DNA from: Nilaparvata lugens | Lineage: Eukaryota; Arthropoda; Insecta; Hemiptera; Delphacidae | Direction of reading: 5' to 3' | Length of the DNA stretch: 64,000 nt | Assembly: GCF_014356525.2 (NCBI RefSeq) | Contig: NC_052504.1 | Span: 102,224,387-102,288,386, forward strand | Shown: piece after piece, positions 1 to 64,000 of the stretch | Layout: each line of letters opens with the position of its first letter | Numbering within the stretch: the first letter of the stretch is position 1 | Made by a program: the position numbers and the translations under genes | The notes under the pieces: model-generated | The model's input: the letters and a program-made list of their open reading frames with translations, nothing else | Databases searched by the model: none | Told to the model about the DNA's origin: nothing

Positions 1-1072
1 CAAGAGTCATCTTATGCCAGTGGTTTTTTCACTTACCGTTTATTATTATTACACTTTGGTTGGATTGTATTGTCATGTTGAGCTTTGTTTGATTCATGTA
101 CGTATATGTAGTTATGAGTGTGGAATAAATAAATTTGAAATTTGAAATTTGAATTTGAACTTGTGCATATTTCCATTATTGAAGGAGCAATTGATAAGGG
201 TTTTGATGAGTATGATTAATTTGGTAATAAGAATAGATATAAATGAATCATGAATAATTATTAGGCACTATTTGGGTGTGTTCTCAGATGTATATAAATG
301 TGAAGATTCATGTCTTCTTTTTTATGATGGCAACACATATTTTAATGTTTTGTGACCTTGTGATACTAAGGTTGTTGAGTTTTTAATGAATTTATTAGAT
401 AAAAAGACTAAGAAATTGTAAAAAAACACAGATTTTAGTAAAAGTAGAAGGACCAGCTTCGGTTGTTACACCATTGTCAATCTCTGATAATCTGGAACTA
501 AATACGGGAGCAGCAGAATTTATACTAGTAGGCGAGTACTGCTATTGGTCAAGGGCATGAACGCCTGCCATTGGCCAGCTAGACATTCTCCCACTTAACG
601 GTGCATAGAATAGAAACGTCTCAAAATGGCGGTTTGAACAACAGATTCGACATGATAACAAAATTTACTAACAGTACAAAATAAAAACCAAGAAAACAAG
701 TAAAAGATGGTAAAACAAATAATAAGAAAAGCTATCGACTAATGTATGCTGACAAGATTATGATAAAGCTAAAATCGCAGTGTTGTATTGATTGGAATGA
801 ATCTGGTCATTTTAAAACTATGCTGGGAACAACACTGGAATTTAGACGTTTTATTTAATATGAATAATTACCACAATATCAACTTCTCAACTACACAAAA
901 AGTAATGTATTCAAATGCATTTTGCAAATATAGTGGACCTATATTTTTCTGAGTTTGGACACTCGAATGACTTGTGGGATTGGAAAAATTCTAATTCGAT
1001 TGGTTTTGATATCATTCTTGGCTGAGTTTTCTGGTTCTTCAGTAGTTCATGAGAGCTATCCATGGAAGTAGA
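1..1072. other. AT-rich non-coding insect-like DNA
   Basis: No reading frame longer than a few dozen codons and no recognisable protein is seen. A short AAATTTG-type repeat lies at about 131-160. Nothing else is resolved here. Confidence 0.6.
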
Positions 1073-1345
1073 GTGACAGAATTGAGCCGATCACGAACTA
1101 AACAATGAGAAAGTAGCAATATCGTTGCCATGGCGGCATCCGTGGGAGGAGCGTAACAGAATTCAACCAATCACAAGCCGAGAGAGTAGCCATATTACTG
1201 TCATGGCCGTCAGCCGATGGTGGAGAGGAAGCAAATTCAACCAATCACAAGCTAACTGATCAGAGAAAGAGAGTAGCATTTCATTTCTTGCCGACAGATA
1301 AAAAAGACAGGAAGAAGAATCCAACCAATCACAAGTTGACTAATG
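1073..1345. repeat. Degenerate tandem repeat with CAACCAATCACAAG cores
   Basis: Three to four diverged units of roughly 80 bases. Each ends in a variant of CAACCAATCACAAG, and two of them carry a CATGGCGGCATC / CATGGCCGTCAG segment. The units are too diverged for recent amplification. No coding potential is seen. Confidence 0.5.
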
Positions 1346-1690
1346 AGATATCATCATTATAGCAACAGTGAATGGGATTCAAGTAATGAGTTTCATAAAT
1401 CATCCATATATAGATAAGCCAATGCATAGTCATGACAACAGTCAATGATAGCCTAGTTGTTGAGTAATGAATTATAACTCAATTATTAATAAACACAAGC
1501 TAATCAATTGCTTTTGTTATAGTTGTAAAGCCACGTTTACATCAGAGTTGACAAGGAAATGTTGTTCACAATAAGTATTAGTTTTCTTTAAATAGTTGTC
1601 AATTCCATCAAAAAATACTAATATGAATGTTGCTTTGAGTTCACAACTCAACTCTCATACTTATAGTACTATAGGTAGATTTATACCTAT

Positions 1691-1800
1691 ACTAGCCGTC
1701 AGGCTCGCTTCGCTCGCCATATCCGTCCATCACGACCCCCGACTGAATCGTCCAAAAATGAGATCAGCAGGCTCGCTTCGCTCGCCTGCATTTTTCATTT
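1691..1800 (+). repeat. Half copy of a CTCGCTTCGCTCGCC foldback element
   Basis: It begins ACTAGCCGTCAGGCTCGC and ends in GGCTCGCTTCGCTCGCCTGC plus a T-rich tail. This matches the left half of the two complete copies at 17065-17287 and 18298-18511. The mirrored right half is missing, so this copy is truncated. Confidence 0.7.
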
Positions 1801-1829
1801 GAGAATGCTTCATCCCATCAGAAAGTCAA

Positions 1830-2930
1830 AGTACTGAGAAAACGCAGAAAAGCAGAGAAAAACGTTGGAAAAACGCTGATTTTGGGCGTATCTTTAACGG
1901 TATTGCAAATTATTACACTCTAGCTGAGCTTCTGTACTAAATTTGTACATTTTCTGTCCATTATTTGTTCTCGATAAAGCTGAGAAAACGCTGGAAAACG
2001 CTAATTTTGGGCGTATCTTTGACGTTATTGCAAATTCCTTTCAACACAACATTATTACACACTAACAGAGCTTCTGTACTAAATTAGTACATTTCCTGTC
2101 CATCTGTTCTCGATAAATCTAAGAAAACGCTAAAAAAACACAGGAAAAACGCTAATTTTGGGCGTATCTTTGACGTTATTGCAAATTCATTCTAACACAA
2201 CATTATTACACCCTAGCAGAGCTTCTGTACTAAATTTGTACATTTCCTGTCCATTTGTTCTCGATAAATCTGAGAAAACGCTAAAAAACGCTTGAAAAAC
2301 GCTAATTTTGGGCGTATCTTTGACGTTATTGCAAATTCATTTTAACACAACATTATTACACCCTAGCAGAGCTTCTGTACTAAATTTGTACATTTCCTGT
2401 CCATTTGTTCTCGATAAATCTGAGAAAACGCTAAAAAACGCTTGAAAAACGCTAATTTTGGGCGTATCTTTGACGTTATTGCAAATTCATTTTAACACAA
2501 CATTATTACATCCTAGCAGAGCTTCTTTACTAAATTTGTACATTTCCTGTCCATTTTCTCGATAAATCTGAGAAAACGCTAAAAAACGCTTGAAAAACGC
2601 TAATTTTGGGCGTATCTTTGACGTTATTGCAAATTCATTTTAACACAACATTATTACATCCTAGCAGAGCTTCTGTACTAATTTGTACATTTCCTGTCCA
2701 TTGTTCTCGATAAATCTGAGAAAACGCTAAAAAACGCTTGAAAAACGCTAATTTTGGGCGTATCTTTGACGTTATTGCAAATTCATTTTAACACAACATT
2801 ATTACATCCTAGCAGAGCTTCTGTACTAAATTTGTACATTTCCTGTCCATTTGTTCTCGATAAATCTGAGAAAACGCTGGAAAAACGCAGATTTTGGGCG
2901 TATCTTTGGAAATTCTTCCAAATCCGTGCG
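1830..2930. repeat. Tandem array of eight units of about 150 bp
   Basis: The marker GGGCGTATCTTT recurs at 1884, 2009, 2160, 2310, 2460, 2608, 2756 and 2896, so most spacings are 148-151 bases and the outer ones are shorter. Each unit holds a run of AAAACGCT words, GGGCGTATCTTTGACG, a TTAACACAACATTATTACA block and a TTCTGTACTAAATTTGTACA block. The central units are nearly identical and the outer ones diverge, as expected for an array homogenised by unequal exchange. Short frames inside it are chance. Confidence 0.9.
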
Positions 2931-3056
2931 CCTCTAAAGGGCCAACCGAACATACCTACCAAATTTGAACATTCTTGGTGTAGTAGATTTTTAGTTCTGC
3001 GAGTGAGTGAGTCAGTAAATGAGTTATTGCCATTTCGCTTTTATATAATTATATAG
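2931..3056 (+). repeat. Dispersed GCGCCTCTAAAGGGCC / (GTGA)n repeat, copy 1
   Basis: It starts GCGCCTCTAAAGGGCCAAC, runs through a GAGTGAGTGAGTCAGT stretch and ends GCCATTTCGCTTTTATATA. The same order of blocks recurs at about 17608-17775 and, inverted, at about 17828-17985. It directly abuts the end of the 150-bp array. Confidence 0.75.
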
Positions 3057-3177
3057 AAGATGGATATCCTATATTTTGCTAAGACCGCTCTGACCGCTGA
3101 TTGCTTACTGTGTTTACACACACTCAAAGGGGAGGCATTCTGAATGGTGCTAGGAGACGAAAATATTATTTGTGCAA

Positions 3178-3284
3178 CTAGTGCGCAAAGTGACAGTTTG
3201 CTGCACCGAAAGAAACGTTTACGCCCGAGCCGTAGGCGAGGGCGGAATGGTTTCTTGAGTGCAGCAGAGGAACTTTGCGCACGT
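3178..3284. repeat. Short CpG-rich foldback sequence
   Basis: GTGCGCAAAGT and GCTGCAC near the left end are mirrored by GTGCAGC and ACTTTGCGCAC near the right end. The middle contains GCCCGAGCCGTAGGCGAGGGC. The mirrored ends are visible directly; that it is a non-autonomous transposon remnant is inference. Confidence 0.6.
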
Positions 3285-5450
3285 ATTTCACATTAAGTTT
3301 TTCCTACAGTTACCATTGAATATGAAAAGTGGGTAATTATGGGTAAAATTGCCTGAAATGGATCAAATGTTTTCTGTGTAATTTTATTATTGATAAAAAC
3401 CTTAATTTATTGTCAAATTGAATAAATGTTGTCCTTGGTTATAATATCTAATGCTAATAATTAGCGCGTTGTGCTTGGTTGCACCTCTGCTCACTATAGC
3501 AGCCCAGCAGTCACTGTTACCAACTTCATTTTGATTTTGCTGCACTGTTGCTCCATATAACCTACTAAGTATTTTGCGTTGCCATGTTGCAAATCTGGAG
3601 TGCAGAAAAATTTTTCCCGCACTAGAGCGGAAAAGTGATTCTTTGCGTTCTGTAATCAGTGCAGCAATGGCCACTTTTCAACGTAACTGTTGGAAATAGT
3701 ATATTTCGCACCTAGGGCCGAAAATGAGATATTTCCGGCTCGAAATCGGTTTTCAAGTCCGAGGCCGTAGGCCGAGGACTAGAAAGGATTGAGAGCTGGA
3801 AAACATTTTTGCCCGTGGTGCGAACGATATTTTTCGCCACACTACAGGTATTGCTGACAAAATAAATAAAGAATACAAATAAAGAATACTCGTTAAGCTA
3901 TCGTACCTATCTCTTGATTTTAGTGGTAGAAGATTTGCAGTCAGGATTTCAGATTCTTTTAAAATTTCACTTGGAATACCACAGTCATCTTCAAGCATTT
4001 TTGAAAATTCGGAATGCACTAATCAACAATAAATAATTGAATAAAACTGGTTGCGAAGCGAATTAGTTTGATTCGAAGCTGGAACTAAAATCATGGCGAC
4101 TTCCTTATTATGAAAGTGGACACTCGCCCGATCTAGCGGATGACTTATTAATAATAATTAGCGCGTTGTTTCCAGCCATAAGCGGCTGGAAAGAGACAAC
4201 TTTCTGGCCTAGACCGGAAAAGAAACCCTTTTCTGACGTCGTCTGCAAACAAGGTCTTTCAGATCTACGTAGGGACTGGAAAACAGCTGCTTTCTGTGCA
4301 GTGTGGCGAAAAAATATTTGCTTCCTTGCCTGGATGTACGACGATAACGGATCCAACCACTTTTGACTTTGCACTGGAGTGCTGTAACTCTTCAGGAATT
4401 CTCGGATCAATAGCAGCATCACAGAGATTGATAATAACTGAGCCGAACAGCACAGGATGATGACTTTTGAGCAGCGCTTTCGAGCGAAAATGATCTATTA
4501 CGTGCTTTCTGCGAGTTGCACTTGCTCCAGCAGAGACCTGAATAATTAAATCGATCCAACAAGATGGATGAACTGGTGCTTCCAGTTCTCTCGGCTGAAT
4601 TGATTCCCCTGGGAATATCAGGACGAAAAAACTCAAGTCGACTCCGTTATTCGGCAGTTAGTTCGGTTGTTGGGTCAGCTCTGTTCTCTTTCCACCAAAC
4701 AAGCTGTTCTCTGGGAGGAGTGATGAACAGCTGATCATTAATACTTTGGATAGGTCTAATAAGTCACAAGAAAAATCTCGAATGATGATCATTACTTGGA
4801 TACTCTGAATAGGTATAATAAGTCACAAGAAAAATCTTGATTGATTCTTAATGATTGATTGAAGTGCATCATCAAAATAAGGGAGAGGAAAATAAGATAA
4901 CCTTGTGCTATTCCTCTCCCAAATTTAGATAAGGTTACACATAGTCCGAAATCATTTGGCTGTTCATTCCACAAAAATTTCACAAAATCTGAGGGAATAA
5001 TTTGGAATAATGGTAAAAGAATAGAGAATATGTAGTAGGTCACAACAAATACCGAAAATGTTCTGTTCATGAGATGAACGAGGTCATAGCCACCTCTAAA
5101 CTATGGGCGCTATATGATGGTAGATTAAAAAAGTATTAATTATGTGTCTTCAACGTTTTTCATTTCCCGTGGCTTAATCGATTGAGGATAGGAATAATAT
5201 ATTTTATGTGTCATTTGCCTAACATGTTATGAATTTGTTATCGCAGTAAAATTTTCTAGAAACATAATAAATGTCCGTAATCACTTGTAAGTTCATTATT
5301 GGATAGAAGTAGTGTTTTATTTTCGTTGATAATGGTGCCAATAATCCAAGAATTTGAGTAAGTTTGAAAAACATATCATAGGAATTTCCTGTAACCTATT
5401 CTGTAACGGAAAGTCTATGTGGATATTTGTCAAGGATAGTATACGAGTAT
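3285..5450. other. AT-rich non-coding DNA with small CpG-rich islands
   Basis: No supportable gene. A second foldback-like patch lies at about 3695-3840, with ATATTTCGCAC mirrored by GTGCGAACGATAT. AATTAGCGCGTTGT occurs at about 3459 and 4158, probably remnants of one repeat family. AATAAGTCACAAGAAAAATC is duplicated near 4756 and 4809. Confidence 0.5.
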
Positions 5451-5579
5451 AGCTATTATTATATCATTTATATACTATTCTTGGATAATAGGTACAGTAG
5501 CTACTGTCGATTATAATATATATAATCGCTATTATATAGCTAATATTAATCGCTATATTATAGCTATTATAATATTATT

Positions 5580-6446
5580 GACCGATTGAGGTCTAAGACT
5601 CAAGTCGACGGTTTGGCATTTCTCTTAAAATGTTTTAATGTTTAAATGTTATATGTTTTTATGTTTCAATTTCAATTTCAACTTCATTTATTGGAAAAAA
5701 AAAGATACATTGTAGTGAATGTAGTTAATCAGTGTGGATGCGACAGGCACACTGCCCAAAACCGCACTCCACACAAAATAATAAAGAATAATAAGAAAAC
5801 AAAAACAACTTATACAGAAATTAAACAAACTTCAGAATTACATGCTAAATCTTAAAATAAAATACTAATTATTTATATCATTAAATGCTATTCGTATTGT
5901 ACAATATAATAATTTTAATTAAAATAAGAAAATAAGTTTATTGAAATAAGAATAGAGAGAATAAGTTCAATATAAATGAAAAAAAAATCGACCATTTAAA
6001 CTAAACAAAATTAAAAAGAAAAAAAATAAAACAGAGAAGAAGTAAGGTAAAGACATATATTTATATATAGATAGCAGAAGAAGAGAGGAGAGAGAGTGCT
6101 TGAAGTTAAACATTGACAAAAGAACTAATATTCAAGTATTATAGAGCATGATTTAATAAAGGCATTCAAAGACGGATTGAAGAGATCAATATCACGAGAT
6201 ACTGTGTTGAAGAGTCTCATGGATCGATTGATGGGTGAGTTTACGGCGCATTTACGGCGAAACGCGGTAATAGATTTTCATGAAATTTTGACAGGTATGT
6301 TCCTTTTCAAATTGCGCGTCGACGTATATACAAGGTTTTTGAAAATTTTTCATTTCAAGGATAATATAAAAGGAAAAAGGAGCCTCCTTCATACGCCAAT
6401 ATTACCGTAAAAATCAGACTATAGAATTATTCATCATAAATCAGCT
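5580..6446 (+). mobile_element. Repeat copy interrupted by a nested insertion
   Basis: Segments 5580-5654 and about 6240-6446 match, inverted, the continuous stretch 19291-19600. In that copy the two segments touch. The roughly 590 bases between them (about 5655-6240) therefore look like an insertion. The insert opens with CAATTTCAATTTCAACTTCATTTA and a poly-A stretch and contains CAGGCACACTGCCCAAAAC, a motif that recurs near 10900 and 12800 and resembles a retroelement 3' tail. Exact borders and target-site duplication are not resolved. Confidence 0.55.
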
Positions 6447-6454
6447 GTCTAGTG

Positions 6455-6605
6455 GACTATAATACTACCCGTTCAAAAACATCGAACATCTTGAAAATGT
6501 ATCTTTCCATCAACGTTAGTAGACAGTTGACTATAATACTACCCGTTCAAAAATATCGAACATCTTGAAAATTGTATCTTTCCATCAACGTTGTAGACAG
6601 TTGCA
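6455..6605. repeat. Two-copy tandem repeat of about 74 bp
   Basis: The unit begins GACTATAATACTACCCGTTC and ends in CAACGTTAGTAGACAGTT. It occurs at 6455 and again at 6529 with few differences. Confidence 0.8.
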
Positions 6606-7021
6606 GCCAGACCTGATAACAGCGCTCACACTCACATTCCGGGACGACACGTCACGGTACGATATAGGACAGAAAGCTCTATGTTTATTTAGGATTTTTT
6701 CTAGACATTTTAAATTTATAAATTATTCATTCATTTTTGAGAAAACATAACAACAGGTCAATGTAACTCACTGAGCGCGAGGTCTACTGTTCACAGAACT
6801 ACTAGTTATATCATTTATATACTATTCTTGGATAATAGGTACAGTTAGCTACTGCCGGTGTGATATATTTCATACAGATTGAAGCTAATATCACAGATCC
6901 AAGCCTGTGCTTGTCTTCTGTGCTAATATTAAAGAACTTCTGTGCTTACAATCATTGCAAAGAGTGATCTTCCCACACAATCATTTGATTAGTCCACATC
7001 AACGCTGATAATATGAACTGA

Positions 7022-7092
7022 GACTCCGCTTTCCTCCGCTTTCCGCCGCTTTCCGCCGGTTTTCTCCGCTTTCCTCCGCTTTTTTCCGCTGA
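7022..7092. repeat. CCGCTTTCCT short tandem repeat
   Basis: About seven imperfect copies of a 10-base CTCCGCTTTC-type unit. It is simple sequence with no coding potential. Confidence 0.8.
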
Positions 7093-7521
7093 AAACCTCT
7101 GAATAACTTCAGCTACTTATCTGAGGTAATTTTTCTGTATATTTTTGATAAGACAAGATAAACTCTCACGTTTACAAGGAGCTCAAGAGCCAGACTGTAG
7201 AAGAATCACAAAGTTCGTAACAGAGTTGATGTTGTAACCTTTGAACTCTCTTTCAACTTGAGAATATTTTCTGATAGAAGTTTTGATAATGATCTCGAAG
7301 GAGTTGTTTAGTTATTGAAATGATGCTACAATTTGAGAGGTCTTCCTGGAGCAGTAATCACTTCCGTGGAAGTTTTGGTCATAGCTTTGGAAGTAGTAAG
7401 CATTAACTCATCACTCGTAACTTGCAATGCTTCATCACAAGTGCACTCTCTTCACTCAGCTCTACTATATACTCAGCGTTTAGTCTTCAGATAAGGAGGA
7501 ATGTGTCTCAACAATCCTTGA

Positions 7522-7689
7522 TTGAGAGCAGGGAATTATTCAAAACAAAAAGGCTACCAAATTTCTCTCCCAGAAACTCTAAAAGATCTCATATGTATTT
7601 TAATTGAGAGCAGGGAATTATTCAAAGCAAAAAGGTTACCAAATATTTAGAGTTTCTCCCAGAAACTCTAAAAGATCTCATATGTATTT
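7522..7689. repeat. Two-copy tandem repeat of about 82 bp
   Basis: TTGAGAGCAGGGAATTATTC starts both copies, at 7522 and 7604. Both end in AAAAGATCTCATATGTATTT. Confidence 0.8.
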
Positions 7690-7774
7690 CATGAGGATTC
7701 ATCAACTCAATTTTCCTAGAAATGATGGATCCTTGTGTAGCTACTCGTCGTATATTTGATCAGAGAATCAATTA

Positions 7775-8300
7775 TTGAAAAAATCTGGTGTGGTGCACTC
7801 TCACAACTTTCCTTGCCGTTATAAAAATTGATCCCCTGACGCTAGTGTTCACGCGCATCTCAAGTCTACTATTATTTGAAGATCTGAGCCAGCTGGTGAC
7901 AGGACAATACGCTGGAGACACACGAAGTCTGCTACTCTTCATAGTGAATGATTTAATAGAATCAACAGTTGCCAACAGTTTGCATTGAAATAATAACATT
8001 TTCTCGAATTTCGAGCTTATTTTAAATTTTAGGTGAAAATGTTAATGAACATTAATTGTAGAGATTTTCATGCTCAATCTTTTCCACTTGAAATTTTTGT
8101 TTAAATTGTATCTGGAGCCTGATAATTGGGGAACTAAAATCAAACTTTTGTATAGATGGGGCAGAGCTTCTGAGATTTTTACAGATATGGGACTTGTGGC
8201 AGTTGACAGAGCTTATCAATAACTATTCTAGGTATGAATTTGATCAAAATCATTGGAGCCGTTTTCGAGAAAATCGAGAAAAACCCGATTTTCATACTCT
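7775..8300 (+). repeat. Truncated copy of the CTTTCCTTGCC-ended element
   Basis: It aligns by eye over about 500 bases with 15155-15680: AAAATCTGGTGTGG, ACTTTCCTTGCCGTTAT, AGTTGCCAACAGTT, TTTTCTCGAATTTCGAGC and GACTTGTGGCAGTT in the same order. The right third of the element (15680-16022) is absent here. Small frames in it are chance. Confidence 0.7.
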
Positions 8301-8880
8301 ATTCATATACACCAATATTGAACGATCATCTTAGATGTGACTGGTTACTCTAAATTATATCACTTAGCTCGCAAATTATTATTGTATCATTACTATATCG
8401 CCAAGACTGATTTTCCTACAGGAGCAAACTAGATTTGTAGGGAAATAGTGATCCCTTTTTTCTACTAGTCTCATAATCTAATCATCCATTTCTATCCAAC
8501 TATGAATTAATCCTACGCTAGGAAAACTATAACACTTCAGTTTATCCATCATGACCCAGCTCTCAGGTCATGAGAGCAGTAAACAGTTACACTGTATAGT
8601 CTGCACACTATCACAAATTGATTTTTCACTAGTTTCAAATGTTTCCTCCCCTTCAGCATCCTGGTTAGATCTGAATAGTTGGATTTGATACTTGTAGTCA
8701 TTCAATTAGCTCAGGGTTAAAATGATGAAGTCTAATCTCACTGGACACAAATGGAATGCTTGAAATTCTATGCAAATCTCTTAACTGATGTACCCATCAG
8801 CGTTTACCATTTTCCTTGAAACATTCATTTCGAAATCTCTGTATCATATTGATGCTACTTTCAAGATGCGTACAGATATA
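8301..8880. other. AT-rich non-coding DNA
   Basis: No gene or clear repeat is seen. Confidence 0.4.
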
Positions 8881-9530
8881 CAATCAATCAATCAATCAAA
8901 TTTCATTTATTCAAGTAGTTGCATATAAAAGACAAGCTTCACAACATTGAATCGTCACAATCAATAAAAACACAGAAAAATCAATAGTGGAAAGAGGAGA
9001 CGTCAAAGAAAAACACTGTCTTAAGGAACACCCCCTGGAAGAAATCGATTAATTTCAGTGATTTAAAGGAAATTTTTATTCTGTAATAATTCTATGACAT
9101 GTAATTTCCTTCCTTCAAGACATACACACATACATCCACTGTGTATGGCGCTCTTTCTAACAGAACATTCTTATCCTTCCGGTCATCTTTGAAAAGTTGG
9201 AAAAATCTTTAAAATTATGGGGGAGTCTATTTATAATTTTTATTGCGCAATAGTGTGGGCCTTTCTCCAGAAGGGTTAGTCTATGTGCCGGGTAACCGAG
9301 GATCGAGCCACCACTCCTCGTATTGTAAGAATGATCAAGTGAAACGGATGAGAATGCCCTCCAATTTTCACTAACGTATGTGATGATCTCCAGAAAGTAC
9401 ATGGCTGGCAAGTTAATACTCTCTCTCACAAAATAAGGCCTACAGGATGTTCGGGAACTGAGGTGAAGATTATTCTCAGAGCTCTTTTCTGCCTCCTGAA
9501 AATTACCCAAGGTGTGTGTCATAGCCACCC
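8881..9530 (-). mobile_element. 3' end of a LINE-type non-LTR retrotransposon
   Basis: The minus-strand frame 9528-9157 reads like the region after the reverse transcriptase domain of jockey-like LINEs. It has a RPYFVRESINLPAMYFLE segment, then HSYNTRSGG, then KIINRLPHNFKDF, an order I know from these elements. On the minus strand it is followed by about 270 bases of untranslated sequence ending in a (TTGA)n tail at 8881-8900, a usual LINE 3' end. Only the extreme C-terminus is present, so this is a 5'-truncated dead copy. Clade assignment is uncertain. Confidence 0.65.
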
Positions 9531-9731
9531 CAGAATATCAAACTGTAACGAATGACAGACATGAGATAGCCATGATAGATCGCAAGCAGGGAATTATACC
9601 CTACTGCTCCCCTCACACACCTCAGCGAGAACAGAATAGCAGATATCCTATGCAAGAGACGCTGCACCTGATCAACCTCGTCACTTTTGACTGATCGTAT
9701 CCTAATAGGTCTACGTTAGGTATATTGTTGT

Positions 9732-9988
9732 TTAAAGTTCGATACGCGCCTCCAACACGCTCTGCGCACGCTCCTCACTCGCCCCGCACTCGCTCCGCAA
9801 TCGCCCCACACTAGCTCCGCAATCGCCCCACACTAGCTCCGCAATCGCTCCGCAATCGCTCCGATCATTAACGTTACGGGAGATGTTAGCTCTTCTCGCA
9901 TTCCACTCTTGCTCCCCGGTCGATCATCAATTGATCTGTTCGAGTAACGTTTGATTGTGGAGCAGAGCGAAAGTCTGTACGCACCTTC
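9732..9988 (-). mobile_element. TTAA-type MITE, copy 1 (inverted)
   Basis: TTAA at 9732 is followed by a diverged TACGCGCC end, then short tandem CACTAGCTCCGCAATCGCC units. The body contains CGTTACGGGAG and GATCATCAATTGATC, and the end is CTGTACGCACCTT. The same blocks occur in opposite order at 10943-11119 and 20491-20779. Confidence 0.6.
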
Positions 9989-10560
9989 ACAAGCACATCT
10001 CCAGATATAAATCCCATGCACTCAAAATTGTTTTCAGATCGGGTTGTATAGATTGTTCTTTTTTTTCAAAGATGGGATGAATTGGCAATCAAGCAATCAA
10101 TATTTGCTCGTCTATATGTACGGTCAAGATGCTTTCTTTTGATTTTGATGTGTTCCTCCCACTTCTATCCAAGATCTGATATCATTTCAAGATATTTAGT
10201 CTTATTTTAACAGATAATTCAGATTCAATTGTTCCTGTTGATGAAATTTTATCTCTTCAAAGCAATATAGTCCTACTCCCAGTCAACAAATAATATCCAT
10301 TAAATAATATTATAACTGAGGTGAATCTCGTTGATAGAATGTGTCAAATTTACGTGCAATGGTGTTATCCTTGACCAGTCGTTCAGTCTCAATAGAATGT
10401 TAATTTTAAACAGTTAGTATTTGAATAGAATAGAGAAGAATGACTTTTTTATTTATGTTGACGTGGCGAAGTTTGGACAATAATGTCCACTCTACCACTC
10501 AACCATGATTATAGTACTACTGATATACCGGCATCAGATATCCTTAAGCCTGGTTTTCAT
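9989..10560. other. AT-rich non-coding DNA
   Basis: No supportable gene or repeat. Confidence 0.4.
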
Positions 10561-10746
10561 CAGTAGAGTTAGTGGTAGAGCTCTTTGGACAAGTACTAAC
10601 TATTTGTGAACTGAACTCTCCCAATGAAAACGTTCATGGTAGAGTACTAGTTTTTAGTAGAGTAGAGTGGAATAGTACTCTACCACTTGCCTTCCCCCAC
10701 CACCGCTTCTCACTCCACTCTACCACTACTATGCTGATGAAAACAG

Positions 10747-10790
10747 TCTCGAGCTAGTAGAGTAGAGTAGAGTAGAGTAGAGTAGAGTTC
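10747..10790. repeat. (AGAGT)n microsatellite
   Basis: Six or so consecutive AGAGT / GTAGA units. The preceding 180 bases contain scattered copies of GTAGAGTA, so the array lies in a wider AGAGT-rich patch. Confidence 0.8.
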
Positions 10791-10826
10791 CGTATTGACA
10801 TTTCAAGGTTAGTTCTGTTTACTAGA

Positions 10827-10930
10827 CAACACACTTTATTTATTTATTTCTTTGAAAATCACAAATCATAATTATACTATATAATATGATTGGGAGAAGA
10901 CAACAGGCATAGCCCAAAACTGTCTTCTCC
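10827..10930. repeat. Retroelement-tail-like repeat with ACAACAGGCATAGCCC motif
   Basis: A (TTTA)n stretch is followed by ACAACAGGCATAGCCCAAAACTG. Variants occur at 12740-12840 and, inverted, near 13893-13915, and a weaker one at about 5745. This looks like the 3' tail of one retroelement family. That is inference from recurrence. Confidence 0.45.
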
Positions 10931-10942
10931 AAATAACAAAAA

Positions 10943-11119
10943 TTTCGAACGTCACTCGAGCAGATCGATTGATGATCGATCAGGGAGCAAGAGTGGAACG
11001 CGAGAAGAGCTAACATCTCCCGTAACGTTCATGATCGGAGCGATCGCGGAGCGTGCGTGGAGCGATTGCGGAGCAAGTGCGAAGCGTGTTGGAGGCGCGT
11101 ATATCTGTACGCACCTTAA
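10943..11119 (+). mobile_element. TTAA-type MITE, copy 2 (left end lost)
   Basis: It runs from CGAACGTCACTCGAGCAG through GATTGATGATCGATC and CCCGTAACGTTCATGATCGG to CTGTACGCACCTTAA at 11119. The left inverted end seen in the 20491 copy is missing. The GGAGCG / GCGGAGC-rich middle is shared by all three copies. Confidence 0.6.
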
Positions 11120-11283
11120 AAGTAACATCAATATGATAACAAATATAAGTTTCAAAAAATAATGAGGTTATAATTTCACTTTTCACATCAAAAATTGAAA
11201 ACCCACTATTACCTTCACCTACCTACTATTCTCAATTGTAGAGAAAACAGTTACTCGACCAAGTAAGTAGAGTAGAGTTAGAG

Positions 11284-12252
11284 TGTGAAGTAACAACTCT
11301 ACTAGTGAAAACCATGCTTTATAGAAGGAAGTAGCAAGGCAGAGAATCGACTACGCTGTCTCCTTTCTCCTTCCAATATTATAATAACGTGGACCTTTAC
11401 TATAGTGAGTACATAAACCATACAACAGGTCGACAGGGGGAATCAGAGACCACCAACTCTACTAGTGAAAACCATGCTCTATAGAAGGCAGTAGCAAGGC
11501 AGAGAATCGACTACGCTGTCTCCTATCTCCTTCAACTATTATCATAACGTGGACCTTTACTATTATAGTAAGTACATAAACCATACAACAGGTCGACAGG
11601 GGGAATCAGAGACCACCAACTCTACTAGTGAAAACCATGCTCTATAGAAGGCAGTAGCAAGGCAGAGAATCGACAACGCTGTTCTCCTATCTCCTTCAAC
11701 TATCATTATAACGTGGACCTTTAATATAGTAAGTACATAATCCATACAACAGGTCGACAGGGGGAATCAGAGACCACCAACTCTACTAGTGAAAACCATG
11801 CTCAAAAGAAGGCAGTAGCAAGGCAGAGAATCGACTACGCTGCTCTCCTATCTCCTTCCACTATTATTATAACGTTGACCTTTACTATAGTAAGTACATA
11901 AACCATACAACAGGTCGACAGGGGGAATCAGAGACCACCAACTCTACTAGTGAAAACCATGCTTTATAGAAGGCAGTAGCAAGGCAGAGAATCGACTACG
12001 CTGTTCTCCTATCTTCTTCCACTATCATTATAACGTGGACCTTTACTATAGTAAGTACATAAGCCATACAACAGGTCGACAGGGGGAATCAGAGACCACC
12101 AACTCTACTAGTGAAAACCATGCTTCATAGAAGGCAGTAGCAAGGCAGAGAATCGACTACGCTGTTCTCCTATCTTCTTCCACTATCATTATAACGTGGA
12201 CCTTTACTATAGTAAGTACATAAACCATACAACAGGTCGACAGGGGGAATCA
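11284..12252. repeat. Tandem array of six units of about 161 bp
   Basis: CTCTACTAGTGAAAACCATG recurs at 11297, 11457, 11620, 11781, 11942 and 12103. Each unit also has AGGCAGAGAATCGACTACGC, TAACGTGGACCTTTACTATA and CAACAGGTCGACAGGGGGAA. The units are nearly identical, so the array is young or well homogenised. It ends abruptly after CAGGGGGAATCA at about 12252. No protein is encoded. Confidence 0.92.
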
Positions 12253-13885
12253 CGCAAGGAATAGAATTAGGTTGATCGAGCTGTGAAACAGTGAAAAAGA
12301 TAAGAAAAGAATGTACAGTGGAAATCACTTCAAACTGACAGTATCCGTCATAAGTAGAATGAATGCTTCCCTTTCAACCAGTGCTGACACATTGCCTTGA
12401 CCACGCCCTGATCTTCACGTCACTCAAAGTGGCGTGCTTCATTCTCAACTTCGTGAGTCATTATGTCAACAATCGACTTGGACTTGATTTCAGTGCTTTG
12501 CGAAGTAACAAGCGTTGTATCATTTGTAACATAAGTTAATAGAAATTAATTCACTTCGACTTGATTTCAACAAAAAGAGAGCTTTACAAAATTCTAGTAA
12601 GCCCATGATATGGATGAATGATTGAATTAATTATTGATGTAAAAAGAAATTTTGATTCACTTTGACTTAATTAAAACAAAAACAGAGCTTTACAAAGTTT
12701 GAGTAAGCCAATTTTTGGATAAATGATTGAATTATCTCTACATTGAATATTATTTATTTATTTATTTATTTATTCATATGCAAATACAATTCAGGTTAAA
12801 ACAACAGGCATTTGCCCAAAACTGCTTCAAACCTTAATTTGGAATACACAGTCTAAAGGTTATGCTACTTACGTAACTTAAATGATAATTCTAACACAAT
12901 TTTGAGTCCAAAAAATGTATCTACTAACATTTTGAATATATCAGATTGATCAATTTCCAAATACGAATCCAAGCAAAAATCTTCCTTCACAATTGCAAAA
13001 AATATTGAAAATTCCCCTCAAATCCACAAACTCATGTAAACATCAGACTAGATCTATCTGTTTTCATGCAGATTATAAAATATTGCACCAAGTATGATCT
13101 ATTTTGTCAAAGAGTGTGTGGGAAGAGAAATTTCACAAAATATCCACCCACCACAACCTATTCCACCACCTTCATCCCTTACCACACATAGCCTTGTCAT
13201 CTGAGTGAATTCCCACAGTCTGATGATGACCAACAACAGGTCGAAACGATCGTCACTATACAAAAGTAAGTCCATTTTCACTTCAAAAGTTTTTCAAAAT
13301 TCAAGTTTATTATTATTATTATCGAGGTCATTCACCTATAATGTCGATGATGAGTCGACCTTTTTGTCACCTTTTTGTGAGCTGGTATAGCATCTGTTTA
13401 GAGGTTGTGTCGGGAAATTCAACAAAGACAAATTCTCCATCAGTTTTCTCTCCGAGTGAAAAACTTTTCAACCTTGTACAAGGAAACGTTGAAATCGAAA
13501 CTTCCAGAATCGATTAATAGCTTTCTAGATATGCCTAATTAGTGCATGCCTGAATGAATTTCTGTGTATGGTGAAGACATTTTTATAGTTCAATATGTTG
13601 GCTGATAAGTTGATCTAATGTGATACTAATGTGAGTTAGTAACAGCTGTGCCTAGTTGAAAGTTGTGTGTTTGGCTTCAAATTTTTCTGAAATAACTTAA
13701 TTTATTCAAAGTGCGATGATATTAAGTGCAAAATGTTAAGTGCAATTTGGTATTTTAATCATTCTAAATTCAAAATTTCTAGCTAATATATATTCTTGGA
13801 CAGAGCTTTGAACTTTAAATTTCCTCAGTAAGAACATAACTTATTTTTTCGGACATTTCATTATTATCAAAATTTGGAAACAGAA
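12253..13885. other. AT-rich non-coding DNA
   Basis: No supportable gene. A (TTTA)n stretch with ACAACAGGCATTTGCCC lies at about 12745-12840 (retroelement-tail-like). An approximate 120-base duplication around ATTAATTCACTTCGACTTGATT and TTGATTCACTTTGACTTAATT lies at 12540-12730. Confidence 0.45.
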
Positions 13886-13889
13886 TAGT

Positions 13890-14500
13890 TCTGGGCTATG
13901 CCTGTTGTTCTATCCCGATCATATTCATATAAATAAACGAATAAAACGAATAAACGATCATATCTGTCTGTCTGTATGTAGTTTTCTGCTCGTAAGCAGG
14001 TCCTTCTATATATTATGGCAGCAGCCCTCCACTCTCTTCTATTCTCTGCCAGTCGCTTCGTTGCATAGTAGCTCATCCCCTCCTTGATGTCGTCCAACAT
14101 TTTCTATCTTCTTCTCCCTCTTCCTCTTCTTCCCTGAATGGTCTCCTCCATGGCATCCACCAACAAGCATTGCCGTCTCATCTAATGTCCCAGCCATCTC
14201 CTCTTTCTTCCCTTTATCACATCCAGCAGACTCCCTCTTTCCCCAACCCTCCTCAACACCACCTCGTTTGTAACTTTATCCCTCCAACTGATCCCCTCCA
14301 TCCTTCTCCATATCCACATTTCCAATGCCTCAAGCCTCCTTTCTCAGCGTCCAAGTTTCTGCACCATACAGTGCCACACTCCAAACATAGCACTTTATTA
14401 GCCTTTTCCAGTCTTGTCCAGTTGGCTACAAAGAATTCTTTTTTCTTATTGAATGCTGTTTTTGCCATAGCAATCCTTACTTTGATTTCTTTGTTGCATT
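13890..14500 (-). mobile_element. Degraded LINE reverse-transcriptase C-terminus
   Basis: Read on the minus strand in shifting frames, 14490-14040 gives AMAKTAFNKKKE, a LYG-like segment, RRMEGISW, RRVGEERSLLDVIKGRK, RRWLGH and GRRRGREKK. This block order is familiar from the end of RTE/CR1-type LINE reverse transcriptases. Frameshifts and stops show it is dead. The segment is followed at 13960-13890 by an AATAAACG-rich tail and the inverted ACAACAGGCATAGCCC motif, probably its 3' end. Confidence 0.65.
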
Positions 14501-15145
14501 CATATCCTCTTCCATTATTTATTCGATCATATCAACGAATAAATAAATAACAGAACAATTAATTACAGTAAAGCAAACCTTCCCAATGGATTAACAAAGT
14601 ATGAACTGGAGAATAAAATAACGTTCATAGAGTTGATGTAATTTGATCTCAATAATATGAAAAATCAATAGGAATTGCTTGTTATCAGAATGATTTTCTT
14701 GGGATACAGTTTTGTCTAACTACTTGGGAGATGAATTACATCAGAGAATGCACTTCACTGTAGAGGGGAACAGGCGATTGTACATTGATTTTTTTTTAAG
14801 GATCTATTATAGTACAGATTTCACAAGTTTTCAGGGAACCAACTCATAATAATATTACAATCTCTCATCATGTTGATCGTCCAATTTCTCACAAACTTGC
14901 TACTTCCAATAGTTCTATTTATAGAGATTTTTCGAGCCTTTCATATTGATTTTTATGTTGTTATTTTCAACACGAATGAGCGGAGAGTGGGAGACAGCTG
15001 ATACCGGTATGTCTGTTGTAGTATTGACTGTTCATTCTTGTCAGAAATGATCATTTATTTTTTATGGAAATATATTTTTCATTGATGAAAAAAGAATGTC
15101 AACGATTAATATGGAGTATTTTGTTAATTTTTCATATTTCTACAT
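14501..15145. other. AT-rich non-coding DNA
   Basis: No gene or repeat resolved. Confidence 0.4.
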
Positions 15146-15154
15146 TTTCAAAAA

Positions 15155-15813
15155 TCTGGTGTGGCGCACACACAACTTTCCTTGCCGTTATGGAAATTGA
15201 TCACCTGACACTAGTGTTCCCGTGCATCTCAAGTCTACTATTCAAAGATTTGAGGCAGCTGGTGACAGGGCAATAGCACTGGAGATACTTGGGGTCTGCT
15301 ATCTCTTCATAGTGAATCATTCGATAACAGTTGCCAACAGTTGCAATTATTGGATAATCACATTTTCTCGAATTTCGAGCTTATTTTCAATTTTAGGTGA
15401 AAATGTTACTGAACATTAATTGTAGAGATTCTCATGCTCAATCTTTTTCATTCGAATTTATTTGTTTAAATTGTATCTGAAGCCTGATAATTGAGAATCC
15501 AATATCAAACTTTCATAGATGGGGAGGAACTCCTGAAATTTTACAGATATGTGACTTGTGGCAGTTATAGCTCTGTATAGCTATATACAGATATAGCTCA
15601 TCAATGACTATTCTAGGTATAAAAGCGATCAAAATCGTCGAATCCATTTTCGAGAAAATCGCGAAAAACCTTGTTTTTGACAACATTTCCACCATTTTGG
15701 CCGCCATCTTGAATCGCATTTGATCGAAATTGTTCATGTCGGATCCTTATAGTGTAAGGACTATACGTTCCAAATTTCAAGTCATTACGTTAACTGGGAG
15801 ATGAGATATCGTG

Positions 15814-15892
<79 letters not shown>

Positions 15893-16022
15893 GACCAATA
15901 CCCAAAAAACACTTTTTCGGACTCAGGGGACCTCGAAACGTATAAAAATTTTGAAATTGGGGTACCTTAATTTTTTCTGGAAAGCAATACTTTCCTTACC
16001 TATGGTAATAGGGCAAGGAAAG
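15155..16022 (+). mobile_element. Near-complete non-autonomous element with CTTTCCTTGCC inverted ends
   Basis: CTTTCCTTGCC at about 15176 is mirrored by GGCAAGGAAAG at about 16012-16022, giving an element of about 850 bases. It encodes nothing recognisable. The (CA)n run lies inside it. The first 500 bases match 7775-8300. The inverted ends suggest a DNA transposon derivative; the class is not determined. Confidence 0.55.
15812..15892. repeat. (CA)n microsatellite
   Basis: About 40 consecutive ACAC units with a single CC interruption near 15850, inside the element at 15155-16022. Confidence 0.95.
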
Positions 16023-16319
16023 TAAAAAACGATCTCGTGAAGTTAGAAAACGATAGCACTTTTGTCGGATAGCTGCTTTGTCGGATGATATACAAGGATA
16101 GCAACACTAATGTAAATCAGATACTGCCATTATAACGAGACCTTACTGTATTGAACCATATTTGAATGGACTAGGCTGCTCTTAAATCTAGTAGATTAAG
16201 TTCCTTTATTATATTTTTTAAATGGAAATAGCTATCCTCCAAGATAATAATTGTTGTAGTAGAGGACTGGGAAACTCGAAAAGGCAATGTAGTTCTCCAA
16301 CGCTAAACTGGATAGATCG

Positions 16320-16541
16320 TGCCCCACTCTATAAATACTCTTGTCTACTATATTCTTTTGAATAGATGTTGTATTTCCGGATTAATAGCATGGGATACGA
16401 AAATATGTGATTTATAGTAGACTCTTACGATGTAGAATAGTGCCCCACTCTATAAATACTATCTTGTCTACTATATTATTTTGAATAGATATTATATTTC
16501 CGGATTAATAGCCTGGGATACGAAAATATGTGATTTTTAGG
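16320..16541. repeat. Two-copy tandem repeat of 121 bp
   Basis: TGCCCCACTCTATAAATACT starts at 16320 and again at 16441. Both copies run through GGATTAATAGC and GGGATACGAAAATATGTGAT. Confidence 0.85.
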
Positions 16542-17064
16542 CTAATCATTCACGTCGATGGTATAACTGAAGCAGACAATCCAGCTGCCGAGCTCTAAAA
16601 TCAAAACTGAATGTATTTCCGCGATGAAAATATTTGACCCTCTCGCCATGAATAATTGATTGGTCCATAAGCTAGCTCTGACAGGGATGTCACAAAAAAT
16701 TATTCTAGAGACTTTCATGGCGTCTCTTGGCTTCGCAAAAAAAAGATTAAGTTACAAAGGAGCAGCTCGTCCATCCATAATAAGAGCGGCTTGAGGGAAG
16801 AAGAAGAGCGTATTTTGATAGCAGAATAATAAAGGGCTTTCATCATGTTTCGTTCGAAAAAATATCCTCCATATCACAGATAACTCAGCTGTTTCTTCAC
16901 CCAACAGTAGAATATTATAAATATAACTGAGTGGAACTCCATTATCTGAATTATTCCAAGAGTCATATCAAAGGAGCTCAAAATGCTAATCTATCAGCTG
17001 TTCTATTGAGAGCATTGGAAAGACAAGAGAATGTTTCTTCAACCAACAGTGAAATCTATATAAT

Positions 17065-17288
17065 ACTAGCCGTCAGGCTCGCTTTGCTCGCCATATCCGT
17101 CTAGCCAGGGGGCTCCGCACCCTGGACCCCCGACTGGATCGTCCAGAATGAGAACAGCAGGCTCGCTTCGCTCGCCTGCATTTTTCGTTTGAGCATTTTT
17201 ATCATATGTTAGGACAATCCAGTCGGGGGTCCAGACTAAACATCTGGCTAAACCGATATGGCGAGCGAAGCGAGCCTGACGGCTAGTA
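17065..17288 (+). mobile_element. Foldback element, complete copy A
   Basis: ACTAGCCGTCAGGCTCGCTT at the left is mirrored by GCGAGCCTGACGGCTAGT at the right. Inner mirrored blocks include GACCCCCGACTGGATCGTCC and its complement. It is capable of forming a hairpin and has no coding capacity. Confidence 0.75.
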
Positions 17289-18297
17289 ATATAATATTCC
17301 CAGGATTGAAGTAGCAGTGCCCAATCAATTGTTCCGCGATAAATGCATTTAAATCTTCAACTTGATGCCAACCTAACAAAGTCAACTCAACTTAATGCCA
17401 ACCTGACAAATTATTATTTAGTTGCCAGTTAACAACTGTTTCGAAGAGGTACTCTATCTAGATTATAGTTCTATAGTAACATATTATATGGAAATTTCAA
17501 TTTTAATCAAGAGATTGGGAGAAGAAGAATATACATGCTAAAAGACGAACTTTAAACCCTTAAAACCAACCCTTAGAGTTAAAATATTGCCAAAAGATTT
17601 CTTAGTGCGCCTCTAAAGGGCCAACTGAACATACCTACCAAATTGAACGTTTTTGGTCCGGCAGATTTTTAGTTATGCGAGTGAGTGAGTGAGTGAGTGA
17701 GTGAGTGAGTGAGTGAGTGAGTGAGTCAGTCAGTCAGTGAGTGAGTGCCATTTCGCTTTTATATATTATATAGAATCTATATATATAATCTATATAATAT
17801 ATAAAAGCGAAATGGCAGAATTATATATATAGATTCTATATAATATAAAAGCGAAATGGCACTTACTCACTGACTGACTGACTGACTCACTCACTCACTC
17901 ACTCACTCACTCGCAGAACTGAAATTTACCGGACCAAAAACGTTCAAATTTTGTAGGTATGTTCAGTTGCCCTTTAGAGGCGCACTAAGAAATCTTTTGG
18001 CAATATTTTAACTCCAAGGGTGGTTTTTAAGGGTTTAAAGTTCGTCTTTTAGCATGAATATTCTTCTTATTCTCTTAATTATAATTGAAAAAAGGCCATA
18101 CCATATGTTAATATAGAACTAGAGAGAGTACCTCTTCGAAACAGTTGTTAACTGGTAACTACATTAATAATTCTGTCAGGTTGGCATTAAGTTAAGTTGA
18201 CTTTGGCACCAAGTTGAAGATTGAAAAGCATTTATCGCGGAAAAATTGATCGGGCTCTGCTACTTCAATCAGACCTATTCCTGGGAATATTATATTA

Positions 18298-18511
18298 CTA
18301 TCCGTCAGGCTCGCTTCGCTTGCCATATCCGTTTAGCCAGACGTTTAGTCTAGACCCCCGACTGGATCGTCCTAACATATGATAAAAATGCATAAATGAA
18401 AAATGCAGGCGAACGAAGCGAGCCTGCTGATCTCATTCTTGGACGATCCAGTCGGGGTCTAGATCCCCTGGCTAGACGGATATGGCGAGCGAAGCGAGCC
18501 TGACGGCTAGT
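18298..18511 (-). mobile_element. Foldback element, complete copy B
   Basis: Same structure as 17065-17288 in the opposite orientation, with independent substitutions (ACTATCCGTCAGG at one end). It forms the outer right arm of the long palindrome. Confidence 0.75.
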
Positions 18512-19290
18512 ATTATAATATAACTGAGTGAAACTAGATTTTCTGAATTATTCCAAGAAAGTGCAAAATTCTAGAGGGTCCCAATGGCTGGAGAACTCGC
18601 TCAAAATGCCACTGACTTATCAGCTGTTCTATTGAGAGCAGTGGAAAGAAAATAGAAGTATAGTCTATACTATTAGTTCTGTGAACAGTAGACCTCACGC
18701 AGTATTCTCATCCACAAGTACCAGATATAAACTGTTTTAAATGTTAACAAACTCAGTTCACGTTTGAATTTGTATTCCATATGATATAATTCATCCAGTT
18801 CCGTGATGATCTTTCTATCTGATGAAAATTGATTTTATAGAATCGAAAATATTATAATTTCTCCAGCATTATTTAGTTCATTGTTTATTTTTATTCACCT
18901 ATTGAATTAGTTTCTTCGAATGTGAGAATATTGATACTGATAGGCACGCATAATATACCATGACTGCAAAACAAAATATTGAAACCAAAGACCTTAGAGC
19001 TGCGATTAGACCAAATTTGATGTTCATAATCTTAAAAATGTTAATAACTCAATCCTTTTACATTATACATTGGATTGAACATAACTTATCATACACATGA
19101 TGGACATTCATGTGTTTGTCAACTTCCATTCAATCTAGTAGAATCGATAAGCAATAAGTTATAACCATTTTGTTGATAACTTTGATGTAAACCCAGCTTA
19201 AAGATGCTCTTTAATGTCTTTGATTGAAACTATTGACCTTATACAAATACAGTAATAGACGCTTCTCCTCACATCTGTGTAATCACTTGT
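18512..19290. other. AT-rich non-coding DNA with repeat flanks
   Basis: 18529-18655 directly repeats 16921-17040, the other side of the palindrome. TTCTGTGAACAGTAGACCTC near 18675 is the inverse of a segment near 6775-6795. No gene is seen. Confidence 0.5.
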
Positions 19291-19600
19291 CAGCTGATTT
19301 ATGATGAATAATTCTATAGTGTGATTTTTACTCTAATATTGGCGTATGAAGGAGGCTCCTTTCTCCTTTTATATTATCCTTGAAATGCAAAATTTCTAAA
19401 AACCTTGTATATACGTCGACGCGCAATTAAAAAGGAACATACCTGTCAATTTTCATGAAAGTCTATTACCACGTTTCGCCGTAAATGCGCAACATATAAA
19501 CATTTAAACATTCAAACATTTAAACCCTAAAATGTTTGAAGAGAAATGAGAAATGCCAAACCGTCGACCTGAATCTAGACCTCACTTCGCTCGGTCAACT
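19291..19600 (-). repeat. Uninterrupted copy of the 5580-6446 repeat
   Basis: CAGCTGATTTATGATGAATA, ATGAAGGAGGCTCCTTT, TATATACGTCGACGCGCAAT and AAATGCCAAACCGTCGAC follow one another without a break. The inverted copy at 5580-6446 has about 590 extra bases between the last two groups. Confidence 0.7.
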
Positions 19601-20490
19601 AGCAGGTAACCAATGCTCAGCAAGGGTCTGATTAAAAACTTGATAAACTGAAAACTTGACCATCTGGAATCTTGAAGGAATTAAAATAGGATATAACCAT
19701 CCTCGATAAATTGAGAATCGATATGCAAAATTGCAAGTTAATCACTGTATAGTTCAGACGTGATTATAAACTCAAATGAACATTCCTGAATTATTTTATC
19801 CCGAATGTGTATAAACCTAAGTTATTCTTTCTTTAATTATATTAGAGATAGGATAAGTTGAGACTTGAAGAATATATCGGTGAGGCCAAATTGTGTGTAA
19901 TCTCAATATCTTCATGCAACTCTATATTGAAAGATGTTTTCAATGTTTTATTGACAACATAGTCGATACATAGTGTCAATTCGATTGTATCTAGTCATAT
20001 GGGCTTGCAAAATTTAAATTTCGCACAATTTTGCAACAGGGATATTTCTTCAAGTCTCAACTCATTCCATTCAAACTATGGTTAGAGGTCGAGTTGACTG
20101 ACCATAATAATAGACCATTATTTCATCATCTTTTTACAAGGATTGGGATCTATTGGCCTGTACCGGCATCCATTTCTTTCTTGGTCTTCCTATGCCTCGC
20201 TTCCTTCGGGTTTGTATTTCCATGCTAATATTGGGATATTGGGTAAATAATTCCATTATTTCATGCATAATGCAATTTTAATGTTATCCTGAGTGTGATA
20301 TCCTTAAGAATGACCAAGGAGTGAGTAAAAAATTTCGTTGGCAGACAATCTCGATATGTGTAATGGTTAGAGGAATATGTGTTTAAAATTTGAAGTTGAT
20401 TCATGGAAGCATTGGAAAGTTATCGTCAAACATACAAAAGCCTACACACTTGCAAACCCACACACTCACATACTGACAACGACTCAAGTC
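19601..20490. other. AT-rich non-coding DNA
   Basis: No supportable gene. The short frames present do not resemble any protein I know. Confidence 0.4.
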
Positions 20491-20779
20491 TTAAGGTGCG
20501 TACAGACTTTCGCTCTGCTCCGCAACCGAACGTCACTCCAGCAGAGCGATTGATGATCGACCGGCGAGCAAGAGTGGTTCGACCGGGGAACGCGAGTAGA
20601 TCTAATATATTTGTAACATCTAATATATTGTATACATCTCCGTAACGTTCATGATGGTGCGTGGCGGAGCGACTGTGGTTCGATGGTGGTACAAGAGCGG
20701 TACGAGGCGGTACGAGGGCGTACGAGGGCGGAGCGTGCTCGGTGCTGGTTGGAAGCGCGAATATGTGTACGCAGCTTAA
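20491..20779 (+). mobile_element. TTAA-type MITE, copy 3 (both ends present)
   Basis: TTAAGGTGCGTACAGA at 20491 and TGTACGCAGCTTAA ending at 20779 are inverted ends flanked by TTAA on both sides, the target duplication typical of the piggyBac superfamily. The middle is rich in GGAGCG and GTACGAGGGCG and has no coding capacity. This is the best-preserved of three copies and lies only 82 bases from the gap. Confidence 0.65.
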
Positions 20780-20861
20780 GGTAGGAAGTCGCCAAGCTTG
20801 TTCGAAAATCTTTGAGCATAGCGAGGAATGTGACATTGGATTCGAGAATGTCAGCTAACAG

Positions 20862-20961
20862 NNNNNNNNNNNNNNNNNNNNNNNNNNNNNNNNNNNNNNN
20901 NNNNNNNNNNNNNNNNNNNNNNNNNNNNNNNNNNNNNNNNNNNNNNNNNNNNNNNNNNNNN
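20862..20961. other. 100-N gap joining insect-like and bacterial DNA
   Basis: Exactly 100 N. To the left is AT-rich repeat DNA. To the right the first base is already inside a bacterial ABC-ATPase gene. The fixed length is the usual placeholder for an unknown distance, so the join has no sequence support. Confidence 0.98.
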
Positions 20962-21365
20962 TACGCCGCAGGAGATGTACGGTTCACCCACTACGCTGTT
21001 CACCGCTGAGTTCATGGGCAGCAACAACCGCTTGCCGGGCAAGATCGTGGCGCTGGAAGGCGATCGGGCGCGCATCGAAGGCAAGGACTGGGCGCTGTGG
21101 GGCAAAGCGGGCGAAGGCGTGCAGGTTGGCCAGGGGGCTCGGCGGTGATCCGCGTGGAGCGCGTGCGGTTGGGCGAAGATCCGCAGGGCAACCAGCTTGA
21201 GCTGCCGCTGTTGACCAGCATGTATCTCGGCGATCGCTGGGAGTACCTGTTTCGCACCGTGGCCGAGGATTTCGTGGTGCGCGCCTATGGCACGAAGCGC
21301 GCAGTCAGGCGCTTTGCCGGCTCTCCCTGCCGGCCGAGCATCTGTGGATATTCCCGAAAGCCTAG
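20962..21365 (+). CDS. ABC transporter ATP-binding protein, C-terminal (TOBE) part only
   Basis: The frame opens inside the gene with a TPQEMYGSPTTLFTAEFMG segment. This is the region just after the nucleotide-binding domain of PotA/FbpC-type importer ATPases, where the helical end leads into the TOBE domain. A NRLPGKIVALEGDRARIEG beta-rich segment, VIRVERVRL and PLLTSMYLGDRWEYLFR follow, and the end is LWIFPKA before a TAG at 21363. Walker A/B lie in the gap. At least two single-base breaks are present (near 21146 and 21290). The substrate cannot be read from this part; polyamine or another small cation is likely by family. It converges on cntB, so it is not in that operon. Confidence 0.75.
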
Positions 21366-21370
21366 TCAGG

Positions 21371-21394
21371 ACGCCCGCAGACGCGGGCGCTCCG
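21371..21394. terminator. Hairpin between convergent ABC-ATPase and cntB genes
   Basis: ACGCCCGC and GCGGGCGC around a short loop form a GC-rich stem just past both stop codons. The T stretch is weak on both sides, so a bidirectional terminator is likely but not certain. Confidence 0.5.
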
Positions 21395-21395
21395 T

Positions 21396-22356
21396 TTACA
21401 GATCCAGCACCAGCCGGTTGCCTTTGGCGCGCGAGCAGCAGATCAACAGGGTTTGCTGCGCCGCGCGCTCTTCGTCACTGAGATACTGATCGCGGTGATC
21501 GGCTTCCCCTTCGACGATGCGGGTTTCGCAGGTGCCGCAATGCCTTCGCGGCACAGGCACTCGACCTTGGCCGCCTTGCTGTTTTCCAGCGCCTGCAGGA
21601 TGGTCATGTCTTCCGCCACTTCAAGTCAATACCTGAGCGGGCCAGCACCAGCGTAAAGGCACCGCCCGCCGTGTCTTCGGCGGCGAAGGCTTCGCTGTGC
21701 AAGCGACCGGGGCGATGCCCAGTCGGCGGCGATCCGGTAAACCGCTTCGTTCAGCGCCGCCGGGCCGCAGAAGTAGATATGGGCACCGGGTTCCACGTCG
21801 GCCAGCGTCGCGCGACAGATCCAACCGGCCGTTAAGGCTGGAGACATGGCAACTGACGTTGTCGGTGAACGGCGCTTGCGTCAGCTGCTGCTGGAAGGCG
21901 TTGTGTTCCTCGCTGTGGAAGCAGTAGTGCAGATGATAGCGTTGCCCGCTGCGCTGCAGCTCGTGCAGATGGGCCATAAACGGGTGATGCCGATGCCGCC
22001 GGCGATCAGCACGTGATGCTGCGCCTCTGGCGCCAGCGCGAACAGGTTATTGGGGGTGCTGATGGTCAGCGTATCGCCGATCGCCAGCCGATCGTGCATG
22101 AAGTCGGAACGCCTTTGGAAGGGGACTCACGGCGCACGGCGATCTGGTAACGGTCGAGCTCGAACGGTGAGCTCAGCAGCGAATAGGCTTTGCTGTAACG
22201 CTGCTCGCCGTCCTGCATTTGCACGATGATGTGGCTGCCGCCGCTGAAGGCGGGCAGCGGCCGGCTTGCGGATCCGCCAGGGTAAGCGCGCTGACCTGTG
22301 CGGTGACGGGTTCGATGTCGGCGACGCGAAACATCAAGCATCTGATAGCTGGTCAT
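21396..22356 (-). CDS. cntB: Carnitine monooxygenase reductase subunit (YeaX/CntB)
   Basis: Electron-transfer partner of the Rieske oxygenase CntA. It passes electrons from NAD(P)H through a flavin and a plant-type 2Fe-2S cluster. Fragments in order: LPAFSGGSHIIVQMQDGEQRYS and AYSLLSSP (flavin domain), ISTPNNLFAL and VLIAGGIGIT (pyridine nucleotide domain), a YFCGPAALNEAVYR segment, and the C-terminal ferredoxin with CLCREGHCGTCETR and a fourth Cys in LLICCSRAKG, ending LVLDL. Size (about 320 residues) and ending match E. coli YeaX. Of two adjacent ATG codons I chose the second (22356), where GGAG lies six bases upstream. It is the last gene of the leftward carnitine block. At least six single-base breaks occur. 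Confidence 0.85.
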
Positions 22357-22396
22357 CATTGGCTCCAAAAGCGCGGCGTCCCCGCGCATGAAAAAG

Positions 22397-23832
22397 TTAT
22401 ACCGCCTGGCACAGGTATTTGAGCTCCAGATAGTCTTCGATGCCGTATTCGGAGCCTTCACGCCCCAGACCCGACTGCTTCACCCCGCCGAACGGGGCTA
22501 CCTCGTTGGAGATAAGGCCGGTATTGATGCCGACCATGCCGTACTCCAGCCGCTCCGAAACGCGCCAGATGCGCGCCGCATCGCGGGTGTAGAAGTAGGC
22601 GGCCAAGCCGTAAATGGTGTCGTTGGCCTGGCGGATCGCCTCGGCTTCGTCATCGAACACCACCAGCGGCGCGACCGGGCCGAAGATCTCTTCTTCCAGC
22701 AGCAGCGAGCGGGCTGCACGTCGCCCAGCACCTCGGCGTGAAGAATTGCCGCCCAGCGCGTGCGGCGTGGCGCCGGTCAGCACCTGAGCGCCTTTGCTCA
22801 GCGCGTCATGGAGCAGCTCCAGCACCTTGTCGCGCGCCTTGCGGTTGATCAGCGGGCGATCTGTACGCCGGTTCGAAGCCGTTGCCGACCTGTAGCGCCG
22901 CCACGCGGGCGACAAACTTCTCGGCAACTGTGGGTAAACGCCGCGCTGCACGTAGAACCGATTGACACAAAAGCAGGTCTGCCCGGCGTTGCGGTATTTG
23001 GCGATCAGCGCGCCTTCCACTGCGGCATCGATGTCCGCATCGTCAAACACGATGAACGGCGCGTTGCCGCCAGCTCCAGCGACACTTTCTTGATGGTGTC
23101 CGAGCTCTGGCGCATCAGCAGCCTGCCCACCGGCGTGGAGCCGGTAAAGCTCAGCTTACGCACTGCGGGTGGCGGTCAGCTCGGCGCCGATCGCCTGCGA
23201 GTTGCCGGTCACCACGTTGACACCCCGGCGGGAATGCCGGCGCGCTCGGCCAGCTCTGCCATCGCCAGCGCCGAGTAAGGGGTTTCGTTGGCGGGTTTGA
23301 CCACCAGCGTGCAGCCGGCCGCCAGCGCCGGCGCGGCCTTGCGGGTGATCATCGCCGCCGGGAAGTTCCAGGGCGTGATCGCCGCGCACACGCCGATGCC
23401 CTGTTTCAGCACCATCAGGCGTTTATCGCCGCTCGGCGAGGGAATGATGTCGCCATTGGTGCGCTTGGCCTGTTCGGCGAACCATTCGATAAAGGAGGCG
23501 GCGTAGCGGATCTCGCCCAGCGACTCCGCCAGCGGCTTGCCTTGCTCCAGCGTCATCAGGCTGGCCAGATCCTGCTGGTGTTCCAGCATCAGTTCGAACC
23601 AGCGGCGCAGCAGCTGGGCGCGTTGCTGTGCCGGCAGCGCGCGCCAGCCTTCCAGCGCCTGCTGGCGGCGTCGATCGCCCGCTGGGTTTCGGCCGTCGCC
23701 ATGTTGGGCAGCTGCCGATGAGTTGGCCGGTGGCGGGATCGCTCACCGGCAGGGTTTCCTGGTTGTCGGCATCGCGCCATTGCCGTTGATGTAGGCCTGT
23801 TGGCGGAATAGCGCCCGATCGGAAATATTCAC
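22397..23832 (-). CDS. Aldehyde dehydrogenase, probable malic semialdehyde dehydrogenase
   Basis: NAD(P)-dependent aldehyde dehydrogenase of the GabD-like family, about 480 residues. Visible parts: AYINGNG near the start, [36 protein letters not shown], the cofactor-binding [15 protein letters not shown] region (frame-broken near 23065), the catalytic-Cys loop [28 protein letters not shown], and the C-terminal [21 protein letters not shown]. It lies between the oxygenase and reductase genes of carnitine cleavage, whose product is malic semialdehyde, so oxidation of that aldehyde to malate is the likely job; succinate semialdehyde is the alternative. The start is a GTG at 23832 with GAGG five bases upstream; no ATG fits. 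At least six frame breaks are present. Confidence 0.8.
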
Positions 23833-23878
23833 AAGAACCTCACAAGTCAGGGGGAGGGGGCCCGTGGGCCCCGTCGCA

Positions 23879-24994
23879 TCAGGGTTGATAAACCTGCGCC
23901 AGCAGGTTGTGGAAGTGGGCGATGCCGTGTTCGCTGACGCCGCTGCCGGCGCCGTCGGCCATGATACGCCCCTGGCCGCGATAGCCGCGCGATTTGAGGC
24001 CTTTTTGCACGCTCTCCACCAGCCGCAAATCTTCCGGGCGGAACACGGTCGCGGTACCAGTCGATCAGTTTGAGGCTCGTCGCTCAAATCGGCGTTGGTG
24101 AAGTAGATGTCGTAGTGCTGCAGGGGTTTCTGCATCGACCGGGAATTCATAGATCACCGTCATCATGCCTTCAGCGGCGGCATGTTGAACATGGTGCACG
24201 GCCACAGCCAAATGCCGTGGAAGCTGGCTTCTTTTCCCTCTTCAAACTTGAACGACTGCTCGGAAGGGCGGGCGTAGCCGAACTGCAGCGTCCAGTTGCC
24301 GTGCAGGGTGTGCAGTAGCGGTCGACCTGCACCGAGTCGGCGAAGCCGGGGTGCGCCGGGCCGCAGTGGTAGCACTCGAGATAGTTGTCGACGATGTTCT
24401 TCCAGTTGGCCGGGGTACGGGTGACGAAGCGCGCCGCCAGCTTGAGATCGTCGACCTGTGGCAGGCTTCGCGCACTTTGGCGCCGAGGCCCGCAGCTGGT
24501 CTTCCACCGTGCCGGCCTGCGAGTCCAGATTGACGTAAATAAACCCGGCGTACTCTTCGACCCGCACCGGCATCAGGTGCGAGTTTTCCTTATCGAAGTT
24601 CTGCACGTTTTCGCAGTTGCGCGCGTGCGCCAGTTCGCCGTCCAGCTTGAACGCCCAGGCGTGATAAGGGCAGGTGATGACGTTTTTCGCCCGGCCGTCG
24701 CCCGCCAGCAGCTGGTGGCCGCGGTGCGGGCAGGACGTTGTTAAAGGCGCGCAGCACTTTGTCGCGGCCACGCACCACCAGAATGTTTTCACCGATGATC
24801 TCGCGGGTGATGTAGTCGTTCGGTTCGGCGAGCTCGCTGCGGTGCGCCACGCAAATCCAGCTGGTGGCGAACACCTGCTCTTTTCGTGCTCGAACGCCGC
24901 CTGGTGGGTATAGAACCGGGCGGAATGGTGTAGCCTCGCGGGCGTCGGCGCAGAAATCTTTCGGTAAGGTAAATTCAGGGATCAGAGTGCTCAT
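23879..24994 (-). CDS. cntA: Carnitine monooxygenase, Rieske oxygenase subunit (YeaW/CntA)
   Basis: Catalytic subunit that cleaves L-carnitine (and related quaternary amines) to trimethylamine and malic semialdehyde with O2. The N-terminus starts [20 protein letters not shown]. The Rieske centre is visible as CPHRGH and, 16 residues on, CPYHAW, giving Cys-x-His ... Cys-x2-His. AGFIYVNLD follows, then the catalytic mononuclear-iron domain (frame-broken). About 372 residues, the normal length of CntA. The ATG at 24994 is preceded by an AGAGGAGG site and overlaps the probable stop of the carrier gene. At least six single-base breaks occur. General Rieske dioxygenases are the alternative, but the neighbours favour carnitine. 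Confidence 0.87.
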
Positions 24995-26618
24995 AAGTTA
25001 ACCTCCTCTTTTCTTATTGTCATTTCGCCATAGGGCGCGGTTGATACGACGATGGAGCGGAGAGTTCGGGCGGCCGGCGGCGCCTCGGGCAGCGCCGGCG
25101 CGCTGCTTTCGATCAGGTGAGCCGGAATGGCCGCGTAGCCTGCTTCAGCCAGCGGGCGAAGCCGTAGGTTTCACCAGCAGCACCAGCAGGAACGGCAGCG
25201 CGGTCAGGATCACCGTGGTTTTCATGGTGTCCAGCGAGGCGCCGGTGAACAGGATCGACAGCGGGATCAGGGTGATCACCACGCACCAGAACAGGCGCAG
25301 CATTGGGCTGGGATCTTGCCCCTCCTGCAGGTTGCGGGTGCTGGTGGCGGCCATGGTGTAGGCCACCGCGTCCATGTGCGAGGCCAGGAAATGATCATGA
25401 TGAACAGATAGGCAGCCAGGAACAGCTTGCCGAGCGGCAGCGCCGTCAGCAGCATCTGCACGGCGGTTCGCCGCCCTGGGTGCTGAGGATATCGGCACGT
25501 TGAGCTGCCCGCTGATGAACTTGTGCATGGCGTAGCTTTCCAGCGAGCCGAAGAAGAACCAGCAGCCGAGGGTGCTGCCGAGCAACAGCGCCCAGATAAC
25601 CTCTTTAATCTTGCGGCCGCGCGAGACGCGGGTGACGAACATCGCCACGCCCGGGGTGTAAGAGATACCCGAGCCAGTAGAACACCGTCCAGCTGCGGCT
25701 GAAGCTGCCGTCGCCCATCGGATCGGTGAACAGACTCATCTGCAGGAAGTTTTGCGCCGTCAGGCCGATGGCGTTGATGGTGTTGTTGATGGTGAACTCG
25801 GTGGGGCCGACCAGCAGCACCAACCCGGCGAAGACGAAAGCGCCCCAGCCGACCATTTTGCTCAGGCGCTGCATGCCACCGTCGATGCCGATGTAGGAGC
25901 TGAGGCAGAAAATCACCGCCGCCAGCAGGATCACCGTCGCCTGCACCACGAAATTGTCGGGGATGCCGGTCAGCGCCGTCAGCCCGCGAGTAAGGTGGAG
26001 GCGGTCAGCACCAGCGAAATTGTGAGGGCGCCGACGGTGGCGACCAGGAAAATCAGATCCACCATCCGCCCGATCGGGCCGTTGGCGCGCACGCCGGTGA
26101 TGGCGGAAATGATCCCCGACAGGCTGAGCCTTTGTTCTTACGCACGTGGAAGTGGTAGGCCATGATCAGCGAGGCGAGGGCATAGGTTGCCCAAGGCTCA
26201 GGCCCCAGTGGAAGAAGGAGTAGCTGATGCTGTATTCCAGCGCCTTCGGGTGCGCGGCGCGATGTTCAGCCCTGGCGTCTGGTAGTAATACGCCCACTCC
26301 ATTACCCCCCAATACAGGGTGGACGAGCCGAGGCCGGCGCAGATGAACATGAACAGCCAGGCCAGCGTGGAGTATTGCGGTTTGCCTTCGCCGAGGCGGA
26401 TGTTGCCGTATTTGCTCAACGCCAGATACAGCACCACCAGCAGGGCGATCAGCACAGATTTGAATGGTTGAACCGAACAGCCGGGTGACGCCGTTGAAAA
26501 TGGTGTTGGCGATAAGCGCGGATTGAGCCGGAAAGAGCATCAGGCAAATGGCGATCAGCGCAATACTGCACAAGCTGATGGCGATGAGCGTGACATCCTT
26601 TTTAGGGGTGCTCTGCAT
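24991..26618 (-). CDS. BCCT-family transporter, probable carnitine/betaine carrier (YeaV-like)
   Basis: Inner-membrane betaine/carnitine/choline-type transporter with about twelve hydrophobic segments. The start [18 protein letters not shown] has a clear first membrane helix. [20 protein letters not shown] is the conserved BCCT region, followed by [33 protein letters not shown], and SWTVFYW running into [18 protein letters not shown]. The Gly-Ser-Gly after FYW replaces the aromatic WAWW of CaiT and BetP. It sits first in the block with cntA, so carnitine uptake is inferred. About six frame breaks are present. The 3' end is uncertain: one frame reads through to a TGA overlapping the cntA ATG, another stops near 25107. 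Confidence 0.8.
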
Positions 26619-26937
26619 GGGAGTGAACTCCTGTTATCGGGGTGGGCCGGTGCGCGAAGCGTAGGGTGCGCCCGGGCCTTATTGGTTTGAACCCTTTGTT
26701 TTGTTACACCGCGAGGAGCAAACGCCCCGGCAAAACGCCGCCGAGAATATTTACTCTTCATTAACATTTTCGAGGTGCACAAATTACAGGAGGGCCACAA
26801 TTGGGGCATCTGTAAAAGGATAAAACACAGTATGTAAACAATTTGTTGTGATCTTGGCCGGGGTATTGGCGTGCTTTCTGCGGTGGTTTTCAGCGGATTT
26901 GCGGCGGCGATCGAAGCGGAAAAACGGACGTGGCAAA
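26619..26937. promoter_or_regulatory. Intergenic region upstream of the BCCT-cntA block
   Basis: About 320 bases between the dmlA 3' hairpin and the BCCT start. The middle (about 26750-26860) is AT-rich, in contrast with its surroundings, and is the likely place of the leftward promoter. No operator is identified with confidence. Confidence 0.4.
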
Positions 26938-26938
26938 G

Positions 26939-26960
26939 CAGGGCGCGAAAGGGCGCCCTG
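26939..26960 (-). terminator. Hairpin after dmlA
   Basis: CAGGGCGC and GCGCCCTG form a perfect 8-bp stem about 20 bases past the dmlA stop. The tail on the minus strand is only weakly T-rich. Confidence 0.55.
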
Positions 26961-26980
26961 CGCAGGAAAAACGGTGATGC

Positions 26981-28054
26981 TTAGCGTTGCAGCAGGGCGG
27001 CGATCGCCTGGCCAACTTGCTGGGTGGAGGCATCGCCGCGCATGTCCGGCGTACGCGGCCCGTCGGCGATGATGCGCTCGATCGCCTGCAGGATGCCGTC
27101 GTGCGCCTGGCGGTAACGGGCATCGCCGTCGCCGAGGAATCCAGCATCTCGCGCCGCTCCAGATCATGGCGATCGGGTTGGATATTCTTGCCGAAAAGTC
27201 CGGCGCCGAGCGTGTACCGGTTCGAACAGCGACGGGAAGTTGCGCTCCGGGTTCAGGTTGGCCGACGGCGCAATGCCGATGGTGCCGGTGCAGGCCGGGC
27301 CGAGATCCGACAAAATATCGCCGAACAGGTTGGAGGCCACCACCACATCGAAGCGTTCGGGGTCAGCACGAAGCGCGCGCACAGATATCGATGTGCTGGT
27401 TTGTCCCAGCCGATATCAGGGTACTGGCGCGCCATCTCCGCCACGCGCTCATCCCAGTACGGCATGCTGATGGCCATGCCGTTGGACTTGGTGGCGGCGG
27501 TCAGGCGTTTGCGGGGCGCTGCTGCGCCAGCTCGAAGGCGTATTTCAGAATGCGGTCCACGCCCTGACGGGTGAAGACCGATTCCTGGATCACCATCTCG
27601 CGTTCGGTGCCTTCGAACATCCGCCCGCCGAGCGAAGAGTATTCCCCTTCGGTATTTTCGCGCACCACGTAGAAATCGATGTCGCCGGCTGCTTGTTCGC
27701 CAGCGGGCAGGGCACGCGGGAAACAGCCGCACCGGGCGCAGGTTGACGTACTGCTCGAAGTCGCGGCGGAATTCAGCAGCGAACCCCACAGCGAAATGTG
27801 ATCGGGCACCGTATCCGGCCAGCCGACGGCGCCGAAATAGATGGCGTCGAAGCCTTGAGCTGCTCAAACCAATCGTCAGGCATCATCTGGCCGTGGTGCT
27901 GGTAGTAGTCGCAGCTGGCCCACTCGAAGGTGTTGAATTCCAGCGACAGATCCCAGCGCGCCGCCGCGCGCCTGCAATACCCGTATGCCTTCCGGCAACA
28001 CTTCCCGCCCGATACCGTCCCGGGGATAGCGGCAATCTTTGAAGTTTTGCTCAT
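26981..28054 (-). CDS. dmlA: D-malate / tartrate dehydrogenase, decarboxylating (DmlA/YeaU)
   Basis: NAD-dependent beta-decarboxylating dehydrogenase that converts D-malate to pyruvate. Recognised by [63 protein letters not shown], the substrate-binding [39 protein letters not shown] and the end AIAALLQR. Length (about 360 residues) is normal for TtuC/DmlA. The E. coli homologue yeaU sits beside yeaT and yeaV-X, the same neighbours as here, so it takes the malate made from carnitine on to pyruvate. It is divergent from the LysR gene 110 bases away. At least six single-base breaks. Confidence 0.87.
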
Positions 28055-28165
28055 ACAGAGGTCTCATTTGTAGGTAGGGGAGATTGACAACACTGTTATC
28101 CTATAATTGACTAACTGTTAATCAATCTCGAAAACGGTGAAACATAAAACACGAATCATGAAAAT

Positions 28166-29091
28166 ATGCCGATCCTGAGTGACCTGCGGGTGTTCGTGCT
28201 GGTGGCGCGCCGCGCCGGGTTTGCCGCCGCCGCCGAAGAGCTGGGCGTGTCGCCGGCCTTTATCAGCAAACGCATCGCGTTGCTGGAAAAGGCGCTGGAC
28301 GTGTCGCTGCTGCACCGCACCACGCGGCGGGTGGCGATCACCGAGGACGGCGAGCGCATCTACGAATGGGCGCAGCGCATTCTCAACGATGTCGATCAGA
28401 TGATGGACGAACTGTCCGAGGTGCGTCAGGCGCCGCAGGGCATGCTGCGCGTAGTCACAGCTTCGGCTTCGGCCGGCGCTTCGTGGCCCCGGCGCTGTCG
28501 GCGCTGGCGCGGGAGTATCCGCAGCTGGAGCTGCGGCTTGACGTGTCCGATCGGTTGGTGGATCTGGTCAGCGAAGGGTTCGATCTGGATATCCGCATCG
28601 GCGACGATATCGCCCCTAATCTGATCGCGCGCAAGCTGGCGGACAACCAGCGCATCCTGTGCGCTTCGCCGGCGTATCTGCAGCGCCACGGCGTGCCGAA
28701 AAGCGTGGCGGAGCTGGCGGCCGCGCTTGCCTGGTGATCAAGGAGCGCGATCACCCGTTCGGGCTGTGGCGGTTGCAGGGGCCAGGCGGCGAAGAGACGG
28801 TGAAGGTGACGGGGGCGCTGGCGTCGAACCACGGTGAAATCGTGCACCAGTGGTGCCTGGACGGGCAGGGCGTTGCGCTGCGTTCCGCCTGGGACGTGAA
28901 AGAGAACATCGACAGCGGCAGGTTGGTGCACATTCTGCCGGAGTATTTTCAGCCGGCCAACATCTGGGCGGTGTACGTTTCCGGCTGGCAACGTCGGCGA
29001 AAGTGCGGTGACGGTCGAATTTTTGCGCGACTATTTCCGTGAGCACTACGGCGAAACGGGGGCGGCGAGTGAAAATTCGCCGCGGCCTTGA
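28166..29091 (+). CDS. dmlR: LysR-family regulator (DmlR/YeaT-like)
   Basis: LysR-type transcription factor of about 309 residues. The N-terminal winged helix-turn-helix is intact: FVLVARRAGFAAAAEELGVS then FISKRIALLEKALDVSLLHRTTRRV. The effector domain follows in pieces: APALSALAREYPQLELRLD, LVDLVSEGFDLDIRIGD, LIARKLADNQRILCASPAYL, a stretch around GEIVHQWCLDGQGVALRS, and FLRDYFREHYGE near the end. Breaks occur near 28458, 28728 and 28990. It is divergent from dmlA, the classic arrangement for a LysR activator and its target, so control of dmlA, and perhaps of the whole carnitine block, by malate or carnitine products is inferred. No strong ribosome site is seen before 28166. Confidence 0.82.
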
Positions 29092-29400
29092 GGCCAAAAA
29101 TGGGCGCCAGATCATCTTATGCTCGTAAAACTCCCCTCCGTTACTTGTGGAACTGTTGCACCTGTTCCTTTTGCCAAACTTTGGTTTATGCTCAGCTGAA
29201 GCGTTTCAGTTGAAGCACTCTTCGACAGAAATGCCGATGTGACGGCGGCGAAAAGCCGCTGAAGCGCGGGAATAATGCAAACGCGGCGATTCACAGCGGG
29301 CGGTGCGATCCACTACTCTATGCGGGTTAGTGAGACAACCAGTCAGCGCCGGCCGGCGCCGGTGAGTCAGCCCGGCGGGACGCCCTTTTTCAGGAGCAGC
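29092..29400. promoter_or_regulatory. Upstream region of the epd-pgk-fbaA operon
   Basis: About 310 bases without a gene. It holds the Cra-like palindrome described at 29195-29210. A GGAGCA ribosome site precedes the epd ATG. Confidence 0.55.
29195..29210. promoter_or_regulatory. Candidate Cra (FruR) operator
   Basis: GCTGAAGCGTTTCAGT is a near-perfect palindrome matching the Cra pattern TGAAnCGnTTCA. In E. coli the epd-pgk-fbaA genes are repressed by Cra, so the site fits its place, about 190 bases before the epd start. Confidence 0.6.
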
Positions 29401-30414
29401 ATGACCATCCGCATAGCGATAAACGGCTTTGGCCGCATCGGCCGCAGCGTATTGCGCGCACTGTACGAATCGGGACGACGGGCGGAAATCTCCGTGGTGG
29501 CGATCAACGAGCTGGCGAATGCCGAGGCATGGCCCATCTGCTGAAGTACGATTCCAGCCACGGTCGCTTCGCCTGGGATGTGCGGCAAGAGTGCGACACG
29601 CTGAGCGTCGGGGACGACGCGATTCGCCTGTTGCACCAGCCGGCGGTGGAGCAGTTGCCCTGGGGCGAGCTGGGCGTCGACGTGGTGCTGGATTGCAGCG
29701 GCGTGTACGGCAGCCGGGCGGATGCGAAGCCCATCTGGCGGCGGGGGCGAAGAAAGTGCTGTTCGCCCATCCGGGCGGCAACGATCTGGACGCTACCATC
29801 GTGTTCGGCGTCAACCATCAGACGCTGTTGGCGGAACATCGCATCGTGTCCAACGCCTCGTGCACCACCAACTGCATTATTCCGGTGATCAAGCTGCTGG
29901 ACGACGCCTACAGCATCGAATCCGGCACCGTGACCACCATTCACTCGGCGATGACGATCAGCCGGTGATCGACGCGTATCACGCGGATTTGCGGCGCACC
30001 CGTGCGGCGAGCCAGTCGATCATTCCGGTCGACACCAAGTTGGCCGCGGGCATCACCCGTATCTTCCCGCAGTTTTGCGATCGCTTCGAGGCTATCTCGG
30101 TGCGCGTGCCGACCATCAACGTGACGGCTATCGATCTTAGCGTCAGCGTGAGCGCCGCGGTGAAGGTGGCGGAGGTCAACCAGCTGTTGCAAAAGGCCGC
30201 ACGGGAGTCATTTCGTGGTATAGTTGACTACACGGAATTACCATTGGTCTCGATCGATTTTAACCATGACCCGCACAGCGCTATCGTCGACGGTACGCAG
30301 ACCCGGGTCAGCGGGCAGCACCTGATAAAGACCTTGGTCTGGTGCGACAATGAATGGGGCTTTGCCAATCGGATGTTGGATACCACACGGGCAATGGCCG
30401 CCAGCGGTTTCTAG
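29401..30414 (+). CDS. epd: D-erythrose-4-phosphate dehydrogenase
   Basis: Oxidises erythrose 4-phosphate to 4-phosphoerythronate, the first step of the deoxyxylulose-dependent pyridoxal phosphate route. It is a GapA paralogue: NAD-binding [46 protein letters not shown], the catalytic-Cys segment [20 protein letters not shown], and the C-terminal [29 protein letters not shown] is the substrate-contact region, differing from the glyceraldehyde enzyme. The span gives about 338 residues, the E. coli size. Breaks lie near 29525, 29720 and 29955. It is first in the conserved epd-pgk-fbaA operon. Confidence 0.92.
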
Positions 30415-30483
30415 TACGGCGGCGCCGGCGTGACAGGCGCGCTGCTCAGCAATTTTATAGAGATTCAATAAAGAGGGTTCACC

Positions 30484-31643
30484 ATGTCTGTATTAAGATG
30501 ACCGATCTGGATCTGGCGGTAAACGCGTACTGATCCGCTCCGATCTGAACGTGCCGGTAAAAGACGGTAAAGTGACTTCCGACGCGCGTATCCGCGCTTC
30601 CCTGCCGACTATCGAAGCTGCGCTGAAGCAAGGCGCCCGCGTGATGGTGACCTCCCACCTGGGTCGTCCTACCGAAGGCGAGTACAACGAAGAATTCTCC
30701 CTGCTGCCTGTGGTCACCTACCTGAAAGATCACCTGAAATCCCCAGTACGTCTGGCGAAGGATTATCTGGATGGCGTCGACGTCGCCGAAGGCGAACTGG
30801 TGGTGCTGGAAAACGTCCGTTTCAACAAGGCGAGAAGAAAGACGACGAAACCCTGTCCAAGAAATACGCGGCGCTGTGCGACGTGTACGTGATGGATGCC
30901 TTCGGTACCGCGCACCGCGCGCAGGCTTCCACCCACGGCGTGGGCAAGTTTGCGCCTGTCGCCTGTGCCGGCCCGCTGCTGTCCGCCGAGCTGGAAGCGC
31001 TGGGCAAGGCCCTGGGCAACCCTGCCCGTCCGATGGTCGCCATCGTGGGCGGTTCTAAAGTGTCCACCAAACTGACCGTGCTGGATTCCCTGTCCAAAAT
31101 CGCCGATCAGCTGATCGTCGGCGGCGGCATCGCCAACACCTTCGTGGCGGCGCAGGGCAACAACGTGGGCCAGTCCCTGTACGAACCTGATCTGATCCCG
31201 AACGCGCAGAAACTGCTGGAAACCTGCGACATCCCGGTTCCGACCGACGTGCGCGTCGCGACCGAGTTCTCCGAAACTGCGACCGCGACCGTGAAGCAGG
31301 CCAACGAGATCCAGGACAACGAGCAAATTCTGGATATGGGCGACGTCTCTGCCGAGCGTCTGGCCGTTATCCTGAAGAACGCCAAGACCATTCTGTGGAA
31401 TGGCCCGGTTGGCGTATTCGAGTTCCCTAACTTCCGTAAGGGCACCGAAATTGTCGCCCGCGCGATCGCCGATAGCGACGCTTTCTCTATCGCTGGCGGC
31501 GGCGACACTCTGGCAGCCATCGATCTGTTCGGTATCGCTGACAAATTTCCTACATCTCCACCGGCGGTGGCGCATTCCTGGAATTCGTTGAAGGGAAACC
31601 GCTGCCTGCAGTCGTGATGCTGGAAGAGCGCGCTAAGCAGTAA
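30484..31643 (+). CDS. pgk: Phosphoglycerate kinase
   Basis: Glycolytic enzyme that makes ATP from 1,3-bisphosphoglycerate. Clear family blocks: [86 protein letters not shown], the nucleotide loop [31 protein letters not shown] and [17 protein letters not shown] residues. Adding the four lost bases (near 30493, 30520, 30830 and 31548, each in a short run of one base) gives 387 residues, exactly the E. coli length. The ATG at 30484 has AGAGGG upstream. Since this gene is normally indispensable, its breaks are the best evidence that the frameshifts are sequence errors. Confidence 0.96.
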
Positions 31644-31656
31644 TTCAGACAACGGG

Positions 31657-31679
31657 AGGCGAAAGCCGCCTTTGTTTTA
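31657..31679 (+). terminator. Weak hairpin between pgk and fbaA
   Basis: AGGCG and CGCCT around a five-base loop, followed by TTGTTTTAT. It is short and probably only partly effective, so an attenuator between operon genes is possible. Confidence 0.35.
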
Positions 31680-31757
31680 TACCGCGCGGCTAATGCTGCG
31701 CGGCGTGAAAACATCGATTTACATCCATCTACGGCCGACGAAACAGGACAAAGTAAC

Positions 31758-32828
31758 ATGTCTAAAATTTTGATTTCGTAAAACCGGGTGTCATCACGGG
31801 TGATGACGTTCAGAAAGTCTTCGCAGTTGCTAAAGAGAACAACTTGCGCTGCCAGCGGTAAACTGCGTGGGTACCGACTCCATCAACGCAGTGCTGGAAG
31901 CCGCGGCTAAAGTGCGCGCGCCGGTCATCGTTCAGTTCTCCAACGGCGGCGCCGCGTTCATCGCCGGCAAAGGCGTGAAGACCGATGTGCCTCAGGGCGC
32001 AGCGATTCTGGCGCCATCTCTGGCGCACACCACGTTCACCAGATGGCTGAACACTACGGCGTGCCGGTGATCCTGCACACCGACCACTGCGCGAAGAAAC
32101 TGCTGCCATGGCTGGACGGCCTGCTGGACGCCGGCGAGAAGCACTTCGCCGCTACCGGCAAACCGCTGTTCTCTTCCCACATGATCGATCTGTCTGAAGA
32201 ATCTCTGGAAGAAAACATCGAGATCTGCAGCGCCTACCTGAAGCGCATGGCCAAAATCGGCATGACGCTGGAAATCGAACTGGGCTGCACCGGTGGTGAA
32301 GAAGATGGCGTGGACAACAGCCATATGGACGCATCCGCTCTGTACACCCAGCCGGAAGACGTGGCTTACGCGTACGAAAAACTGAACGCCATTAGCCCGC
32401 GCTTCACTATCGCTGCCTCCTTCGTAACGTGCACGGCGTGTACAGCCAGGCAACGTCAAGCTGACCCCGACCATCCTGCGTGATCTCAGGACTACGTGTC
32501 CAAGAATTCAACCTGCCGCACAACAGCCTGAACTTCGTGTTCCACGGCGGTTCCGGTTCTACCGACGCAGAGATCAAGAGTCTGTGGTTTACGGCGTGAT
32601 CAAGATGAACATCGACACCGACACCCAATGGGCGACCTGGGACGGCATCCTGCAGTACTACAAGCGAACGAAGCTTACCTGCAGGGCCAGCTGGGCAACC
32701 CGAAAGGCGCCGATCAGCCGAACAAGAAATACTACGATCCACGCGTATGGCTGCGCGCAGCGCAGACCAGCATGGTGACGCGTCTGGAGCAGGCCTTCAA
32801 AGATCTGAACGCGGTAGACGTTCTGTAA
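31758..32828 (+). CDS. fbaA: Class II fructose-bisphosphate aldolase
   Basis: Zinc-dependent aldolase of glycolysis and gluconeogenesis. Class II landmarks: [17 protein letters not shown], the zinc-site [58 protein letters not shown] and [15 protein letters not shown]. The C-terminus KDLNAVDVL and a span equal to 359 residues once lost bases are allowed both match E. coli FbaA. At least seven single-base breaks (for example near 31773, 31850, 32020, 32425, 32450, 32490 and 32580). A strong terminator follows, closing the operon. Confidence 0.95.
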
Positions 32829-32854
32829 TCTTCGGCACCTGTTGCACGATGCAA

Positions 32855-32879
32855 AAGGCTCCCTGCGGGGAGCCTTTTT
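32855..32879 (+). terminator. Rho-independent terminator of the epd-pgk-fbaA operon
   Basis: GGCTCCC / GGGAGCC stem with a TGCG loop and a run of five T, 25 bases past the fbaA stop. The A run on the left side means it can also serve the convergent DUF1345 gene. Confidence 0.88.
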
Positions 32880-32884
32880 CGTTT

Positions 32885-33545
32885 TCAGCCCAGCAGGCCG
32901 GCGCCGACGTTGATAGACAGGCCCAGATCAGCATGTTGAACGCGAAGGAGATCACCGACTGCAGCAGGGTGACCTTACGCACCTCCGCTGCTCCGACCGC
33001 CACATCGGCGGTTTGCGACGCCACCGCAATGGTGAAGGAGAAGTAGGCGAAATCCAGATAGGTCGCTCGGTGAGGTTGCCGGGGAACAGCAGCGGCAAAG
33101 GATCCTGCTGTGCAACCTGGCGATAAAACTGGTGGGCATAGTGCATGGTGAAGGCGGTCGGCAGCAGCAGCCAGGAGACCACCAGCGTGGCACCGGTCAG
33201 CAGCAAATGCAGCGTCTTCAGAGAGCCGGCCACCTGTTTGGCGCTGCTCAGTTCAAAAGGATCGCGAGTAAACTGACCAGGCAACCGAGGCTGACCAGCG
33301 TCAGCACCATACTGGCGCTTTCATCCTGCCGCCGGGCGATCTGGCGAAGTGCTGCGGCGGCTGATCAGCATCAGCCGCCGAGAAACAGCAGGTAGAGCCA
33401 GGCCAGCGTATTCCAGCCGATCATCAGGCGCTGCAGCAGCGAAAGTTGGGCGGGCAGCAGCAGAAGCACAGCAGCCTGCGCCGACGGAAAACAGCAGCCT
33501 GGGCCGCACTTGCCAATAGTGTTTGAGCGAAGAGCGAATGTGCAT
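32885..33545 (-). CDS. DUF1345 family inner-membrane protein
   Basis: About 220 residues with several hydrophobic segments. The N-terminus is [20 protein letters not shown]. The C-terminal half reads [40 protein letters not shown] and a [16 protein letters not shown] end, the conserved portion of DUF1345 proteins (hydrophobic TADV segment). Its function is unknown to me. It is transcribed against fbaA and mscS and lies between them, where E. coli has no such gene, so it is a local insertion relative to that order. At least five frame breaks. Confidence 0.72.
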
Positions 33546-33749
33546 GATTAACGGATCCCTTGCGTGTGAAATGGCCAACGCGCTGTTCTCAGCATAGAAG
33601 AAGCGGCGGGCGGTTTCGGCTATTTTTAACGCTGACGGTTGGCATGAGCCTTTAATGTTGGTTACCCTTAGGCGGTGGTTTCTACTGGCCGCCGAGGCCA
33701 GTGTATTTTGCGAGTTTCTCCCGTTAGGGACTGAGTTAGGACGACACGA

Positions 33750-34607
33750 ATGAAAGATTTGAATGTAGTAGACGGCATCAACGGTGCCGGCGACTGGTTG
33801 GTGAGAACCAGGATCTGTTGATCCAGTACGCGGTGAATATCGTCGCCGCCATCGTATCCTGATCATCGGTTCGATCGTGGCCCGCGTGGTCGGCAATGCG
33901 CTGAACCGCGTGATGAAGCTGCGCGGCATCGACGCACGGTGGCAGACTTCCTGTCGGCGATCGTGCGCTACGGCGTGCTGGCGTTCACCTTCATCGCGGT
34001 GCTGGGGCGCGTTGGCGTGCAGACCACCTCGGTGATCGCCGTGCTGGTGTGCGCCGGTTGGGCCGTCGGCCTGGCGCTGCAAGGGTCGCTGTCCACTTCG
34101 CTGCGGCGTGCTGCTGGTGATCTTCCGCCCGCTGCGCGTGGGTGAATATGTCGATCTGGGTGGCGTGGCCGGTACCGTCGATCAGGTGCAGATTTTCTCC
34201 ACCACCCTGCGGACTTCCGACAACAAAACCATCGTGGTGCCGAACGGTAAATCATCGCCGGCAACATCATTAACTACTCCCGTGAACCGAAGCGCCGCGT
34301 GGATATCGTGGTAGGCGTGGCCTACACGCCGATATCGACGTGGTGAAGAAGGTGTTGGGCGATGTGATCGCCGCCGACAAGCGCATCATGCACGCCAAAG
34401 GCGTGACCGTGCGTCTGAACGAGATGGCGCCGTCCTCCCTGACTTCGTCACCCGTTCCTGGACCACCAACGCGGAATACTGGAACGTGTACTTCGATCTG
34501 ATGGAAAACTTCAAGCGCGCGCTGGATGCCCATAACATCGGCATTCCGTTCCCGCAGATGACGTGCACCTGTATCGCACCGAAGACGCTTCCGCCAAGGC
34601 GGAATAA
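33750..34607 (+). CDS. mscS: Small-conductance mechanosensitive channel
   Basis: Inner-membrane heptameric channel that opens on osmotic downshock. [18 protein letters not shown] starts the protein. The pore helix TM3 is visible as [11 protein letters not shown] with its Ala/Gly pattern. The beta domain has [40 protein letters not shown] and VPNGK; the end is [22 protein letters not shown]. The span of about 286 residues equals E. coli MscS. At least seven frame breaks. The position after fbaA is conserved with E. coli. Confidence 0.93.
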
Positions 34608-34611
34608 CAGA

Positions 34612-34636
34612 GAAGGGGGCCTTGGCCCCTTTTTTA
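34612..34636 (+). terminator. Rho-independent terminator of mscS
   Basis: GGGGCC / GGCCCC with a TT loop and a run of six or more T, a few bases past the mscS stop. Confidence 0.88.
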
Positions 34637-34641
34637 TTGCA

Positions 34642-34679
34642 GCCGAGACGCCATCGAAGGCGCCTCGGCCTTTTCTTTT
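34642..34679. terminator. Second hairpin between mscS and the MFS gene
   Basis: GCCGAGACGCC pairs with GGCGCCTCGGC around ATCGAA, followed on the plus strand by CTTTTCTTTT. It backs up the mscS terminator and probably also ends the leftward MFS gene. Confidence 0.6.
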
Positions 34680-34687
34680 CCGCGAGT

Positions 34688-36022
34688 TCAGGCGCCGGCG
34701 ACCGGCTTGGCGAGCGGTGCGCGACGGTGCAGGCTGAGGCGATAGAGCAGGAAGATGGCGGCCGCGCCCAGCAGCGCCGCAGCGCAGCAGAGGAAGAACA
34801 CTTCCGCGGATCCGGCGGCGGTCATCATCCAGGCGCCGAGCATCGAGCCGACGATCGAACCGAAGCGGCCGTTGGCCATGGCCCAGCTGACACCGGTCAC
34901 GCGTGCTGCGGTTCGGGTAAAGGGTGGCAGAGACCAGGTTCAGGCCGTTTTGCGCACCGGCCACGCCGAAGCCAATCAGGAACACGACGGCGGCCAGCGT
35001 GTAGACGTCGCCCATCAGATACCCGGTCGCGCCGATCACCAGCGCGGCGCCCAGTAGGAGACGGCCAGCACGCGGTAGGGCCCGACCCGGTCCATCAGCA
35101 GCGCCATCAGGATGGCGCCCAGGTGCCGCCGAGCGGCACCATCGCCCCGATGCGCGAGGCGTGGGCGATATCGTAACCGGCGTCTTTGAGGATCGTCGGC
35201 AGCCAGCTGGTAAGCAGTAGACACGAACAGCGAGCAGAAGAACGCCACCCACAGCAGCAGGGTGCGCACGGCGCGCCCTTCGATAACCAGGTGCGAGATC
35301 GGCGACTTGGCCTGCGCCGGCGTTCGTCATCGACGATGGTGATCCCCGTCCAACGCCGGCCGGTGATACGCTCGACCACCCGCGCAGCCGATCGGCATGT
35401 TTGGCGTTGGCAGCCATAAAGCGTACCGACTCGGGCATCTGCCAGGCCAGCAGCGGCAGCAGCGCCAATGGCGCAATGCCGCCGACCGCAGCACGCCGCG
35501 CCAGCCGAACGCCGGAATGATCTGCCGGCCAGCAGGCCGCCCCAGGGCCATCCGGCGGTAAAGCCGCTCCAGCTCAGGGTGACCATCAGCATGCGGCGGC
35601 GCGCCGTGAGTACTCCGAGCTGAGGGTGATGCAGGTCGGTATCGCGCCCCGAGGCCAATGCCGGTGATGAAGCGCAGCAAGGTCAGGGATTCGATCGATT
35701 GCGTATAGGCCGAAGCCAGGGTGCAGCCGCCAACACCAGCACCGCGACGAGCAGCACGCGTTTTGCGGCCGATGGCGTCGGCGATCGGCCCGAACAGCAG
35801 GCTGCCGATCAGCAGGCCGAACAGCCCCGCGCCGAAGGCGGGAGAGAGCTGCGAGGGCTGTAGGCCCCACTCTTCACGCAGCGCCGGGCGATATAGCCGA
35901 TGATGGCGGTATCGAGCCGTCCAGCAGGGCGATCAGGAAACACAGGGTAAGGATGAGATTTGATAAGGCGAGATCCTGGCGCGATCGATGATTTCGCTGA
36001 TGCGAGCGGTATCTGGGCTCAT
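34688..36022 (-). CDS. MFS transporter, aromatic acid:H+ symporter (AAHS) type
   Basis: Twelve-helix major facilitator, about 445 residues. The first helix region holds LILTLCFLIALLDG followed by an FDTAIIGYIA-type stretch, which is the AAHS signature with Asp in helix 1. FGAGLFGLLIGSLLFGPIAD and GRKR form the loop 2-3 motif. LLRFITGIGLG, MLMVTLSWSGFTAG, LLTSWLPTILKDAGYDIAHA, LMALLMDRVGPYR and MANGRFGSIVGSMLGAWMM follow. The start is the ATG at 36022 (MSPDT). Related carriers take up 4-hydroxybenzoate, benzoate or shikimate-like acids; the substrate here is not given by its neighbours. At least eight frame breaks. Confidence 0.8.
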
Positions 36023-36192
36023 GAGGGTTCCACTGTTTATTAAGCTGGTGTGGGCTGGCTGAGGGGCCGTTCAGGCCGCTGTGGCTGGCATCGCGTAGAA
36101 ACCCGAGTATACACCAGAGGGGGGCGTTGCGGGGAGAGGGAGGCGATGATATCGCGCCCGCAGGAGGTACCTGCGGTGGGCGTTTGGCAAGG

Positions 36193-37206
36193 TTATTTGG
36201 CCAGCAGTTCCCGGCGCACGATCTCGGCACCCGCACTCAAGGCATTCAGCTTGCCGCTGCGACCTGGCGAGGCAGGGGAGCCATGCCGCAGTTGGTCGAC
36301 GGTAGAGCTTGTCGGCATCGACAAACTGCAGCGCTTTGCGCAGCGTAGCGGCTACTTCTTCCGGCGTCTCAATGGTATGATTCGCCACATCAATGGCGCC
36401 GACCATCACTTTCTTACCGCGAATCAGTTCAAGCAGATCCATCGGCACGTGCGAGTTTATGGCAACTCCAGCGAGATAATATCGATAGTAACGTTTGCAG
36501 CTTGGGGAACGCCTCTTCGTATTGCCGCCACTCAGAGCCCCGGTCTTTTTTCCAGTCGGTGTTGGCCTTAATGCCGTATCCATAGCAGATCTGTACCGTG
36601 CCGTTTCACACTTAAGCCCCTCAACGGCCCTTTCCAGGGCGGCGATTCCCCAGTCATTCACCTCGTCAAAGAACACCGTTAAAGCGGGCTCATCAAACTG
36701 AATATGTCGACACCGGCGCCTCGAGCTCTTTGCTTCCTTATGAGGATCTTGGCGATTCCCAGGCCAATTTTTCGCGGCTTTTATAGTGATTGTCATAGAG
36801 CGTGTCGATCATGGTCATCGGCCCCGGCAGGCCCATTTAATCGGCTGCTTGGTCAGCTGGCGTAAAAATTTGGCGTCTTCAACGAAAACGGGCTTTTGGC
36901 GCGCCACCGCACCACGACGGTTGGCACGCTCGCCTCATAGCGATTGCGAATTTTAACCACTTCGCGTTTCTCGAAGTCGACGCCGCTGAGGTGCTCAATG
37001 AACGTCGTGACGAGTGCTGGCGCGTTTGCTCGCCATCGCTGACGATATCGATGCCGGCCTGTTGTTGTTCAGCCAGCGACAAACGCAGAGCGTCCTGTTT
37101 CCCTCGATTATTCTTCATTCTGCAATTTCCAGGGCGACCACAGGGTTTTCCGGTTGGGCCAGCCAGAAGGTTTAGGCAAGCTGCCGGCGGTCGACGTAGG
37201 GAGCAT
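36193..37206 (-). CDS. mesD: Folate-independent methionine synthase core protein (MesD type)
   Basis: A short protein of about 340 residues, related only to the C-terminal catalytic half of MetE. It lacks the N-terminal half that binds folate polyglutamate. Readable blocks: a start near MLPTSTAGSLP, LRLSLAEQQQAGIDIVSDGE, KWALPGPMTMIDTLYDNHY, the zinc-site region with DIIQFDEPALTVFF, ALERAVEGLKCETA, SHVPMDLLELIRGKKVMVGA and VDADKLYPSTNCG-type residues, ending RELLAK. It is immediately downstream of a DUF1852 gene, the pairing of MesD with MesX, where the methyl donor is not methyltetrahydrofolate. An alternative start with one lost base lies at 37214. At least eight frame breaks. Confidence 0.8.
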
Positions 37207-37239
37207 ATTTTCATAATAGATGACCTGTATTTGAGTGAA

Positions 37240-38205
37240 TCAAAGCGCGTAGTGAGCAGACCATTGCTCAAGAATGGGCTGTAGGGCTTGATAAATTGCT
37301 CTTCCGTAAATTTCCCCTGCTCAATCGCTAACTGGCTACGCTCTTCGCGATCGTAAACAATCTGGTTATGAATGATCCTGGTTATTCAGGCTTGGCTGAT
37401 AGCATTGCCCCGCCGCCGAGTTGGCATTGTAAATTCAGGTCGATTCGATTTTCTGGAAGGTCTCCATCGTGCTGATGGTGCCGATCATTTCCAGATCGGT
37501 GTAATCGCTCAGCAAATCCCCGGGGAATAAAACGCCAGGGCGCAACGCTATTTTTCGGCATGAAGTAGCGCACCTGCAGGCCCATTTTTTAAAATACGGT
37601 CGGTCAGCGAGCGCCGTCTTGCCGATATCGTCGCCCAACACCGGATTTGATTGCCCGTCGATGATAGGTGTCTTTGCTGGACACGCTGAGGCAGATCACC
37701 GGCGGTTTGCTGAAATTCTCATGGTATGCGTTTGAAATTGACGAAGTGCTTAAAGATATTGCCGTGCAAATCGCCGAAATCATCCGAATGTTGAATTCCG
37801 CCGTGTTTTTATTGTGCGCCGGCAGCAAGACGCTAAAGTCGTAATCGCGCACGTAGACGAGAAGTTATTCCCGACGATGCCCTCAGACGCTTTTGCGTTT
37901 TTTTTTTATCAATGATGTTGGTTTTCAGGATTTCAATCACCGGGAAGCTGGCCCCCTGATCTTCAACGCGCATCTCAACCGAAATGATTTCAAGCTCAAC
38001 GAATAGCGGTCGGCCTTGGGGTTATCCCAATGCGCCAACGAATTGAAGCGATTGTTATCATCACCAGCGTGTTGCGCAGTTCTCCCGGCGGTTTTCCCCT
38101 CTGGCCAAATTGGCGAAGTTGGTGGTGATACGCGTACTTTTCAGAAGGGTTATAATCTTCATCGAAAGAACTGCTCTTAATCGTAAAGGCAAAGTCTCTA
38201 TTCAT
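37240..38205 (-). CDS. mesX: DUF1852 protein, partner of MesD (MesX)
   Basis: About 325 residues, starting MNRDFAFTIKSSSFDEDYNP. Further blocks are ENLRNTLVMI, SYVRDYDFSVLLPAHN, YHENFSKPPVICLSVSSKDT, KNGLQVRYFMPKNSVAP, LLSDYTDLEMIGTISTMET and an FQKIYRPEIYNANSAAGQCYQPS region read across two frames. These match the DUF1852 family throughout. In Acinetobacter and others this protein is required with MesD for methionine synthesis without folate, in an oxygen-dependent way; its chemistry is not settled. The stop is placed at 37240 after an EQWSAHYAL-like end. About eight frame breaks. Confidence 0.8.
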
Positions 38206-38491
38206 CGTCTTATAGCATCCGGTTATATGATATGAAGGCTGGATTTTCCATTTTTTTCAATGGGTTGTTTTTTCCTTTTTTATTCAGCCGATTCATATTG
38301 TCTGTCGTTAATGAGGTCTATTTTTGCCAGAGTCCCGATGGGAGTGAAAGAGACTTAATTTCATTACTACATGAGCGGTATTCATGATCTGGCGTTCGGG
38401 CCGGTTTGCCGCCGTTGCCCTGCGGCGCAAAACCGCCAACGTACCGGGTCGGCAACCTGTGCAGCCTGAAAAATTACAGGTATAATCCCCC
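38206..38491. promoter_or_regulatory. Divergent promoter region of mesX and yaiL
   Basis: An AT-rich stretch at 38220-38300 is the likely mesX promoter area. On the other side TATAAT at 38481-38486 is a good -10 box for yaiL. I saw no convincing tandem MetJ boxes. Confidence 0.45.
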
Positions 38492-38517
38492 CATGACCCC
38501 ACGGCTTCAGACACAAC

Positions 38518-39052
38518 ATGACAAACTCACCTTACAAGAGCAGATGCTCAAAGCGGGCTTGTTACCAGCAAGAAAATGGCAAATGCCAAAGAACGGCTAA
38601 AAATCACGCGTTCAGGCCCGTGAGGCCAGAGAGGCGGTGGAAGAGAACAAAAAAGCACAGCTTGAGCGCGATAAGCAGCTGAGCGAACAGCAAAAAAGCA
38701 GGCCGCGCTGTCCAAGAATACAGGCGCAGGTGAAGCAGCTGATCGAGATGACCCGCATCGTCCTGGCAAAGGCGATATCGGTTTCAACTTCACCGACGGT
38801 AACCTGATCAAGAAAATCCTGGTGGATAAGGCGACGCAGACCCAGCTGATCCATGGCCGTCTCGCCATTGCCCGCTTGGTGGTCGAGAACCGCGAAGAGT
38901 GTGAATATGCGATTATCCCTGCGAGCGTCGCCGATAAAATCGCGCAGCGCGATGCGGCAGCATTGTGCTGCACAGCGCGCTGAGTCAGGAAGAGCAGGAT
39001 GAAGACGATCCGTACGCCGACTTCAAAGTGCCTGACGATTTGATGTTGGTAA
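38518..39052 (+). CDS. yaiL: YaiL family protein (DUF2058), nucleoprotein/polynucleotide enzyme-like
   Basis: About 180 residues, mostly charged. KLTLQEQMLKAGL opens the protein, then a Lys/Arg/Glu-rich helical region (QAREAREAVEENKKAQLERD, KQLSEQQK), NFTDGNLIKKILVDKATQTQ, LIHGRLAIARLVVENREECE, and the end HSALSQEEQDEDDPYADFKV followed by PDDLMW. These match E. coli YaiL, whose function is unknown to me. The ATG at 38518 matches the usual start but needs one restored base; an in-frame ATG at 38492 would add a few residues. At least five frame breaks, the last an extra T just before the stop. It is convergent with the rluA-like gene, six bases apart. Confidence 0.88.
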
Positions 39053-39058
39053 CCGCGT

Positions 39059-39753
39059 TCAGAACGGCGCGGCGTGACGAGCGGCGAGATCCGCTCTCCA
39101 CTGACGGGGTGCACAAGTCCAGCTCGCTGGCGTGCAGCACACAGCCGCGGCGTCTGGTTCGGTACCCGGCAGCAGACGCCCGCCATACAGATCGCAACCT
39201 AAAATAGGGGCCCAACTGCCGACTGTGAATACGCAGCTGGTGGGTGCGCCCAGTCTCTGGGGTGAGCTGCACCCGCGTCAGCGGCAGCGAGATCCCGCCC
39301 TCCGCTTCACGATAAAAACGCTCGGACACCCGATAGCGGGAGCGGGCGGGTTTGCCGTGGAGGGCGCAAATTGACATCAGCGGGAACAGCGCCGGATCTT
39401 TGGCGATTGCCGCGTCTATGACCCCTTCGTTATCCGCCAGATGGCCGCAGAGCAGCGCGTTGTACACTTTGCTGACGGGGCGCTCGCTGAACTGCCGGCA
39501 GAGCGCGGCGTTGGCGGCCTTGTTGCGGGCCACCACCATCAACCCGGACGTGCCGAAATCCAGGCGGTGCACCAGGCGCAGCCGGGGAAGATCTGTACCA
39601 GCCGATGGGTACCGAATCGAGATTCTGCGGATTCTTGCCCGACAGGCTGAGCAGCCCGGCCGGCTATTGATCAGCGCAGATGATCGTCCGATAGAGGATC
39701 TCTATTTGGTCATGGCATGGCGGGGCGATAAAGGTATCGGTGATCGTAGACAT
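39059..39753 (-). CDS. rluA: RluA-family rRNA/tRNA pseudouridine synthase
   Basis: About 230 residues. The catalytic HRLD motif is present in MHRLDFGTSGLMVVARNK, with Asp as the nucleophile. CRQFSERPVSKVYNALLCGH, LTRVQLTPETGRTHQLRIHS (the RTHQLR motif) and VLHASELDL follow, and a FVHPVSGERIS-type end with APF can be read across frames. The size and compact N-terminus without an S4 domain fit RluA or a close relative more than RluC/RluD. The start ATG at 39753 gives MSTITDTFIAP. At least six frame breaks. Assignment to RluA itself rather than another short paralogue is tentative. Confidence 0.75.
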
Positions 39754-39891
39754 CGGGCGGCCGGCTGGAGGGGGGGCGGATGATAGCGAATTCGCGTCGA
39801 TGAGCGAATGCGGTTTTCGCTACACTGCGCCTCATGCCCGTTGCACCCGATACGGCAAAGCATCGTGGGCCACGGTTAAGTCCCCGGCGCT

Positions 39892-40574
39892 CTACTGCCC
39901 GTAGTAGGCGTTTTGCCGTGTTTGCGCAGGTAGGTTTGTCCAACAGCTCGCGCTGCATGCTGTGAATGACCGCGTCAGCTGGCGCGAGAAAATGCACATG
40001 TAGGCAATTTCTTCCAGCACCACCGCATTATGCACCGCGTTGTGGGCGTCTTGCCCCAGGCGAAGGGGCCGTGGCATTGACCAGTACCGCCGGGATAGCG
40101 TTGGGATTGATATCGCGCTGGCGGAAGGTTCGATAATCACCTTGCCGGTTCCAGTTCGTAATCGTGCTCAATTTCATCCTGGGTCATCATGCGAGTGCAG
40201 GGGATCGCGCCATAAAAATAGTCGGCGTGGGTGGTCCCAGGCGGGGATGTCCAGCCCGCCTGCGCCCAGATGGTGGCGTGGCGCGAATGGGTGTGGACGA
40301 TGCCGCCGATATCGGCAAATTCGCGGTACAGCGCCAGATGGGTGGCGGTGTCCGACGACGGTTTTTTTGCCCCCTCGACGGTGCGGCCGCTGGCCAGATC
40401 GACCCCACCATATCCTCCGCGGACATTGCTCGTATTCAACGCCTGAGGCTGATCACCACCAGGCCGCGTTCGCGATCCACCGCGCTGACGGTGCCCCAGG
40501 TAAAGGTCACCAGCTTATGGCGCGGCAGATCGAGATTGGCCTCCAGCACCTGTTGTTTTAAACTGAGTCAGCAT
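39892..40574 (-). CDS. sgbE: L-ribulose-5-phosphate 4-epimerase (SgbE/UlaF)
   Basis: Class II aldolase/AraD fold zinc enzyme that converts L-ribulose 5-phosphate to D-xylulose 5-phosphate. Visible: [40 protein letters not shown] and [16 protein letters not shown] (the zinc-binding His-x-His), [36 protein letters not shown], and the end NAYYGQ. About 228 residues, the family length. Its ATG overlaps the stop of sgbU by seven bases, so the two are translationally coupled. It is last in the lyxK-sgbH-sgbU-sgbE block. At least five frame breaks. Confidence 0.88.
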
Positions 40575-41419
40575 GTCATGCCCCCTGTTGCATTCTGTTC
40601 GATCCAGCGGCGGGCCTGAACGATCTCGGCCACCGGCTCCTCGGCTTTTTCTGTCCACATCTCAATCAGGAATGCGCCGCGGTAATTGAGGCGCTGCAGC
40701 GTGCGAAACACCTCGACGAAGTCGACGCAGCCTTCGCCAAACGGCACGTCACGGAATTGCCCCGGCGAAGTGGCGGTGACGGGTAGGTGTCTTTGAGGTG
40801 AATGCGGCGATGCGATCGATGCCCAGCTCCAGCTCGCGCGGCACGTCATGCCCCAGGCGCTGAGTTGCCGACGTCCGGATAAACCGTGAACCACGGCGAG
40901 CCAGCAGGGCATCCCAGGCTTTCCACTTACCGATCGAGTTCATAAAGGCGGTGTCCATAATTTCCACTGCCAGCATCACCTGGGCGGCGGCGGCACGGTC
41001 TACCGCCCACTGCATGCCTTCGCTAAAGCGCGCCAGTGTCCCCTCGTCCTGCTCTTCGTAATACACGTCGTAGCCGGCCAGCTGAATGGTGCGGATACCG
41101 ACGTCTTTGGCCAGCTGAATGGCCTGTTCCATCACGTCGAAGGCGCGCTGTCCAGCGCCGGATCGTGGCTGCCAAACGGAAAGCGTCGGTGGCCGGAGAG
41201 GCACATCGACGGAATGCGGATACCGGTTTCCAGCATGGCGTCCACCAGCGCCAGGCGTTGCGCCTTGTTCCAGCTCAGGCGCGCCAGACGTTCATCGCTT
41301 TCGTCCACCGACATTTCGACGAAGTCGAAGCCGCAGGCCTTGGCCAGCGCCAGGCGTTCGGGCCAGCTCAGGTGTTTCGGCAGCGCTTTCTCGTAAATTC
41401 CCAACGGGTGCTGACGCAT
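40568..41419 (-). CDS. sgbU: L-xylulose-5-phosphate 3-epimerase (SgbU/UlaE)
   Basis: TIM-barrel isomerase that converts L-xylulose 5-phosphate to L-ribulose 5-phosphate. [20 protein letters not shown] and [20 protein letters not shown] open it. [40 protein letters not shown] and [10 protein letters not shown] follow. Metal-site residues lie in [19 protein letters not shown] and [18 protein letters not shown]. It ends in GGMTC and has about 285 residues, as in UlaE. The start at 41419 lies one base past the sgbH stop. Breaks lie near 40790, 40870, 40895 and 41150. Confidence 0.88.
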
Positions 41420-41420
41420 A

Positions 41421-42075
41421 TCACGATCTCCAGATGTCATCGATGGCGGTGCGGAACTGCCTGGCGGCCGCCGGCGGATCGCCGCCCCTCGGCCAGCGCG
41501 CGGCCGGCGATAAAGGCGGTGACGGCGATCTCTTTAAACAGCGGCAGTCGGCGGGCGTAATGCCGCCGGTCACCGACAGCGCGATGCCCAGATCGGACAG
41601 CGCCTTCATCCGATCCAGATCCTGCCGGCCCCAGGTTTGCCCGCTGGCCTGCGCGTCGCGGCCGCGGTGATAGATCGCCTGGCGAATGCCGAGGCCGCGC
41701 CATTGCCGCGCATCCTCCAATGTCCAGCGGCCGAACAGTTCGATCTGGATTTCACCGCCGTGACGCTCGGCGACCTCCCGCGCGCTGGCCATGGTGGCCA
41801 ACGGCGCGGCGCAGATCACGGTCATCCAGTCCGCGCCCTGGCCGAAGGCCTGCTCGGCCAGCGTCGCCCCGCGTCGGCCACTTTGAGATCGGCCACCAGC
41901 GTGTGCTGCGGACAGCGCTCGCGCAGCGCGCTAAACCGCCTGAATGCCGGCGCTGATGCACAAAATGGCCGGCCTCGATGAGTCCACATGGGGGCTGAGG
42001 GTCTCGGCGGTGCGCAGCGCCGTATCCAAACGGGTTTGATTCGATCGCCAGCTGCAGCGCGGTTTTCGTGCTCAT
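41421..42075 (-). CDS. sgbH: 3-keto-L-gulonate-6-phosphate decarboxylase (SgbH/UlaD)
   Basis: Orotidine-phosphate-decarboxylase-fold enzyme that converts 3-keto-L-gulonate 6-phosphate to L-xylulose 5-phosphate. The active-site Lys/Asp segment is seen as [13 protein letters not shown]. Then [70 protein letters not shown] (phosphate-binding Gly) and the end DDIWRS. About 219 residues. The ATG at 42075 overlaps the lyxK stop (ATGA). Breaks near 41485, 41550, 41875, 41940 and 42040. Confidence 0.88.
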
Positions 42076-43559
42076 GGGGCCTCCTTGTTGGCGGGCGGCA
42101 GATGTTGCAATGCAGCAATCAGCGCCTGATAACGTTGGTGTTTGTGTCGTAAGCTTCGGCGGCGGCCGCATCAGGCCAGCAGCCGGCTCGATACGCGGCG
42201 CCAGCCGTGCTGGGCGGCGGTGAAATCGTTGAAGACGCCGCTGCCGACCATGGCCGCCATCGCCGCGCCCAGACAGCCGGTTTCTTCCACCTGCGGCAGC
42301 TCAACCGGCAGGCCGCTGACGTCGGCGAACATTTGCATCCAGGGGAGGGATTTTGGCGGGGCCGCCGGTCACGCGCAGCGCCTGCACCTCAGGGAAGCGC
42401 CGGCGCATGCGGTTAAGGTGCGTCATGTGGCAGAACACCACGCCTTCATAGATCGCCTGCACCAGTGCTCGCGCTGGTGGAAGGCCTGCAGGCCGTAGAA
42501 GCTGGCGCTCAGCCCCAGGCCGGCGTTGGAGCCATACAGAAAGGGGCGAACAGCAGATCGCCGGCGGCTTTCGGCAGGGCGGCGACCCCCCGGTTAAGCT
42601 GGTCGTAGTCCTGCAGCCCCCATTGGTGACAGAACCTTCCAGGTGGCGGCGGACGTGGGCTGGCTTCGTGCACGATGTATTGGCCGCTTTCGGCGTGGCG
42701 GCCATAGACAAAGGGATGATCGAAACCCTCGACGATGGTCGTCGGTGTGCCGCTGGTGACCGACCAGGTTCCATCCACCGCATTGAGTCGGGTTTCGTCC
42801 TGCAGGCCGGCGCACAGCGCGGTGGACACCACTCGAACAACCCGCCGACCACCGGGGTGCCGGTTTGCAGGCCGGTGATGGCCGCGGCGTTTGCCGCGAC
42901 TCGCCCGGCGATCTCGGCCGAACCGACAATCGTCGGCAGGGCGGGCATGAGTCGCCGATACCCAGCAGCTGCGCCAGCGCCGGGTCATAGCGTCCGCTGC
43001 GCATCTGATACAGGTTGGATTCGGAGATATTGGTTTCTTCGCAGGCCAGCTCGCCGGTCAGGCAATAGCGCAGGTAGTCGTGCGCCATCAGCACGCTGCC
43101 GATGCGGGCGTAACGTTCCGGTGATGCCGCTTCAGCCAGCGCAGCAGCGAGACCGGGTGCCCGGTCCACAGCGTTGGCGCGTTTGCGGATACAGCGCCTG
43201 CGGCACGCCCTGCCGTTGCCATTCCTGCACCAGCGCCAGCGGCGCGCTGATCGGAAAGAGAGCATGGCGTTGCCCAGCGGCGCCCCTGCTTATCCAGCAG
43301 AAAAGCCCCTTACCCTGCGCCGAGATGCCGATGGCCTGGATGGCGCCGGCGGCGACGCCGCTGGCGGACAGCACTTCACGGATCACGTCGGCGGCGGTGC
43401 GCCACAGCGACGCCATATCGCGTCGGCCAGCCGGGCTGCGGCGCGACGATCGCCAGATTGGCTGCGCCGCGCCAACGCCGTGTTCATGGCCCCTGCGGTC
43501 GTATAAACCCGCCTTGATGAAGGTACCGCCGCAGTCGAGCCCAGCCAATATTCCATCAT
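42072..43559 (-). CDS. lyxK: FGGY sugar kinase, LyxK type (L-xylulose / 3-keto-L-gulonate kinase)
   Basis: ATP-dependent carbohydrate kinase of about 497 residues. The start MMEYWLGLDCGGTFIKAGLY (across one break) carries the phosphate-1 motif. IGISAQGKGLF, RIGSVLMAHDYLRYCLTGEL and ISESNLYQMRSGRYDPALAQ follow, then GTPVVGGLF, an HEASPTSSG-like segment, AIYEGVVFCHMTHLNRMRRR and ALRVTGGPA (the adenosine motif). These blocks match E. coli LyxK. Its role here is phosphorylation of the sugar acid or pentulose that sgbH/U/E then process. It overlaps the upstream carrier gene by ATGA and the downstream sgbH gene. At least eight frame breaks. Confidence 0.88.
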
Positions 43560-44654
43560 TCGCTCCTCGCGCTGTGGTCGCATTTATTGGGCAGCATCAA
43601 CGCCAGCACGGAGGCGATCGCCAACGAGGCCGCCAGGCTGTAGACGCCGACATCCTTGCTGAACAGGCTGATCAGGACGCCGACCATATACGGGCCGCAA
43701 AAGCCGCCGAGGTTGCCCAGCGCATTGATCACGCCGCGCGCGCCGCCGGCCACTTCGGCGTTGAACAATTTGGGCGGGATGGTCCAGAACACCCCGGCCG
43801 CCGCCTGAATAAACACGCCGCAGCCGACCAGTGCAGCGTAAGACCACCAGACGTGATCCTTCAGCAGCACCGACAGCGCCATGCAGGCGGCAAAGCAGGC
43901 CAGCGGCAGGGCGACGAAGACTTTGCGCTTGCCGGTGCGATCGGAGAGGGTGGAGATGATCAGCATGCCGAAGATGGCCGCCGATATAGGGCAAGATAGC
44001 CAGCAGGCCCACTTGCTCCATATCGCCGTGGGTCAGCCCTTTCAAAATGGTCGGCAGCCACAGGGTGTAGCCGTAGATACCGGTCTGGTAGAAGAAATTC
44101 ACCAGGATCAGCTGCCACATGATCCGGTCGCCCAGCACCCGGCGCAGCGAGGCGTTGCGCACCGTTTTTCCTTTGATCAGCAGCTGTTCGTCGTGCAGGG
44201 TCTTCACCAGATACTCTTTTTCCGCCTGCGAGATCCATTTGCCTCTTGGGGCCGGTTGCTGATGGTGAAATACCACAGCGCCATGACTACCAGCGACAGA
44301 GCGCCCTCCACCAGGAACAGCATGCGCCAGTCCCAGGCGGTGATAATCCAACCCGACAGGGGCGGTGAGAATGCCGGCGATCGGTACGAACATGATGACG
44401 ATGGCGTTGGCGCGGCCGCGCTCCTTATCCGGGAACCAGTGCTGATCATGGTCAGCACCACGGCAGCATGCCGCCTTCGGAAACGCCAAGGGCGAAGCGA
44501 AGAACAGCACTGGTACTGGTTGGTGACCAGGCCGGTCAGTACCGAGATCACCGCCCAGGCCAACAGTGACCAGCCGATGAATTTTTGCCGTTGCCGTATA
44601 CCGCCAGCTTGCCGCGGGCACCTGCAGAAACAGGTAACCGATGAAGAAGATGCC
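43556..44654 (-). CDS. MFS transporter of the ACS type, probable sugar-acid carrier (YiaX2-like), 5' end in gap
   Basis: Major facilitator of the anion:cation symporter group. The 5' end (about 60 residues) is missing in the N run. Readable: a SLLAWAVISVLTGLVTNQYQ segment, DWRMLFLVEGALSLVVMALW, RRVLGDRIMWQLILVNFFYQ, TGIYGYTLWLPTILKGLTHG, STLSDRTGKRKVFVALPLAC, FWTIPPKLFNAEVAGGARGV, INALGNLGGFCGPYMVGVLI and the end SARSE. It is coupled by ATGA overlap to lyxK, so it should import the substrate of that pathway. In Klebsiella an MFS gene (yiaX2) holds this place and carries L-ascorbate. E. coli has a TRAP system instead. Confidence 0.78.
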
Positions 44655-44754
44655 NNNNNNNNNNNNNNNNNNNNNNNNNNNNNNNNNNNNNNNNNNNNNN
44701 NNNNNNNNNNNNNNNNNNNNNNNNNNNNNNNNNNNNNNNNNNNNNNNNNNNNNN
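44655..44754. other. 100-N gap between the sgb block and phnV
   Basis: It removes the start of the MFS gene and the end of phnV. Both neighbouring genes point left, so the order is plausible, but at least 250 real bases are missing and whole genes (such as yiaJKL homologues) could be too. Confidence 0.98.
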
Positions 44755-45349
44755 CAGCGACAGGCTGAGGGCGAAGGCGGAGATCATATAGGGAGCGATC
44801 ATCGCAGGGTGACGTGACGCAGGCGAAACAACGGCGAAGCGCCCAGGCTGGCGGCGACGTTTTCGTAGTCGCTCGAAAGCCGTCAGCCCGCCATCACGTT
44901 GCCGAAGGTGAAGGCGGAAATCAGCACGAAGTGGGCGACGGGCACGATCAGGAAGTACCGTTCATCTGCAGCGGTCCCTGGCTGAATGCCACCAGCACTC
45001 CCTAACCGATCGACACCGAAGGCACCGCGCTGGGTATGAGAACAGCGTACTCAGCAGCGCTGGCCGCGCCCCTGAGGTGGCGCAGCGCCAACGCCGCCCA
45101 GGTGCCGCACAGCAGCGCGAACAGGCTGGCGCTGAAACCGATAGCCAGGCTGGCGACCAGCGCGTCCCAGGAGGCCCGCTGAGGCCTGGCGGAAATGGCT
45201 TAGAGTGAAGCCCTCGGCAGCACGCCGTTCCACTGTTCGCTCAGGCTGGACATCAGGATCACCGCCAGCGGCAGGCAAAGAAGACAGGCGAACAGCGTGA
45301 CCGCCAGCGTGCAGGTCAGGGTGCGGCCGGTGCGAGACCAAATCAACAT
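44755..45349 (-). CDS. phnV: 2-aminoethylphosphonate ABC transporter permease PhnV, C-terminus in gap
   Basis: Second permease of the phosphonate importer. It starts MLIWSRTGRTLTCTLAVTLF in a classic first membrane helix, continues LACLLCLPLAVILMSSLSEQ with WNGVLP and FTLSHFRQ, and before the gap reads IAPYMISAFALSLSLS, which is part of the permease loop that docks on the ATPase. About 198 of roughly 265 residues are present. The ATG at 45349 has GAGG upstream and lies two bases past the phnU stop. At least six frame breaks. Confidence 0.83.
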
Positions 45350-45351
45350 CG

Positions 45352-46199
45352 TCAGTTCCTCAGCCCGGCGCGCGCCGCGGCGTAGCGGTAAAGGGAGAAC
45401 CCCGAGCGACAGCGCGATATTCACGACGGCGATCGTGCATGCGACGGCGTAATCCGACTCCAGAATCGCTTTGAGTAGAACATCATCGCAGCGTGGTGAC
45501 GCCCTTGGCGCCGATAAACAGCACGATGCCGATTCATTGGTGGTCACAGCAAACCAGGCTGCCGCCGGCCAGCAAGGCCGGCAGCGCGGCCGGCAAAATC
45601 ACCTGGCGTACCACGCGCCCCGGCCGGGCGCCGAGAATGCTGGCGGCCTCGAGCTGGCTGCGATCGATCTGCGACAGCGCCGCCTCAGCGGGCGCATCAC
45701 CAGCGGCGTAAACACGGTGATTTCCGCCAGGATCACGCCCCCAATGGAGTAAAGAAGTCCACCGGCGGCAGGGTAAACCCGAAGGCCGCATCAGCGTGCG
45801 TTCAGCAGGCCGTCGGATCCTAGATAAAGTGAAGGCCAGCGTGATCAGGAAGGTCGGCATGGCGATAAAGGTATCGATCACCCGGGCGATCAGCCGGCTG
45901 CCGGGAACGGCGTAAACACCAGCAGCAGCGACAGCAGGGTGCCGAGTACCAGGCAGCCCAGCGTCGCCAGCAGCGCAATCTGCAGCGTGTTGAGCAGGGC
46001 GCCGACAAAGCGTCGGGATTCGAACACCTGTTGCAGCGCGGCGGCGCTGAACACCCCTGATCGTCGGTAAACGCCTGTTTTGACGATCAGCGCCAGCGGA
46101 TAGAAAAACAGCGTCGCCAGCACCAGCAGCGGCAGCAGGATCCACAGACGGCGCGGCAAGCGCAGCCGCAGAGCCGGCGAATAGCGTAGAGTCGGTCAT
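45352..46199 (-). CDS. phnU: 2-aminoethylphosphonate ABC transporter permease PhnU
   Basis: First permease, about 285 residues. MTDSTLFAG starts it, followed by membrane segments LPRRLWILLPLLVLATLFFY, LNTLQIALLATLGCLVLGTL and SRLIARVIDTFIAMPTFLIT, and at the end SDYAVACTIAVVNIALSLGV with an ARAGLRN-like end. The EAA-type loop is in SQIDRSQLEAASILGARPGR. The start at 46199 is one base past the phnT stop. At least six frame breaks. Confidence 0.85.
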
Positions 46200-46200
46200 G

Positions 46201-47330
46201 TCAGTCCTCGATCAGTACCGCGTCGTCGGGGCGAAATAGAGCGGCACGCGCTCGCCGAGCTGCGGCATCTGGCTGCGATGGGTGGTGACCACGCGCAGCG
46301 GATGGCCTTCCGCGTCGAACTGCAGGTGCGTCAACTCCCCCTGCCAGTGAATATCGCGCAGCGTACCGATGATGCAGTTGCTGCGCTGGGCGTCGGCATC
46401 GAGCGCAATATGCTGCGGCCGAATACACAGCAGTTTGTCGAAACCGCGTTGCGCACCATAGGTAAAGCAGCCGATCACTTTGCCGGCGCAGCTGACGTGG
46501 TCATGCCTTGCCCGGTAGTGGTCTCCAGCGCGGTGGCCGGCAGCAGTTGGCGCGGCGAGGAACTCGGCGGCGAAACGGTTCGTTGGATGATGGTACAGCG
46601 CGCGGGTCTCGCCGTGGGCGATCAGGTGGCCGTCGCGCATGATGCCAATCTTGTCCGCCAGCGTCAGCGCTTCGCCCTGATCGTTGGTGTGACGTACAGG
46701 ATGGTCAGATCCGGCAGTTCGCGGTGCAGCGGGCGATCTCTTCCACCATGCTGTGGCGAATTTGCGCGTCCAGCGCCGACAGCGGTTCATCCAGCAGCAA
46801 GACTTTGGGGCGCACCGCGATGGCGCGGCGATCGCCACGCGCTGCTGTTGGCCACCGGAGAGCTGGCTGGGATAGCGCTTGGCGTAGGCGGACATGCCGA
46901 CGATGGCCAACGCCTCTTCGACGCGCTCGGCGGTGAGGCCGCGCGGCTTGCCCTGGGCGCGCAGGCCGAACGCCACATTGTCTTCGACGCGCAATATGCG
47001 GAAACAGCGCGTAGTTCTGTACCACCATGCCCAGGCCGCGCTCATAAGGCGGCACGTCGGTGACATCGACGTCACCGATGGCAATACGCCCGGCGGAGGG
47101 CTGCACGAAGCCGCGATCGCCCGCAGCACGGTGGTTTTACCCGAACCGAGGGGCCGATCAGCGCCAGCACTTCGCCGGGGGCGATGGTGAGCGTCAGGGG
47201 TTTCAGCACCTCGGTGCCGCGATACGACACGCTGACGCGTCGAGCTGAATACCCGACGGCCCGGCGATGTCCTGGCTGCTATCCCGCGCCTCGGCGCGGG
47301 AAGGAGGGTAGAAGCCATCGTCAGCGTCAT
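46201..47330 (-). CDS. phnT: 2-aminoethylphosphonate ABC transporter ATPase PhnT
   Basis: ATP-binding subunit, about 377 residues. Walker A is [12 protein letters not shown] after a PSG broken by one lost base. [20 protein letters not shown] and NYALFPH follow (Q loop), then [20 protein letters not shown], the signature [12 protein letters not shown], Walker B with [20 protein letters not shown], a [20 protein letters not shown] switch region, FAAEFLG, and a TOBE end with [13 protein letters not shown] and [14 protein letters not shown]. It closely follows Salmonella PhnT in block order. The ATG at 47330 overlaps the phnS stop (ATGA), which decides the start. At least seven frame breaks. Confidence 0.88.
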
Positions 47331-48333
47331 TCGGTCACCTGGTGCCATCGGGAGATATCGGCGGACAGGCTGCTCACCACCTGATTCCAGTCCGGCGCCC
47401 AGATCTCAACGCCTTTCAGGCGCCGCCTGCGACTGCTTGAAGTTATCGTCGGTCGGGGTGACGTCCTTACGCACCGGCATGCCGTAGGAAATGGCGCTGA
47501 CGCTGCTCTGGGCTTCTTTGCTCAGCAGGAAGTCGATCAGCTTTTTGCCGTTGGCGCTTTGCGGCGCGCCTTGCACCAGGCCGACATAGTAAGGCAGCAC
47601 CAGCGTGCTGCGCTTGCCGTCCGGCCCGGCCGGCCAGAACACCTTCACGTTCGGGTTGCTGCGCATCTGCGCCAGGTTCATCTGCAGATCGCCGTTGGCC
47701 ACCAGCAGCTCGCCTTTATGACCAGCGCGGTCAGCTTGCCGGTGGAAGCGGAAGGGTCGACGTTGTTGCTTTGCAGTTTGCCGAGGTAGTCGAAACCGGC
47801 GTCTTTGCTGCCGAGCTGTGAAACGCCTGCAGCATCACCGCGGTGCCGTCACCCGCCTGGCCCGGCGTGGAGTACTGCAGCTTGTTGCGGAACTGCGCGT
47901 CCAGCAGCTGTTGATAGCTGGCGGGCGCCTGCGGCACAGCTTGGCGTTATAGATGAAGCTCAGGTATTTTTCACCAGCGGCACGAACTGCGGCTGGGCGT
48001 CGGCGATCTGCGCCGCATCCTGCGGGGTGAAATCCTGCAGCAGTTTTTTCCGCGCGCGGCGCGCTGGATGAACGGCGGCAGCGTCACCAGCACTCGGCCT
48101 GCGGGTTGCTGCGCTCTTTCGACAGCCGCTCGACGATGGCGCCGGAGCCGCCTTCGACGTACTGCACCTTGATGCCGGTTGCCTGAGTGAAGGCGTCGAA
48201 CTGGGTTTGATACCAGCTGTGATCGCCGTCGTGCAGCCTCGGCGGAGTAGACGGTCACCACCGCGTCGGCGGCCCAGACCGGCGCGGCGCCGAGTGCGAT
48301 GGCGGTCATCACGACCAGACGAGAAAGTTTCAT
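47327..48333 (-). CDS. phnS: 2-aminoethylphosphonate-binding periplasmic protein PhnS
   Basis: Solute-binding protein of about 337 residues. The signal peptide is [20 protein letters not shown] with cleavage likely after AWA/A-type residues. AVVTVYSAE then starts the mature part, as in iron- and phosphonate-binding proteins. [73 protein letters not shown] and [18 protein letters not shown] follow, and the end is HQVTE. It is transcribed first in the importer operon, behind an operator at 48368. At least six frame breaks. Confidence 0.87.
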
Positions 48334-48367
48334 AGCTTCAGCCTCACTGTTGCGGGTTAATGCGAAA

Positions 48368-48381
48368 CTGGTATACACCAG
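48368..48381. promoter_or_regulatory. PhnR-type operator before phnS
   Basis: CTGGTATACACCAG holds GTATACAC, an exact fit to the GTnTAnAC pattern of HutC/FarR-type GntR regulators. It has the same TGGTATAnACCA core as the site before phnW, and lies 35 bases upstream of the phnS ATG. Confidence 0.72.
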
Positions 48382-48506
48382 ATATGCGGCCAAGCTAATC
48401 GGCGAATATGACAAACAAATGAAAGCGGCAAAATATATTTGCCGGCAACGGGATTGGGCGTGGGAGAGAAACGGGGGCGGCAGACGCAGCCCCGTCATGC
48501 TGGGGG

Positions 48507-49221
48507 TTAAAGCGTATCGACTTCGATGCGCAGGCTGTCGTGGCGCCAGTATTCGATATCGAAATCGAGAATGCGGCCGTGCTGATCGTAATTCAACCGC
48601 GCAGCAACAAGGCAGGCAGGCCACCATGGCGCCGAGCGCGTTGGCGGCGCGGTAAGGCAGGGCTGTCGGATAGAACGACAGATGCATGTTGCTGTAAATC
48701 AATGCGTAATGCTGTTGATAGACCTCGGTCAGGCTGCCGTTGAGATCGTGGCTGAGCAGTTCCGGCACCCGCTGCGGCAGGCAGTGGTTTTCGCAATAGC
48801 AGATGGCGCGGCCGTCGGCGTAACGCACGCGGCGTAGCAGATACACCTGATCGAACGGTTCGAGCGCCAGCGGCTGCATCACGTCGAGCGCACCGTGGTT
48901 TTTTCGCCGGACAGCAGCGCGGTGCGCGGCGTGCGCCCCTGCTCCTGGCAGAGGCGGTGGAAGTTGGTGTTCTGCGTCGGATCCAGCCACAGCCGCTCCG
49001 GCGTGACGAACCACCGCGGCGATCGGCGCGGTAGATGGCGCCGGTGGCCTCCAGCTGCGCCAGGCTCTCGCGAATGGTAACGCGGGTGGTGGAGAAGATG
49101 GCGCACAGCTCGCGCTCCGAAGGCAGCTTGTCGCCCGCCTGCAGCGCGCCGCGGGTGATACGCGCCTGAAGCTGATCCTGATCTGCAGGTAGTGGGGCAT
49201 ATCGCCCTGATGTTCTTTCAT
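48507..49221 (-). CDS. phnR: GntR-family (HutC/UTRA) regulator of phosphonate use
   Basis: Transcription factor of about 238 residues. The N-terminal winged helix is read as [15 protein letters not shown], a [18 protein letters not shown] segment and a [21 protein letters not shown] recognition helix across frames. The UTRA effector domain has a [20 protein letters not shown] block, [20 protein letters not shown], and the end [11 protein letters not shown]. It lies between the importer and the divergent phnWX genes and probably represses both through the two TGGTATAnACCA sites. At least five frame breaks. Confidence 0.85.
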
Positions 49222-49348
49222 TTCATCTCGCTATGGCATCGGCCGACATTCCGGCACGCGCTTATTATACATAGCCAGATGAATTTTTTTGTTTCACCGC
49301 GCTTTGTCGTTTGACCAGGGAAGGAATTGCCGCCACAATGCCTGCATC

Positions 49349-49360
49349 TGGTATAGACCA
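49349..49360. promoter_or_regulatory. PhnR-type operator before phnW
   Basis: TGGTATAGACCA matches GTnTAnAC and differs by one base from the site at 48369. It lies 15 bases before the phnW ATG, where binding would block initiation. Confidence 0.72.
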
Positions 49361-49374
49361 AATAGGTGAATAAC

Positions 49375-50472
49375 ATGTCCGATCGTAACTACCTGCTGTT
49401 GACCCCCGCCCGTTGACCACGTCGAAAACGGTAAAAGAGGCGATGCTGTTCGACAGCTGCACCTGGGATGAAGATTACAACCTGGGCGTGGTGCAAAGCA
49501 TCCGCCAGCAGTTGGTGGCGCTGGCGACGCCGTCCGCCGGTTACACCTCGGTGTTGCTGCAGGGCAGCGGCAGTTTTGCGGTGGAAGGCGTGCTGGGGAC
49601 GGTCATCGGCCCGCAGGACAAGCTGCTGATCGTCAACAACGGCGCCTACGGGGCGCGAATGATCGAAATGGCGCGGCTGATGGACATCGACCATCACGCT
49701 TTCGACTGCGGCGAGGTCAATGAGCCGGATTTGGCGGCGATGGAGGCGGTGCTGAAAAGCGATGCGCGCATCAGCCATATCGCCATGGTGCACTGCGAAC
49801 CACCACCGGCATGCTCAACCCGCTGCAGAAGGTCGCCGGCCTGGCGGCGCGCAACGGCAAGACCTTTATCGTCGACGCCATGAGCAGCTTCGGCGGCATT
49901 CCGCTGGATGTGACGCGCTGGGCATCGATTTTCTGATCAGCCCGCCAACAAATGCATTCAGGGCGTGCCGGGCTTCGCTTTCGTCATCGCCCGCCGCAGC
50001 GAGCTGGAGAAATGTGCCGCCGTTCACGCTCGCTGTCGTTGGAATCTGTATGCCCAGTGGCGCTGTATGGAAGACCAGGCCGGCAAATGGCGCTTTACGT
50101 CACCGACCCACACCGTGCTGGCCTTCGCGCAGGCGCTGAAAGAGCTGGAACAAGAGGGCGGTATTGCCGCGCCCCCGCCGCTATCAGACCAATCAGCGGC
50201 GGCTGGTGGCGGGTATGCGCGAGCTGGGCTTTGAGACTCTGCTGGACGATGCGTTGCATTCGCCGATCATCACCGCGTTCTATTCGCCAAAGGCCGACAC
50301 TTACCGCTTTGCCGAATTTTATCAGCGCCTGAAGCAGCAAGGGTTTGTGATCTATCCCGGCAAAGTGTCGCAGAGCGACTGCTTCCGCATCGGCAACATC
50401 GGGGAAATTTATCCGCAGGATATCGAACGTTTGCTGGCGGCCGTTGGGCAGGCGATGTACTGGAATCAATAA
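49375..50472 (+). CDS. phnW: 2-aminoethylphosphonate:pyruvate aminotransferase
   Basis: PLP enzyme that turns 2-aminoethylphosphonate and pyruvate into phosphonoacetaldehyde and alanine. [11 protein letters not shown] and a PGPLTTS-like segment start it. [60 protein letters not shown] and [16 protein letters not shown] follow. The PLP lysine segment is [19 protein letters not shown], read across one break near 49940. [20 protein letters not shown] and [20 protein letters not shown] are close to the end. About 367 residues. Breaks near 49410, 49797, 49917, 49940, 50020 and 50172. It is first of the divergent phnWX pair. Confidence 0.92.
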
Positions 50473-50481
50473 GGATTGACC

Positions 50482-51286
50482 ATGAAACAGATCAACGCAG
50501 TGATCCTCGACTGGGCCGGCACCACGGTGGACTTCGGCTCCTTTGCGCCACGCAGATTTTTGTCGAGGCATTCAAACAAACCTTCGATATCGACATCAGC
50601 CTGGCGGAGGCGCGCATTCCGATGGGGCTGGGTAAATGGCAGCACATCGAGGCGCTGGGCAAGCTGCCGGCGGTCGACGCGCGCTGGCGGCAAAAGCTGG
50701 GCCGTTCGATGAGCCATCAGGACATCGACGCGCTGTATCAGGCGTTTATGCCGCTGCAAATCGCCAAAGTGATCGACTTCGCCGATCCCATCGAGGGTGT
50801 GCCGCAGGTGATTGCCGGGCTGCGCGAACAGGGCATTAAAATCGGCTCCTGCTCCGGTTATCCGCGTGCGGTGATGGAGGTGCTGGTGCCTGCCGCCGCG
50901 CAGCGCGGCTACGCGCCAGATTACTGGGTCGCCACTGACGATCTCGCCGCGGTGGCCGGCCGGGGCCGTGGATGGCGTTGCAGAACGTTATCGCGCTGGG
51001 CATCGATGCGGTGGCGCACTGCGTGAAGGGGACGACGCGGTGCCGGGCATTACTGAAGGGTTGAACGCCGGATGTGGAGCGTCGGATTGGCGCTGTCCGG
51101 CAATGAGTTTGGCGCGACCTGGCAGGAGTACCGCCAAATGGCGGAAGGTGAGATAGAGCTGCGCCGTACAGCGGCCGCCGATAAGCTGTACGCGGCGGGC
51201 GCGCACTATGTGAAGACACGCTGGCGCACTTGCCGGGGGTGATCGCCGACATCAACCGGCGGCTGGCGAACGGCGAGCGGCCGTAA
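50482..51286 (+). CDS. phnX: Phosphonoacetaldehyde hydrolase (phosphonatase)
   Basis: HAD-family enzyme that splits phosphonoacetaldehyde to acetaldehyde and phosphate. [20 protein letters not shown] carries the nucleophile Asp of the HAD motif [20 protein letters not shown], the cap region, [20 protein letters not shown] (motif 2), [11 protein letters not shown], and [20 protein letters not shown] follow. It ends RRLANGERP and has about 270 residues. The start lies nine bases past the phnW stop with AAGGA upstream. Breaks near 50550, 50960, 51030 and 51215. A strong terminator follows. Confidence 0.92.
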
Positions 51287-51304
51287 CGACCGAGCGCGGG
51301 GCAT

Positions 51305-51336
51305 AAAAAAAACCGGGGATAATCCCCGGTTTTTTC
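51305..51336. terminator. Bidirectional terminator between phnX and tcyP
   Basis: AACCGGGGA / TCCCCGGTT stem with a TAA loop, flanked by an A run on the left and a T run on the right, so it works for both convergent genes. Confidence 0.92.
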
Positions 51337-51352
51337 GTTTTGAGACGGGGGT

Positions 51353-52730
51353 AACGGTGAGCCAATTCGACTTCGTCTTCGCTGTCCATCACGGCTTTGT
51401 CGGTTTGCTTCATCAGCTGGCTGGTGATGGTGCCTGCCGCCATGGAGCCGTTGACGTTCAGCGCGGTACGGCCCATGTCGATCAGCGGTTCGACCGAGAT
51501 CAGCAGCGCGACCAGCGTCACCGGCAGGCCCATCGCCGGCAGCACGATCAGCGCGGCGAAGGTAGCGCCGCCGCCCACGCCCGCTACGCCGCGGAGCTGA
51601 TGGTGACGATGCCGACCAGGGTGGCGATCCACACGGATCCAGCGGGTTGATGCCGACGGTCGGCGCAACCATTACCGCCAGCATCGCCGGGTAGAGGCCC
51701 GCACAGCCGTTCTGGCCGATGGTGGCACCGAAAGACGCCGAGAAGCTGGCGATGGATTCCGGCACGCCCAGGCGGCGGGTCTGCGCTTCCACGTTCAATG
51801 GAATGCTGGCGGCGCTCGAGCGGCTGGTGAAGGCGAAAGTGATCACCGGCCACACCTTGCGGAAGAACTTCATCGGGTTAACGCCGGTGAAGGCCAGCAG
51901 CACAGCGTGCACCACGAACATGATGGCCAGGCCGATATACGAGGCCACCACAAAGCTGCCGAGCTTGACGATGTCGTGAATGTTGGAACCGGCGACCACT
52001 TTGGTCATCAGCGCCAGCACGCCGTACGGCGTCAGCTTCATGACCAGACGCACCAGCTTCATCACCCAGGCCTGCAGGGTGTCGATAGCCACCAGTACGC
52101 GCTCGCCTTTCGGCTTGTCGTCTTTCAGCAGCTGCAGCGATGCCACGCCGAGGAAGGTGGCGAAAATCACCACGCTAATGATCGACGTCGGGCTGGCCCC
52201 GGTCAGATCGGCGAACGGGTTTTTCGGGATGAACGACAGCACCATCTGCGGCACGGTCAGGTCGGCCAGTTTACCCACGTAGTTGGTCTGGATCGCCGTC
52301 AGGCGCGCGCCTTTCCTGCGCCCCTGCACCAGGCCTTCGCGTCAGGCCGAACAGGTGGTGACCAGCACGCCTACCAGCGCCGAGATCAGCGTGGTGACAC
52401 AGCGTGCCGATAGTCAGGACGCTGATTTGCCCAGAGAAGAGGCGTTGTGCAGCTTGGCCACCGCGCTCAGGATCGAGGCGAACACCAGCGGCATGACGAT
52501 CATTTGCAGCAGCTGCACATAGCCGTTGCCGACGATGTTGAACCAGCTGATGGATTCTTCAGCACCGGGTTGTCGGAGCCGTACCCAGCTGCAGGCCCAG
52601 CCGAACACCACGCCGACCACCAGGCCGACCAGCACTTTTTTCGCCAGGCTCCATTGCTTGTGGCGGGTTTGCGCCAACAGCAACAGGAGCGCGACAAACA
52701 CCAGCACGTTATCACGAGCGGAAGATTCAT
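51353..52730 (-). CDS. tcyP: L-cystine/dicarboxylate symporter-family transporter TcyP (YdjN)
   Basis: Sodium/proton-coupled DAACS-fold carrier for L-cystine, about 463 residues. The start MNLPLVI follows an in-frame ATG 15 bases upstream; GGAG before 52730 supports the inner one. Blocks: [40 protein letters not shown] (hairpin 1), [59 protein letters not shown] (hairpin loop), [40 protein letters not shown] and [19 protein letters not shown]. The end ELAHR needs one restored base for its stop. It is the same neighbour of ydjM and yniC as in E. coli. A TATATCC...GGATTTGATATA palindrome at 52823-52845 may be its control site. Confidence 0.92.
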
Positions 52731-52909
52731 CCCCAATGTCTCCATAATCTTTCTTATAAAAACGACTACGCATCACGTATGTCGCGATGTAAATATCGTA
52801 ACAGTTTGCCGAGTGGCCTACTTATATCCAAATGGATTTGATATAGCTTTTTGTGTGTTTTTGTTCGTTTTATATACATGAAGGTGATGGGTTGAGCGGA
52901 TTTTTGTGA

Positions 52910-53458
52910 TCAGAGTCTGATATTTCTGATTTGCTCGACATAGGATTGCACCGGCAGGGTGAAATCACCTTGCCAAAAGATGGCAAACGCCACCAGGCAC
53001 AGACACAGCACGCGCTCGAGCTGATTGCCTTTTTGCGAGTTGAGCAGCGGCAGGCGAAAACGCCAGCGGCATGGCCACAGCAGCGGAACGCCGGCGGGAG
53101 TGAGCATATCGGCCAGCAGATGGCTGAAGTAACCGATGATCATGGCGTGCAGCGCGTCGGCCGGGATCGGCCAGCTGCGCGGCACGTCCAGCTGGAACAG
53201 CGCCATGCCGCCGGCGATCGCCAGCAGGCTGTGGGTGAAGCCGCGGTGGCCGAAGGCGCGGGCGATGGGCAGGGCAATCCAGCGCAGACGCTGGCCCAGT
53301 ACCGACTTGGGGTGATCGATGTCCGGCAGCAGCGAGGTCAGCAGCGCGCGCGGGTAGATGTGCCACCAGTCGCCGGTAGCCAGCTCTGGCGTCACTTCCG
53401 CCTTCTTGGCGAAGATCGCGCAAGCGACAGAGAATATAAGGTGTCCTTCCGCGGTCAT
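52910..53458 (-). CDS. ydjM: YdjM-type inner-membrane hydrolase-like protein
   Basis: One of the few bacterial genes here with an unbroken frame, 182 residues. MTAEGHLIFSVACAIFAKKA starts it. LLTSLLPDIDHPKSVLGQRL has the DxDH metal-site pattern of the LexA-binding/YdjM (DUF457-like) family. AFGHRGFTHSLLAIAGGMAL carries the HRGxTHS motif, and IIGYFSHLLADMLTPAGVPL carries SHLxxDxLTxxG. Several membrane segments are present. The role is unknown beyond its SOS-induced expression in E. coli. A LexA-like sequence lies just upstream (53483-53498). Confidence 0.9.
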   Translation of the reverse strand: MTAEGHLIFSVACAIFAKKAEVTPELATGDWWHIYPRALLTSLLPDIDHPKSVLGQRLRWIALPIARAFGHRGFTHSLLAIAGGMALFQLDVPRSWPIPADALHAMIIGYFSHLLADMLTPAGVPLLWPCRWRFRLPLLNSQKGNQLERVLCLCLVAFAIFWQGDFTLPVQSYVEQIRNIRL

Positions 53459-53482
53459 GCTGTTGCGATTCCGGCTGGTAAA

Positions 53483-53498
53483 CTGTTAATTTATCCAG
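53483..53498. promoter_or_regulatory. Candidate LexA box before ydjM
   Basis: Read toward ydjM it is CTGGATAAATTAACAG, one base off CTGT-N8-ACAG, with AT-rich spacer and TACTGG / CAGTTT flanks. ydjM is LexA-controlled in E. coli, and the site is 25 bases before the start codon. Confidence 0.55.
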
Positions 53499-53499
53499 T

Positions 53500-53880
53500 A
53501 TATGGGAAAATTCCCAGTAGTGGAAGCAGTTACCCTGTAACCAATTGTTTATTTTTCCCGGTTTTACAACGGCTTGTTACGGCAATGCGTAACAATCATC
53601 GCTTTTGACGGACGTGAACAAAAAGCGGGCAACGGGCGGTGCGGAACGGAGAGAAATAAGGGCGGTTTTCAGTACGCAGCGGCGGGAGGAAGCGGCGGCC
53701 GCGAAGAGCGCTGCGTGGCAGTGACAACGTTTCGCGGACCGTCGCTTTCCCTGCCGCCCAGCATAATAACAACAGCATGCCGATTCAATAATAATGAAAC
53801 GCTGTTTCGTTTGTTTTGCGGCACGGATCCCTTTTATGGCGCTGAGCGGAAAGCCAGGGCGCCGGTGCCGGCGCCGCAGG
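53500..53880. other. Intergenic region between ydjM and yniC
   Basis: About 380 bases without a supportable gene; the small frames here have no family resemblance. The palindrome GGCGCCG-GTG-CCGGCGCC at 53859-53876 lies just past the yniC stop and may terminate it, though the T tail is poor. Confidence 0.5.
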
Positions 53881-54541
53881 TCAGGCAAAGTGGGCGGGGG
53901 TGAGCTGTTCCAGGGTCTCCAGCTGGTGGTCTGCCAGCGCCCAGCGCGGATCGTGGCGGTATTCGGCGGCCGGGATCACGATGGCGCATGCGCGCGGCCT
54001 TGGTGGCGATCATGCCGTTAAAGGAGTCTTCCAGCGTGATGCAGCGCAGCGGATCGCTGCCCAGCCGTTCGGCGGCGATCAGGTAGACCTCCGGGTGCGG
54101 TTTGCTGTACGGCAAGTATTCGGCGGAAACCAGCTGATCGAAGTAGCCCTCAAGATCGAACATCTTCAGCACCTGCTGTTGCATGTGCAGCGGCGAGGCG
54201 GAGGCGAGACCGATGTTCAGCCCCTGCTCGCGGCACAGTTCCAGCGCCTGCCGACGCCCGGCAGCAGCGGGCGCGTCTCGTGCACCAGCTCGATGGCGCG
54301 TTCGATAATCCGTGCCGACACCTCATCGAGCGAAACCCCTTGCCACGGCATCGCCTGGTACCACATTTTCACCACCAGATCGATGCGCAGCCCCAGGGTG
54401 TCCGGCAGTTTGTGGCGATCGGACAGATCCAGACCCAGCGCGCCGAAGATCCAGCTCGGCCTGCAGCCACAGCGGTTCCGAATCGATCAACAAGCCGTCC
54501 ATATCAAAAATTGCGGTTTCAATGCGTTGCGAATAAGCCAT
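53881..54541 (-). CDS. hxpB: HAD sugar-phosphatase YniC (HxpB)
   Basis: Hexitol/2-deoxyglucose-6-phosphate phosphatase of about 221 residues. MAYSQRIETAIFDMDGLLID carries the DxD nucleophile motif, followed by SEPLWLQAELD. LASASPLHMQQQVLKMFDLE has the motif 2 Ser. LPYSKPHPEVYLIAAERLGS has the motif 3 Lys, and CITLEDSFNGMIATKAARM has the motif 4 acidic pair. It ends AHFA. Breaks near 54450, 54255 and 53985. yniC-ydjM-ydjN is also contiguous in E. coli. Confidence 0.92.
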
Positions 54542-54603
54542 TAGCGGTTAACTCCTGCCGGCGGGTGAATGTGCCCGACACTCTATCATCGCCGACGGCG
54601 AGA

Positions 54604-55257
54604 CTAAACTTTGCCTGCGCGTTTGGCTTTTGCCAAAGCGAAGGATATTCCACATCTCGCGCACTTTAGCCACCAGCGTTGGTGTTGGCGCTCGGTAACC
54701 TGTTGCAACATGCGCGCATAGTCCAGCACCAACCCCGGCGTCCAGGTCATGCTTTCGCCACGGCTGCGCAGTACCGCCAGCATCCACAGATTGGGATCCA
54801 GCACCATAACAGAAAACGGCGCCACAGATGTTTTCTCGCCCAGCACGCCCTCCAGCGCACTGTCGAGCGCGCCGATGACCGTGGTGGAGCAGTTACGCCG
54901 GGTCAGGTTGTAAGTCGCATCCTGTCGGTAGCGTAACCAGAATGCGCGCAGCGCCGCCGGGTTATAGCGATAGAACTGAATTTTTTGTCCGGGGGCACCA
55001 GGCGGCGATCTCGCCCGACAGGTCGGGCGGAAACGTCCGTCGACGTTGTTCTGTTCGCCGGCATGCAACAACTGGCGGAAATCCTGAACGGAATGGCTGA
55101 TGTCGTTGAGCGGGTAGTGACTGATATACACATCCGGCGCGAGCGCCAGGCGGCATGGCCGGTGGAGATATTGCCGCCGTTGTCGACCGCCGCGATGTAT
55201 CGGTCGACGATGTAACGCCGGCGCGGATCTTTAGCCGCACCAATCGGTGTCCAGACA
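54604..55257 (-). CDS. Unidentified protein, C-terminal part (possible papain-like fold)
   Basis: The gene enters from the third gap and is read across three frames: AKDPRRRYIVDRYIAAVDNG and NISTGHAA with a conserved-looking His, DVYISHYPLNDISHSVQDFR, QLLHAGEQNNVDGRF, IQFYRYNPAALRAFWLRYRQ, and DATYNLTRRNCSTTVIGALD with a Cys. LEGVLGEKTSVAPFSVMVLD and LWMLAVLRSRGESMTWTPGL follow. The GHAA ... RRNCSTT arrangement recalls permuted NlpC/P60 or DUF4105 proteins, where His precedes a Cys in an NC(S/A)T motif; that is inference. The end is either 54604 or 54548, depending on the last break. I cannot name the gene. Confidence 0.5.
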
Positions 55258-55357
55258 NNNNNNNNNNNNNNNNNNNNNNNNNNNNNNNNNNNNNNNNNNN
55301 NNNNNNNNNNNNNNNNNNNNNNNNNNNNNNNNNNNNNNNNNNNNNNNNNNNNNNNNN
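55258..55357. other. 100-N gap interrupting holD
   Basis: It cuts holD after about 64 of the usual 137 or so codons. What follows on the other side is an unrelated gene, so the missing piece is longer than the gap shows. Confidence 0.98.
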
Positions 55358-55550
55358 GCGTCAGCCCCAGGCTGAGCAGCACGTCGCAAAACAGCGGATC
55401 GTCGGACGCGGGCAGCGTCTGCGCCACCACCAGCAGGCGCGCCTCGGGCGGCAGACTGACCGCCACTTCGCCCTGCAACACGCTCGGGCGGCGCAATGTC
55501 CACTGCGTAATACCCAGTTGTTGTAACAGCCAGTCGCGTTTTGATGCCAT
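55358..55550 (-). CDS. holD: DNA polymerase III psi subunit, N-terminal part
   Basis: [54 protein letters not shown] and DVLLSLGLT match the N-terminal half of HolD, which bridges the clamp loader to SSB through the chi subunit. No break lies in this part. The second half is lost in the gap. It is divergent from rsmC, the E. coli arrangement (holD is normally followed by rimI and yjjG, which are not seen here). Confidence 0.88.
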
Positions 55551-55696
55551 GCCGATTCCTACCCGTTGTGGTGCGCCATGCCTGCCATGCGCCGCGCTAT
55601 GCTAACAAACCCGCGCAGCCCGCGCCAACAAACCCGTCGAACATATCGCCACAAAGCTCTATAATCCCCGGTCTCATTTCCAGGAGCCAATATCTG

Positions 55697-56730
55697 ATGT
55701 CTGCATTAACCCCCGCCAGTGAAGTCATGCTGCGCCACAGTGATGAATTTATCGAACGCCGCGTGCTGTTTGCCGGCGATCTGCAGGACTCCTGCCGGCC
55801 CAATTCGAGCCGCGGACGTGCGCGTCCACACTCAGCAATACCATCACTGGCAGTTACTGAACCGGACGATGGCGATAACGTGCAGTTCGGTTTGACCATC
55901 GATCCCGCTTTCGTCGCCAACTGCGATACGCTGGTTTACTACTGGCCGAAGAGCAAGCAGAAGCGCAATTCCAGCTGTGCAACATCCTGGCGCTGCTGCC
56001 GGTGGGCGTAGACGTGTTCGTGGTCGGTGAAAACCGCAGCGGCGTGCGCAGCGCCGAGCCAACGCTGGAAGGCCACGTTGCGCTGGTGAAAATCGACAGC
56101 GCGCGCCGCTGCGGCCTGTATCACGGCCGTCTGGACGCACAGACCGAATTCGACCTGAACGACTGGTGGGACAGCTATCAGCTGCACGATCTGGAAGTGA
56201 AAACGCTGCCGGGCGTGTTCAGCCGCGACGGCCTGGACGTCGGCAGCTCGCTGCTGCTGTCGACGCTGGAAAAACACATGAAAGGCAAGGTGCTGGACAT
56301 CGGCTGCGGCGCCGGCGTGATGGCCTCGGTGATGGCCAAGCTGTCGCCGAAGGTGAAACTGACCCTCAGCGACGTCAACGCCGCCGCGGTGGAATCCAGC
56401 CGCGCGACGCTGGCCGCCAACGGCATCGAAGGCGAAGTGATCGTCAGCAACGTTTACTCCGACATCACCGGCCGTTTCGACATGATCATCTCCAACCCGC
56501 CGTTCCACGACGGGCTGCAGACCAGCCTGACCGCCGCTGAAACCCTGATCCGCGGCGCGGTGAAACACCTGCCGATCGGCGCCAGCTGCGCATCGTCGCC
56601 AACGCCTTCCTGCCATACCCGGACATTCTGGACGCCACCTTCGGCAGCCACGAGTGCTGGCGCAGAACGGCCGCTTCAAGGTGTATCAGGCCCCGTCGGC
56701 CGCCCACCGCGCGCGCCGAAGAAGAAATAA
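55697..56730 (+). CDS. rsmC: 16S rRNA m2G1207 methyltransferase
   Basis: SAM-dependent enzyme that modifies G1207 of 16S rRNA in the 30S subunit. [20 protein letters not shown] starts it. The N-terminal degenerate methyltransferase domain covers [20 protein letters not shown] and [18 protein letters not shown]. The C-terminal catalytic domain has [20 protein letters not shown] (motif I) and [20 protein letters not shown] with the NPPF motif. It ends RPPRAPKKK, about 345 residues. Breaks near 55790, 55870, 55955, 56585 and 56690; the central 600 bases are unbroken. Confidence 0.94.
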
Positions 56731-56754
56731 TTCGCCGTTGGCGGAAAACGACAG

Positions 56755-56780
56755 AGCGCGGCCTGAGGCCGCGCTTTTTT

Positions 56781-56782
<2 letters not shown>
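56755..56782. terminator. Terminator between rsmC and the aldo/keto reductase
   Basis: AGCGCGGCC / GGCCGCGCT stem with a TGA loop and a run of eight T on the rsmC side. Confidence 0.92.
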
Positions 56783-57769
<987 letters not shown>

Positions 57770-57886
57770 TGTGCAGCCCTCATGCGATGACGGATAACGC
57801 AGCAAAGTCTGGTTGTTTACGCTACAAAGATAAATAATGCAGATCGCACATCACTGTTCAAAAATCACCAACAATCCGGAGTGGAC

Positions 57887-58828
57887 ATGGATCAGGTTCA
57901 AGCCATGCGCATTTTTACCCGCATCGTCGAACTGGGCAGCTTCAGCCGGGCGGCCGAGCGCCTGCAGCTGCCGCGCGCCACGTCAGCAAGCGCTGAAACG
58001 GCTGGAGCAGCGGCTGGGCGTGCGCCTGCTGATCCGCACCACCCGCCAGGTACAGGTGACCAGCGAAGGCAGCCTTTACTATCAACGCTGCGTACAGCTG
58101 CTGGGGGCGCTTGAGGAAGCGGACACGCTGTTCAGCCACCTAAGCTGCAGCCATCCGGCAAGGTGCGTATCGACATGCCCCATTCGCTCGCGCCAGATCG
58201 TCATTCCGGCGCTGGGCGACTTTTACCGGCGCTATCCCGACATCACGCTGGCGCTGGGTGCCAACGACACCCACGTCGATCTGTTGCGCGAAGGCGTAGA
58301 CTGCGTGCTGCGCGCCTGGGAAACCGAAGACGACAGCCTGGTGGCGCGGCGCATCGCCCAGCTGCCGCAGATCACCTGCGCTTCCCCCTTACCTGCAGGC
58401 CAGCGGCACGCCGCTCGACATCGATAGCCTGGCGCCGCACCGCGCGGTAGGGTATTTTTCCCTGGCCAGCAACCGCGATTATCCGCTGGAATTCTGCCGT
58501 GGCGGCAAGGTGGAACTGCGCGAACTCCCTGCCCGCTGAGCGTCAGCGGCGCCGACGCTTACATCGCCGGCGCGCGTGCCGGCATGGGGTTGATTCAGGC
58601 GGCGCGCTATTCACTTGCTCCCTGGCTGGAACGGGGCGAACTGGTGGAAGTGTTGGCGGACACGCCGCCTCCGCCGATGCCGATTTACATCATGTATCCG
58701 CCCGGCCGTTTCCTGGCGCCACGGGTCAGGTGTTGATTGATTGGCTGATTTGGCTGTTTGACCAGCAGAAAGCGGCGATATGGCTGTTTTTCCAGCAAAC
58801 GCCCGCAAAGCGGGGAAATAACTGTTGA
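57887..58828 (+). CDS. LysR-family regulator, divergent from the aldo/keto reductase
   Basis: About 314 residues. The helix-turn-helix is FTRIVELGSFSRAAERLQLP, followed after one break by ALKRLEQRLGVRLLIRTTRQ. The effector domain includes KVRIDMP, IVIPALGDFYRRYPDITLAL, THVDLLREGVDCVLRAWETE, LVARRIAQLPQITCASP, GADAYIAGARAGMGLIQAAR and LVEVLADTPPPPMPIYIMYP. I chose ATG 57887 because GGAG lies five bases before it; a GTG six bases upstream is in frame. Breaks near 57980, 58142, 58390, 58530 and 58715. The 117-base divergent intergenic region is the expected operator location. Confidence 0.82.
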
Positions 58829-58943
58829 CGTGCCCGCCAAAATCTCTAGAATTCGCCTCCGTGGTAACGTTACTCCGGTAATGTTTCTGGTACTGATGAT
58901 CTCTCCGGTAGTTCCTTCGAAAAAATCCCAACGCATTGATGAT

Positions 58944-58968
58944 AAACACGCCTAAGCGTGGTTTTGGC
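58944..58968. terminator. Weak hairpin between the LysR gene and the DUF1435 gene
   Basis: CACGC and GCGTG flank CTAA, with an A run on the left and GGTTTT on the right. The stem is short. It lies between convergent genes. Confidence 0.45.
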
Positions 58969-58970
58969 GT

Positions 58971-59255
58971 TTACGCGAAGCTGAAGTTGAGGCTGATTGC
59001 CGCCAGGCCGCCCGCCAGCGCCATGCAGGAAGGCAGCAGCAGATAGTGACGCAGCCGGTCTGTTGAACAGCATCACCAGCGTCGCCAGCATCGCTATCAC
59101 AATCAGGGTGCGCAGCTGCATCATATTCAGATCGATCAAGGCCAGCAGCGGCATCAGCGCGCACGGCAGCAAAACGCCCCCGCGCTGGCCAGGCGATCGC
59201 CGAGGCACCAGCTGACGCCCCACAGTCCACACGCGGCAATCATGGCGGTGAGCAT
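58971..59255 (-). CDS. Small DUF1435 membrane protein (YjjZ-like)
   Basis: About 95 residues and very hydrophobic. MLTAMIAACGLWGVSWCLGD starts it. PLLALIDLNMMQLRTLIVIA and MLATLVMLFNRPA follow, and the end is MALAGGLAAISLNFSFA. Three or four membrane segments are likely. In E. coli the DUF1435 gene yjjZ lies next to rsmC and fhuF and is iron-regulated; here a Fur-like box is 19 bases upstream. The function is unknown. Breaks near 59180, 59060 and 59010. Confidence 0.68.
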
Positions 59256-59273
59256 GATAACCCCCCTTTAAGT

Positions 59274-59292
59274 GATAATGATAACCAATATC
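59274..59292. promoter_or_regulatory. Fur box before the DUF1435 gene
   Basis: GATAATGATAACCAATATC matches 17 of 19 positions of the Fur consensus GATAATGATAATCATTATC and lies just upstream of the start codon at 59255. Confidence 0.75.
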
Positions 59293-59403
59293 ATATAACA
59301 CTTTTTTGGCCGCCGCATCATTTTCACTGCGGTGACCAAACCCAGATGACACCAGCATGAAAAATGATAATTTGACATAAGAAAATTCCTATCCTGTTTG
59401 CAT

Positions 59404-59422
59404 GATAATAATCACAATCATC
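59404..59422. promoter_or_regulatory. Weaker Fur-like box before the GGDEF gene
   Basis: GATAATAATCACAATCATC matches 14 of 19 consensus positions. It lies about 90 bases before the diguanylate cyclase ATG, in the shared divergent region. Confidence 0.5.
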
Positions 59423-59512
59423 AACATGCAACTTCCGTGATATTTCGCGCCGAGGGAATGCTTCTCAACCTTAATTATTCGACAGAACGACTTTGCAAAG
59501 AGTGACCTCCGT

Positions 59513-60588
59513 ATGAACGCCCGTTCTTATCAGGAATTACTGAACAGCAAGCAGCGCCTGGCATTATTTCTTTTTCTGGTTGATGCCGCCTCTTCCGTAT
59601 TTACGTTATTGTTCCCTTTTAGGGATACGCCCTCATTTACCCTACCTTTATTATGTATACCGCTATTTTGTCTGGCGGCGGCGCTATTCTCCCTGCAAAC
59701 GCCGCGGAAATACCTGTGTAAACTCACCTGTTCGCCAGCGTACTCGGCCTGCTGTGGGCCGCCCATATTTACGTTAAAAGTCAATATTGCCTACCGAATA
59801 ACCAAGATTTTTTATTAATTAGTTTGTTCAGCATCTTTTTTATCAGCGCTATTTCTCTGACGGATAACTTTACCGCCTTTTGTTTACACGCCGTGCCTTC
59901 CGCATGGTGATCCTGGCTTTAGACGGTATGCATAATACCCTGCGGATATATTCACCACGCTATTACCTATTATCGCTTTCTCCATCCACCACCTGATGTT
60001 GAAAACGCAGTGAAATCTTTACCCCACGCGCTGGTGGCCAACCTGTATAACGAACGGGACAATTCAATATTTAAGCATGCTCGATCCCCTGACCGGTCTT
60101 TATAACCGCCGCGGGCTGGAGATAAGATCAACATGCTGCTGGAACCGCAAACCGGCCGCCACTACGTGCTGCTGCTGGATATCGACCACTTCAAGGTCTA
60201 CAACGACAGCTACGGCCACGCGATGGGCGACCGGGCGCTGGTGCAGGTGGCGATCGCCATCCGCGATGCGGTACGTTCACGCGACATCGTGGTGCGCTAC
60301 GGCGGGGAAGAGTTTTGGTGCTGCTAACCACGTGCACGAAGGCTACGCGGCGCAGCTGGCCGAACGGTTGGCGCCAACGGGTGGCGGAACTGACATCCCA
60401 CACGCGCCAGCCCGCAGCACAGCGGCACGCTGACGCTCAGCGCCGGCATCTCCGCGCTGGAAAAGCTGGACGTCGAATCGGCGATCGGCGCGGCCGACGC
60501 CGCGCTCTATCTGGCGAAGCACAGCGGCCGCAACAATATCCAGCTGGCGCAAAACGTCCAGCCCGCCCTGCTGCAGCCGCAGGAGTAA
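59513..60588 (+). CDS. Membrane-anchored GGDEF diguanylate cyclase
   Basis: Makes cyclic di-GMP. The N-terminal 180 residues are hydrophobic, with segments such as [20 protein letters not shown] and [18 protein letters not shown] and about six helices across broken frames. [16 protein letters not shown] linker motif starts the GGDEF domain. [20 protein letters not shown] binds metal and [17 protein letters not shown] holds both the RxxD inhibitory site and the GGEEF active site, five residues apart, so product inhibition is likely. The C-terminal [20 protein letters not shown] is the conserved end. About 360 residues. At least eight frame breaks. Its promoter region is shared with an iron-regulated gene. 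Confidence 0.88.
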
Positions 60589-60596
60589 CAGGTTCG

Positions 60597-61497
60597 CTAA
60601 TCGACTTCCCAATCGCCTTGCCCTCCAGCCGCGCGTTCGATCGCCGCCAGGAACAGCTTCCCTTGGGGGAGAGATGACGTCGGCTGGGGTAGACGGCGCA
60701 GATCGGCGGCCCCGGGCGACAATAGCGCTCCAGCACCGGCACCAGCGTGCCGGCCGCAATCTGCTCGCCGACCAGAAACCCCCCCATGGCACAGGCCGGC
60801 TCCGGCGACGGCCGCATCCCGCAAGGCCTCGACGTTGTTGAAACGCATCCGGCGCGCACCGGCTGTTCGTGCAGTTGGCCGTTGACCAAATAGCGCCAGG
60901 GGCCGGCAGCCCCTGATGGCTGAAGACCAGCGTCTCGTGATCGCCCAACGCCTCCGGTTTTGCAGGCGTACCGTGCCGCGCCAGATAATCCGGCGCCGCG
61001 CGGTGATCAGGCGATGCGGCGCGAGCACCCGCCGCACCACCGGCTGTCGTCGCTGCGCCGACGCGGACAGCCACGTCGATGCCGTCGCGCGCACAGATCG
61101 CTGTACTCATCGGAGAAGCTGACGTCGGCGTCCACCTCCGGCCACTGCGCCAAAAACTCCCTCAGAATCGGCAGGATATGCAATCGCCCCAACGAACCGG
61201 CAAATCCAGCCGCAGCCGCCCGCGCGGCGTTTGCCGCCGCGTATTCAGCGCCGTTTCCGCCTCTTCGGCCTGCGACAGGATGCGCTGCGCATACTCGTAA
61301 AACACCGCGCCGTCTTCGGTCAGGCTGACGCTGCGCGTGGTGCGCTGCAGCAGCCGGGTGGCCAATCGCTCCTCCAATCGTTCACACATTTGCCCGCCGC
61401 CGATCGGGAAATGCCCAGCCTCTCGGCCGCCAGCGTGAAACTGCAGGCGTCGGCGACGCGAATGAACACCAGCAGTCGGTCAGTTATCCAACGGCAT
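60597..61497 (-). CDS. LysR-family regulator, divergent from an MFS efflux gene
   Basis: About 300 residues. MPLDN then a LLVFIRVADACSFTLAAERL-type helix-turn-helix and RLEERLATRLLQRTTRSVSL are read with one or two breaks. EDGAVFYEYAQRILSQAEEA, LNTRRQTPRGRLRLDLPVR, LHILPILREFLAQWPEVDAD, SFSDEYSDLCAR, APDYLARHGTPAKPEALGDH and ETLVFSHQGLPAP follow, with the end AAGGQGDWEVD. It is divergent from the MFS gene at 61603 with 105 bases between, suggesting it controls that gene. At least six frame breaks. Confidence 0.82.
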
Positions 61498-61602
61498 AGA
61501 CGGTAAATTAGCCACGATATGTCCCAATGTTGCGCATTAAGGCCAGTTTATCAGCCATTTTGGCGCGGATACACTGAGGCTCTTCATCTGTTGGGGATCA
61601 TT

Positions 61603-62792
61603 ATGAGTGCCTTACACGCCGGCGGCGGCGCAAAACCCTGGCTGGCGACTTTCGCTATCGCCCTGTCCACCTTTACCGTCGTCACGGCAGAAATGCTGCC
61701 CGTCGGGCTGCTGACTCCGATCGTCAGTACCCTGAACGCGACGATCGGCCGCGCCGGGCTGCTGATTTCCCTGCCCGCCCTGTTTGCCGCGCTGTTCGCC
61801 CCGCTGGTGGTGCTGGGCGCCGGCGCACGGATCGCCGCAGCTGCTGATCGCCTTTCTGCTGCTGCTGATCGCCGCCAACCTGCTGGCCGCCGCCGCCACC
61901 TCCATGGCGCTGCTGTTCGCTGCGCGCATCCTGCGGGCTTTGCATCGGCGCATCTGGGCCATCGCGGGTGGGTTGGCGGAACGTCTGGTGCCGCCGGCCT
62001 CCGTCGGATTGGCGCTGTCCGTCATCTTCGGCGGCGTAGCGGCGGCCTCGGTGTTCGGCGTGCCGCTCGGGGTATTCCTCGGCGAAGCACTGGGCTGGCG
62101 CATGGCGTTTCTGCCGTCGCCGTCCTGGCGGCGCTGACCCTGCTCCTGCTGCTGTGCGTGCTGCCGCCGCTGCCGGTCACGCAGGCGATAAGCTGGCGGT
62201 CGTTCACCGTGCAGCGCGCGAATCGTCGGCTGATGACCGGGCTGCTGCTGACGTTTCTGCTGGTCCGCCGGCCACTTTATGGCTTACACCTTGTCCGCCC
62301 GCTGCTGCAGACGGTCGCCGGCATCGAGGGCCGCTGGGGGGTCCGCTACTGTTCGCCTACGGCGTCGCCGTATCGTCGGGAATTTCATCGCCGCCAGGCC
62401 GCCGCCAAACGGCTGCGCCGCACCCTGGCGCTGATCGCCCTCGGGCTGGCGCTCGCCGTCCTGCTGCTGCCGCTGCTGGGCCACGCACCGCTGAGCGGTG
62501 GCGCCTTCTCCTGCTGTGGGGCATCGCCTACGGCGGCGTTTCCGTTTCGCTGATGGCGTGGATGCTCAAGGCGGCCCCGGCCGGGTCGAGTTTGCCTCTC
62601 GCTGATATCGCGCTGTTTATCTGGCGATTTCCTGCGTTTCACTGGCGGGCGGGCTGGTGTGTTGACGCCGGAGGTTTGACGATAAACGGCGTGCTGTCCG
62701 GCATGGTGCTGCTGCTGGCGTTGGCGATCCTGATGCGAACGCGCCCGCAGGCGCTGACAACGGCGGCGAAGGCCGATTCGCCGCCGGGTTGA
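61603..62792 (+). CDS. MFS transporter of the DHA1 efflux type
   Basis: About 398 residues and twelve helices. MSALHAGGGAKPWLATFAIA starts it, then LSTFTVVTAEMLPVGLLTPI (the conserved T-x-E-x-LPxG-L segment of sugar/arabinose-type efflux proteins), GRAGLLISLPALFAALFAPL, WAIAGGLAERLVPPASVGLA, SVIFGGVAAASVFGVPLGVF, LGEALGWRMAFL, LIALGLALAVLLLPLLGHAP and GIAYGGVSVSLMAWMLKAAP. AraJ, YdhP and NepI share this pattern, so export of a small organic compound is likely; the substrate is unknown. At least eight frame breaks. Confidence 0.82.
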
Positions 62793-62793
62793 A

Positions 62794-64000
62794 TCAGGCG
62801 CGGCGCTGCCGCAGGCCGTAAACCAGCACCACTGCGAAGCACAGCAGCGGCAGCAGATAAGAGAGCGCGGTGCTGTAACGATCGGCCAGCGCCCCCATAA
62901 AGTACGGCATGATGGCGCCGCCGACGATCGCCATGATCATAAAGGAGCTGGCGCGCTTGGTGTGTTTACCCAGGTTTTTCACCCCCAGGGCGAAAATGGT
63001 CGGGAACATGATCGACATAAAGAAGAACACCGCGATCAGCGCCACCACCGACACGCCGTCGATGCTCAGCATCACACGCCGCACAGCGCGATGTGATCCG
63101 CATAGGCCGCCAACAGCGTCGCCGGTTTCACTCCGCCCCATCAACCAGGTGCTGAAGAAGCGCCCGACCATAAAGCAGATCATGGCGATCGACAGCAGGT
63201 AAGAGGCGCTCTGGTTAGACACCTCGCGCCAGTGTTCGTGGCATAGTTGATGAAAAACGCCCCTACGCCCACCTGCGCCGCCACGTAAAAGAACTGCGTG
63301 ATAACCCCGCCGACGAATGCGGAGCTGCCACAATCCCTGCGCTATCACGCCGTGCACCGGTTTTTCCTCTTCGCGGATCGCCGGCAGCCGGGTGCGGCTG
63401 AACAACAGCGCGATCAGCAGCACCAGCACGGCGATCGCCACATAGGTCATCTTCACCGCGCTCTGATCGCCGCCGCCGGCGGACTGGCTGGCGGAGAAGA
63501 ACAGCGTGCCGCCGATCAACGGGCCGATAAACTGCCCGAGCCGTTGAACGACTGGGCCAGTTGAGCCGCCGTTCGGCGCCCTGCGCGTCGCCCAGCACCG
63601 TGGCGTACGGGTTGGCGGCCGTTCCAGGCAGCCCAAACCGCTGGCGATAACGAACAGCGCAAACAGGAACAGCCGAAGCTGTTGGCCGACGCCGCCGGCA
63701 CGAACAGCAGCGCCCCCAGCGCATACAGGCAAAGCCCGACCAGAATGCCCGCCTTATAGCCCTTGCGGTCCATAAAGTATCCGGCGGGCAGCGCCACCAG
63801 GAAATAGGCGCCGACAAATAAGCCGCCTGCAACAGCCCCGACTGGCCTTGGTAACGTGCAACGTCTCCTGAAAAGTTTGTTTAATACGTCCAGCAGGCCA
63901 TAGGACAGCCCCCACATGGAAGAACAGGCTGGTGACCAGGATAAAGGCCCAGCGCAGATTGGCGGTCACGGCGACGCCCGGCTGCGCGGAGGCCGCACTT
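62794..64000 (-). CDS. FucP-family sugar:H+ symporter, 5' end beyond the window
   Basis: MFS sugar permease related to L-fucose permease. From the window edge: VAVTANLRWAFILVTSLFF, a MWGLSYGLLDVLNK segment, LHVTKA, an AAYFGAYFLVALPAGYFMDR region across frames, KGYKAGILVGLCLYALGALL, FIGPLIGGTLFFSASQSA, SVVALIAVFFFMSIMFPTIF, ALGVKNLGKHTKRASSFMIM, AIVGGAIMPYFMGALADRYS and the end LRQRRA. The WGLxxGLLDVLN pattern and SIMFPTIFALG are FucP landmarks. At least eight frame breaks. The substrate is not set by neighbours. Confidence 0.83.

Follow-up and report, generated by a model that had tools for sequence, protein, structure and literature searches.

Serratia DNA at the ends of Nilaparvata lugens scaffolds, almost certainly an assembly artefact

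The bacterial end of scaffold C1 in the Nilaparvata lugens assembly is almost certainly an assembly artefact, in which Serratia contigs were appended to a host scaffold. The window analyzed in this study is a stretch of 64,000 nucleotides (positions 102224387-102288386) that forms the final 64 kb of this 102,288,386-base scaffold, and the end of the window coincides with the end of the scaffold. The initial annotation, made from the letters of the window, had proposed that the scaffold absorbed contigs of an associated bacterium and that no transfer into the insect genome took place. This proposal held up on several grounds: the bacterial contigs correspond to unlinked loci in the Serratia genome G015, they lie at the scaffold end, their indels resemble read errors, and seven more scaffold ends carry Serratia DNA.

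Layout of the scaffold end and its host side

Repeat-rich host DNA occupies positions 1-20861 of the window and is characterized by an AT-rich composition, tandem arrays, minisatellites and long inverted repeats. It is followed by a 100-N scaffold gap (20862-20961), Serratia contig 1 (20962-44654), a second 100-N gap (44655-44754), Serratia contig 2 (44755-55257), a third 100-N gap (55258-55357) and Serratia contig 3 (55358-64000), which reaches the last base of the scaffold. The initial annotation had described a complete switch in composition at the first N run, three gaps of equal round length and no read-through from host to bacterium, and all three descriptions agree with the sequence. 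GC calculated per 2 kb is 0.34-0.39 in positions 1-20000 versus 0.53-0.66 in positions 20001-64000, the N runs are exactly 100 bases each, and the host and bacterial sides are linked solely by the gap at 20862-20961. The longest words common to both sides of this gap were 13 bases on the same strand and 15 bases on the opposite strand, and 10 base shuffles gave 13-15; sequence sharing across the gap is not above chance. One 100-N gap is also found within the host part of the scaffold, in the 10 kb immediately to the left of the window. Thus, a length of 100 Ns is a general mark of contig joins in this assembly and is not specific to the foreign join.

The host assembly totals 1,085,386,871 bases in 6870 contigs with an N50 of 77,631,935, and its 16 large scaffolds (C1-C16) amount to 991 Mb. 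The entry for N. lugens in a review lists an assembly of 1087 Mb built from PacBio and Illumina reads, with 16 chromosomes and a scaffold N50 of 77.63 Mb (PMC11507613). No match to three units of the TTAGG telomere repeat was found in the window, and pieces of 300-1000 bases from the scaffold ends held 0-2 single units; thus, none of the sampled scaffold ends shows a telomere array. The window also yielded no tRNA under the bacterial code and no match to an Rfam family.

The left side of the window had been assigned to the planthopper, and this assignment is supported by repeats within 1-20861 that were seen again, at 76-91% identity, in pieces near the ends of five other host scaffolds (C5, C9, C10, C13 and C14). 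The match in C14 covers window positions 20641-20777 with 76% identity over 163 columns and stops 84 bases before the gap, so host DNA extends nearly to the gap. Both direct and inverted repeats were found in this part, along with two tandem arrays, one of approximately 150-bp units at 1909-2888 and one of approximately 161-bp units at 11294-12252, which are possibly satellite DNA. The host-side ORF at 9157-9537 on the minus strand was without a match in both the homologue search and Pfam.

Serratia contigs, their source loci and the other scaffold ends

The sequence from 20962 to 64000, which had been attributed to Serratia in the initial annotation, is 97-99% identical to the Serratia genome G015 with the exception of 39810-44654. 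Judged by the Pfam content of eight ORFs, the right part of the window is bacterial: the matches include aldehyde dehydrogenase (Aldedh), Rieske, LysR HTH, phosphoglycerate kinase (PGK), ABC transporter, sodium:dicarboxylate symporter and small-domain methyltransferase families, with an MFS match below the cut-off. The Aldedh, Rieske, LysR HTH and PGK matches are to broken genes of contig 1. Over epd, pgk and fbaA (names taken from plasmid-collection records), a stretch of 2.8 kb matched all 30 Serratia genomes, 12 of them at 97-99%, and G015 was the best at 99%. From this 97-99% cluster, G015 probably belongs to the S. marcescens complex. For comparison, contig 1 matched 87 plasmid records, with identities of 73-81% among the matches listed (the best 20 of the 87), and contig 2 had no match in E. 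coli genomes.

The three contigs derive from three unlinked places on the 5.35-Mb chromosome of G015, at approximately 4.34-4.36, 2.24-2.25 and 0.60 Mb. Positions 20962-39809 of contig 1 correspond to G015 C1 4,363,061-4,344,053 on the minus strand, and contig 2 (44755-55257) corresponds to G015 C1 2,237,745-2,248,332 on the plus strand at 98% identity. Contig 3 corresponds to G015 C1 604,912-601,355 and 601,013-595,848, both on the minus strand at 97-99%, and 341 bases of G015 are missing between the two aligned parts.

G015 lacks the final 4.8 kb of contig 1 (39810-44654) at the corresponding place. A chimeric origin of contig 1 at 39810 was considered and rejected, as seven of the 30 Serratia genomes are collinear across this point. 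In these seven genomes the collinearity spans 38500-44654 at 93-96% identity, and thus contig 1 is a single bacterial contig. The segment 39810-44654 carries araD, ulaD, sugar-kinase and MFS gene names and is a strain-variable locus, without collinear sequence at this place in the closest genome, G015.

The bacterial side had been noted to begin in the middle of a gene, and this is the case: position 20962 lies within a 356-aa ORF of a Serratia relative that has a Pfam ABC transporter ATPase domain (2.2e-39). Contig 1 thus starts within an ABC ATPase gene, and it stops within an MFS transporter gene. Both edges of contig 2 also lie within ORFs. The same is true of all six contig edges when the ORFs predicted in G015 or G013 are considered, with two edges less than 20 bases inside the ORF. 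Since ORFs cover approximately 90% of the reference, these positions indicate only that the edges are arbitrary and do not count as evidence.

The remaining scaffold ends were sampled as the last 1 kb of C2-C16 for the right ends and the first 300 bases of C1-C16 for the left ends. Right-end GC was 0.54-0.63 in C2, C3, C6, C7, C8, C10, C12 and C13, 0.48 in C4 and 0.29-0.42 in the remaining six scaffolds. A search of seven of the eight GC-rich tails against four Serratia genomes (G015, G013, G002 and G012) gave a match for all seven, and the best match was always G015, with 96-99% identity over 951-1000 bases. The matched loci in G015 are at 4.616 Mb for C2, 0.764 Mb for C3, 0.427 Mb for C6, 1.673 Mb for C7, 1.030 Mb for C8, 3.912 Mb for C10 and 5.304 Mb for C13. 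The Serratia match leaves out the last 29, 15 and 49 bases of the C6, C10 and C13 tails, respectively. Since the seven tails are Serratia sequences from seven further places in G015, the contamination spans many scaffolds, and sequence identity assigns the right ends of at least eight of the 16 large scaffolds, C1 included, to Serratia. In addition, the last 1 kb of C12 looks bacterial, with a GC of 0.57 and a metabolite-symporter gene of the MFS (NF007710, a bacterial family) in pieces. At 20 kb inside the right end, samples of 200 bases had a host-like GC of 0.255-0.375 in C2, C3, C7, C8, C10, C12 and C13, and the GC in C6 was 0.43. The right end of C5 has a GC of 0.55 in its last 250 bases and 0.35-0.41 in the rest.

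None of the left ends of the 16 large scaffolds looked bacterial. For 14 of them this was judged by GC alone, with values of 0.29-0.42. The left end of C12 (1-300) has a GC of 0.647 and is a minisatellite of approximately 47-bp units, and the GC-rich left end of C14 matches a host repeat.

Indels, frameshifts and the competing explanations

Over 38,321 aligned reference bases, the window differs from G015 by 417 mismatches, 367 deletions and 59 insertions. These counts leave out duplicate alignments of contig 3 at overlapping loci and the part of contig 1 from 39810, which has no G015 counterpart. Thus there is one indel per 90 bases in the Serratia contigs (426 in all), and six of seven indels are deletions. 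Single-base losses account for 349 of the 367 deletions. Of these, 261 are located in runs of at least two, which hold 44% of background bases. As a control, a single stretch was aligned between G015 and each of nine other Serratia genomes (4.9-5.8 kb each), which gave 25-200 mismatches in each aligned piece and 0-3 indels in each genome. The window, in 4.2 kb at the same stretch, had 27 mismatches and 25 deletions. The indel pattern is therefore unlike that of living Serratia genomes. The seven tails at the other scaffold ends have the same deletion bias as the window, since each is 6-11 bases shorter than the G015 stretch it matches.

The consequence for coding sequences is severe. Every complete G015 ORF of at least 150 aa that was tested (31 of 31) carries between 3 and 25 frameshifts in the window, and in the control genomes frameshifts were found in five of 43 ORF comparisons. 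For example, pgk is broken, and its longest open piece corresponds to profile positions 135-362 of 379. Indels fall within ORFs approximately in proportion to ORF coverage; in contig 1, 201 of 222 indels are in ORFs and the ORF share is 0.93.

The substitutions behave differently. Among mismatches in ORFs, 246 of 392 are synonymous, with shares of 56%, 63%, 75% and 87% across the four aligned blocks; 25-30% would be expected if the same changes were placed randomly, and the control genomes had 67-96%. The shares for contigs 1 and 2 (0.56 and 0.63) are below that of every control (0.67 and up), so some of the substitutions are errors or unselected changes. Synonymous changes made up 48 of 93 mismatches near indels versus 198 of 299 mismatches more than 10 bases from them, and thus some of the indel-adjacent mismatches are probably errors too. 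These patterns read as a living Serratia source under purifying selection, whose long-read indel errors would have been left unpolished. The damage resembles errors of long reads without polishing and not decay after transfer.

Under lateral transfer, a planthopper subtelomere would have received a large block of Serratia chromosome, whose later decay would account for the broken genes. The block does sit on a host scaffold, and S. marcescens is a known associate of N. lugens in one report (PMC10718449), but its only link to the host is an N run, it comes from three unlinked places in G015, and separate transfers would be needed for the seven other scaffold ends. The frameshifts in all tested ORFs, together with the synonymous share of contigs 1 and 2 somewhat below that of the living controls, could be taken as signs of decay. 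Neutral decay in an insect chromosome is expected to produce mainly substitutions, with no synonymous excess and without indels in such numbers. Here, however, indels are as frequent as substitutions (426 versus 417) and are mostly single-base deletions in short runs, and the ORF substitutions are mostly synonymous. From this ratio and the synonymous excess, host-like evolution after insertion was not found; the test would miss an insertion of very recent date. Lateral transfer is thus considered extremely improbable. It is just as hard to credit that one or more Serratia pieces at the scaffold ends represent a true, recent insertion into subtelomeric host DNA that helped the scaffolder to attract further Serratia contigs.

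A mis-scaffolded symbiont with a degraded genome, whose contigs carry true pseudogenes, would also explain why all 31 tested ORFs, pgk included, are frameshifted. Genome decay would be expected to spare glycolytic genes until late, yet the glycolytic pgk is broken. In addition, the 99% nucleotide identity of the pgk locus to G015, with its 5.35-Mb chromosome, and indels as numerous as substitutions fit poorly with long decay, and the similar net loss in the seven searched tails (6-11 bases per kb) is as an even rate of error would give. This explanation is regarded as very unlikely.

Three marks of assembly contamination were found instead. The foreign DNA is near-identical to a living lineage (97-99% to G015 and, for 39810-44654, 93-96% to seven other Serratia genomes). 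No contiguous sequence crosses the join of host and foreign DNA, which consists of a 100-N gap without shared words above chance. Also, the pieces are unlinked in the donor, relative to G015, and scattered over host scaffolds, from the three places represented in the window and the seven represented in the tails. Under an assembly artefact, Serratia would have been carried by the sequenced planthoppers as a gut or body associate, or would have been a laboratory contaminant, and would have been sequenced with the insect. Its long reads, probably at low depth, would have yielded short, poorly polished contigs with read errors visible as indels. The scaffolder would be the faulty step: in trying to place these contigs in some chromosome group, it may have set them unordered at the right ends and joined them to host scaffolds by the standard 100-N gaps. 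Foreign contigs at one end only would be expected if a scaffolder appends those that it is unable to order. Since S. marcescens is documented as living in N. lugens (PMC10718449), an insect-borne source is plausible, and contamination from reagents or handling is possible. The strain Bup_Serratia of S. marcescens, isolated from N. lugens (PMC10718449), has the genus and host in common with the present contigs and is a plausible source.

Comparable assemblies and database entries

The present case resembles that described for the mite Oppiella nova, in whose assembly Acinetobacter contamination comprised 41 fragments and 2.28 Mb, in that the genome of an associate lies within the public assembly of its host and lateral transfer was suspected first (PMC12507336). 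In N. lugens, the bacterial contigs form the right-hand ends of chromosome-scale scaffolds.

Foreign tails have already become insect genes at NCBI. For example, the C13 tail is 96% identical to Serratia at the DNA level and contains a frameshifted kup potassium transporter gene. The NCBI entry "low affinity potassium transport system protein kup-like, partial [Nilaparvata lugens]" matches an ORF in this tail (24-932 of the last 1 kb) with 100% identity across 84% of the query. The ORF in the C4 tail, which has a GC of 0.48, is the NCBI entry "uncharacterized protein LOC120350982, partial [Nilaparvata lugens]" and had only two other matches. We take these two relatives to be fungal by the look of their sequences, and LOC120350982 and the C4 tail are probably fungal in origin, perhaps from a yeast-like symbiont if the resemblance holds.

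This reading of the C4 tail fits the FCS-GX paper, which names fungi as symbiont contamination in N. lugens GCA_014356525.1 (PMC10898089). The two cases share the host species and probably the assembly, and the C4 tail encodes a protein with fungal-looking relatives. They differ in that the contaminant described here is Serratia, a name absent from the main text of that paper, and its supplementary tables may list it (PMC10898089). No published report of Serratia in the N. lugens assembly was found by title and abstract opening, a search in which subscription journals are mostly uncovered.

The artefact is of an ordinary type and its spread is wide, with pieces of a bacterial genome distributed over the chromosome ends of a pest assembly. 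Three papers (PMC9531499, PMC9670383 and PMC8670961) use the names GCA_014356525 and ASM1435652v1 for N. lugens, and the assembly analyzed here is probably this one (GCA/GCF_014356525), the N. lugens reference of other work. Entries such as the Serratia "kup-like" gene and the probably fungal LOC120350982 can mislead work on a major rice pest through false reports of lateral transfer, false features of chromosome ends and incorrect assignment of transcripts.
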